A stretch of DNA of 42,436 bases, taken from positions 1 through 42,436 of the IMG/VR virus record IMGVR_UViG_3300030085_002354. One strand, given 5' to 3'. Under the pieces are notes generated by a model. It was not told the origin of the DNA, made no database searches, and saw only the letters and a list, made by a program, of their open reading frames with translations. Shown here in pieces: positions 1 to 42,436 of the stretch. The translations under genes were made by a program, and so were the position numbers. Source of the DNA: a virus. The first letter of the stretch is position 1. Every line of letters starts with the position of its first letter.

Positions 1-192
1 ATGTTCAAAGCACTAAGTAAGAAACGCTCTTCCAGCAATCTTCTCTCTTTTCACATGAAATTTGTCCTCTTAGTTATCATCGGCGCTCTGCTCTGGAATA
101 ACAACGATGCCAGACATATTACCGCTGATGTGTTACAAGACGCTTCACAATTTGTCCGCCCCACCAACACTGACATTCGTATTTCTTTCTAA
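1..192 (+). CDS. Small N-terminal-hydrophobic hypothetical protein
   Basis: A 63-residue reading frame begins with the ATG at the first base of the window, so an upstream extension cannot be excluded. A second in-frame ATG at position 55 gives a 45-residue product starting MKFVLLVIIGALLW, a short signal-peptide-like or membrane-anchor segment. A polar tail follows, containing the stretch ARHITADVLQ and then FVRP. I judge position 55 a plausible true start because the hydrophobic segment then sits at the N-terminus, but no good ribosome-binding site is visible for either start. The next gene begins two bases after the stop. Tiny proteins with a hydrophobic head and a TAD...RP tail are a pattern I associate with T4-like cyanophages. 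Function unknown; membrane location is inferred only from hydrophobicity. Confidence 0.55.
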   Translation: MFKALSKKRSSSNLLSFHMKFVLLVIIGALLWNNNDARHITADVLQDASQFVRPTNTDIRISF

Positions 193-193
193 A

Positions 194-331
194 ATGAGAA
201 TCTTCCTCGCCGCCTTAGTTGTCATCATCGGTGCAAACATCGGTCTTTCCGCTATTAACTACGTCTCAGATCTACAGGATGCAAAAATGCAAAAACTGTG
301 TAAAATAGACAGTAGTTACTGTAAAGATTAG
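194..331 (+). CDS. Small membrane-anchored hypothetical protein
   Basis: The 45-residue product begins MRIFLAALVVIIGANIGLSA, a single N-terminal hydrophobic helix, followed by a charged tail with two cysteines near the end (C-K-I-D-S-S-Y-C). It starts two bases after the preceding stop and its own stop shares one base with a possible GTG start of the next frame, so the three genes look co-translated. It may be a tandem partner of the previous protein: with that gene's start at 55 both are 45 residues, with the same hydrophobic-head, polar-tail layout. The same frame is open further upstream to 107, but that extension has no helix-like start and overlaps the previous gene, so ATG 194 is preferred. 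Function unknown. Confidence 0.55.
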   Translation: MRIFLAALVVIIGANIGLSAINYVSDLQDAKMQKLCKIDSSYCKD

Positions 332-363
332 TGCATCATGTTTTATACAGTTGGAGTGAACTA

Positions 364-549
364 GTGGAACTAGATAAGCACGTTGAGCAACTAGAACTCG
401 CAATCGCTAGTATAGATCAACTCACCAAATCACTCCATAAAACTGACAATAAACACCTATACAATTCCACCCTCATTACTATCAGAAATGAACTCAAACA
501 ACAACTGGAAGACATACTCTCACAGTTCACAAATCCCTCAACAAAGTAA
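364..549 (+). CDS. Small coiled-coil hypothetical protein
   Basis: The frame is open from a GTG at 331, but a GTG at 364 has a GGAG at 353-356 seven bases upstream and is chosen as the start, giving 61 residues. The product is mostly helical with a heptad-like pattern of leucine and isoleucine (ELDKHVEQLELAIASIDQL, later IRNELKQQLEDILSQF), which predicts a short coiled coil. It lies in the tightly packed cluster of tiny genes at the left edge, directly after the 45-residue membrane protein, and overlaps the next small frame. No catalytic motif is visible. Function unknown; oligomerisation is an inference from the heptads. Confidence 0.5.
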   Translation: MELDKHVEQLELAIASIDQLTKSLHKTDNKHLYNSTLITIRNELKQQLEDILSQFTNPSTK

Positions 550-649
550 ATACAATCATGACACAGATGGTGATTGGGATGATATCCTCTCGCCCGATGA
601 TTATGACGATTACTTATCAATGAGAGCATATGAAAAATCTAACCGTTGA
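488..649 (+). CDS. Possible tiny acidic protein
   Basis: A 53-residue frame overlaps the 3' end of the preceding gene by 62 bases and the start of the next by 20 bases. The first third is Asn/Ser/Gln-rich, then it becomes strongly acidic with repeated Asp (DTDGDWDDILSPDDYDDYL). No ribosome-binding site stands out. The part covering 550-629 would otherwise be an 80-base non-coding gap in a cluster with almost none, which favours the gene being real. The size and low complexity leave doubt. Function unknown. Confidence 0.35.
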   Translation: MNSNNNWKTYSHSSQIPQQSKYNHDTDGDWDDILSPDDYDDYLSMRAYEKSNR

Positions 650-869
650 TGACTTCAAACTACATGAAATCATAGAGTGGAAAGAACACTCAGGATACAT
701 CAATTTTATCTCTGAACAGTACCTAACTCTATGCATCAAAACTTATGACAAACCCCAAGAAGTTGCAGCACATTCCAGACACAAACAAAACACCGTCTGT
801 TTACTCATCTTCCGAGAAGAATGGCACAACATTAGAAGAACAACTAGACTACATCAAACTAACAATTAA
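630..869 (+). CDS. Conserved-looking cyanophage hypothetical protein
   Basis: The 79-residue product has an orderly N-terminal two thirds: NLTVDDFKLHEIIEWKEH, then GYINFISEQYLTLCIK, then HSRHKQNTVCLLIFREEW. It reads like a small beta-rich domain of alternating strands and resembles a family of small hypothetical proteins I associate with T4-like cyanophages (recollection, not a database result). The last 15 residues are Arg/Thr/His-rich and overlap the next frame, so the conserved part probably ends near residue 64. The start overlaps the end of the acidic small frame. Function unknown. Confidence 0.6.
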   Translation: MKNLTVDDFKLHEIIEWKEHSGYINFISEQYLTLCIKTYDKPQEVAAHSRHKQNTVCLLIFREEWHNIRRTTRLHQTNN

Positions 870-951
870 GGAGATAACTTCTATCCTGTGGAATAACTGG
901 AGAAATTATTTCATCAGACAACGTAACAACAACCGTATAGACACAAAATAA
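745..951 (+). CDS. Possible overlapping small hypothetical protein
   Basis: The 68-residue frame overlaps the 3' part of the preceding gene by 125 bases in another frame. The second half, covering sequence mostly outside that overlap, looks protein-like: TLEEQLDYIKLTIKEITSIL followed by a Trp/Asn/Arg-rich basic tail. The first half is polar and low in complexity, so translation may begin later, for example at TTG 763. No clear ribosome-binding site is seen. Either a true overlapping gene or an accidental frame that fills 870-951. Function unknown. Confidence 0.35.
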   Translation: MTNPKKLQHIPDTNKTPSVYSSSEKNGTTLEEQLDYIKLTIKEITSILWNNWRNYFIRQRNNNRIDTK

Positions 952-954
952 TAC

Positions 955-994
955 TTTTCCACAGAATATGCGGAAATTGTGGAAATGTGGAAAA
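955..994 (+). other. Cluster of three DnaA-box-like sites
   Basis: TTTTCCACA lies at 955-963 on the + strand. Its exact reverse complement TGTGGAAAA lies at 986-994, and a one-mismatch copy TGTGGAAAT lies at 978-986. TTTTCCACA is the DnaA-box consensus reported for the Synechococcus PCC 7942 origin (established knowledge). The outer two copies are also an inverted repeat that could form a 9-base-pair stem with a 22-base loop, so a structural RNA or DNA role is an alternative. The sites sit at the start of the longest non-coding stretch in the window. Confidence 0.45.
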
Positions 995-1096
995 AAACCT
1001 ATTTGTGTGTTTTATTCCCCTCTTTATCTCTCCGTTTGTTGTACTCTTAGCACGCATCCTAACAGATGTCAACCTCTGTGAGAATACGCAGATAAT

Positions 1097-1131
1097 TATC
1101 AGAAACTCCCCCTTGACAAAGTATCAGAAAC
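1097..1131 (+). repeat. Direct repeat flanking the -35 box
   Basis: The ten bases TATCAGAAAC occur at 1097-1106 and again at 1122-1131, 25 bases apart. The first copy lies just upstream of the -35 hexamer and the second falls inside the -35/-10 spacer. This placement is typical of an operator for a repressor or activator, but no regulator binding this sequence is known to me, so the role is inference. Confidence 0.4.
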
Positions 1132-1141
1132 CTGGTACAAT
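1113..1141 (+). promoter_or_regulatory. Consensus-like sigma70 promoter
   Basis: TTGACA at 1113-1118 and TACAAT at 1136-1141 are separated by exactly 17 bases: a perfect -35 and a 5/6 -10. Transcription would start near 1148, about 38 bases before the ATG at 1186. Host-sigma70 promoters of this kind drive early genes in T4-like cyanophages, in contrast to the late elements seen further right. Confidence 0.75.
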
Positions 1142-1185
1142 AACCTTGTAAGGGTTCAAACAAACCTTCTAGATCTTTGAGACTT

Positions 1186-1389
1186 ATGCAATTCCTTATC
1201 TACGACAATCACAGCAACCTCAGAGGAACTTTCAGCAGCATATATGACATGGAAAGGTATATCGATGGCATTCGGAATAGCAGGGGAGATAGTTTCCCTA
1301 ATACTCCGAGAATGTCGTGCTTTGATTATATCAAGTCGATAGGATGGCAGTGGGAATGTGTTGACAACTATGTAGAGAGTAAGGTATAA
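1186..1389 (+). CDS. Small hypothetical protein under early promoter
   Basis: The 67-residue product starts MQFLIYDNHSNLRGTFSSI and ends with a Trp-containing segment (FDYIKSIGWQWECVDNYV). A TTG at 1177 would add three residues, but the ATG at 1186 is the more natural start. No strong ribosome-binding site is seen; the leader after the predicted transcription start is about 38 bases. It is the first gene behind the consensus-like promoter, so it is probably expressed early, unlike the structural genes to the right. The mixture of short beta-like stretches and a helical middle does not match a family I recognise. Confidence 0.65.
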   Translation: MQFLIYDNHSNLRGTFSSIYDMERYIDGIRNSRGDSFPNTPRMSCFDYIKSIGWQWECVDNYVESKV

Positions 1390-1578
1390 TGAGAGGGTAT
1401 ATGAGGGGCACTATGTAACACCTACTGAGGACAGTGTAAAATGTTATAAATGGCAGTAAATTAGCCCCCTTAAATGTTAAAATCGGCCACTACCCTAACC
1501 TACAAAGGTTCCCAGACGCCCTAGATATTATTCGATTATTCTTTTACGTCCAACTAAAAAAATTTCTGAGGTAAAAAA
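1390..1578. other. Intergenic stretch with possible late element
   Basis: No gene is seen here. TATAAATG at 1445-1452 matches the T4 late-promoter octamer TATAAATA in seven of eight bases and could serve the structural genes downstream, which otherwise have no visible late promoter before 5617. It is one base off and 127 bases upstream of the next start, so this is a weak call. Confidence 0.25.
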
Positions 1579-1797
1579 ATGGACCCTAAGACGCGCCAAG
1601 AAAGGCAAGAAACTCGCGTATGGGCAATTGAGCAATTACTGAGGTATGAGAACTTCTTAGATCCTCGAATGTACGAGTGTGCAGACTATTATGCGTCTTC
1701 CTATGCTTCTCAGGTTGTAGATGATCTATATACACTATGGGTTGAGTGGAAGAAGGATAATCCCACAGACAACCCTCAGGTAAGAAATAGATTGTAG
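1579..1797 (+). CDS. Small helical hypothetical protein
   Basis: The 72-residue product begins MDPKTRQERQETRVWAIEQL and continues as an amphipathic helical protein rich in Tyr and Asp (ECADYYASSYASQVVDDLY, then LWVEWKKDNP). The start is well supported: GAGGT at 1568-1572 lies six bases upstream of the ATG. It is followed seven bases later by the AbrB-like gene, suggesting an operon. No catalytic motif, membrane segment or signal peptide is visible. Proteins of this size and composition recur in T4-like cyanophage genomes as unnamed genes (inference from pattern). Function unknown. Confidence 0.7.
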   Translation: MDPKTRQERQETRVWAIEQLLRYENFLDPRMYECADYYASSYASQVVDDLYTLWVEWKKDNPTDNPQVRNRL

Positions 1798-1804
1798 GAA
1801 GATT

Positions 1805-1975
1805 ATGTCCCATAGATTCACAACAAACTTAGAGGAAGACGATTACGGAGATCTCTTTTTAACTATTCCCTATGAAGTCTGTGAGGAATTGGGTTGGGAT
1901 GTTGGGACAGAATTAGATTATGAACTAACAGAAGATGGAACTGGATTTATTGTGAGGAAAGTGAACAATGAATGA
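1805..1975 (+). CDS. AbrB-like swapped-hairpin small protein
   Basis: The 56-residue product starts MSHRFTTNLEEDDYGDLFLT and has IPYEVCEELGWDVGTELDYE followed by a final strand GTGFIVRKV. This reproduces the swapped-hairpin AbrB/MazE pattern: a strand, a proline-initiated helix ending in L-G, a W-x-x-G-x-x-L turn, then two strands. AbrB-like proteins usually bind DNA as dimers or act as antitoxins; here no toxin gene is adjacent and there are few basic residues, so DNA binding is uncertain. It overlaps the next gene by eight bases, so translation is probably coupled. The start ATG at 1805 lies seven bases after the preceding stop. Confidence 0.6.
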   Translation: MSHRFTTNLEEDDYGDLFLTIPYEVCEELGWDVGTELDYELTEDGTGFIVRKVNNE

Positions 1976-2195
1976 AGAACAAACAGAAGTTTCTATAGCA
2001 GACTCACTGATGGCAGTCAATGAGTGTCTCATTGCCATCCACAAGCGCCTAGAAGCAGTCGAAACGTATGTGAATGAGTTACCTACCCCAGAGAAGACTT
2101 ATTACAAACCAGAGGGGTATGAGGACTATTTGAATATACCTGAGAATTTTAAAGAAATCTACAAGAGATTGAGCAGTCTAGAAGATGGGGTGTAA
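1968..2195 (+). CDS. Small coiled-coil hypothetical protein
   Basis: The 75-residue acidic product has a helical N-terminal half with heptad-like spacing (IADSLMAVNECLIAIHKRLE, then AVETYVNEL). A Pro/Tyr-rich linker follows, then a second short helix (FKEIYKRLSSLEDGV). It overlaps the AbrB-like gene by eight bases and the following large structural gene by eleven bases, so it appears translationally coupled to both. It may be a small assembly factor or chaperone for the structural protein that follows, but that rests on position only. Confidence 0.6.
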   Translation: MNEEQTEVSIADSLMAVNECLIAIHKRLEAVETYVNELPTPEKTYYKPEGYEDYLNIPENFKEIYKRLSSLEDGV

Positions 2196-4920
2196 GACAA
2201 AAGGATATAAATTTGATACATGTTCTGGGTTCGGTCTGAACGATGAACATTGTTTCCCATACACTCCCCCGAGTGGTGGGGTAACATTTCAGCATTTTGA
2301 ATACCCACAGAATGCAATTCGTACAGGGAACTATAATATTCCTGCGCGAGAGAACGATCATGTAATGTATCCTTACATCGATTCGTACACAGTGCCCTCT
2401 ACGGGAGGATCCACAGGGTCTGGTAGTGGTCCAGCAGCAGCGAATTGTGGAAAGTTATCTCAGACCAATCCTTGTTTAACAACCCGTGGGTCGGACAGCG
2501 CGGTCCCCACAATCTTTCACGACTATTATCCTACTGAGTTATCATTTGATTTCAACTTTTCTGATACTTGGTTTGGGTATTTGTATGATACATCTAACAA
2601 TGCAGGTATTGTAGGAACACCTTGCTATCATATTGAAACAGAGACTAGAACAGGTGATAGCGGGGGCAGTCGTCAGATCTGTCATCCTTGTACTAATTTC
2701 ACTGCAGCGCCAAAGGAGACCTTATTATCATACGAGGCTAGTGAAGACCTTACAGGCGATCCTGATTGCCCTCATCCTACGTTATTTGGTATTGGTACTA
2801 ACTCAGATAAGATTGTATTTAAGTACAATGCCCTTTCTACCACAGTACCTAATAGTGTAACTGACTTCTCTGTTAGGCATGGTAGTGGGGCATTTACTGA
2901 TGCCTGGGATGGTAGCAATGGTATTGCATACGAATCTAGTCAAAATCCTTGGCAAGCAGGGGAAGAATTCGTTAGTGACTTTGAAATCTACGACTTTACA
3001 AGTGGTCAGACCAAAAGTAACTTCATTGTCAAGTTTAGAATTGAACCAATCTACGATGATAGCGGTGCTAGCACTGTATATTCTGGTACTAGATGGATAC
3101 TTACTGAGGTATTGAACTTTGGAACTGGGTATGCTGTTAATGATACGTTCAATTTGACGTTTACACACACTCATCCAGACGATACACAGACTACTCTTAC
3201 ACTAGATCTAAAGGTTACCGCAGTTGGACAGACTGAAAACCTTACAGGTAGTGAAGGATTTGACAAATTGCGCGTAAATGACACTATTAATGGTCATACA
3301 ATCACGAGAACGTTCCATACAGACGATGATTTTGGGTATCATATCGTGTATGTTGACGGAAATGGCGCAGATTTTACCAAAGATACGCAATATACGTCTA
3401 ATAGAGCGCATGTAATCACTACTGTTGCGGGATTTGGCATCAAAGACCGCGCAATGTTAGTAGGTTTGTACGAGTTTTTAGACAAATCTCTTCAATTTAT
3501 CACAGCAGACGTTAATCAGAACTCCCCAGATGCGTTTAATCAGTTACAACAACCCGTTGGATTTATTACTTTGACCAATGGTGCGGTCTCAAACGTAGAA
3601 TTTGGTGGTCAAGTGATTAGTTTGGACCTGAATACTATTGTAAGAAACAATGGATACAGTGATGTAGACAATCTTGCACTCACTGGTGGGTCTGGAAGTG
3701 GCATTGAAGTGTCTCTAATCACGGAAGAGGGGCAGATACAAGAGATCCAAGTGACCAATCCTGGTTCTGGATACAATACTGGTGAGGAATTAACTATTCC
3801 TGGAGCGGTATACCCTGGAAACAACCCTCCTGCAGACGCAGTTATCCGTGTTGGACTAGCAGCTAATGGTGGATCGGGGTTTAAAAACTTAAAAGTTGCG
3901 CCAGTCTTGGAAATTAGTCCTGCTCCTACGGGTGGAACTGATGCAGAAGTTGAAGGAACGTTCACTGATGGCGTTTTAACTAATGTTGTTATCAAAAAAC
4001 CTGGTTCTGGATACCTTGAGGACGCGAAACCCACGCTCTCTATCAATAATATCTTTGAAGTTAACGAGATATTGCAGAAAAATGATGGACATCGTGCGGA
4101 TTTGGTTGGAGAGTTCCAAGGTATTTTGGAATCTATCCCCAATGTTAGTAATAGTGATGTAGATACCACCGCAACATCTCAGCAAATTGCTGATGTATAC
4201 GCTAAAGTTCCGTCTGAAACTCTTCTTACTTCTCAAGAACCAAAAATTGAAATCAAATCAGATCCCGATAGAAAGAGAATTACGCAATTATCGCAGACAA
4301 AATTTTCTAAAGATGCCACAGAACCACTGAAAGCTATTGTGGAACCAACTTATGATGTTAATTATTTGAGTAGTGTTCCTATTGATGATGAAGATTTGAA
4401 AGGTATTATCAGAGATGATAAAAAACGCATCAAGGATCAAGGAGAAAAGAATATTGATGATATAACTCAGCAAGTATACCCTGAATATGACAGTAAACAG
4501 GAATCTAAAGTAGAAACATGTATTGGTAGTTTTACTAACCTTCCGACTGCATCTACCTATACTAAATACTTGATGCGTCAGTATCGTCCAGATCCTGCAA
4601 AGGAAACTAGTATCACAGTCAAATTGACTATGAACCCTGTAAATAAGGGATGTGCTTATACTGGGTGTACACCACCTGGTATATCAAGTGGTTATTCTGA
4701 AGAAGTTGGTACGGGTCAGTTTGAAACGGATCCAGAAACAGGTGAAGAAACAGAAATTACTACTACCTACACATACTCATATTCAATGTCCCCTCTGCTT
4801 GGTCCTGGATCCAAATCATGGACTGCCACAGGTAAAATGAAGATCTTTCATGACTTGACCAGAGGCGCGAATACTGTTACACTGGCAACTGATGCATTCG
4901 GAAACCCTTTCGCGGATTGA
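2185..4920 (+). CDS. Virion structural protein with G-S-G-Y repeats
   Basis: This 911-residue protein opens the structural block. The first 200 residues are Cys-rich for a phage protein (for example CKTKGYKFDTC near the start and paired Cys near residue 165) and rich in Gly, Ser, Thr and aromatics. Residues about 485-630 hold three glycine-repeat units of the kind seen in the giant gene (NPGSGYNTGEELTIPG, KPGSGYLEDAKPTLSI). Residues about 640-780 are highly charged and probably helical. The last 135 residues are again beta-rich and end in TLATDAFGNPFAD. The PAAR gene starts three bases after its stop. No lysozyme or OB-fold signature of T4 gp5 is seen, so it is not an obvious hub protein. Likely a baseplate or tail accessory protein; the exact role is unknown. 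Confidence 0.75.
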   Translation: MGCKTKGYKFDTCSGFGLNDEHCFPYTPPSGGVTFQHFEYPQNAIRTGNYNIPARENDHVMYPYIDSYTVPSTGGSTGSGSGPAAANCGKLSQTNPCLTTRGSDSAVPTIFHDYYPTELSFDFNFSDTWFGYLYDTSNNAGIVGTPCYHIETETRTGDSGGSRQICHPCTNFTAAPKETLLSYEASEDLTGDPDCPHPTLFGIGTNSDKIVFKYNALSTTVPNSVTDFSVRHGSGAFTDAWDGSNGIAYESSQNPWQAGEEFVSDFEIYDFTSGQTKSNFIVKFRIEPIYDDSGASTVYSGTRWILTEVLNFGTGYAVNDTFNLTFTHTHPDDTQTTLTLDLKVTAVGQTENLTGSEGFDKLRVNDTINGHTITRTFHTDDDFGYHIVYVDGNGADFTKDTQYTSNRAHVITTVAGFGIKDRAMLVGLYEFLDKSLQFITADVNQNSPDAFNQLQQPVGFITLTNGAVSNVEFGGQVISLDLNTIVRNNGYSDVDNLALTGGSGSGIEVSLITEEGQIQEIQVTNPGSGYNTGEELTIPGAVYPGNNPPADAVIRVGLAANGGSGFKNLKVAPVLEISPAPTGGTDAEVEGTFTDGVLTNVVIKKPGSGYLEDAKPTLSINNIFEVNEILQKNDGHRADLVGEFQGILESIPNVSNSDVDTTATSQQIADVYAKVPSETLLTSQEPKIEIKSDPDRKRITQLSQTKFSKDATEPLKAIVEPTYDVNYLSSVPIDDEDLKGIIRDDKKRIKDQGEKNIDDITQQVYPEYDSKQESKVETCIGSFTNLPTASTYTKYLMRQYRPDPAKETSITVKLTMNPVNKGCAYTGCTPPGISSGYSEEVGTGQFETDPETGEETEITTTYTYSYSMSPLLGPGSKSWTATGKMKIFHDLTRGANTVTLATDAFGNPFAD

Positions 4921-4923
4921 AGC

Positions 4924-5472
4924 ATGGCTGGACTAATGGCAGCAATTTACATGGGCACTTGCAGTGGTCATGGAACTGGTACAGGAGCATCACACCATCC
5001 TGGACTTGGTGGAGGAACATTACCTAACTGTCCTCATCCAAGTCTCAGTCCTACTATTAAACCATCTCCTTTGCCAGCAACTAATGCTGTAGCAATTTGG
5101 CCACCTCTTGCTCAAACACCTCTCAGTCCGTTAACGGGACTCCGTACTGTATTCATTAATAAGAAGTATCCGATTATTAATGAGGATCTCTTAACTACTC
5201 ACCCAACGCCTACACAGTTCACAACGACCTCTGTGGGGTATAAATGTCTTACTACACTAAATACACCTGCTTGGTGGTGTACACAGGGCACAACGGGTGG
5301 TAGAGAAGCACCTGTAGGTCATGCTCGTAAGTTATTTGCTACGAGTAAAACTGTTTTCATTAATGGTATGAACGCAGGTCGTTTTGGTGATCCTTATGGT
5401 AATGGTACAACTGCATTTCCGTGCCTGTCAACTGTAACAGGTGCTAGTCCTAACGTTTACATCGGTCTTTAA
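4924..5472 (+). CDS. PAAR-type tail spike tip protein
   Basis: The 182-residue product ends with the hallmark of PAAR proteins: TVFINGMNAGRFGDP near residue 147, a Cys (FPCLS), then GASPNVYIGL. PAAR proteins form a sharp zinc-bound cone on the gp5 spike and help pierce the cell envelope (established for T4 gp5.4 and type VI secretion). Candidate zinc ligands include GHA near residue 132, paired His near residue 23, and the late Cys. At 182 residues it is about twice a minimal PAAR domain. The additional N-terminal part is Pro/Thr/Gly-rich, and a first copy of the VFIN strand occurs near residue 75, suggesting an internal duplication. It lies three bases after the preceding structural gene and three before the next small gene. 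Confidence 0.8.
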   Translation: MAGLMAAIYMGTCSGHGTGTGASHHPGLGGGTLPNCPHPSLSPTIKPSPLPATNAVAIWPPLAQTPLSPLTGLRTVFINKKYPIINEDLLTTHPTPTQFTTTSVGYKCLTTLNTPAWWCTQGTTGGREAPVGHARKLFATSKTVFINGMNAGRFGDPYGNGTTAFPCLSTVTGASPNVYIGL

Positions 5473-5474
5473 TT

Positions 5475-5621
5475 ATGGCAACACGATCAAAATCCCTCAG
5501 CGGTGGTTCTTACGTCGAGAGCAAACCCAAAAAAACACGTCAGGGTGCGGGTCAGCACACAAAATATGCGTCTACTTCTCGAAATAACGCTAGAAAGCGT
5601 TATCGTGGACAAGGACGATAA
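5475..5621 (+). CDS. Small basic conserved cyanophage protein
   Basis: The 48-residue product begins MATRSKSLSGGSYVESKPKK and is very basic (Arg/Lys-rich, ending KRYRGQGR) with no acidic residues apart from one Glu. It starts two bases after the PAAR stop, and its own stop lies inside a late-promoter element. Very similar small basic proteins next to gene 25 are a recurring feature of T4-like cyanophages as I remember them. The charge suggests binding to DNA, RNA or an acidic protein surface; disorder is likely because there is almost no hydrophobic core. Function unknown. Confidence 0.75.
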   Translation: MATRSKSLSGGSYVESKPKKTRQGAGQHTKYASTSRNNARKRYRGQGR

Positions 5622-5624
5622 ATA
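5617..5624 (+). promoter_or_regulatory. T4-type late promoter GATAAATA
   Basis: GATAAATA fits the NATAAATA late-promoter motif of T4-like cyanophages and differs from the T4 octamer only in its first base. It contains the stop codon of the small basic gene. Transcription would start near 5631, just before the stem-loop at 5634 and 46 bases before the next start codon. Confidence 0.7.
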
Positions 5625-5633
5625 AAGAGGGAT

Positions 5634-5660
5634 GGAACCCCTATAAAAGTTCCGTTTTTT
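5634..5660 (+). terminator. Stem-loop with T-tract before gene 25 module
   Basis: GGAAC at 5634-5638 pairs with GTTCC at 5649-5653 over a ten-base loop and is followed by T residues at 5655-5660. The stem is only five base pairs, so termination is probably partial. For a transcript begun at the late promoter just upstream, the same structure would be a 5' stem-loop instead. A second hairpin, CCGTTT 5652-5657 with AAACGG 5664-5669, overlaps it. Confidence 0.45.
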
Positions 5661-5676
5661 CTTAAACGGAGGTAAC

Positions 5677-5817
5677 ATGGGGAGAAATCACGTTCCAGAT
5701 CATAGTTCTGATCTGATGAAGAAAGATTTTGGTACTGTTGTACTAATTACAGACCCAAAATCCGATTATTATATGAACTTGCATAAGAAAAAATCGGAAA
5801 ATAAAGATAGAAAATGA
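5677..5817 (+). CDS. Small hypothetical protein coupled to gp25
   Basis: The 46-residue product starts MGRNHVPDHSSDLMKKDFGT and ends with a lysine-rich tail. Its start has a strong GGAGG at 5668-5672, four bases upstream of the ATG, part of which can be hidden in a small hairpin. Its stop overlaps the gp25 start in an ATGA arrangement, so gp25 translation is probably coupled to it. It may therefore serve partly as a translational leader for gene 25. No family is recognised. Confidence 0.7.
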   Translation: MGRNHVPDHSSDLMKKDFGTVVLITDPKSDYYMNLHKKKSENKDRK

Positions 5818-6233
5818 CGCTGAAACAGATTGGTGGTAAAAACTTTACCAGATCTCGTAGTTTTACGGATTTGGGGATCGGATTTGCCAAAAATCCTTTC
5901 ACAAAAGACGTTTCCGTTGTGAAAAACGATAATTCCATAAAACAGTCGATCAAAAATCTTATTTTGACGACACCTGGGGAAAAACCTTTCCAACCTTTAG
6001 TGGGATCTAGAGTAAATGACCTCTTATTTGAACCTCTAGATCCTTTTACCGCAGATTCTCTTCAGCAAGAGATCATAAATACCATTAATAGCTATGAACC
6101 TAGAGTACAACTTGAAAATGTTTTTGTGACACCAATTTATGAAGGTAATAAGTTAAACATTACCATTGAGTATAAAGTTGTCGGGTTACCAATTGTCGAA
6201 ACAATCGAATTTGTTTTACAGAGACCTGAGTAA
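5814..6233 (+). CDS. 25: Baseplate wedge subunit gp25
   Basis: The 139-residue product is a clear member of the gp25/GPW (TssE-like) family: an N-terminal arm with FTDLGIGFAKNPFTKDVSVV, a central helix SIKQSIKNLILTTPGEKPFQ, then the core NSYEPRVQLENVFVTP with the characteristic EPR motif. The length is close to T4 gp25 (132 residues). gp25 binds at the inner part of the baseplate wedge with gp6 and gp53 and serves as the docking point where the sheath begins (established for T4). It overlaps the preceding small gene by four bases and gp6 by one base (TAATG). This gene 25 - gene 6 pairing is usual in T4-like cyanophages, while in T4 the two are separate. Confidence 0.93.
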   Translation: MTLKQIGGKNFTRSRSFTDLGIGFAKNPFTKDVSVVKNDNSIKQSIKNLILTTPGEKPFQPLVGSRVNDLLFEPLDPFTADSLQQEIINTINSYEPRVQLENVFVTPIYEGNKLNITIEYKVVGLPIVETIEFVLQRPE

Positions 6234-8272
6234 TGCAACCAAACAACCTAACAGCATTAGATTTTGAAGATATCAAATCGTCAATTAAGTCTTATCTAAG
6301 AACTCGAACGGAGTTTAGTGATTATGACTTTGACGGATCTTCTTTATCGTATCTAATCGATATTTTAGCATATAACACTTACTATAGTGCTTTTAATGCT
6401 AACATGTCGATGAACGAAGCATTTTTGCCTTCTGCAACTGTTAGAGATAATGTTGTAAATATTGCAAAACTTTTAAATTATGTTCCTAGATCTATTGTCA
6501 CTTCTAAAGCGTGTTTATATCTAGAAGTACAGACTGCACCAACCGCAGGTGCTTATCCTAGTAGTGTAACTATCAAAAAAGGTCCTGTTTCTACTGGTGG
6601 TGCATATATTTGGAATATTTTAGAAGATGTGACGGCATCTGTAAATGCTACGACGGGCATTGCAAAATTTGATAACCTTCTCATCTATGAAGGTTCTATT
6701 ATTACATTCTCATATGTTGTAAATACGTTTGCTTCTCAGAAATACACTATTCCCAGTGAAGATGCAGACATCGCGACTTTAAAAGTAAAAGTTAGACCTA
6801 ATGAATCGTCTACAGAGTCCGATGTTTACAATAGAGTTGAAACGGTCACTAATTTAACTCCTACAACTAGAGCATATTTTATCTCTGAAAGTGAGGATAT
6901 GCGATATGAGATTAGATTTGGTGATAATAGCGTTGGTAGAGCACTAACTGATGGTGAGGTTGTTGAATTAGAATATGTTGTCAGTTCTGGTGCTGCTGCA
7001 AATGAAGTTAAGGACTTTGGATTTATCGGAAAAGTAGTTGACAATAATGATGTTTCATATGGTGCTGCTGTAGTTGACATAACTGTAAAAGATCCCTCTC
7101 AAACTGGTGATGCTGCAGAAAGTGTAGAATCGATTAAGTATAATGCTCCAAGATACTATTCTGCACAGTATAGAGCGGTTACTGCACAAGATTACGCCGT
7201 AATTACAAAAAACATCTATTCTAATGCAGAATCTGTTGTTGCTTATGGTGGTGACGCATTAAATCCTCCTGTATATGGAAAGGTCTTTGTTGTCATTAAA
7301 ACTAAGACTGGATCTGCACTTAATGATGCAACAAAGAAAGAAATTTCTGCAGATTTAAGAAAATATGCAATGGCATCTATTGATGCTGTTGTTGTAGATC
7401 CCGATGATATCTACATCAATATTAAAGTCTTTGTTACCTATGATACTGGTTGCGGATCCAATGCATCTGCTATTGAAACAGATATCAACTCTGCAGTTCT
7501 TGATTGGGCAAAACAAACTCAGATCAATAATTTTAACTCTACCTTCAGAGCACCTCAATTTGAAAAGGCAATCACTTTAGCGAATAAGTGTATTTCTGAT
7601 GTTTCACTTCAAACTTCTATTTTGAAATATGTGAAACCAACCACTAATCAAACTAATACTTACTGTATTGGAACTGGTTCTCCTCTTTATAATAGTGCTC
7701 CAAGTCAAGATGGAACTGATGCAGACGGTAATAAGTGTAAGAAAGAACCTGTTTTGCTTTCTGGAACATTCAGAACAGCAGATCGTCCTGGAGTTGATCA
7801 ACAGTTTGAAGATGATGGTTATGGTAACCTCAGAACGTTCTATAATACAGGAACAAGAAAAATTTACACTAATGATACTGCAGGAACTGTAAATTACGAA
7901 ACTGGTGAGATTTGCTTCGGTCCTGCTAACGTTATTGGTGCTGGTAGTAATTTGGCACCTGACGCCGCAGTAAGTATTTCTGATGCTACTACTGGAGCAG
8001 GATCTGTAATTGATGTAACTCAACTTCCTACAGACCTTCAAATTCCTGTTGTCTTTATTCCTGCGAATAACTCTACAATTCCCGCAACGACACCTGGTAC
8101 AATCATCAATATTGTTACTCCTACCATTACAGTCGTTCCAATTGGAACAGCAGTCCCTCCCACAATCCCACTAAATAGTTTGACGCCAACGGTATTCAAT
8201 CAAACGCCCACTACGATTGATATTCCAGCGATTTCTAACGCAGGCACGCTCAGTAACACAAGTTGTTTCTAA
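6233..8272 (+). CDS. 6: Baseplate wedge subunit gp6
   Basis: This 679-residue protein is close in length to T4 gp6 (660) and carries its family landmarks: an N-terminal region with SSLSYLIDILAYNTYYSAFN and RDNVVNIAKLLNYVPRS, and a baseplate-J-like core with APRYYSAQYRAVTAQDYAVI followed by GGDALNPPVYGKVFVV. gp6 forms the ring that holds the wedges together around the hub (established for T4). Translation is probably coupled to gp25 by the one-base overlap. Unusual is the last part, about residues 605-679: a Thr/Pro/Ile-rich tail of low complexity ending NTSCF, which looks appended to the globular core. The next gene starts six bases after the stop. Confidence 0.93.
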   Translation: MQPNNLTALDFEDIKSSIKSYLRTRTEFSDYDFDGSSLSYLIDILAYNTYYSAFNANMSMNEAFLPSATVRDNVVNIAKLLNYVPRSIVTSKACLYLEVQTAPTAGAYPSSVTIKKGPVSTGGAYIWNILEDVTASVNATTGIAKFDNLLIYEGSIITFSYVVNTFASQKYTIPSEDADIATLKVKVRPNESSTESDVYNRVETVTNLTPTTRAYFISESEDMRYEIRFGDNSVGRALTDGEVVELEYVVSSGAAANEVKDFGFIGKVVDNNDVSYGAAVVDITVKDPSQTGDAAESVESIKYNAPRYYSAQYRAVTAQDYAVITKNIYSNAESVVAYGGDALNPPVYGKVFVVIKTKTGSALNDATKKEISADLRKYAMASIDAVVVDPDDIYINIKVFVTYDTGCGSNASAIETDINSAVLDWAKQTQINNFNSTFRAPQFEKAITLANKCISDVSLQTSILKYVKPTTNQTNTYCIGTGSPLYNSAPSQDGTDADGNKCKKEPVLLSGTFRTADRPGVDQQFEDDGYGNLRTFYNTGTRKIYTNDTAGTVNYETGEICFGPANVIGAGSNLAPDAAVSISDATTGAGSVIDVTQLPTDLQIPVVFIPANNSTIPATTPGTIINIVTPTITVVPIGTAVPPTIPLNSLTPTVFNQTPTTIDIPAISNAGTLSNTSCF

Positions 8273-8278
8273 ACTTAG

Positions 8279-11200
8279 ATGGAAAACAATATTAACAAGG
8301 TCTCTCAGTCTATTCTTAATCAGACTCCAGATTTTATTGGGTCTGATTATCCTTTATTCAATAAATTTATTGAGTACTACTACAAGTCTCAAGAAAAGAC
8401 TGGTCTTGGTCAAAATATTGTAAATAATTTCCTACAATATCTTGATATTGATAAACTGGATATTGGTATCTTGGATGGTTCTACTAAGATTGTAGAACCT
8501 ATCACTGATAAGAGTGAAACGATTGTTGTTGAGACTGTAGACCAATTCTTAGATAAGAATGGTTCTATCTTAATTGGTGATGAAGTAATTTATTATGAAG
8601 GTACTACAGATTCTCCCAATATTGCGTTAAGTCCTGGCATTTCATATGAGCAGGTAAAGTTAAAGTGGACTAGTCTTGCAACTATCATCAATTCTTTTGA
8701 TGGTACAACTCGTAGTTTTCCTCTGACATCTCAGTCAAGTCCTATTGCTCCACCTTCTGCACAGCATTTGATTGTTAGTGTTTATGATGAGGTTTTAGTT
8801 CCTGGAATTGATTACACTATCGATGGATCAAATATTGTATTCACGACTGCACCTAGAACTAGGATTGCATCCGATGATAATGCAGGAACGTACATCACAT
8901 ATCAAAGTGGTTTTGTTGAAAATACTATTGTAGGTCTTGATAATATCTCCAATGCTTTTGGTGAAGACAAGACTGAGTTCAAACTCACTAGAAATGGAGA
9001 AAAGTATGAACCCATCGTAACTGAGTATGTTATTGCTGTTTATGATAATAAATTACTCGTTCCGAAGGTAGACTTTTTCCTTGATAAGGATACTTTTATT
9101 TTTAATGAAGCACCTCTTAATGGTAGGTTCTTATCTGTATATTCTATTGAAGCACCCATTCCTTCATTTGGATCTGATGCTCTTGGATATGCTAGAGTAA
9201 ACGATGCAGGAGAACTGACTGCGATTAATGTTAACCAGACTGGATCTGGATATAGATTTCAGTACCCACCAAAAGTTTCTATTAATTCTACCACTACAGG
9301 ATCTGGTGCCGCAGCAACTGCTCTTGTTAATGGTGTTAAATCTTTTACTTTACTTGGTGGTGGTCAAGGATATAGCGATACAAATCCTCCTAGAGTAGTA
9401 ATTGAACAACCTACTGTTGCTGGTTCTGCTATTGCTGAACTAAAAGCAACTGTTACTAATGGTTCTATTTCCAATTTGGAAATTGTTAGTTCTGGTAGTG
9501 GATATACCTTTACTCCTAGAGTTACATTCCAACAACCTGGAGGGGCAAAATTAGCGCCCCCCACTATCATAAGTGGTAGTATTAGTGGTTCTATTACAAT
9601 TACTGCAGGTGGTAGTGGATATACTACAGCACCAGCGATTTACATCGATGAGCCTACTGGCACCAATCCAATCAGAGCGTCTCTTCAGGCAGTTCTTACG
9701 GATGGTGTAGTTACTAGTATCAATGTTCTGAATGCTGGTCAGGGTTATACAACCACACCTAGAATTGCTGTAGTTGAACCAACTGGAGCACAAGTTTTAG
9801 AAACTAAAGTTGATGGTGATGGTCGTGTTATCTCTATTGATCTTTTAAGTGGTGGTAGTGGATATGAAGATATTCCTTCTGTCTATATTGTAGATAATAG
9901 AACTAACGGTGGAACTGGTGCTACAGCAACAGCATCAATTTTTAATGGGCAAATTACTGATATTAATGTTGGTAATTTTGGTAGTGGATATAGTGCTGAC
10001 AATCCTCCAGAAGTTATCATTCAAGCACCCCCTCAAGCAGAAGCATCTGTTGAAATTGGTTTGAATGAGATTACAGGATTTAAGATTACTAAATCTGGAT
10101 CTGCATATCAAAAGTCTAAATTTACTGGTTGTGCCAGAGCAGCAAGTGGTGTTACTGAATATACTCAAGATGGTAATGCAGTATTTTCCAATAACACTTC
10201 GGCAGCTGCAGCATCTGCAAACACTGAAGTAAAATGCTTGGATGCTCTTTTTGTTAAGAGACTTCTTGACAAGTATACAGAACAATTCTTACCCGATGTA
10301 CCCGAACTCGATTATAAAAAGATCGATGTTCGTACTGCAATTAAATCGGTTAAAGATTTTTACTCTGCAAAAGGTACTTCTTTTAGTATTGCTTATCTAT
10401 TCAAACTTCTTTATGGTGAGCAAGTCACCATTTCGTATCCAAAAGATCAGATTATTAAACCCTCTTCTGCAACTTGGTCTATTGATACCATTCTTCGTGC
10501 AACTTTAGTTAGCGGCAATCCTGTAGATATCAAAGACGGTCTGCTTACACAAGAAGCAGATATTGCAGATCCTAACATTAAAGCAGCGAGTGCTCTAATT
10601 GAAAATTATATTTCTATTAAAACTTCTGATGTAGAAATTTACGAATTGGTTCTTTCTGAAGAAACTATTGAAGGATCTTTTACTGTTCCATATAAAACAA
10701 AACTTGCAGAACCTCTTGGCACTGAAGACAGTGTTATTACTGTTGACTCTACAATTGGTTGGCCAGAAAGAAATGGCGAGTTTGTTATCGGTGGAAGTGA
10801 AGTTGTCCAGTATAAGGAAAAATCTCTTAACCAGTTTATCGAGTGTACTCGTTCGGTAAATGGAATTGTTGAAGATTGGGATTCTGCAACTGAAGTATCT
10901 TCAAACTTTACAGTTTTTGTTAATAAAGGTACTGCTCAAGAAGTCGTATTAAATGTTGTTGGTATTGTTGATGCTCAACAGACAACATTGACCGATACTG
11001 GTTCGTATTATCTTACAGGGGATAAACTTTCGGTTTCTAAACTTGGTGGTACTTCAACTAAACCTGAATTGAAGACCTGGTTGTATAATGTCAAAAAACT
11101 GATTGAAGTCGAAAGCGTCACTTTTGGTGGTATTGATAATCGTTTTGCAACAATCACCTGCTCAAATCCTCATGGTTTGTTGGTTGGAGATCAGGTCACT

Positions 11201-14200
11201 GTTTATGGTGCAAATCCAATTATCTACAATGGATCTTTCTTAGTAACATCTAGGGATAGTGATACTGTTTTCCAGTACCAGTTACCTCAACCCGCAACAG
11301 TTGTACCTCAAGGAAATATTCTCGTTTCTGTTGACCTCAACAAAGGTAAGTCTGATAACAGTGCTGTTCTGAATTCTATTGGTCCTTATACAACTAACGT
11401 ACAGAACTCTTTCTTTAACGATAATTACGTTTACGTTGCTTCGACTGGTATTCCTAACTATAAGATTGGACCTTTTGTAGGATCTGCTCTTCTTCCTGGA
11501 AACCAACGCAAATTAAATCGTTTTCCATTAGCACCTACTACAATTTCTACTAAGAATGATATTTCTCCTGGTCCTATCGGCACTTGGGTAAATGGTGTTT
11601 CTATTTGGTCTTACAAATCTTCTACTACCAAAACTTTTGGACCAGTAACGAGTATTGATATTACTAATTCTGGTAGTGATTATGATGCAGCATCTCCTCC
11701 AACAATCAGTATTTCTGGTGGTGGCGGATCGGGTGCATCTGCTAGTGTTGTGGTTGATGGATCTATTACGGAAATTACTGTAGATCAAGGTGGTAGTGGG
11801 TATACTTCTTCTCCACTCGTTTCTATTGTCGGTGGAGGCGGTTCTGGTGCTGCTGCAACTGCAATTATTACAAAGGGTGTAGTTTCTAGAATTCTTATGA
11901 ATTCTGGCGGTACTGGTTATACTTCTCAACCTTCAATTACTATTGTTGGTGGTGGTGGAAGTGGTGCTACAGCGACTGCCTCTGTTAGAGGTCCTATTAA
12001 GTCTATCTCTGTTGATCAGGGTGGTGCTTCCTATACATCAAAACCAACTGTCTCTCTCAGTTCTGGTACTGGTGCTGTTGCTCAAGCAATTGTTAGTAAT
12101 GGTAGAATTATTTCTATCGCTATTATCTCTGCTGGTAGTGGATATACTACTGCACCAGAAGTAACAATTCAGGGTGATGGTTTTGGTGCTGTTGCTAGAG
12201 CAACAATTGACACCGATGGTGAAAATGCTGGTAGAGTTACTGGTATTACTATCATCAACAAAGGCATCAACTATGTTCAAGGAACTACAATCATCAATTT
12301 GACTTCTGTTGGTTCTAATGCCACATTTGAAGCAAATGTATTCCAATGGAATTATAACTTACAGAAAACTCAAACACTCGATGCTGCAAAGGGTGGTGTA
12401 TTTACTGGGTATAACAATCAGTATGGTGGTGAATATGCACACCTCTCCAATCCTCAAAGATTGAGATATATTCTCGGTGATAATCTTTTTGAAAATACTG
12501 CAGGTGCTATTTTAGAGCAGGAAGATCAATTAACTCACTCTCCTATTATTGGTTGGGCATTTGATGGCAATCCCATTTATGGACCTTATGCATATTCCGA
12601 TCCTACGGATCAATCATCTGAAATCGAAAGACTTGATAGTTCTTATAGACTAAAGACTAATTTAGTTGAGGATGCTATTAGCAATCCATATCCTGTTAGA
12701 ACTGCTGGTCCTCTCCTAACAGAGGAAGCTGCTGGTAATTTTGTAGAAGACTATGAATATGTCTTCGGTCTTGGTGACCTTGACCAATATAATGGTCGTT
12801 TCTGTAAGACACCTGATTTCCCTCAGGGCAGATATTGCTATTTTGTAACGATTGACACGACCGAAAATGGTGAACCAGTATTCCCATATGTCTTAGGACC
12901 TAGCTTTAACTCTGTTGTTGATTCTTGGAACCTCAACAAAGATGCTGTTCAGCAAAATATTCCTACAGGTGTTGTTCGCTATCGTGACCCATATGAAAAT
13001 GTTGATATTGATGTCGAACGTGCTCCAAATGCATCTACCAACGCTTTGACAACAGAAGGTGGTGATATTCTTCTGTTTGATGCTGAGGATGAAAATAGAG
13101 ATGGTATTATTGATGCAGCAGAACTTGCTGATCCTGATCAACTCTTTGAAGAATCACCTCTGCAACTCTTTGATTATTTCCCCAAGGTCAGATTTGATTC
13201 TAAAGTTGACATTGAAGTTGAAACTACTACCAAGTTTGAAGATGCATCTGTAACTGGGTTTATCATTGAAAATCCTGGTAAATCTTATCAGGTAGACGAC
13301 ATTCTTGTCTTTGACAATAGTGACACAGAAGGATCTGGCGTATCCGCTCGTGTTTCTAAAATTACTGGAGAAACTGCTACATCATATTCATACGAAACTG
13401 TTTCTGATAAAAACTATGGCGTACTGACAACTCAAAATCCACATAACATTGTTTCTGGGGATACGGTGTTTGTTAACTATACTCCTGTAATGGACAGCAC
13501 TAACAAACAGTTCGTTGTCCGTCAATTTAAAGGTATTGAACAAGTTATTATCAATCAAACTGGTTCTGGTTATGATGAAGAAATTCCTCCCACAATTATC
13601 ATTGATGGTGATGGAGAATCTGGAGAACTTAAGGCAAATGTAACTTCGGTTGGATCTATTGAAGTTGTAGACATCGTAAATTCTGGTTCTGGGTATACGA
13701 AGAACCCTAGAGTTATCTTAAGTCATCCTCAGGTCTTCAGGAAATCTGATTATTATGTCTCATTGGTTTCACATGAAAATTATGTGAAAATTAATGATGC
13801 TGTTGTTAATGACAACAAAGAAATTTTTGTTTGCGGTAAAACAAAAGAAGAGAATGGAAATGAAGTTGCATTTGTAGCAAAATTCTCCGCTCTTGGTGTT
13901 AAGGAATGGGAAAAAACTTTAGAAAGTCAAGATGGTGAAACTTACACAGAATTTACCAATATTGATGTAAATGGCGACAACATTTGGGTTGTTGGACAGA
14001 ACAAACCAAATTCTTCAATTCTTACTGCATATAATCCAGATGTAATTCTGGCAAAGTATGTTCAGGGATTGGATGGACTTAGTGCAACTTTAAGTTTCCA
14101 GAAAGGATACGCAGGTATCTCTGGTTCTAGTCGTTCTGATAATGTTTCTGTAGTCAGAAGATATTCTGATACTCGTTATATTATTGGTGGTTATACTAAT

Positions 14201-17200
14201 ACAAATTCTGGTAATCCTTACGATGGTTTCATTGCGTCTATTGACACCACAGGTAATTTTGCAGCGAAGAGAAAAATTGCTTCTGCATCTAAGTCTGAAA
14301 AAGTCACTGACTTGATTGTAGTTAATGATGCTGTCTATTTTATTATGGAATCCGCTGACACTAGTACTGAAGCTGATACCAGAGTATGTTTTGGTAAAGC
14401 GACTGTTGGTACAAGTGTAATTACAATTGAGTGGATTAAGGAACTCAATAATACTCTGTACTCTTTCTTAGATACAAGTCTCGTTAGTGATGAGTTTGAT
14501 GAATTCTATATTACATCAACTTTGAGACTTAAGTCTGATGATACCACTAAGGATAGTGTATGGGTTGGAAAACTTGATGGTGACGGTGATCTGTTATGGA
14601 ATTATCGTTATGTCGCACCTACTGGCAATACTGTTACTGCAGCACCCACAAGTGTAATCGACATCTTCGGTGATCTTAATATTGCATATACCAGAGAGGA
14701 TAACACTACTGGATATAAGACTGTTGATACTCTGAAGATTGGGTATGACGGTAAGATGAAGAAGCAAACCAATAATGAGTTCAATAAGAATAATATTGAA
14801 GGCATTACAACTCATACTCTTACTGTTGATAACTCTGGTGATGTATATGCCTTGGGTCAAACTTCTTGGAACAGAAACGAGTTTATCTTAGACTTTACAG
14901 GTGGGGAAACCGCTGATGTAACAGGTCATTATACTCCTGTTTACACTGGCACTAGTGGTGCAATTCAGTATCTTGGTGATGCTGTTTATATGCCCGCATA
15001 TCAAACTGCAACTCCATCTACTTGGGAAAATTCAAATATCAAAATTACTGCAGCATCTTTAGGAACTAAACTCGCAGATGATTGGACTTGTGAATTCATG
15101 GTCTATAAGAATGGATCTGAATATAATGACTTCAGTCAAACTCAAGTCACATTGATGGCAATTGGTGATGCTACTGTCTCTACAGGTGGTCTTTGGTTGT
15201 ATTATGATTTGTCTAGTGGCAGACTTGAACTGGTTGTCACAAATAACACAACGGCTATTAACTCTGCAGGTAGTGCTCTTCAGTCTACAGCAACAACAAT
15301 GTTTGCTAATAATAGCTGGCAATTCATTGGTGTTAAAAAATCGGGCAATACTTTTACAGGATATGTAAATGGTATTCAGGTATTTACTGGTACTATTGCA
15401 GATACTTCTCTTGGTAATAAAGATCTCTTCTTTGGCAATCTTCCTGGTAGAAATGGAACCTTGGGCGAATTCCGTTCTAACGAACAGTTCCAAGGAACCA
15501 TGGATAATATTCGCCTTAGAAACAGAGCAGTTACTCCCACAGTTCCTTCTGATGTTGATGCATTACCACCTACAGATACGTTTGCTCTTGCATATGATTG
15601 GACTGATGATGCTTGGTTTACTACCAATCTCAACAGATACGACTATATCGATTACAATGGATGGGTTCTGAAAACTGATAAGAATTCTGATGCTGCTAGA
15701 TTGGGCGATAAAGGAGTTCAAACAAATACCAATGTTGGATTTGCTAGAACTGCAGTTACTCCTGTAACTGGAACTACACTCACTATTGATAGCACTGGAT
15801 TTGCTCTTGGTGAAGCTGGTCTGCAAACTCTTGACTTTGATGATGCGACTACAACAATGCAAGAAGATACTGAAACTCTTGCATATACCGCAGATACTTG
15901 GAGTTCTAGAACAGCAACTGTTCCTTCTCCTGGATCTCAGAAGTTAAAAGTTTCTGCAGTTGTTAAAAACAGATACTATATGAAGGTTACGAACACTGTC
16001 AAGATTGACAATGTTCAAGAACTTACTATCAACCAGGCATTTAACTTTACCGTTGGTGCTAAGTTGAGATTGAATAATTCTTCAGGTGCGTTTGTTAATA
16101 GTGGATACATTCTTCGTGTTGACAAACCCAATAGAAAAGTATATGTTGCTGTCAATAACAATGCCTGGTCAGATGATTTAAATACTGGCAATTTACTTAC
16201 AGAACAGTTTGCTGAGCAAAGTACCTATGGTATTTCGGGTCCTGTTCCTCAGGATACTAATGAAATTGTCAATTATGTATTCAGTGAAATTGATAATACT
16301 ACGCCTGGAACGTTTGATATTGATCTGAATGATTTTGATGTTGATGGCACAGCAAATTCTGGATCTGGGGATCTCGATAGTTTTGCCAAATTCAAACCAT
16401 TTGATGCCAGTGTATACAGTGTACAAATTGATGAAATTTCTGGATCTTCTTCGTATATCGTTGGTTCAGTAGTTAATATTGCAGATAGCAACATTTCTTA
16501 CAATGCTGCATATTCTACAGCACAAATTACAGGTCTGACAGGAGTTACTAAGATTACTCTTATTACAACTCTTGATAAAATTCTTCAGTGTACTGCTGTT
16601 GCTAATACTGATGAAGTATACATTATTACTGGTAGCAAGCATTATTTAACTGCTGGAGAGAACATTTTTGTTGATGGTAATCCTTCTAGAGAAGTTAATA
16701 GTGTAACTTATGACGAATATGACGGATCTTTCGTTGTAGATCGTGTTGTTAGCTCCAGAGAGTTTATTTACAAACTTCCTGCTGTTGCAGTATCTGACCC
16801 TGCTACATCTGCAGGAAATGTCAGCATCTTTGCTAAGTCTCCAGTTCTGAAGATGTATTATGGTCACCAGTATTTGTTTGACCTCAGTCACTCTTCAATG
16901 GTTGGTGCAAATCTTTCATTCTCTAAAGATAGTCTGAATAAACTTGAATATTCGTTCAACTCGATTGAAAGAATTGGTACACCTGGTGTCACTGGTGAAG
17001 GTCAACCAACACCTACTGTTAAACTCAAAGTTGATAGAGACATTGTTACTAATATCTCGTATTACTTCGATCCTTCTAGAACTGGTGATAGTTCTCCTAT
17101 CGCATCTTCTAGTTATCTCGATATTGTAGATTCGCCTTATGTCGGAACTTTCACTGTAAGTAGCACTGCTGGTGGAACTATCACTACAGGTGATAATATC

Positions 17201-20200
17201 ATCAAATTCCCTCTGATTAACGAACCTGAGGGCGAGGCTACTATTAATAGTGTATCGTATAGCACCTCTTCCACAAAGGCAGTTGGATCTATTTCGGATG
17301 TCCGAATTGTTAACTCTGGTGGTTTCTATTCCAAACTTCCTGTTGTTAGTAGCATTATTTCCTCCAGAAAAATTGAAAGAGTTGATATTAAAGAACCTGG
17401 TACTGAATACGCTGTAGGAACATATAATAGTGTACCTATTGGTGGTGATGGTGAAGGTGGTTTAGTTAGTATTACTGTTGCTGATGGAACCGATTCTGAA
17501 GGTGTTAGCATTCCTGGTCAAATTCAAGAAGTTGTCGTTACCAGTCCTGGTAAAGGGTATACTACTGCAACTATTGATGTTGAATCTATTGATGGAATTC
17601 TGGGTGCAGGTCTGACAGGATCTGGTGCAGAATTAGAAGTTGTTATTCCTCCTTTCGGTAGTGGTGCATCTATCTTCACTAAAGGTGATAAAGTTGGTAA
17701 GATTAAGAAACTGAAGAATAATAACTTCGGTTATGATTATCCTCATGACTATACTTTGCGTCCTGAGATTACATTCCCCATCAATGCTCAGTTGACATCT
17801 ACCAGTATTCTGGACAGCATTACAGTTACGGATCCTGGTTCTGGTTATTCTCAGGCACCTGCTGTGGTCATCACTGGTGGTGGTGGAACTGGAGCAATTG
17901 CTGAAGCTTCTATTCGTAATGGTCGTATTGATCAAATCCTCGTTAAAGATCCTGGATCTGGATATTCTTCCGAACCTACTGTTTCTTTGAAGTCTTCGTT
18001 TAACTACGTTGTTAACCTTGACTTGGGTCTTTTACAGTTCGCTTTCCCTCATGGTATTCAAAACGGTGCAGAAGTCACTTTAAGTGTAACTGACACTGGT
18101 GATGGTGCAGACTTCCCTCTCGCATCTGGTGCTTTGGGTCGATTGAATGGAACTACAACTTATTATGCAATTGCAGGCACTGCAAATTCTCTTGAGACTG
18201 ATCAGTTAAAACTTGCAATTACTTCTGCAAACGCAGAACTTGGTGATGCAATTACATTTGCTAACGCTGGTACTGGTCGTCAGTCTGTTCTGACAGAATC
18301 TTTTGGTGCAACTGCAACTGCAAATGTTATCACTTCAACTTTCTTAGAAGGGGAATTGGTATATCAGGGAGATAGTCTTGCTGCTGCAACTGCAACTGGT
18401 TACGTTTCTACTAATAGTGGTTGGCAAGTTGGTCCTAGAGTTCTCAAGATTGTTGATTATACTGGCGACTTTGCAAGTAATCAAAGAATTACTGGTGTCA
18501 TTTCTAAGTCTTCTGGTATTATCAGTGATCTTAAGATTGCTAAAGGTGTTCTTGATATTGGTTCGATTACTAAAACAACAGGTCAGTTTATTGATGATGT
18601 TGGTAAACCTTCTGAAATCATTCAGAAAATTCAAGATTCTTATTACTATCAAGACTTCTCTTATGCTGTTAAGTCCTCTGTATCGATTGATGACTGGAAA
18701 GACATTCTTATCCGTAATGTTCACCCAGCATCCTTTAAGGTCTTTGGTGAACTGAACCTTAATGAATATGGAAATATTCCTAATAAGGAGACTGATTTTG
18801 AATTAACCAAGTCGGTCGAACTTGCAAGAGAAGCAATCGTTCCTAACATTCAAAGTTTCTCTCTTGTAGAACCTGTCTACTCTGAATTTAATAATACTGA
18901 AGTTCTTTTCCGTCAAAAGAGATTGACATCTTCAGAGAACATTCTTACATCTGTTGTACAGCGTATTGATGATATTTCTAATCTGTTTGATGGTGAAAGA
19001 ACTCAATTCCCTCTACAAGTAGCAGGAAATAATGTTGTTGCGAATGCAAACCAGTTGATGATTATTCTTAACGGTGTTGCTCAAACTCCCAACACTTCTT
19101 TTGAGATCCAAGGAGAATCGATTGTCTTCTCTGAACCTCCTCAACCACCTGCTAGCGTAAAGTATGTAAACATTACAATCAGTCAAATTTCGACTGTTCG
19201 TATGTCATTTACAAATATTAGTGGCATCTTCCCTCTTGCAGGTGGAACAGTTGTTGGTGTTTCTTCTACTGCAAGACTTACCGTTACTAGTGTTGAGGGT
19301 GACGATATCCTTGGTTTTGTTACCGAAGGTACATTCATTGCTGGTGAACTTTGTACGGTTGGTGCAACAGGTTTCTCTGCTAACCTCAGTGGAACACCTA
19401 CTGCAGTTACTAATCTTGGATTGTTTGCTTTTGGTGAGAAAGTCACAAACTTCACTAATGATACTGCAAAAGTTGAGCAGATCAACCTGGAAAGAGGTCA
19501 AGAGACACCTCTCGCAGATCTGAGATATACAATTGGTGCAGCAACCACTAGTATTGAACTTATTTCTGCAACTTCTGCAACAGATGCACCTGTTGCAGAC
19601 GGAACATTTGTTGCAGGTGATGAATACCAGATTGGATCTGAAATTGTTACTATTAATACTATTACTAATGGTTCTGAATCTACAACAGTAACCGTAACTA
19701 GAGCAGTCAACGGAACAGCAGCAACTTCTCACCAAGAAGATACTCCTGTATATGGAACTGAAATTGAGGTTACTAATAACCTTACTCTGAGTAAGACCGC
19801 TGGTACTTATCAATCTACTCCTGGATTGTTTGACATTCAACTTGACGACGTTATCATCGGTGCTTCCTCTGGTGTTGTTGCTCGTGTCACATCTACTGCA
19901 GTATATACTGATCCTGAAACTAATACTCCTATTGGTCAGGTTAATATTTCTGATGGTTCTTCGTTCTTTGGTCTTCTCTTCAACAGAATTGCTTCCCAAA
20001 CCTATCCTAACGTAGTTCTGGATGATATTTCACAGTCTACTGTAAGTATTGTTGACTTTAGTGATAACTCTACTCCATTTGACCTGAAGTTCCCTGCAAA
20101 TGAAATTATTAACAACTATGTAATTCCTTATGATAATGCCAGTGGTGATCTGCAGGCAGATGAATTTATTCGTAATTATAAGATCGAATATGGTAACAAT

Positions 20201-23200
20201 AGTGGTGATTTCCTTGTCGGTGAAGCGGGCAGAGTTAGAAAACTTACATTCACTGATAGATTTGGTGAAGGGTTCTTCGCAGCAGGTCAGGTTATTAGAA
20301 CTACTGATACAAAAGCAGAAGTTGTTGGATACAATCAAGCAAAGTCTACTCTGTATCTTGGTAAGATTGGTAGAACTCAATCCACAGGTGAAGATTATCA
20401 TGCAGTCACATTCAATGCTGATGCTCAATTAGATACTGCTCAGAAGAAGTTTGGTACAGCATCCCTGTTACTTGACGGAACTGGCGATTATCTTTCCATC
20501 CCAACTTCCACAGAGTTTGGTTTTGGAACGGGTGCATTCACCATTGATTTCTGGATTCGTCCTGCGAATGTTACTGGTGCAAAAGCACTGATTGATTTCA
20601 GAACTACTGGAACCGAGACTTCTCCTTATCTGTACCTTGACGGTGCAAATGTCAAGTATTTCAACAATGGAAGTGTAGTTATTACCACTACAACCAACAT
20701 GGTTGCAGATACCTGGTATCACGTCGCATTGTCTAAAACTGGATCTACTACAAAACTGTTTATTAACGGTACTCAGGAAGGTGGTGACTATTCCGATGGA
20801 ACTAACTATGGAACTACAAAACCAATCAGAATTGGTCTGACAATTGCATCTTCAGATGGTTTTGCTGGTCATATTGATGAAGTTAGAGTTTCTAACAGTG
20901 CTCGTTACACAGCAAACTTTACTGCACCCACTGGTATTCATCAGGGAGATGTAAATACTAAACTTCTTCTCCACCTTGATGGCGCAGACGCTCAAACCTA
21001 TACGGAAGATTGGTCTGGCGCAGAAGGATTTACTAAAGGTGAAGAGTTTAATAATGATGCAATTCTGGCAACTTCTAGAGTTACAGGAGCACCTGCTGGA
21101 TTTGCTGGTAAAACCCACAGATATTATGATGCAGCAGCACTTATTGAGAAAAACAAGGACTTTATTGCGAAAGAAGCAGTTTATCTCTTAACTCAGCAAT
21201 ATCCTAGTTTGACAATTCCTGGTGGTAACGTCAATTGTGAAGACGACATTCGCGATATTCTTGGCGCTATTATTCAAGATATGCGTAACGGATCCAACAG
21301 TCACATGTGGGATGCCTCTGCACTCTATGTTGATAGAACCGCTAATCCAGTTACAATCAGTCATGTTGACACTGAAGTAACTGAGACTGTTTGGGCATAC
21401 GATAAAGTTAAAGAGATGCTCCAGTACATCATTAACAATGTTCTCTGGACAGTCTCTGGTAATCATGGTTTGACCCAAAAGACCGATACCACAATTACAG
21501 ATTCGAGTTCTTCTTCTCTGACTACTTTCAGTGTCAGCACTGCAACGTATGATCACACTACAGGTGATCTGGTATTGACAATTGGATCTCACTCTCTTAC
21601 GACTTCTAGTCGCATTGCTTTAGCGGGTGAATCGATTGTATTCACCTGTGCAAGTGATGGTAATGATCGTGAAATTGCATATCCTGATAAGGATTCCGCT
21701 TCTTATAATTCAGTTCTTCCAGTCACTGCTGTTGGTGCAACTACAATCACTGTCAATGTTGGTACTCCTCCTACAGACAGCACTGGTTATTCTGCACATA
21801 CCTTCGTTAGTGCAACTGCTAATGCAGTAACTGAACTTGATTACACTACAGGTGACTGTGCTGATGTATGGACCACTGTGGGTAATCTCATGGATATCTT
21901 AACCGATACGCTTGAGCAAGCAGATCTTGCAACTCCTGTAGATCACCTTGCTTCTGTTACTAAGGTTACTCCCGCAGTCGAATTCCTTGGTGCTACGGTT
22001 AATGCGTATCTGGATACCGTGTTTGATATCACTTATCACAACGCTACCGATGATGTTGCATACACCAATCAAATTGATGAAGACGGTCGTTACAGGTTTA
22101 GAGATGCTGCGGGTCTGATCCGTGCAAACCGTGCTGTTATTGTTGATAAAGCGGCAGCAGACATGCTGACGAGATATCCCACTCTGGCACAAACCATGCC
22201 TCGTAATGAAAATGGTGGTAGTACCGATGGTACGCTTCGTTGTAAGACTGACCTCGGATTGATCTTAGACGCAATTGCAAATGATATTGAAAGAGATGGT
22301 AATGAAGACACCGTAACTGCTGCTAAATTCTATCTTGGCGCAAATGATGTACTGCAACATATTCGTCTGCAAGTTTGGCAGTCTGTTTATGCACACGATC
22401 GTCTTGGTTTCTATGCAAAGCAAGCAGTTACTGGTGATTTAGACAGCACTAATACTGAAAATATTATCGTTGGTGATTGGGGTATTACTAATGATGCTGG
22501 CGGTTGTGCAAACGTCAAGACTGCAATTGATACTTTGATTACAACAATCAATGATATCATTGCTCCCACAGGCAATGACTTCAATATTGCTGCAGATCGT
22601 CTGCACTTTAATGAAGATTATATTGCTGAAGAGATTACTGGTTTGACTACTGCAGAGTTTACATATACTCTGAACAATATTAACTACAGTGCTCTGTCTT
22701 ATCCTGGATCTACTGGTGAGGCAACTTGCCAAAGAGATTTGAAACTTATTCTTAAGAGTATCATCTCTGATCTTCAGACTGGTGGAAATAATAGTACGAT
22801 TGCTGCCATTGAACTGTATCTCAATGCAAATCTCACTCTTAACCACATTGAGAATGAATTACTTGCAACTGTTTACTCCATTGAACAACTTAAAGTTGTT
22901 GGTGAAAAAGCAGTTAGAAATCTTCTCTATGATCGTTTTGCTACAGTTACTGGTGATCAATATGCTGCACAGCATACTAATGAAACCGCTTATAGAGATA
23001 GTGAAACACCAACCGATATCGATCAAGTAGTCTATCGTTTGAGAGATCTGGTTGATATTGCTGTTGGTATTCTGGCACCTGGAAAGGATGAAGCAAGAAG
23101 TGCTTCCAAGAACCTCCTTTATAATAAGAACTACTATAGAGACGAAATTCAAAATATCGTCAATGCTCAGTTTGGTACTAATGCTTGGCAGTATACCGAC

Positions 23201-26200
23201 TTCCTTGAAGGTCTGGTAGAAGATGTTGTTCATGATTTGGTTACGACTGATGTAACTGAAGAGGTTTCTGCATACACAATTACTTTGAGTGCTTCTACTG
23301 GCACATTTGCAGTGGGTGAAACTGTTACATCTAGTGGTGGTGGTACGGCAACTGTTCTTGAGTGGGATGGTGATGATGAAATCCTTTATGTTGGTGCTTT
23401 CACGGGCACCGCATGGGCAGCAGCAGACACCCTGACCGCTCCTTCCACAGCAACAGGTACAATCGCTACCAGCGGTGTAAGTTCTGCATATGATTGGTTC
23501 ACCGAACCCACAAATGTTAAGATCCTCGCTCGCGCAAGAGGAATTACTTCTAATATTTCTGGTCAAATTTCAGGAACCAACCTCTTTACAAACCCAGAGA
23601 ACTTTGCTGCAAACTGGTTAGTCAATAGTCTTGGTGGTACAGATTCTCTGTTAATTGCTAATAATTCTATTGCAGCACCTGACAGCACTGTTACTGCAGA
23701 AAAATTCTATGCTGCTCCTAATAATGGTGGTGTTCATGACACATATAGAGATTACTCTCTGACTGCTTTTGAAACGTTTGACTCTGGTTCTGTCACATTC
23801 GATAATGGTACAGAAACCTTTGATACTGGTGCTGTTGGTGTTGATGCAACGCAAACATACACCTATTCAATCTTCTTCAAGTCTGCTGGATCTCAATCTG
23901 TAAGATTCCAGTTGCAACTTGATCCTGGCACTGCTGCAGAGCAGAATATCTTCTTTGATCTTAACCTAAATGCTGGAACCACTGGTTCTCTGTTTACACC
24001 TCAAGGTGGTATGACAGGTGACGCATATGGTGCTGTTCCTTACGGTGATGGTTGGTATAGAGCATATATTACAACTACATTCTCCTTCGGTTTTAGTACT
24101 TTACGCGCAAGAGTTGTTGTTAACTCTGCTAATGGTGCTTCTACCTGGACTGGAAATGGTAATACGGGTGCATACTTCTGGGGTCTCAAACTCAATAAAG
24201 GTGCTTTGGATCCTTACACTGCTGTCAGTGGTGAAATATTCTATGCTGATACTGAATTTAATATCAAACAGTTTGCTATCAATCTGCTTGAAGATTACAT
24301 GGGTCAGGCGCTTGATAACACCCTGACATCACCTTCTACAAATTCTGGTTTCTATAGCTACTATGATTCCACTGCTGCAGGTGATTACACTAAAGCAACT
24401 ATTCAGAGATCTATCCGTTACGGATTTAATATTATTCGTGAGCAACTTTCTGTTGACACATATTATACCACTATCACTCAAGTTAATGGTATTAGTGTTC
24501 CCGCTAAGACATTTGGAACACGCGACGTTCCTGTTGGTATTTCTGGTGGACTTAACAATAGTGATTTTATCTATGGTCTCTCTAGTGATCAATACGCAGA
24601 ACTCGAAAAACTTACTCTCAATGAGGGTCTGATTGTTCAGGTTTATAAGCGTTTTAGAATTGACGGCGACATTACAGATGGTCCTTTCACCATGAATGAG
24701 AACGTTGCTAAGCAAGGTGCTCCTTCTGTCACTGGTGTTGTTTACGGGTTCTTTGAAGATGAGAACTATAAGTATCTTGATGTTCGTGTTACGGCTGGTC
24801 CTTGGGCAGTTACGGACACTATTGTTGGTGCTGAGAACTCAACTTCTGCTCAAATTAGTGCTATTGAAGATCGTCTTCACATTATCGATCTTAAGGGTGG
24901 ATTTACTGAAGATGTTCCTTTCAAGGGATACACTAGTGGTGAAACTGCAGAACCTACAACCTTCCTCAAAGTTCAGGCTGCTACAACTAATAATACTGGT
25001 GGTAAACTCACAGTTGATACTGAGACTTTACTTGGATCCTTTGAATCTACTTCTGTCATCTACCCCGAATCCTCCAGACAGTACATTGATGTTAGCAAGT
25101 ATGCTGGTCTTGACGTTCGCGTTGGTCAGAGGATTGCATCAGAGGGTTATATTAGATTGGGTATTAGTATTGTAAGTGGTTTGAATGTCTTTACTGAGGG
25201 CAACCGTCTTTATAAAGTTGTTAATGGTAATCAAGATGCTAACACTTACGCAGTTATCACTGAAGTAGATCTTGATAATAACTACATCTATATCTCTGAA
25301 GTTCAAGGAACCTTACAAAATGGTGATTTAGTTGGTGATTATGGAATTGCAGAATCCTTCCCTGTTGGATATGCGTCTATCTCCACAAAAGTTGCTACAG
25401 CAGGTGCTGCAGCAGCGTTGGTTCAGGATATTAGAACGGTTGGTCTTAATAAGAGACTTTATCTCAGTGATATCCGTGGAACATTTGATGAGAAAGATTC
25501 TGTTAAAGGTGCTGATGGATATAGAGCACTTGTCTTGGATAAGGTTGATCTTAAGGCAAGAGTTAAGCGTTCTTTCAGAGGATTTGATGGAACTCAAACT
25601 AACTTTAAACTTACTACGGGTACAGGTACACAATATCTTCCTGATCCTGCTGGTCATCTTCTCATCTTCATTAACGGTGTTCTGCAACCTCCTGGTGCGA
25701 CAAATGCATTTACTGCATTCTCCGATGAAATTCAGTTCACTGAAGCACCCGAACTCGGTGCATCGTTTACAGGTTTCTACGTTGGTAAACTGAGACAACT
25801 CGATGATATTTCGTTTGAGTTCGATTCTTTACGTCAATCTTTCAACCTGAAGCGTAATGATGTCTTCTATTCTTTGACTTTGACCGAAGGTGTTCAGTCT
25901 AGTGTCATCAGACCAGAAAATAACATCATTGTTTCACTTAACGGTGTTCTGCAAGAACCTGGAGTTGGTTTTGAGATTGTTGGTTCTAGAATTATCTTCT
26001 CTGAAATTCCTCGCGTTGGTTCTACATTCGTTGCGTTCTCTTACGTTGGTTCTGAAGCAGACGTTGATGCTGCTGAAGTTGTTCCTCCTGTTGAACCTGG
26101 TGACTTCATTGACATTCAGGGTGAGACTTCAGATAGAGAAGTTGCTCTTATCGAATCTTCTAACTCTTTGATTACGTTTGATTATCTTGGATCTGTCTTT

Positions 26201-26491
26201 GGACAAGATGCTCAAGCGACCGCAAATCTCACTAGCGGATTTATCAAACAAGTAAGAGTTACTGCAGGCGGATCTGGATATGCGTCTAGACCCACTGTAA
26301 GACTTGATTCTATCTCTGGATTTGACGGAAGTGTTCGTGCTTTGGTTGGTGTTGCTGGTGTTGAACTTAGTAATACTGGTACTGGATATCAAAACCCAGT
26401 TATCGAAGTCGAAACTAGCGTGCCTGATGATTGGACAGCACCTAATCTTGCAGATTATGGTGAAGAACTAGTTGACCCAGAAATCCCATAA
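8279..26491 (+). CDS. Giant 6070-residue mosaic baseplate/fibre protein (gp7 position)
   Basis: One uninterrupted 18.2-kb frame. It lies between gp6 and the gp9/gp10-type gene, where T4 has gene 7 (1032 residues), so a wedge role is inferred from position. Approximate layout by residue: 1-115 head domain; 139-295 two NGV-type modules; 318-610 eight G-S-G-Y repeat units; 654-804 helical region with DFYSAKGTSFSIAYLFKLLY; 804-880 IGxExIxY module; 1075-1548 YHYH-like domain interrupted at 1124-1350 by six repeat units; 1604-1615 EF-hand loop; 1825-2197 beta-propeller-like region; 2211-2419 LamG-like domain; 3000-3245 repeats; 3452-3492 YYYQDFSYAV...HPASF segment; 3571-3640 NGV-type module; 3741-3830 IGxExIxY module; 4043-4238 second LamG-like domain; 4280-4990 alpha-helical Cys repeats; 5099-5318 carbohydrate-binding-like domain; 5767-5925 two NGV-type modules; about 5968-6070 repeats. 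No catalytic site recognised. Confidence 0.9.
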   Translation: MENNINKVSQSILNQTPDFIGSDYPLFNKFIEYYYKSQEKTGLGQNIVNNFLQYLDIDKLDIGILDGSTKIVEPITDKSETIVVETVDQFLDKNGSILIGDEVIYYEGTTDSPNIALSPGISYEQVKLKWTSLATIINSFDGTTRSFPLTSQSSPIAPPSAQHLIVSVYDEVLVPGIDYTIDGSNIVFTTAPRTRIASDDNAGTYITYQSGFVENTIVGLDNISNAFGEDKTEFKLTRNGEKYEPIVTEYVIAVYDNKLLVPKVDFFLDKDTFIFNEAPLNGRFLSVYSIEAPIPSFGSDALGYARVNDAGELTAINVNQTGSGYRFQYPPKVSINSTTTGSGAAATALVNGVKSFTLLGGGQGYSDTNPPRVVIEQPTVAGSAIAELKATVTNGSISNLEIVSSGSGYTFTPRVTFQQPGGAKLAPPTIISGSISGSITITAGGSGYTTAPAIYIDEPTGTNPIRASLQAVLTDGVVTSINVLNAGQGYTTTPRIAVVEPTGAQVLETKVDGDGRVISIDLLSGGSGYEDIPSVYIVDNRTNGGTGATATASIFNGQITDINVGNFGSGYSADNPPEVIIQAPPQAEASVEIGLNEITGFKITKSGSAYQKSKFTGCARAASGVTEYTQDGNAVFSNNTSAAAASANTEVKCLDALFVKRLLDKYTEQFLPDVPELDYKKIDVRTAIKSVKDFYSAKGTSFSIAYLFKLLYGEQVTISYPKDQIIKPSSATWSIDTILRATLVSGNPVDIKDGLLTQEADIADPNIKAASALIENYISIKTSDVEIYELVLSEETIEGSFTVPYKTKLAEPLGTEDSVITVDSTIGWPERNGEFVIGGSEVVQYKEKSLNQFIECTRSVNGIVEDWDSATEVSSNFTVFVNKGTAQEVVLNVVGIVDAQQTTLTDTGSYYLTGDKLSVSKLGGTSTKPELKTWLYNVKKLIEVESVTFGGIDNRFATITCSNPHGLLVGDQVTVYGANPIIYNGSFLVTSRDSDTVFQYQLPQPATVVPQGNILVSVDLNKGKSDNSAVLNSIGPYTTNVQNSFFNDNYVYVASTGIPNYKIGPFVGSALLPGNQRKLNRFPLAPTTISTKNDISPGPIGTWVNGVSIWSYKSSTTKTFGPVTSIDITNSGSDYDAASPPTISISGGGGSGASASVVVDGSITEITVDQGGSGYTSSPLVSIVGGGGSGAAATAIITKGVVSRILMNSGGTGYTSQPSITIVGGGGSGATATASVRGPIKSISVDQGGASYTSKPTVSLSSGTGAVAQAIVSNGRIISIAIISAGSGYTTAPEVTIQGDGFGAVARATIDTDGENAGRVTGITIINKGINYVQGTTIINLTSVGSNATFEANVFQWNYNLQKTQTLDAAKGGVFTGYNNQYGGEYAHLSNPQRLRYILGDNLFENTAGAILEQEDQLTHSPIIGWAFDGNPIYGPYAYSDPTDQSSEIERLDSSYRLKTNLVEDAISNPYPVRTAGPLLTEEAAGNFVEDYEYVFGLGDLDQYNGRFCKTPDFPQGRYCYFVTIDTTENGEPVFPYVLGPSFNSVVDSWNLNKDAVQQNIPTGVVRYRDPYENVDIDVERAPNASTNALTTEGGDILLFDAEDENRDGIIDAAELADPDQLFEESPLQLFDYFPKVRFDSKVDIEVETTTKFEDASVTGFIIENPGKSYQVDDILVFDNSDTEGSGVSARVSKITGETATSYSYETVSDKNYGVLTTQNPHNIVSGDTVFVNYTPVMDSTNKQFVVRQFKGIEQVIINQTGSGYDEEIPPTIIIDGDGESGELKANVTSVGSIEVVDIVNSGSGYTKNPRVILSHPQVFRKSDYYVSLVSHENYVKINDAVVNDNKEIFVCGKTKEENGNEVAFVAKFSALGVKEWEKTLESQDGETYTEFTNIDVNGDNIWVVGQNKPNSSILTAYNPDVILAKYVQGLDGLSATLSFQKGYAGISGSSRSDNVSVVRRYSDTRYIIGGYTNTNSGNPYDGFIASIDTTGNFAAKRKIASASKSEKVTDLIVVNDAVYFIMESADTSTEADTRVCFGKATVGTSVITIEWIKELNNTLYSFLDTSLVSDEFDEFYITSTLRLKSDDTTKDSVWVGKLDGDGDLLWNYRYVAPTGNTVTAAPTSVIDIFGDLNIAYTREDNTTGYKTVDTLKIGYDGKMKKQTNNEFNKNNIEGITTHTLTVDNSGDVYALGQTSWNRNEFILDFTGGETADVTGHYTPVYTGTSGAIQYLGDAVYMPAYQTATPSTWENSNIKITAASLGTKLADDWTCEFMVYKNGSEYNDFSQTQVTLMAIGDATVSTGGLWLYYDLSSGRLELVVTNNTTAINSAGSALQSTATTMFANNSWQFIGVKKSGNTFTGYVNGIQVFTGTIADTSLGNKDLFFGNLPGRNGTLGEFRSNEQFQGTMDNIRLRNRAVTPTVPSDVDALPPTDTFALAYDWTDDAWFTTNLNRYDYIDYNGWVLKTDKNSDAARLGDKGVQTNTNVGFARTAVTPVTGTTLTIDSTGFALGEAGLQTLDFDDATTTMQEDTETLAYTADTWSSRTATVPSPGSQKLKVSAVVKNRYYMKVTNTVKIDNVQELTINQAFNFTVGAKLRLNNSSGAFVNSGYILRVDKPNRKVYVAVNNNAWSDDLNTGNLLTEQFAEQSTYGISGPVPQDTNEIVNYVFSEIDNTTPGTFDIDLNDFDVDGTANSGSGDLDSFAKFKPFDASVYSVQIDEISGSSSYIVGSVVNIADSNISYNAAYSTAQITGLTGVTKITLITTLDKILQCTAVANTDEVYIITGSKHYLTAGENIFVDGNPSREVNSVTYDEYDGSFVVDRVVSSREFIYKLPAVAVSDPATSAGNVSIFAKSPVLKMYYGHQYLFDLSHSSMVGANLSFSKDSLNKLEYSFNSIERIGTPGVTGEGQPTPTVKLKVDRDIVTNISYYFDPSRTGDSSPIASSSYLDIVDSPYVGTFTVSSTAGGTITTGDNIIKFPLINEPEGEATINSVSYSTSSTKAVGSISDVRIVNSGGFYSKLPVVSSIISSRKIERVDIKEPGTEYAVGTYNSVPIGGDGEGGLVSITVADGTDSEGVSIPGQIQEVVVTSPGKGYTTATIDVESIDGILGAGLTGSGAELEVVIPPFGSGASIFTKGDKVGKIKKLKNNNFGYDYPHDYTLRPEITFPINAQLTSTSILDSITVTDPGSGYSQAPAVVITGGGGTGAIAEASIRNGRIDQILVKDPGSGYSSEPTVSLKSSFNYVVNLDLGLLQFAFPHGIQNGAEVTLSVTDTGDGADFPLASGALGRLNGTTTYYAIAGTANSLETDQLKLAITSANAELGDAITFANAGTGRQSVLTESFGATATANVITSTFLEGELVYQGDSLAAATATGYVSTNSGWQVGPRVLKIVDYTGDFASNQRITGVISKSSGIISDLKIAKGVLDIGSITKTTGQFIDDVGKPSEIIQKIQDSYYYQDFSYAVKSSVSIDDWKDILIRNVHPASFKVFGELNLNEYGNIPNKETDFELTKSVELAREAIVPNIQSFSLVEPVYSEFNNTEVLFRQKRLTSSENILTSVVQRIDDISNLFDGERTQFPLQVAGNNVVANANQLMIILNGVAQTPNTSFEIQGESIVFSEPPQPPASVKYVNITISQISTVRMSFTNISGIFPLAGGTVVGVSSTARLTVTSVEGDDILGFVTEGTFIAGELCTVGATGFSANLSGTPTAVTNLGLFAFGEKVTNFTNDTAKVEQINLERGQETPLADLRYTIGAATTSIELISATSATDAPVADGTFVAGDEYQIGSEIVTINTITNGSESTTVTVTRAVNGTAATSHQEDTPVYGTEIEVTNNLTLSKTAGTYQSTPGLFDIQLDDVIIGASSGVVARVTSTAVYTDPETNTPIGQVNISDGSSFFGLLFNRIASQTYPNVVLDDISQSTVSIVDFSDNSTPFDLKFPANEIINNYVIPYDNASGDLQADEFIRNYKIEYGNNSGDFLVGEAGRVRKLTFTDRFGEGFFAAGQVIRTTDTKAEVVGYNQAKSTLYLGKIGRTQSTGEDYHAVTFNADAQLDTAQKKFGTASLLLDGTGDYLSIPTSTEFGFGTGAFTIDFWIRPANVTGAKALIDFRTTGTETSPYLYLDGANVKYFNNGSVVITTTTNMVADTWYHVALSKTGSTTKLFINGTQEGGDYSDGTNYGTTKPIRIGLTIASSDGFAGHIDEVRVSNSARYTANFTAPTGIHQGDVNTKLLLHLDGADAQTYTEDWSGAEGFTKGEEFNNDAILATSRVTGAPAGFAGKTHRYYDAAALIEKNKDFIAKEAVYLLTQQYPSLTIPGGNVNCEDDIRDILGAIIQDMRNGSNSHMWDASALYVDRTANPVTISHVDTEVTETVWAYDKVKEMLQYIINNVLWTVSGNHGLTQKTDTTITDSSSSSLTTFSVSTATYDHTTGDLVLTIGSHSLTTSSRIALAGESIVFTCASDGNDREIAYPDKDSASYNSVLPVTAVGATTITVNVGTPPTDSTGYSAHTFVSATANAVTELDYTTGDCADVWTTVGNLMDILTDTLEQADLATPVDHLASVTKVTPAVEFLGATVNAYLDTVFDITYHNATDDVAYTNQIDEDGRYRFRDAAGLIRANRAVIVDKAAADMLTRYPTLAQTMPRNENGGSTDGTLRCKTDLGLILDAIANDIERDGNEDTVTAAKFYLGANDVLQHIRLQVWQSVYAHDRLGFYAKQAVTGDLDSTNTENIIVGDWGITNDAGGCANVKTAIDTLITTINDIIAPTGNDFNIAADRLHFNEDYIAEEITGLTTAEFTYTLNNINYSALSYPGSTGEATCQRDLKLILKSIISDLQTGGNNSTIAAIELYLNANLTLNHIENELLATVYSIEQLKVVGEKAVRNLLYDRFATVTGDQYAAQHTNETAYRDSETPTDIDQVVYRLRDLVDIAVGILAPGKDEARSASKNLLYNKNYYRDEIQNIVNAQFGTNAWQYTDFLEGLVEDVVHDLVTTDVTEEVSAYTITLSASTGTFAVGETVTSSGGGTATVLEWDGDDEILYVGAFTGTAWAAADTLTAPSTATGTIATSGVSSAYDWFTEPTNVKILARARGITSNISGQISGTNLFTNPENFAANWLVNSLGGTDSLLIANNSIAAPDSTVTAEKFYAAPNNGGVHDTYRDYSLTAFETFDSGSVTFDNGTETFDTGAVGVDATQTYTYSIFFKSAGSQSVRFQLQLDPGTAAEQNIFFDLNLNAGTTGSLFTPQGGMTGDAYGAVPYGDGWYRAYITTTFSFGFSTLRARVVVNSANGASTWTGNGNTGAYFWGLKLNKGALDPYTAVSGEIFYADTEFNIKQFAINLLEDYMGQALDNTLTSPSTNSGFYSYYDSTAAGDYTKATIQRSIRYGFNIIREQLSVDTYYTTITQVNGISVPAKTFGTRDVPVGISGGLNNSDFIYGLSSDQYAELEKLTLNEGLIVQVYKRFRIDGDITDGPFTMNENVAKQGAPSVTGVVYGFFEDENYKYLDVRVTAGPWAVTDTIVGAENSTSAQISAIEDRLHIIDLKGGFTEDVPFKGYTSGETAEPTTFLKVQAATTNNTGGKLTVDTETLLGSFESTSVIYPESSRQYIDVSKYAGLDVRVGQRIASEGYIRLGISIVSGLNVFTEGNRLYKVVNGNQDANTYAVITEVDLDNNYIYISEVQGTLQNGDLVGDYGIAESFPVGYASISTKVATAGAAAALVQDIRTVGLNKRLYLSDIRGTFDEKDSVKGADGYRALVLDKVDLKARVKRSFRGFDGTQTNFKLTTGTGTQYLPDPAGHLLIFINGVLQPPGATNAFTAFSDEIQFTEAPELGASFTGFYVGKLRQLDDISFEFDSLRQSFNLKRNDVFYSLTLTEGVQSSVIRPENNIIVSLNGVLQEPGVGFEIVGSRIIFSEIPRVGSTFVAFSYVGSEADVDAAEVVPPVEPGDFIDIQGETSDREVALIESSNSLITFDYLGSVFGQDAQATANLTSGFIKQVRVTAGGSGYASRPTVRLDSISGFDGSVRALVGVAGVELSNTGTGYQNPVIEVETSVPDDWTAPNLADYGEELVDPEIP
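9238..10110 (+). repeat. Eight glycine-repeat units, first block of giant gene
   Basis: In-frame coding repeats of roughly 35-50 codons each, marked by TGSGYRF, GGQGYSD, SGSGYTF, GGSGYTT, AGQGYTT, GGSGYED, FGSGYSA and SGSAYQK. Between markers each unit follows the plan x-P-x-V-x-I, a Gly/Ala-rich turn, then an NGxIxxIxV strand. The DNA of neighbouring units is similar but not identical, so homologous exchange between units is plausible. Confidence 0.85.
11650..12320 (+). repeat. Six glycine-repeat units inserted in YHYH-like domain
   Basis: Units marked by NSGSDYD, QGGSGYT, SGGTGYT, QGGASYT, SAGSGYT and NKGINYV, with Gly-rich turns such as GGGGSGASASVVV and GGGGSGATATASV. They interrupt the YHYH-like domain, whose first part (WVNGVSIWSY) ends near 11625 and whose main part resumes near 12320. 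Confidence 0.85.
13088..13123 (+). other. EF-hand-like calcium loop inside giant protein
   Basis: Codons 1604-1615 of the giant gene encode DENRDGIIDAAE, a canonical twelve-residue EF-hand loop: Asp at 1, Asn at 3, Asp at 5, Gly at 6, Ile at 8, Asp at 9, Glu at 12. Only one loop is seen, as in isolated or dockerin-like calcium sites. Calcium binding is inferred from the motif. Confidence 0.65.
21116..23260 (+). repeat. Alpha-helical Cys repeats in giant gene
   Basis: Three clear copies and a partial fourth of a 110-130-residue helical unit begin near codons 4280, 4605, 4775 and 4940. Shared landmarks are D-A-A-x-L-I or an equivalent helix start, a YP-containing loop, one Cys (VNCEDD, LRCKTD, ATCQRD), the helix D-x-x-x-I-L-x-x-I-x-x-D, and a later helix containing V-x-x-x-Y-A-x-D or V-Y-S-I-E. 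A beta-rich HSL...TITVNVG module separates copies one and two. The repeats are unlike the surrounding beta-rich sequence. Confidence 0.75.
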
Positions 26492-26494
26492 ATA
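26487..26494 (+). promoter_or_regulatory. T4-type late promoter CATAAATA
   Basis: CATAAATA overlaps the stop codon (26489-26491) of the giant gene and lies 20 bases before the next start. Transcription would begin near 26501, leaving a leader of only about 14 bases with no strong ribosome-binding site. Confidence 0.7.
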
Positions 26495-26514
26495 ACTAAA
26501 AATTCCTGCGAGTA

Positions 26515-27741
26515 ATGGCTAAACAAACACTCGGTCTTGGAACCGCCGCAAATGATAACACAGGTGATACTCTACGAGTTGGCGGTGACAAGATCAATGA
26601 TAACTTTAATGAGCTGTATGCAGCGTTAGGGAATGGTAGCACTCTCACTGTAAGTGTTACCAATCCTGCGTCTGGACAGGTTTTGAGGTATAACGGTACT
26701 ACGTTTTTGCCATCAGATTTTTCTAATCTGACATCAAATTTAGATGTTAATGGTAATACTATTGTTTCTTCAAGTAATGGGAATATTGCCATTGCTCCTA
26801 ATGGAACGGGAGATGTTTTAATTTCTTCTGGTAGTGTTACAAATACTTTTGATGGTGCTACGGGAGAGATTGACTTTCCTACGAAGATTAAGTATACGAA
26901 TGAATTTAGTGCTTTGGGGTCTGCTCCTGCTGCGGCAACCTATCCTGGATATTTCTTCACCGTAGATGGTGATGACAAACCATATGTAAATATCAATATT
27001 ACTGCAGGTGGTGTTGGTGATACTAGAGCAGCATTACTCACTCAGTATTCTAGTATCGATGATCTATCTGATGTAGATACTACAACTGCCGCCCCTACAG
27101 CAAACCAAGTTCTTAAGTGGAACGGAACTAACTGGACACCCGCCGATGATGGTGGTAGTGAAGGTGGCGCTACACAAAACTTATTTGCGACAATCTCGGG
27201 CGATACTGGTTCTACTACTGCTGATGCTGTAGCAGATACACTCACAATTGCTGGTGGCACTAATATTACTACTGCAGTTTCTGGTGATACAGTAACTGTT
27301 AACTTTGATGGTTCATTAACAACAACATTTGCTGCTCTTACAGATACAGATCTTACGGGAATTACTCAGGGCGATTCTTTATATTGGAATGGAACTGATT
27401 GGATTGTAACTCGCAGTCCCATAACTTGGTGGGAAATTAACGCTAATGGCGCATCAGATTATACTTTTGCAGGTCCTGGTTTCCCATCAGCTGCTAATGA
27501 TCCAACTATCTATGTCATGAGAGGAATGACATATGCTTTTGATAATTCTGTTCAAGGTGGAGCACATCCCTTCAGAATTCAAGAGACCCAAGGTTTGAGT
27601 GGTCAGGCATATACCGATGGTCAAACTGGCAGTGGTAGCAGTGTTTTATATTGGACAGTTCCTATGGATGCTCCATCCACATTATATTATCAGTGTACAA
27701 TCCACGCTGCAATGAACGGCACAATCAACGTTGTAAGTTAA
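26515..27741 (+). CDS. gp9/gp10-type baseplate protein with cupredoxin domain
   Basis: The 408-residue protein begins with a motif shared by T4 gp9 and gp10 N-termini: NDNTGDTLRVGGDKINDNFN followed by ELY (residues about 13-36), which attaches such proteins to the baseplate. The middle holds fibre-like segments with NGT-x-W turns (GQVLRYNGTTF, NQVLKWNGTNW, DSLYWNGTDW). Residues 303-408 form a cupredoxin-like domain: His351 (AHPFRI), then Cys394, His397 and Met400 in YYQCTIHAAMNGTINV. That is a full type-1 copper ligand set with the C-x2-H-x2-M spacing of amicyanin. Copper binding is inferred. A late promoter lies just upstream and the next gene, which has a related domain, starts three bases after the stop. 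Confidence 0.82.
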   Translation: MAKQTLGLGTAANDNTGDTLRVGGDKINDNFNELYAALGNGSTLTVSVTNPASGQVLRYNGTTFLPSDFSNLTSNLDVNGNTIVSSSNGNIAIAPNGTGDVLISSGSVTNTFDGATGEIDFPTKIKYTNEFSALGSAPAAATYPGYFFTVDGDDKPYVNINITAGGVGDTRAALLTQYSSIDDLSDVDTTTAAPTANQVLKWNGTNWTPADDGGSEGGATQNLFATISGDTGSTTADAVADTLTIAGGTNITTAVSGDTVTVNFDGSLTTTFAALTDTDLTGITQGDSLYWNGTDWIVTRSPITWWEINANGASDYTFAGPGFPSAANDPTIYVMRGMTYAFDNSVQGGAHPFRIQETQGLSGQAYTDGQTGSGSSVLYWTVPMDAPSTLYYQCTIHAAMNGTINVVS

Positions 27742-27744
27742 TAA

Positions 27745-30700
27745 ATGGCAAGAACAGTTCCTGGATCTGGTGCCGTAATCGAACCAATCTTTGATCAGAT
27801 TTTCGGTGTTCGTGCGGTAAATGTAAAAAACGGGGGATCTGGATATGACCCTGCAGACCCCCCACGTCTAACCGTAGATGGGTGTGGAACCCCAGATGAA
27901 GAAGCAATTTTGTATCCGATTATCGACAGCGATTCGGGTAAAATTATTCATGTTCGCGTTTTAAGAAGGGGTAGAGGATATGATCCTCTTAGACTTCAAA
28001 TTATTCCTGAGCAAGAAACTCCTAATGTTATAACATCGTTTGATGTTAATAGAATTTGGCAGACCCATCCTAACTCTCCGACTACGGGATCTTTTCAAAC
28101 TACAACAGATAGACTTCGTATTGTATCGGATAATCATCCTAAACCTACTTGGACTGAAGCGGAAGCAGCACCTGATGGTGGACCGTTAGTAGATAGATCC
28201 TTTGATCAGACTTTTATCTACAGGGGTGGTAAAGATGTTCCTAATCCTGGCAATCGAGAAGAACAAAAGAATAAAGTAACTGGTATTCTTGCAAATGGTG
28301 GATTACTTCATACTCCTGAGTGGGGAACTACGGGTGGAGCACCTGTAGGATTTTCTATTGATACTGTGAAGTATGATTATATTAAAAATAATACTGTATA
28401 TGATACAGTAGATGATAGTAATATTCAATATTATCAGTCTAGTAAGACTATAGGTCAATTTGCATTAGATAATGGTGTATTTGATTGGGGTGGATTGCAG
28501 CAATATACCTGGAATGTAAAGGTAGAAATTGGCAATATTATGCTAACAGTTTCCAATGTGGATGAAACACTTGGTAGTGTTGAAGTTGGAAGAATTGTAG
28601 ATGAAATTAGTGGCGCTGCTAGAGGCGAGATTGCTAAAATTTCTAGAGATGGTGATGGTAATATCACCAGAATTTATCTGAGAAATGTTTCTACAGGAGC
28701 ATCTTTTTCTGATGGTGATAGATGTCTTGGATCTAATGGATTTACATTTACTATCTCGGCAGATCCTAGATCTCTGAATATCTATTATATTGATTTTGGT
28801 CCATCTGCTGCTAAGTTTGGTCCTTTCGTTCCTGGTCAATTTTATTTCGCACCAGAAAACATCAGGGTAAAAAGGAATTATCTCATCATCATTAATCAAT
28901 CAGATGCAAGTAACGGATCTGGTATTTCTGGACACCCGATCAGATTTAGTACAACTCAAGATGGTCCTCTAAATCAAAACCCTGGAACTGTTTATTATAA
29001 GAGTTCGGGCGTATCTGAAGCACCCGCTGCTGATTACGAAAATTCGTATCAACCTTTGTTTATCATGAATGCGGATGAAACTAACCGCATTTACTATCAT
29101 TGTGCTTATCATAGGTACATGTCTGGATTTGAGGGTGATGAAGGATATATTCTCTTAGATCCAGCAACTGAAACTTATAATAGTCCTAATAACTATTACA
29201 CTGATAATTTTTATCAGTCTGATGCTAACGATCCAAATACTATTGATAAATCTCGTCATGTTGATGGACACTCCAAAGTTCTTGGTATGTCTTATGATGG
29301 TTATCCAATTTACGGACCTTGGGGATATAACAGTAGTGGAGCTGTAGCGAGAGAAGTTTCTTCTTATAGACTTAGAACAACTGTAGAACTTCCTGGTGCT
29401 AGAGGAACGATCGGCGTCAATACCGCAGGAACAGTCACTTATGCGGTAACTCTTTCAAATAATGAATATCAATTTGATGGATCTCGTCCTGCATTTTTAA
29501 ATCTTGAGAGGGGTAAAACATACATCTTCAATTGTGATGATTCTTCCATGGATAGCAATACTTTGCTATTCTCTACAACATCGGATGGTTGGCATTCTAC
29601 AGGCGATCCTGCTGATATTGGAACTACTAGTTATGTTTATGGTGATGGTATTTCGTATTATATTGATGGATCTGAAGTAAGTTATACTGCATATCTTTCT
29701 GGATTTAGTACTGCAACTACCAGAGAATTGAGAATAGCGGTTCGTGTAGATGCACCTACTGCCCTTTATGTTTTCTCATACGCTTCTTCTGGAAGAGGTA
29801 TTAGGTCTGTTCAGGATGGTTATATTCTTGGTGACTTGGTTGAGGATTATATTTACGATTCTGCACAAGGAACTCTGGATGAATACAATGGTAAGTTTGG
29901 TCCCACTCCAGAATATCCTAATGGTACATATGCATATTATATGACCGAAAACAGCAGTGGAGAACCTGTATATCCATATGCTATTGGTCCTAAGTATTAT
30001 AGTGTTCCTTTATTTGAGGGTGATACTGTTCCTACTTTAGTTGAACAGTTCCCACAAGGTGCTGAAGGCGACGTTGTTCTTCATGAAGAAGATGTCTATG
30101 GATTTGATAATAATGGCAATTCTGTAGTAATTGCTCCTGCAGGGTCAGTTGCTTATGTCAAGATGACTAAGCAAGGTGATGGATATTTTGGTCCTGCTAA
30201 AGCAAAAATTTTAGGTGGAGAAGGATCTGGTGCATTAGGAACACCTATTGTGCAGACTGTTACTGGTCTATCCTTACTTAATAATGGTAGAGAGTATGCT
30301 TCCCCTCCAACGGTCATCTTTGAAGGTGGTGGAGGCGGACAAGGCGCTCAAGGTGCGGCTGAAGTTGATACTACAGGTAAAGTTACCAGTGTATCTATAG
30401 TTGATAGTGGTGAGTTCTATCAAGAACCTCCTTATATTCTAATTACTGGTGGTGGTGGCATTGGTGCAAAAGCAGTTGCAACTGTTTCTCAGGGTGAAGT
30501 TACTGGAATTACAGTTACTGACCCTGGTGAAGGATATACTACCCCACCAAATGTAATCTTTACGAAGTTAGTAAATTTAAAGAGAAAAACTCGTGCTCGT
30601 CAGGCAAATAATTCTTCCACGATTTATTTGACAGGTCTTGTAAAGGATGTTACTGCTTCGGATACTGAAATTTATGTGGATTCTACAGATGCTTATCCTG

Positions 30701-31962
30701 GATCTGGAGAATTTATTCTGAATACGGAAACTATTTCCTATACTTCTAAGTCTGAAGGTAAGTTTAGTGGTCTTACTAGAGGCGTAAACTTTAATTATGA
30801 CCAGAGAGTTATTTTGGACGACGGACAGAATGACGCTAATGGTAATTCGACATATCAGTTCAGTGTTGGTGACCGAGTAATCCGTAGGGTTGAGAACGCT
30901 AATAACAAAGTTGCAAAAGTATATGATTGGAACCCTGCAACGAGAGAACTTCTTGTTGTCTTTGAAGTTGACGAATTGGCATTTATTGATGGTGGTATCC
31001 CATCAACTGAAGATGCTATTGTTCAGTTTGACGCTGGTGTTGCTGCTAGTAGTGGTGCAGGTATTTTGCCTCATGTTGTTGTAACTTCCGTAGGAGAAAG
31101 TATCCCACTTCTTACAGAACCTCTTTCCACTCTTACTGACAGAGATTTTGAGGATGATGATGAACAAGATGGAGCAGGAGACGGTATTCCTGATCTTGTA
31201 AATACTGGAACAGACTTTTTGAACCAAATCAGTCTTGATGGTGGTATTTACAATTCCCTTTATGGTATTGAAGAAACTCAAGGTGGTCAGAACACTACTC
31301 TGTTCCAAGTTGGTGACAGTGTTAAAGATGCTAGTATTCCTTTTAAATATGCAACAATTTCTACTGCTGGTGGATTGAGTGAAGGTGTTGAGCACAATGC
31401 AATCATAAATATTCATCTAGACGCAAATGATGGCAACGGTCAAAATTATAGCGTCAATGAAATTGTTACAGGTGATATATCTGGTGTAAGAGGAACAGTA
31501 GTTTCTTGGGATCCAAATACATCTATTTTACAAGTACAAGATGTTGTTCCTTACAACACAGGTAATGTAAACATTGGTATTGGCGGATATTTTTATGAAT
31601 TTTCTGAAAAGAATACAATTAAAGATATCTACATTCAGAATGCTGGAACTAACTACACTGCAACACCAACAGTAACTATAGAAAATACTGGTGATATTCA
31701 AGCAACAGGAACGGTTAATATGACAACCGCTGGTGACCAGGTTGCGAGTATCACAATCACAAATGGTGGTTACGGAATTCCTCAAACAGTTGATGGAACT
31801 TATAACTTACACCCAACAATCACATTTACAAATGATGCATCCGATACAACAGGATCTGGTGCTGTAGCATATGCAATTTTGGGTGGTGAAAAACTTGCTG
31901 GTAACGGCGGAGCATCTTATCGTATCAAGCGAATTGATTATCAGGTAATCGTTCGCTCGTAA
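27745..31962 (+). CDS. YHYH/cupredoxin virion structural protein
   Basis: This 1405-residue protein begins with two G-x-G-Y units (NGGSGYDPADPPRLTV, RRGRGYDPLRLQI). Residues about 340-475 form a cupredoxin-like domain with His397 (SGHPIRF) and Cys453, His456, Met459 in YYHCAYHRYMSGF. A YHYH-type domain follows, with YDGYPIYGPWGYN near residue 515 and DEYNGKFGPTPEYPNGTYAY near 712. Between these two parts, residues about 565-692, sits a second cupredoxin-like domain that has lost the Cys-His-Met set (FSYASSGRGI). The rest holds several G-x-G-Y repeats (810-940), one IGxExIxY-type module (960-1030), an Asp/Glu-rich patch (EDDDEQDGAGDGIPD) and a C-terminal repeat pair. It starts three bases after the cupredoxin gene. 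Probably a fibre or peripheral baseplate component. Confidence 0.82.
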   Translation: MARTVPGSGAVIEPIFDQIFGVRAVNVKNGGSGYDPADPPRLTVDGCGTPDEEAILYPIIDSDSGKIIHVRVLRRGRGYDPLRLQIIPEQETPNVITSFDVNRIWQTHPNSPTTGSFQTTTDRLRIVSDNHPKPTWTEAEAAPDGGPLVDRSFDQTFIYRGGKDVPNPGNREEQKNKVTGILANGGLLHTPEWGTTGGAPVGFSIDTVKYDYIKNNTVYDTVDDSNIQYYQSSKTIGQFALDNGVFDWGGLQQYTWNVKVEIGNIMLTVSNVDETLGSVEVGRIVDEISGAARGEIAKISRDGDGNITRIYLRNVSTGASFSDGDRCLGSNGFTFTISADPRSLNIYYIDFGPSAAKFGPFVPGQFYFAPENIRVKRNYLIIINQSDASNGSGISGHPIRFSTTQDGPLNQNPGTVYYKSSGVSEAPAADYENSYQPLFIMNADETNRIYYHCAYHRYMSGFEGDEGYILLDPATETYNSPNNYYTDNFYQSDANDPNTIDKSRHVDGHSKVLGMSYDGYPIYGPWGYNSSGAVAREVSSYRLRTTVELPGARGTIGVNTAGTVTYAVTLSNNEYQFDGSRPAFLNLERGKTYIFNCDDSSMDSNTLLFSTTSDGWHSTGDPADIGTTSYVYGDGISYYIDGSEVSYTAYLSGFSTATTRELRIAVRVDAPTALYVFSYASSGRGIRSVQDGYILGDLVEDYIYDSAQGTLDEYNGKFGPTPEYPNGTYAYYMTENSSGEPVYPYAIGPKYYSVPLFEGDTVPTLVEQFPQGAEGDVVLHEEDVYGFDNNGNSVVIAPAGSVAYVKMTKQGDGYFGPAKAKILGGEGSGALGTPIVQTVTGLSLLNNGREYASPPTVIFEGGGGGQGAQGAAEVDTTGKVTSVSIVDSGEFYQEPPYILITGGGGIGAKAVATVSQGEVTGITVTDPGEGYTTPPNVIFTKLVNLKRKTRARQANNSSTIYLTGLVKDVTASDTEIYVDSTDAYPGSGEFILNTETISYTSKSEGKFSGLTRGVNFNYDQRVILDDGQNDANGNSTYQFSVGDRVIRRVENANNKVAKVYDWNPATRELLVVFEVDELAFIDGGIPSTEDAIVQFDAGVAASSGAGILPHVVVTSVGESIPLLTEPLSTLTDRDFEDDDEQDGAGDGIPDLVNTGTDFLNQISLDGGIYNSLYGIEETQGGQNTTLFQVGDSVKDASIPFKYATISTAGGLSEGVEHNAIINIHLDANDGNGQNYSVNEIVTGDISGVRGTVVSWDPNTSILQVQDVVPYNTGNVNIGIGGYFYEFSEKNTIKDIYIQNAGTNYTATPTVTIENTGDIQATGTVNMTTAGDQVASITITNGGYGIPQTVDGTYNLHPTITFTNDASDTTGSGAVAYAILGGEKLAGNGGASYRIKRIDYQVIVRS

Positions 31963-31966
31963 CCTT

Positions 31967-31974
31967 CATAAATA
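31967..31974 (+). promoter_or_regulatory. T4-type late promoter CATAAATA
   Basis: CATAAATA lies in the 40-base gap between the YHYH gene and gene 8. The expected transcription start, near 31981, falls inside the AGGAGG at 31978-31983, so late transcripts starting here would lack a full copy of that element. Confidence 0.7.
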
Positions 31975-31977
31975 AAC

Positions 31978-31983
31978 AGGAGG
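31978..31983 (+). promoter_or_regulatory. Perfect AGGAGG placed far from gene 8 start
   Basis: AGGAGG is an ideal Shine-Dalgarno sequence but lies 19 bases upstream of the only sensible start codon at 32003; there is no in-frame ATG, GTG or TTG between them. It may act poorly, act through a folded leader, or be part of the promoter region rather than a ribosome-binding site. Confidence 0.4.
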
Positions 31984-32002
31984 ACAACAGTACCTACACG
32001 AA

Positions 32003-33535
32003 ATGGCAGCACTACTTACTGATCAATTTAGAATTTTTTCTGCGAAAAAATTCATTAAATCACTGGAGGGTCCTGACGCAACTCAAAGCGATAGCGCGGC
32101 AGGAACCAATCGTGACAGACTCTATCTTTTCATTGGTAGACCTCAAACTTGGGACAACGAAAACTCACCCCCTCAAGCGGTGGATTCGTTTAGCGAGTTT
32201 TCTGGATCTTACGATGATATGATTTCTTTGAAGCGTGTTCTTGCTGCGGATACGGTTCAGGTCTGTCGTCGTATTGACTGGGTATCTCCTGAAGAAACCA
32301 CGGGTGGACTGGGTTTTACTTATGACATGTATCGTCATGATTATTCTCCCAGTAAAACTGCTGCATCTGGTGCTACCAAACTGTATGATTCTGACTTCTA
32401 TGTCGTGAATTCTCAGTATCAGGTATACAAGTGCATTTACAACGGTACATCTCCTTCTGATCCAAATGGCAAACCTTCTACAGTTGAGCCTACTGGCACT
32501 TCCACTAGCGTCATCACTACTGGTGATGGATATCGTTGGAAGTACATGTACACCATTCCTGTTGCTTCAGTCCTCAAGTTTTTCTCCAATGATTACATGC
32601 CAGTCTTTACCAATGACGCGGTAAAGACTAACGCTGTTGCTGGAGAAATCGATACAGTAGTTATCAACGCTGCTGGTACTGGATACAACAACGGAACTTA
32701 TGACAACGTTGCTATCAATGGTGATGGTACGGGTGGTCGAGTTTCTATTGTTGTTGATGGTGGTAAAATCATCTCTGCTACGGTGACATCTGGTGGTACT
32801 GGATACACCTTTGGCAAAATTAGTATTGATGCTATTACTGGTATTGGTACTGGTACAGGTGGTCAAGTTGACGTTATTATTCCTCCCCCAGGTGGACACG
32901 GCGCAGATTCGATTATCGAATTGGGTGCATTCCGTGTGATGATTAATGCCAAACTTTCTTATGATGAAGGTGCTGGTGACTTCCCTATCGATAATGACTA
33001 TCGTCGTATCGGTCTTATCACCAATCCTCTGAAGTTTGGTACGGCGGAATTGATTTCTGATTTGACAGTTTCTGCTACAAAGGCAGTTATCTTTTCCCCC
33101 ACATTCCAAGGCAATTATGTGCCTGATGAAATCATTACTCAAACTCGAACTGTTGGTGGTACGAACGTTACTGCTCGTGCCCGTGTTATTTCTTGGAACG
33201 CTACAACTAAAGTTCTGAAGTATTATCAGAATGCTATTGATGGCATTTTCCCCGAAGTAACAGGTACACAGAATGAATTTGACGGTTCTAACGTCATCAA
33301 TGGAGCAACTTCTGGTGCTGCTGGTCAACCAGATGTTAATTTCCCTGCGGTTCCCAACTCTTCTTCAAGAACTATTAACAATACTGAATATGACTTGGGT
33401 ATGAGATTTAATAGCGGGTATGCAAAACCCGAAATTGAATCAAACAGCGGTCAGGTTGTTTATATAGATAATAGAAGAGCAATCAGTCGTGCAAACGACC
33501 AGGTAGAAGATATTAAAATCGTAATCGAGTTCTAA
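32003..33535 (+). CDS. 8: Baseplate wedge subunit gp8
   Basis: The 510-residue product matches T4 gp8 (334 residues) at several points: an N-terminal segment with RLYLFIGRPQTWDNENSPP, the block VITTGDGYRWKYMYTIPV, the segment YRRIGLITNPL, and the C-terminus GQVVYIDNRRAISRANDQVE followed by DIKIVIEF. gp8 is an outer wedge protein that joins gp7 and gp10 in T4. The extra length is largely a glycine-repeat insertion at about residues 217-300 (INAAGTGYNNGTYDNVAING, TSGGTGYTFG, then GTGTGGQVDVIIPPPGGHG). A late promoter precedes it, and its stop overlaps the start of the next gene by one base. Confidence 0.92.
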   Translation: MAALLTDQFRIFSAKKFIKSLEGPDATQSDSAAGTNRDRLYLFIGRPQTWDNENSPPQAVDSFSEFSGSYDDMISLKRVLAADTVQVCRRIDWVSPEETTGGLGFTYDMYRHDYSPSKTAASGATKLYDSDFYVVNSQYQVYKCIYNGTSPSDPNGKPSTVEPTGTSTSVITTGDGYRWKYMYTIPVASVLKFFSNDYMPVFTNDAVKTNAVAGEIDTVVINAAGTGYNNGTYDNVAINGDGTGGRVSIVVDGGKIISATVTSGGTGYTFGKISIDAITGIGTGTGGQVDVIIPPPGGHGADSIIELGAFRVMINAKLSYDEGAGDFPIDNDYRRIGLITNPLKFGTAELISDLTVSATKAVIFSPTFQGNYVPDEIITQTRTVGGTNVTARARVISWNATTKVLKYYQNAIDGIFPEVTGTQNEFDGSNVINGATSGAAGQPDVNFPAVPNSSSRTINNTEYDLGMRFNSGYAKPEIESNSGQVVYIDNRRAISRANDQVEDIKIVIEF

Positions 33536-36500
33536 TGGCACAAAATACCAATTTAAACGTCACACCTTATTACGACGACTTCGATAAGGATAAGAATTTT
33601 TATCGAGTGCTGTTCCGTCCTGGATTCCCCATTCAGGCGAGGGAACTTACTACGGTGCAGAGTATTCTGCAGAACCAGGTAGAATCAATCGGCACTCACC
33701 TCTTCAAAGATGGTGCAATGGTCATCCCAGGTCAAGTGGGTTATGACTTGAGTGTTTCTGCAATCCTTCTTCAGGAATCTTTCCTTGGTAGTGATGTTGA
33801 GACCTACAGAACTCAACTTGATGGTACTATTATTGAGGGTCTTACAACAGGTGTTAAGGCAAAAGTTCTTTATAGTATTTCTGCTACAGAATCTGAAAGG
33901 GGTTATGTAACACTGTATGTTAAGTACATCGATTCTGGTGATACTACCTCTGCAACTGGTCTGAAGACTTTCCAAATTAATGAGCAGTTGATTGCTGATA
34001 AGGAAATTACTTTTGGATCTACTCTGATTGAGATTGGCACTCCTTTCGCACAGTTGCTTCCTGTTAACGCAACTGCGGTTGGTTCTACTGCATATATTAG
34101 TGAAGGTGTTTATTATATCCGAGGACACTTTGTAAATGTTCCTACTAGTTACTTGATCCTGGATCAGTATGGTAGCAATCCTTCCTACAGAGTTGGTTTA
34201 GAGATTTTGGAGTCTATTGTTACTCCTGAAGATGATGAAAGTCTCAACGATAACGCTGCAGGAACTTCAAACTACTCTGCTCCTGGTGGTCACAGATTTA
34301 AAATCGGTACTCAGTTTGTCAAGAGACTGATTACTGACGTAGCAGACAAGGATTTCCTTGAATTGCTTAGAATTAACAATAGTAGAGTTGAAAACTTTGT
34401 TGAGAGAACTGAGTACAGCGAACTGGAGAAGTCTCTTGCTCGTCGTACTTATGAGGAATCTGGTGACTATGTTCTTGATACATTCGATGTTACTGCGCGT
34501 GAGCATCTGAATGATGGTTTCAACGGTGGTGTTTATAATAATGGCGAAACTTCTGCTGATGGTAATGAAGCACAGGAAGGAAAACTTGCATTAGAAGTTT
34601 CTCCTGGTACGGCATATGTCAGAGGTTATAGAACTGAATTTATCACACCTCAATTTGTTGATGTAGATAAACCAAGGGACTTTGAAAGCAGACAAAACGG
34701 TATTATCAACTTCAACCTTGGTAACTTTATTAAGGTATATGATGTTTATGGTTGGCCAGAAATTTCTGGTGATGGTGTAACTGATGCATATCAAATTGTT
34801 GACCTGTATGATGATTGGGCAGCGAATGCAACTAGCTCAGTAAAGTCTGGTGCTAATAGAATCGGTCGTGCTCGTGTTGTTCAATTACAGAAATCTAGTA
34901 CTGCTCTTGCAGCAACATCTTTATTTGGAACATCTCCCACTATTACTGGTGGTGTATATGATCTTTGGTTCTTTGATGCTCAAATGTTCACCGTCCTGAA
35001 CATTTCAAACCCTGAGACATATACTGTTGGAACGAAAATCACTGGTAAAACTTCTGGTGCTTCTGGTTATGTTGCAGATACAGGTAACAACACCCATTAC
35101 ATTTATCTGGAGCAAGTAACAGGAACATTTACTAACAACGAACTGTTGCAAATTAATGGAAGAGACGTTGGTACTCTTGAAGCAGCATGGTCGTATCAGT
35201 TAACTGATGTTAGATCCTCTTTCGGTAAGGATGGTAGTAATAATATTCGTTTTGGTTGTAATTGGATCTTGAATGATTCTAGACCTATCGAAGCATCGAC
35301 CATCGACGTTGATCAAGCAGCAGATGATGAACTGACAGGTTTCCGTACTAGATTTGAGAAAGATCTCAGACCTGGTGATGTTGTAACAACTACTATTTCT
35401 ACCTTAGAAGGTGAAAACACACTTCGTATTAAGAGAGTTGATCCTACTGCTATTGGTACGACAACAACCAATAAGAAATCTACAGTTGCTGACGGTGATG
35501 TTATCTTTGATTATGCTGATCAGATTGCAGCATTGGATCAATCTTTGATGGTTGGCACTGTCAATGATGGTGAATATACAGAGATGGTAAGGATGCGTCC
35601 TTTCATCTTCCAAAAAGATTATCAGAACGGCGAACTTTCTTTCGACCTTCCTGAAGATGTTATGAAGTCTCTGGACGACGAATCTTTCTTCGTTTATAGA
35701 AACTTCGCTTCTAAGACTGTAACAACAGGTTCTATTACATTCACAGTGCCTGAGACGGAATCTTTCGGTGCTTTGTCTTCCGATAACTATATTCTTACAG
35801 TCATTGCAAACGGTGGTTCTAGTACATACTCTAATGGTGAGAACATCGATCTCGATGCCCAAGTTGATGCTGGTAACCTAACTGCTACCTTTGGTGCAAA
35901 CAACCAGTCTCTGACAGTTGCTGGTCTTGGATCGGTTGCTACTGTTACATTGACCGCTCTTGTTTCTAAGAATACTGTTGCTAAGAAACTGAAGACTGCA
36001 TCCAAGATGCAGGCACTCAAAGTATTCAAAACTAAAGAAGATGTTGTAGATCAACCTACAGGTCTCTCCTTTAGTAATCTTTATGGAACTAGAGTTGAAG
36101 ATGAGGATATTTCATTCGGTGTCAATGATGTTTACAGAGTTCATGCTGTATATGAATCTTATGACGATAATGATGCATCAGCACCTTATGTTGTCCTGAC
36201 AGAATCTGTATTCTTTGGATCTGGTACTCTAATTGTTGGTAAGACTTCTGGTGCTAGAGGTCGAGTAATTTCATTCCAAAACTCTGATTTAAAACTGTAT
36301 TATGTTGCTTTGAATGAAATTCCTTTCATCCAAGGTGAAACTATCAATGGTTTCAATGCATCGAATGAAGCAATTACTGGTATTATTGATGATGCAACTT
36401 CTTCTGTATTCCTTGGTAGTAAGGTAATTACGGATGAATTTACACTGGAAGCTGGACAAAGAACTAACTTCTATGATGTTTCTAAACTGACCAGACTTTC

Positions 36501-39500
36501 TTCTAGCGTTGCTCCTACCAGAAGACTTCTTATCATCTTTGATTATCTTATCCACGCTTCTTCTGGAGATTATTTCTCTTCCGAATCTTACACTGGTATT
36601 TCTTATAAGGAAATCCCTCAGTATAAACTGGATGGTTCTATTAAGTTTATCAGAGATCAAATCGATTTCCGCCCAGGTGTTAAGGAATTGAGAAATGGTT
36701 CTGGTACAATTGGTGCTCCTTATTATGTAAACTGCACAACATTCGACTTTGTTTCTAGAGTGTTTGATACCACTGGTGGATCTGGTGGATCTACAATCTT
36801 TGATATCATGCAAGTCAATTCTTCGTTCCGTGCAGACTATTCTTGGTATCTGCCTAGATTGGATAGACTGTACTTATCCCATGATGGTATCCTTAAGGTT
36901 GCTAAAGGTGTATCAGGTTATAATCTGATCGAACCTACAAGGATGGAGAATGCCATGCTGTTGGCAACTCTGGAATACAAACCATATGTGTTTGATCCTG
37001 AAAGAGATGTCATCATTACACCTGAGATCCAGAAGCGTTATACAATGAAGGACATTGGCGATCTTGAAGATCGTCTGACACACGTCGAATATTACACTTC
37101 ATTGTCTCTGTTAGAATCTCAAGCAGATAATACAAAGACCTACGATGAAAATGGATTTGATCGTCTGAAGAATGGTTACGTTGTTGATGACTTTACTGAT
37201 CATACAACTGGTGATGTTCTTAATGCTGACTATAAGTGCTCTCTTGACTTCAGAGAGGGTCAACTGCGTCCTCAGCACTATACAACTAACGTTGGATTGC
37301 AGTTCAATGCAACCGCTTCCAGTAATGTTGTAAAGACTGACGGAAATGTCGTCATGCTTCCTTATGAAAATGTTGCGGTTGTTACACAACCTTATGCATC
37401 TAGAACTGAGAATGTCAACCCATTCAACGTCTTTACCTTTATTGGTCGTATTGACCTAACTCCTGCATCTGATGACTGGATTGATATTGAGCGTCTTCCT
37501 GCTCGTGTAGAGAACGTCGAAGGTGATTTCTCTGCTGTTGCAAGAGATCTTCAGGTTGATCAGAACGGTTTTGCTCCTATTCAATGGCAATCTTGGCAGA
37601 CTACTTGGACTGGTGAAACTACTATCTCTAGAAATAGATTTAGATCTAGATCTGGTACGTTTGGTGTTGGTCGTCAGTTAGGTCGTGCAGGTCACGGTCA
37701 ACGTCGTCAAGGTCTGTTCTATCTGCATGAGCGTCGTACTGTTCGTGTTGTTAATAATCAAGCACGTCAAGGTGTTCGTACCAGAATTATTCCCAAGATT
37801 GAGCGTAAATCTCTTGGTGATACTATTCTGTCTAGAAGCAATATTCCTTGGATCCGTTCTCGTAACATTGGTTTCAACGTTGATCGTATGAAACCTCGTA
37901 CTAGGTTCTATGCATTCTTTGACGGTGTTCCTGTAACAAACTACATCACACCTAAGGTTATTGAGTTAATTAAGAACTCTTCTACAGATGCGAGAACCAA
38001 CGAAACACCTTTCGTTGTTGGTGAAACTGTTATTGGTCAAACTTCTGGTTGCCAATTAAAGGTTTCTGCACCTGACGATGGTTACAAGACTAATCCTTAT
38101 GGTAAGGGAACAGAAGCACTGCCAACTTCTTATGCATCACAGACCGAATATCTGAACCATGATATTACCGCACTTTCCGAGACAATCTCTCCTGATTTCT
38201 TCGGTAACATGCAAGTCGGTGAAGTATTGATTGGTCAAACTTCTGGTGCTGTTGCTGTTGTCAGAGACCGTCGTCTTCTGACAGACAATGTTGGTAATGT
38301 ACAGGGTGCATTCTTCATTCCTTCTCCTAAGAATGATGCAAATCCACGTTGGGCAACTGGTACTCGTGCATTTAGATTTACAACATCTGAAGAGAATAGT
38401 AAAACACCTGGCGAAGTGGATTCTTCTGCAGATACTACCTATTCTGCAACTGGTACTCTTCAAACGGTTCGTGAAAATATCTTGGCAGTCAGAAATGCTG
38501 AGATTGTTAGAGACACCGTTACTGAAGAAAGAGTTGTTCAAACAACCAGAACTGAAACACGTCAGATTGGTTGGTATGACCCTCTCGCACAGTCCTTCAT
38601 CATTGATGAAGAAGGCGGTATGTTCTTAAGTGGTGTTGATATCTTCTTTAATACTAAGGATGATAACATTCCCATCTCGATGCAAATCAGAACTATGGAG
38701 AATGGTTATCCCACTAAGACCATTTTACCTTTCTCTGACGTTACTATTACTCCAGATAATATTGAGATCTCTGATAGTGCTGCGGTTGCCACTAGATTTA
38801 CATTTAAAGCACCTGTTTATATTAAGTCTTCGGTCGAATATTGCTTTGTTCTCCTGTCTGACTCCAACGAATATAAAGTTTGGATCTCTAGAATGGGCGA
38901 TGTTGATGTAACTGGAACAAGAACGATCTCTGAACAACCCTATGCTGGTGTTCTGTTTAAGTCTCAGAACGCATCTACCTGGACTGCCGATCAGTATGAA
39001 GATCTCAAGTTCACGATTTATCGTGCAAACTTTACAGAAACATCTGGTAGCGTTGTCTTAAATAATACCCCTCAAGGTAAGGGTAACAACGGTGTTCACC
39101 GTTTGATTGAAAATCCAATTCAGACAATCAAACCTAAGTTGGTTCTGTCTCTTGGACCTGCTGCAACTCAATATACCTTTAGTCAAGGTGCTCGTATTCT
39201 GCAGCAAACCAGTAATGCAACAGCAACCGTTGTAGAAACTACTACATCTAGTTCTGTATCAGACACACTTACGGTAAATGATGTATCTGGTTCTTGGTTA
39301 CAGGGAACTAACAACACTTATCTTGTAAGATCTTCTGAAGCGATTGCAACTATGGTTGTAGGTAGTTCTTCAGGAACTCTTGAAGTTGGTGATATCGTTA
39401 CTGGTGGTACTTCAAATTCTATCGGTATTGTAAAAACTTGGGATGGTTCTGCCAACCTTGTTCTTCAATATATCACTGGTGCATTTACTGATACTGAAAC

Positions 39501-40872
39501 TCTTTCCGAACCTGGTGGTTGGACTGCTACTGTAACTTCTTCTACCGAAAGTGGCGATTCTTTCGGAGCATATTTGACTGCTTCACCCGCATTTGATAGT
39601 GATCAAACTGAAGTTCTGGTTTACCACAGAAATCATGGTATGCACAACAGAACCAATAATGTTAAGATTGAAGGTGTTACCTCTGAAGTTTCACCCACAA
39701 CACTAACTAGTGCTCTTGCTACAGGTGGTACATCTATCTCTGTTCAAGATGGTTCTCAGTTCCATACCGTTGTTAATGGTGCTGCTATTAGTAATACCAA
39801 CCCTGGATATCTCAAGATTGGTAGTGAAATTATTAAATACAGCACAGTTTCTAGTGATGGAAAGACAATCACCGTAGCAACTTCTGGTAGGGGTGCAGAA
39901 TCCACAACAGAAGCTACACATGCCTCTGGGGCAACTGTTGAGTGTTATAACCTCGATGGTATTCCTCTAACTGATCTGAACAAGACACATACAAGTGTTT
40001 CGTGTCCTTGGTTAGATACCTACATGCTACACACTACTGGTGTTGCAAATGAGGGCATCAGAAGTGGTGGTAATCTTGTATTTGCTACGCAGAACGTACA
40101 GTTTGAAACTCTCACACCTAGCATTTCCGTTATGGATATGCCAGAAACCCTTATCACTGCTAGTGTAAATACTACTAGTGCAACATCTATTGGTGATGGA
40201 AGCACATCAGTTGATCAGGCATCTTTCGTCAACGATGGTAAGTATGTTCCTGTTACTTTGAATGATCTCAATCAGTTCGATAATCCTAGAATGATTTGTT
40301 CTGAGGTTAATGAACTCGCTAAACTGAATGGTGGTAAATCTTTCACCATGAGGATTGATCTTTCTACAGACAAGACTTCACTTTCTCCTGTAGTTGACCT
40401 TGACAGATGCTCTCTGATCACAACAACCAACCGCATCAATGAGTGGCCTGGTGGTCCTGATCCCTATGGTCAGCAGTCACAGATTGATACAACCCAGGAT
40501 GTATCTACTCTGCCTTTTGGTGATCAAAATGACGCAGTGTATATCACTCGTCTCGCTAGATTGATCAGAGAATCAAGATCTCTGAGAATTGACTTCCAAA
40601 TGTCTCGTCCTCCTGAATCGACAGTAAAAATTTACTATCGCGCATTCAAGGCAGGCACGAACGAAGATGTCGATTCTATCGGTTGGACCCTTATGGAACT
40701 GCCTCTTCAGTATGATTCTTCTCCTTCGGAAGAAGTTCTTTGGAAGGATTATTACTATGAAGTCAGTGGTTTGAACTTCAATGCATTCCAAATTAAGATT
40801 GTAATGAGATCTTCAAACCAGGCAAGAGTTCCTTTACTTGCTGACCTGCGCTGTATTGCTCTCGCAACCTAA
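33535..40872 (+). CDS. Large DUF4815-like baseplate/fibre protein
   Basis: This 2445-residue protein starts with a segment I recognise from DUF4815-type phage structural proteins: YYDDFDKDKNFYRVLFRPGF, then QARELTTVQSILQNQVE. Six GxTSGA-like modules occur near residues 503, 902, 1501, 1566, 1891 and 1957. Residues about 1365-1462 are very basic (21 Arg in about 97 residues) and end in IPWIRSRNIGF and RFYAFFDG. Around residues 1680-1830 lies a conserved-looking block (DPLAQSFIIDEEGGMFLSG, then DIFFNTKDDNIPISMQIRTM). An IGxExIxY module sits at about 2056-2139. The C-terminal 200 residues are a compact domain ending ADLRCIALAT. It follows gp8 with a one-base overlap, in the place where T4 has genes 9-12. 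Probably a peripheral baseplate or fibre-anchoring protein; the precise role is not established here. Confidence 0.85.
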   Translation: MAQNTNLNVTPYYDDFDKDKNFYRVLFRPGFPIQARELTTVQSILQNQVESIGTHLFKDGAMVIPGQVGYDLSVSAILLQESFLGSDVETYRTQLDGTIIEGLTTGVKAKVLYSISATESERGYVTLYVKYIDSGDTTSATGLKTFQINEQLIADKEITFGSTLIEIGTPFAQLLPVNATAVGSTAYISEGVYYIRGHFVNVPTSYLILDQYGSNPSYRVGLEILESIVTPEDDESLNDNAAGTSNYSAPGGHRFKIGTQFVKRLITDVADKDFLELLRINNSRVENFVERTEYSELEKSLARRTYEESGDYVLDTFDVTAREHLNDGFNGGVYNNGETSADGNEAQEGKLALEVSPGTAYVRGYRTEFITPQFVDVDKPRDFESRQNGIINFNLGNFIKVYDVYGWPEISGDGVTDAYQIVDLYDDWAANATSSVKSGANRIGRARVVQLQKSSTALAATSLFGTSPTITGGVYDLWFFDAQMFTVLNISNPETYTVGTKITGKTSGASGYVADTGNNTHYIYLEQVTGTFTNNELLQINGRDVGTLEAAWSYQLTDVRSSFGKDGSNNIRFGCNWILNDSRPIEASTIDVDQAADDELTGFRTRFEKDLRPGDVVTTTISTLEGENTLRIKRVDPTAIGTTTTNKKSTVADGDVIFDYADQIAALDQSLMVGTVNDGEYTEMVRMRPFIFQKDYQNGELSFDLPEDVMKSLDDESFFVYRNFASKTVTTGSITFTVPETESFGALSSDNYILTVIANGGSSTYSNGENIDLDAQVDAGNLTATFGANNQSLTVAGLGSVATVTLTALVSKNTVAKKLKTASKMQALKVFKTKEDVVDQPTGLSFSNLYGTRVEDEDISFGVNDVYRVHAVYESYDDNDASAPYVVLTESVFFGSGTLIVGKTSGARGRVISFQNSDLKLYYVALNEIPFIQGETINGFNASNEAITGIIDDATSSVFLGSKVITDEFTLEAGQRTNFYDVSKLTRLSSSVAPTRRLLIIFDYLIHASSGDYFSSESYTGISYKEIPQYKLDGSIKFIRDQIDFRPGVKELRNGSGTIGAPYYVNCTTFDFVSRVFDTTGGSGGSTIFDIMQVNSSFRADYSWYLPRLDRLYLSHDGILKVAKGVSGYNLIEPTRMENAMLLATLEYKPYVFDPERDVIITPEIQKRYTMKDIGDLEDRLTHVEYYTSLSLLESQADNTKTYDENGFDRLKNGYVVDDFTDHTTGDVLNADYKCSLDFREGQLRPQHYTTNVGLQFNATASSNVVKTDGNVVMLPYENVAVVTQPYASRTENVNPFNVFTFIGRIDLTPASDDWIDIERLPARVENVEGDFSAVARDLQVDQNGFAPIQWQSWQTTWTGETTISRNRFRSRSGTFGVGRQLGRAGHGQRRQGLFYLHERRTVRVVNNQARQGVRTRIIPKIERKSLGDTILSRSNIPWIRSRNIGFNVDRMKPRTRFYAFFDGVPVTNYITPKVIELIKNSSTDARTNETPFVVGETVIGQTSGCQLKVSAPDDGYKTNPYGKGTEALPTSYASQTEYLNHDITALSETISPDFFGNMQVGEVLIGQTSGAVAVVRDRRLLTDNVGNVQGAFFIPSPKNDANPRWATGTRAFRFTTSEENSKTPGEVDSSADTTYSATGTLQTVRENILAVRNAEIVRDTVTEERVVQTTRTETRQIGWYDPLAQSFIIDEEGGMFLSGVDIFFNTKDDNIPISMQIRTMENGYPTKTILPFSDVTITPDNIEISDSAAVATRFTFKAPVYIKSSVEYCFVLLSDSNEYKVWISRMGDVDVTGTRTISEQPYAGVLFKSQNASTWTADQYEDLKFTIYRANFTETSGSVVLNNTPQGKGNNGVHRLIENPIQTIKPKLVLSLGPAATQYTFSQGARILQQTSNATATVVETTTSSSVSDTLTVNDVSGSWLQGTNNTYLVRSSEAIATMVVGSSSGTLEVGDIVTGGTSNSIGIVKTWDGSANLVLQYITGAFTDTETLSEPGGWTATVTSSTESGDSFGAYLTASPAFDSDQTEVLVYHRNHGMHNRTNNVKIEGVTSEVSPTTLTSALATGGTSISVQDGSQFHTVVNGAAISNTNPGYLKIGSEIIKYSTVSSDGKTITVATSGRGAESTTEATHASGATVECYNLDGIPLTDLNKTHTSVSCPWLDTYMLHTTGVANEGIRSGGNLVFATQNVQFETLTPSISVMDMPETLITASVNTTSATSIGDGSTSVDQASFVNDGKYVPVTLNDLNQFDNPRMICSEVNELAKLNGGKSFTMRIDLSTDKTSLSPVVDLDRCSLITTTNRINEWPGGPDPYGQQSQIDTTQDVSTLPFGDQNDAVYITRLARLIRESRSLRIDFQMSRPPESTVKIYYRAFKAGTNEDVDSIGWTLMELPLQYDSSPSEEVLWKDYYYEVSGLNFNAFQIKIVMRSSNQARVPLLADLRCIALAT

Positions 40873-41111
40873 TGGAAGAAGAACAAGAATTGATCCCAGT
40901 TGAAGGAAGGGAGGGTCTTTTTAGAGACCCCTCTTCAAATGCTATCGTTAATGGTAACATGGACGAATATGCTAAATATATGGCATCTTACAATAGACGC
41001 CAGAGAGAAAAGTCTGAGAAAGAAGCTTTACAAAATGAAGTTTCTCAGTTAAAATCTGAAATGAGTGACATCAAATCACTCTTACTAACGTTAGTCCAAA
41101 ATCAAAAGTAA
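40872..41111 (+). CDS. Small coiled-coil structural-operon protein
   Basis: The 79-residue product has an N-terminal segment IPVEGREGLFRDPSSNAIVN followed by a long charged helix with heptads (KEALQNEVSQLKSEMSDIKS, then LLLTLVQ). It overlaps the stop of the large preceding gene by one base (TAATG), so translation is coupled. Small proteins of this layout, a short R-D-x-x-S-x-A-I-x-N strand plus a coiled coil, recur in structural operons of marine T4-like phages as I remember them. It could be a trimeric linker or fibre chaperone; this is inference. Confidence 0.75.
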   Translation: MEEEQELIPVEGREGLFRDPSSNAIVNGNMDEYAKYMASYNRRQREKSEKEALQNEVSQLKSEMSDIKSLLLTLVQNQK

Positions 41112-41116
41112 ACATT

Positions 41117-41344
41117 ATGGCAGTTGAACAGGTATCGCAAGAAGAAATGCTCAAGCAGTTCCAAGAGCGTTTCTCTCGGTTGATTGAAGAAAATCAGCAA
41201 CTTGCTGCAAAAATTAAAGAGAATGAAACTACTGCACTTAAACTGCAAGGTGCAATCGAAACACTACAGTATTATAATCCTCAGGAGGAAGAAACCGCTT
41301 CCCATCCTCCCGATGAAGTTGACGAAGTAGAAACTGAAGAGTGA
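41117..41344 (+). CDS. Small coiled-coil protein with acidic tail
   Basis: The 75-residue product is helical over residues 5-52 with heptad spacing (EEMLKQFQERFSRLIEENQQ, then LAAKIKENETTALKLQGAIE). It ends in a tail of about 20 residues that is mostly Glu, Asp, Pro and Thr. It starts five bases after the preceding small coiled-coil gene and is the last gene before a strong terminator, so it closes this operon. The pair of adjacent coiled-coil proteins may form a hetero-oligomer. No family name is certain. Confidence 0.72.
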   Translation: MAVEQVSQEEMLKQFQERFSRLIEENQQLAAKIKENETTALKLQGAIETLQYYNPQEEETASHPPDEVDEVETEE

Positions 41345-41348
41345 TTAG

Positions 41349-41372
41349 GGGGGCAGTAATGCCCCCTTTTTT
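41349..41372 (+). terminator. Strong intrinsic terminator
   Basis: GGGGGCA at 41349-41355 pairs with TGCCCCC at 41360-41366 over the tetraloop GTAA, followed directly by six T residues at 41367-41372. This is a textbook rho-independent terminator, placed five bases after the stop of the second coiled-coil gene. Confidence 0.9.
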
Positions 41373-41377
41373 ACTAG

Positions 41378-41385
41378 CATAAATA
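41378..41385 (+). promoter_or_regulatory. T4-type late promoter CATAAATA
   Basis: CATAAATA follows the terminator by five bases, so transcription is ended and restarted within about 40 bases. The expected start near 41392 gives a leader of about 32 bases for the tail-fibre gene at 41424. Confidence 0.75.
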
Positions 41386-41423
41386 ACTTGGAAGCATTAT
41401 CTCTAATCGGGTTGTCGTAAAAA

Positions 41424-42436
41424 ATGGCAAATAGAATTCAATTAAGACGAGGTGGCGCTCAGGAATGGGCGAACGCTAACCCTACTCTCGCTCAAGGCGA
41501 ATTGGGTATTGAACTTGACACAGGTCGTTTCAAGATCGGTGACGGTGTTTCGGCATGGAACACGCTGAGATATGAACGTCCTGTTGAATCTACGTCCAAC
41601 ACGGCGAATACTCTGGTTCAGAGAGATGCTGATGGTAACTTTGCTGCAGGTACGGTTACTGCAACATTAATCGGTAATGCTTCTACCGCTTCTCGTCTTG
41701 CATCGGCACGTCAGATTCAATTAGGTGGTGACCTGACAGGTTCTGCTATTTTTGATGGTTCTACAAACATCACAATTGCTTCAAACCTTGATCTGATCTC
41801 TACGCTCCCTCATTATGATGGTACAACTAGCGCATCTGGTGAATACACAAAAGTCACCGTTGACGCTAAAGGTAGAATTACTAATGCTTCAACTCCTTCC
41901 ACACTTGCAGACTATAACCTGAACGGTACTGTAGAAGGTCAATCTGCACAACCCTATGATTTAGACCTGGTTGCTATTGCTGGTCTGACCACCACAGGTA
42001 TGCTTTCCAGAACTTCTGGTGGTAACATGGCTACCAGAACTATCACTGGTACTCCATCCAGAATTTCTATTAATAATGGTGATGGTGTTAATGGTAACCC
42101 CACCATTGATATGATTACAACTGCTGTTGTGGCAGGTGATTATAATACAGAATCCCTAACATCAGTATCTGCTCTTGGTTCTAATAACGAACCTTTTGGA
42201 ACACAAACTGTAAACGCTACGAAATTTACAGTTGACCAATACGGTCGTTTAACAAGTGCAACAAATGTACCTATTGCTACTGCTACTGAGGGTAGTAAGT
42301 ATGCTAACTATGATGCAGGGACTGCTTATTCTAGATATGCAATCATTCAGAATGCATCCAAGGTATACCAAGCGATTGCGGACATTAGTGCTGGTGCTGG
42401 TGCTCCTACTCATTCCAGTGGTGATTCTGGATCATG
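41424..42436 (+). CDS. Tail fibre protein, 3' end outside window
   Basis: At least 337 codons are open to the right edge without a stop. The N-terminus (MANRIQLRRGGAQEWANANP, then TLAQGELGIELDTGRFKIGD, then GVSAWNTL) is the baseplate-attachment domain found at the start of Bordetella phage Mtd and many phage tail fibres. Next comes a fibre-shaft segment typical of trimeric tail fibres (GNASTASRLASARQIQLGGD, LTGSAIFDGSTNITI), then repeats of the form Y-T-K-V-T-V-D-A-K-G-R-I-T-N-A and FTVDQYGRLTSATNV. Beyond residue 300 the sequence becomes less regular (KYANYDAGTAYSRYAIIQN). It has its own late promoter and is separated from the preceding operon by a strong terminator. The receptor-binding tip lies outside the window. 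Confidence 0.85.
   Translation, partial: MANRIQLRRGGAQEWANANPTLAQGELGIELDTGRFKIGDGVSAWNTLRYERPVESTSNTANTLVQRDADGNFAAGTVTATLIGNASTASRLASARQIQLGGDLTGSAIFDGSTNITIASNLDLISTLPHYDGTTSASGEYTKVTVDAKGRITNASTPSTLADYNLNGTVEGQSAQPYDLDLVAIAGLTTTGMLSRTSGGNMATRTITGTPSRISINNGDGVNGNPTIDMITTAVVAGDYNTESLTSVSALGSNNEPFGTQTVNATKFTVDQYGRLTSATNVPIATATEGSKYANYDAGTAYSRYAIIQNASKVYQAIADISAGAGAPTHSSGDSGS

Follow-up and report, generated by a model that had tools for sequence, protein, structure and literature searches.

Tandem phycobiliprotein-fold domains in a giant baseplate wedge protein of T4-like marine cyanophages and their association with cpeT

Since 2010, the purpose of the phycobilin genes (pcyA, pebS, ho1) and of the lyase gene cpeT in cyanophages has been described as a mystery or as unresolved (PMC3037559, PMC2984593), the roles of phage cpeT and of pebS/pcyA among them (PMC3037559). 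T-type lyases serve beta-Cys153 (PMC10452541). Light-dependent adsorption has been described for several marine cyanomyoviruses (PMC2984593), and P-HM2 does not adsorb in the dark (PMC7112961). Among the 41 proteins that Sullivan et al. (2010, PMC3037559) detected in purified virions of S-SM1 was T4-GC969, and a 1937-aa "baseplate wedge, intermediate" protein of S-CREM2, adjoining the inner wedge proteins, yielded 91 unique peptides from virions (PMC10665884).

Here we analyzed a stretch of viral DNA of 42,436 nucleotides (hereafter the window), the whole of IMG/VR record IMGVR_UViG_3300030085_002354, which resembles Synechococcus/Prochlorococcus phages along its length and whose source is a T4-like marine cyanomyovirus. 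A single frame running from an ATG at 8279 to a TAA at 26489-26491 (6070 codons, zero internal stops, zero N) occupies 18,213 of the 42,436 bases, or 42.9%. An earlier note on this DNA, made from the letters alone, had described this frame as 43% of the window, about six times the length of T4 gp7 and at the gene 7 position; all three statements hold, the length ratio to T4 gp7 (1032 aa) being 5.9 and the order gp25-gp6-giant-gp9 being as follows:

5814..6233, + strand: gp25 homologue (PHROG 261, E 1.2e-69)
6233..8272, + strand: gp6 homologue (PHROG 219, E 4.7e-229)
8279..26491, + strand: 6070-aa giant baseplate wedge/virion structural protein, assigned to the gp7 lineage (PHROG 701, T4-GC969 orthologue)
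26515..27741, + strand: gp9-like wedge/tail-fibre connector (PHROG 677, E 1.9e-200; annotated gp9 in S-SM1)

The full order on the + strand is a PHROG 719 wedge protein, a PAAR protein, gp25, gp6, the giant, the gp9-like connector, PHROG 708, PHROG 438 and a 2445-aa frame.

The giant is a member of an already known family of giant cyanophage proteins, PHROG 701/T4-GC969. Six 1000-residue slices of it match positions 2-6135 of PHROG 701 (6136 positions) in order and in register, and its isolate orthologue in S-SM1 (SSM1_102, 6180 aa, labelled "T4-LIKE GC: 969") is ~75% identical end to end and likewise lies between gp6 and the gp9-like connector. The differences from this family amount to ordinary divergence, with different inserted modules in residues 1600-2800 and 4000-5600. 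The N-terminal 833 residues are matched by 475 phage records, nearly all cyanophages, and some database records already label relatives of the giant as baseplate wedge protein or initiator. The suggestion in the earlier note that the giant may be a side structure of the wedge is supported by the published virion presence of the S-SM1 orthologue; that detection, by mass spectrometry, concerns S-SM1 (PMC3037559), the phage of the window being known from sequence.

Three short stretches tie the giant to gp7 proteins:

8279..8434, + strand: gp7 core piece A, residues 1-52 (PDFIGSDYPLFNKFIEYYY; profile-profile, hhalign)
10226..10498, + strand: gp7 core piece B, residues 650-740 (IKSVKDFYSAKGTSFSIAYLFKLLYGEQVTI; profile-profile, PF23786)
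18566..18808, + strand: gp7 core piece C, residues 3430-3510 (YYYQDFSYAVKSSVSIDDWKDILIRNVHPASFKVFGE; profile-profile)

Piece A matches residues 9-49 of a 503-aa Stenotrophomonas-phage gp7 (hhalign, E 4e-6) and, weakly, T4 gp7 654-675 (E 0.05). Piece B matches T4 gp7 733-761 (E 1e-7, profile-profile), phiN3 (E 2.7e-12) and Stenotrophomonas phages (Menderavirus; E 7.6e-11), and scores 28.6 bits against PF23786 Baseplate_wedge (cut-off 27). Piece C matches pelagiphage gp7 of the HTVC008M family (E 6.5e-16), phiN3 (E 2.9e-7) and the Menderavirus phages (E 2.5e-6), with a weak match to T4 gp7 865-893 (E 0.0027). The gp7 segments proposed earlier from the letters, residues 1-115 and 654-804, are thus both real, profile-profile comparison placing them at 1-52 and 650-740; the third piece, at 3430-3510, had been overlooked.

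The pieces are collinear with gp7 proteins of 460-1032 aa, and it is because of this collinearity of three profile matches, together with the gene order, that we assign the giant to the gp7 lineage; we regard this lineage, together with the phycobiliprotein homology of its domains described below, as highly probable. T4 gp7 shares with the giant the locus after gp6 and the order of the three stretches, but for its first 650 residues no counterpart was detected in the giant, and its anchors span ~240 residues (654-893) versus ~3500. A PDB sequence search with the gp7 core gave no match, and the core model was too poor for fold matching (helices with pLDDT <50; 5iv5_BJ at Foldseek rank 3, probability 0.03). 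The product encoded directly after gp6 measures 503 aa in Stenotrophomonas phage Ps15, 1006 in phiN3, 1016 in HTVC008M and 1032 in T4, and at the large end 3274 in Syn1, 4225 in ACG-2014f, 4446 in P-HM1 (annotated gp7), 6180 in S-SM1 and 6817 in ACG-2014d. Among related phages, one core baseplate protein has become ~13 times as long, going from 503 to 6817 aa.

Between and beyond the core pieces lie the following accreted parts:

9176..10078, + strand: insertion 1, GSGY beta repeats, residues ~300-600 (motif scan; AlphaFold block)
12335..12856, + strand: YHYH domain, residues 1353-1526 (PF14240, E 1.9e-17, 64.3 bits, cut-off 25)
13076..16678, + strand: variable region 1, residues 1600-2800 (identity table per 200 residues)
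13088-13123, + strand: EF-hand-type loop, residues 1604-1615 (sequence)
15074-15538, + strand: first LamG (PF13385, E 2.3e-8, 34.8 bits, cut-off 27.6)
20474..20905, + strand: second LamG, residues 4066-4209 (PF13385, E 1.4e-20, 74.4 bits, cut-off 27.6)
23840..24208, + strand: carbohydrate-binding-like stretch, residues 5188-5310 (PDB 6tb9, RcGTA head-spike fibre, E 2.2e-6)
25586..26053, + strand: NGV modules, residues 5770-5925 (PHROG 18673, E 2.9e-16)

The modules that the earlier note had named (GSGY, YHYH, EF-hand, two LamG, carbohydrate-binding-like and NGV) were found, apart from a beta-propeller, which no search confirmed: residues 1830-2230, the candidate region, matched none of the gp7 sets and no PDB sequence. 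GSGY repeats occur by motif scan at residues 322-580, 1172-1300, 1762-1815, 3091-3240 and 5998-6040, and the AlphaFold block of insertion 1 is all-beta, mostly at pLDDT 80-92. The likeness to the RcGTA head-spike fibre Rcc01080 (PDB 6tb9; E 2e-6) concerns residues 5188-5310, one module only within the 6070-residue giant. Among relatives, residues ~600-1600, 3000-3600 and 5800-6000 are conserved, and 1600-2800 and 4000-5600 are variable, with insertions of up to 473 residues in relatives. The placement of lectin-like modules within variable regions would fit a host-contact appendage.

Residues 4280-4910 had been listed in the earlier note as "helical Cys repeats", a module unrelated to the others. 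This was a misjudgment: a curated family (PF00502), profile-profile comparison and fold comparison together give good support to the presence of three or more phycobiliprotein-fold domains in tandem.

21116..21451, + strand: R1, phycobiliprotein-like, residues 4280-4391 (PF00502; hhalign against host phycobiliproteins, E 4.6e-4)
21983..22573, + strand: R2, phycobiliprotein-fold, residues 4569-4765 (AlphaFold model; hhalign E 1.2e-5 and 4.1e-6)
22586..23008, + strand: R3, phycobiliprotein-like, residues 4770-4910 (hhalign E 0.0033, or 8.6e-4 against alpha subunits)

The best PDB matches to a profile of residues 4270-5090 were phycobiliproteins (best E 0.0036), and the same residues scored 34.3 bits against Pfam PF00502 "Phycobilisome" (cut-off 22.2; E 2.8e-8) with two stretches summed, single stretches staying below the cut-off in a six-frame search; the family was matched in 33 of 36 relatives. 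Profile-profile comparison used 143 host phycobiliprotein ORFs from cyanobacterial genomes, against which reversed or shuffled controls gave E values of 0.02 or worse. A template-free AlphaFold2 model of the domain region (mean pLDDT 79.8) had phycobiliproteins (all at probability 1.00) as its best 50 Foldseek matches, except for two haemoglobins. By VIA-align, all 50 listed matches were phycobiliproteins at Z 16.7-18.9 (for example 7ssf_H, a phycoerythrin/phycocyanin match, Z 18.9, 2.2 Å over 143 residues). The aligned part runs from model residue 298 to 493, or protein residues 4567-4762, so that this comparison speaks for the R2 fold alone. Sequence similarity lies mainly in the first half of the phycobiliprotein fold, the second half being a predicted model. 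A beta insertion follows R1, up to ~21859, and a putative fourth repeat, R4 (4899-4999), was without sequence support as phycobiliprotein-like.

Like phycocyanin, phycoerythrin and allophycocyanin, the phage domains have a globin-like fold over ~143 residues and the Cys84/Asp87 pair of positions, and R2 has in addition a beta-Cys153-like GIT..G.C motif, but identity over the fold is 10-16%, the phage copies stand in tandem inside a baseplate protein, and the N-terminal X and Y helices, through which phycobiliproteins form alpha/beta heterodimers and (alpha-beta)3 rings, lack a confident model (model residues 301-335, at their position, have pLDDT <50). In the open-access literature we found no report of phage tail proteins with a phycobiliprotein domain, and as far as our tools and that literature reach, these domains have been undescribed so far.

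Profile-profile alignment places a phage Cys-x-x-Asp in register with Cys84/Asp87 of the bilin site in all three domains. The R1 pair (C4320/D4323) is present in 29 of 36 relatives; in R2, C4655 (22241-22243) and D4658 (22250-22252) are each present in 34 of 36, with Thr rather than the host Arg between them. R2 also carries C4743 (22505-22507; Cys in 34 of 36 relatives) in WGITNDAGGCA, just before the last helix; the motif WGITND.G.CA is almost invariant, and at low stringency it aligns with the GIT.GDC motif of beta subunits, that is, with beta-Cys153. The counts of the pair used in this work come from the 36 relatives, which a tblastn search with the whole region had picked, and from HMM matches that include copies without the pair; a unit alignment selected by its C..D pattern, and therefore biased on that point, was excluded from them.

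The conserved pair could have a purely structural role. The domains may be colourless, a captured host globin-like module used as a spacer, oligomerization or receptor-binding unit, and we rate this as only slightly short of an even prospect. It would accommodate the gp7-giant copies that lack the C..D pair (38/134), the frequent loss of the pair from R3 (C4817/D4820, kept in only 15 of 36 relatives), the variable copy number, and the location of the domain in tail and baseplate proteins beside lectin-like modules. It sits less easily with R1 and R2, where C and D are retained or lost jointly and never separated among the 36 relatives. Even without pigment, a captured host antenna fold would have been reused in a viral adhesion machine.

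The domain is not confined to gp7 giants. A tblastn search with R2 returned 350 phage records, all named Synechococcus, Prochlorococcus or "cyanophage", and one with a fibre-type copy returned 341 records, all cyanophages but one "marine" record; the genomes of T4, phiN3, HTVC008M and Ps15 have none. Copy number ranges from 0 to 16 matches per genome (S-RSM4 16, S-PM2 12, Syn1 9, P-HM1 6, P-HM2 6, S-SM1 3). In Syn1, S-RSM4, S-CAM1 and others the domain is located in "short tail fibre" proteins, and those adjoining cpeT (Syn1_032, S-RSM4 SRSM4_214 and S-PM2) bear several copies of it, with an invariant C..D; they differ from the giant in gene and locus, and the gp7 of their phages has fewer domains or none. 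Across the cpeT-linked fibre copies C and D are each present in 87 of 87 at 37% mean pairwise identity, an invariance that argues against colourless domains, and Arg precedes Asp in 78%, like the host CxRD motif. Compared with host phycobiliproteins, the fibre copies reach E 7.5e-9, and PF00502 was over its cut-off in 3 of 3 fibre frames tested. They have the Cys84-type site only and no GIT..C motif.

Presence of the domain follows that of cpeT. Among 23 cyanomyovirus genomes, both domain and CpeT are found in 19 and neither in four (P-SSM2, S-SM2, S-SSM7 and P-TIM68), with ACG-2014f counted as CpeT-positive from annotation and tblastn only, without PF06206. That the domain follows a lyase-family gene with zero discordant genomes again speaks against a colourless module. 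Fisher's exact P was 0.001 for the first 19 genomes, which are not independent: on a gp6 tree, where P-SSM2 (neither) is sister to S-CAM7 and ACG-2014f (both), the absences of domain and CpeT need at least two changes, and the statistical weight is therefore that of two joint changes rather than of 23 points. Of 22 cpeT loci in IMG/VR, 21 have a frame carrying 3-7 copies that starts 0.2-2 kb downstream on the same strand, and the 22nd contig ends before such a frame could show. In Syn1 and S-RSM4, cpeT is located upstream of the domain-bearing fibre gene, at a distance of one or two protein-coding genes, and in the S-SM1 group cpeT, at ~14.6 kb, stands apart from gp7, at 55.8-74.4 kb. PebS/HO1 can be ruled out as the partner of the domain, as P-SSM2 and S-SSM7 have pebS and ho1 without the domain.

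This association suggests that the domains point to a purpose for the phage bilin lyase CpeT. One mismatch is that the target of T-type lyases is beta-Cys153, whereas the fibre copies have a Cys84-type site alone. The Thr in R2, the often missing pair in R3, the separation of cpeT from gp7 in the S-SM1 group and the differing distribution of pebS and ho1 also count against a bilin role. In 2017, Gasper reportedly found that P-HM1 CpeT binds phycoerythrobilin tightly with no transfer to a host beta subunit, which would fit a phage-encoded acceptor.

Overall, we consider it probable that the giant is a gp7 wedge protein with a large peripheral appendage, whose phycobiliprotein-fold domains may serve as bilin acceptors. 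In this reading, the gp7 core, ~250 residues in size, gained internal insertions at two places, of ~600 and ~2700 residues, and was lengthened at the C-terminus by ~2500 residues. The core would hold the giant in the gp6/gp7 wedge, and the accreted parts would form the appendage: beta arms of GSGY repeats, lectins of the LamG and carbohydrate-binding-like kinds, and three or more phycobiliprotein-fold domains in tandem. Bilin may be attached to the phycobiliprotein-like domains during infection, helped by CpeT, the T-type lyase of the phage, and the appendage, pigmented and sugar-binding, may take part in host contact.

The separate parts of this proposal differ in strength. That at least one domain carries bilin is a tentative possibility that we lean somewhat against. 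It is rather unlikely, though worth stating, that many marine cyanophage virions are chromoproteins with bilin covalently bound to baseplate or tail-fibre domains and loaded by phage CpeT; if so, the pigment could have a part in adsorption (light sensing or gating), in photoprotection or in recognizing the host, and retention of cpeT in phages of Prochlorococcus, which has no standard phycobilisomes, would be explained. The domain is also a concrete candidate for a basis of light-dependent adsorption, with six matches in P-HM2 and twelve in S-PM2, although we think it quite improbable that bilin on such domains underlies this behavior in some cyanophages. A candidate acceptor of phycobiliprotein fold, encoded by the phage as part of a virion protein, retaining the Cys and Asp of the chromophore site and tracking cpeT in 23 of 23 genomes, makes the puzzle of the bilin genes experimentally testable.

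Alternatively, the giant may be a very long structure at the side of the wedge, made up of adhesive modules that are unrelated to one another, perhaps cleaved at assembly and with no special relation to light or pigment. Its modular composition and its two variable regions, at which relatives have large insertions, are in keeping with this reading, but the phycobiliprotein relation, backed by curated family, profile-profile and fold comparisons, makes it distinctly unlikely. We are more doubtful still that the domain works within the infected cell, as a mimic of host phycobiliproteins, rather than in the free virion; in the cell it might, for example, tie up host lyases, linkers or bilins, or give tail assembly an anchor on phycobilisomes. 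Such mimicry is compatible with the homology to antenna proteins of the host, with the cpeT association and with the reported rise in phycoerythrin per cell during S-PM2 infection (PMC2984593); however, the domain belongs to a baseplate protein detected in virions, and it also occurs in the Prochlorococcus MED4 phages P-HM1 and P-HM2, whose host genus lacks standard phycobilisomes (PMC2984593, PMC3037559).

There is hardly any chance that the giant is an assembly chimera or a set of fused genes, a reading favored by nothing beyond its size and two broken loci among 80 related contigs. An assembly join can be ruled out because the same single frame occurs in isolates and in dozens of contigs, dN/dS is well below 1, and PHROG 701, of equal length, matches end to end. 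Neither outcome that the earlier note had set against a single gene was found: no join appeared inside the frame, and no homologues carried its regions as separate genes. Among the 80 IMG/VR loci, complete frames are 6149-6706 aa, each a single frame, and on partial contigs the frame stays open up to the contig ends; the two broken loci, L047 (a single in-frame TAA) and L023 (a local deletion with frameshift), are local breaks and not gene splits. Pairwise dN/dS between the giant and its relatives (several pairs) was 0.03-0.31 in all 400-codon blocks: the frame is under purifying selection, in line with the earlier proposal that it is maintained by selection.

A giant "short tail fibre" gene encoding several phycobiliprotein-like domains lies a short way downstream of cpeT, the phage gene for a T-type bilin lyase, in Syn1, S-RSM4 and the IMG/VR cpeT loci, and this order is kept in all 21 informative IMG/VR loci.

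cpeT and the giant "short tail fibre" gene, by locus
L245 (Syn1), 1199-8219
L244 (S-RSM4), 438-8360
L280-L301 (IMG/VR)

Among the isolates searched, the longest stop-to-stop frame carrying the phycobiliprotein-like domain was that of P-SSM4 (7312 codons; domain matches near 70551-75521). CpeT and the domain are both absent from the cyanomyovirus records P-SSM2, S-SM2, S-SSM7 and P-TIM68, although P-SSM2 and S-SSM7 do carry the bilin synthesis genes pebS and ho1. In cluster C cyanophages, including S-CREM2, an S-type lyase (cpcV) replaces cpeT (PMC10665884).

The gene for the 6070-residue gp7-lineage protein has another baseplate gene as a neighbour in the window:

27745-31962, PHROG 708 wedge protein, 1405 aa

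GSGY repeats and a stretch of the YHYH region are common to both proteins, and these PHROG cross-matches suggest that modules may have been exchanged between the adjacent baseplate genes.

Two relatives have an interrupted frame. In L047 a lone in-frame TAA (~3701, about codon 819) breaks a 6300-codon frame that is otherwise open, reflecting either a sequencing error or a broken copy; in L023 a short deletion shifts the frame at ~3660, inside the YHYH-end region. The smallest gp7 proteins in the analysis, from Stenotrophomonas phages and relatives (460-503 aa; L089 4240-5751 and L096-L099), are close to the bare wedge core and offer a good structural minimum for gp7.
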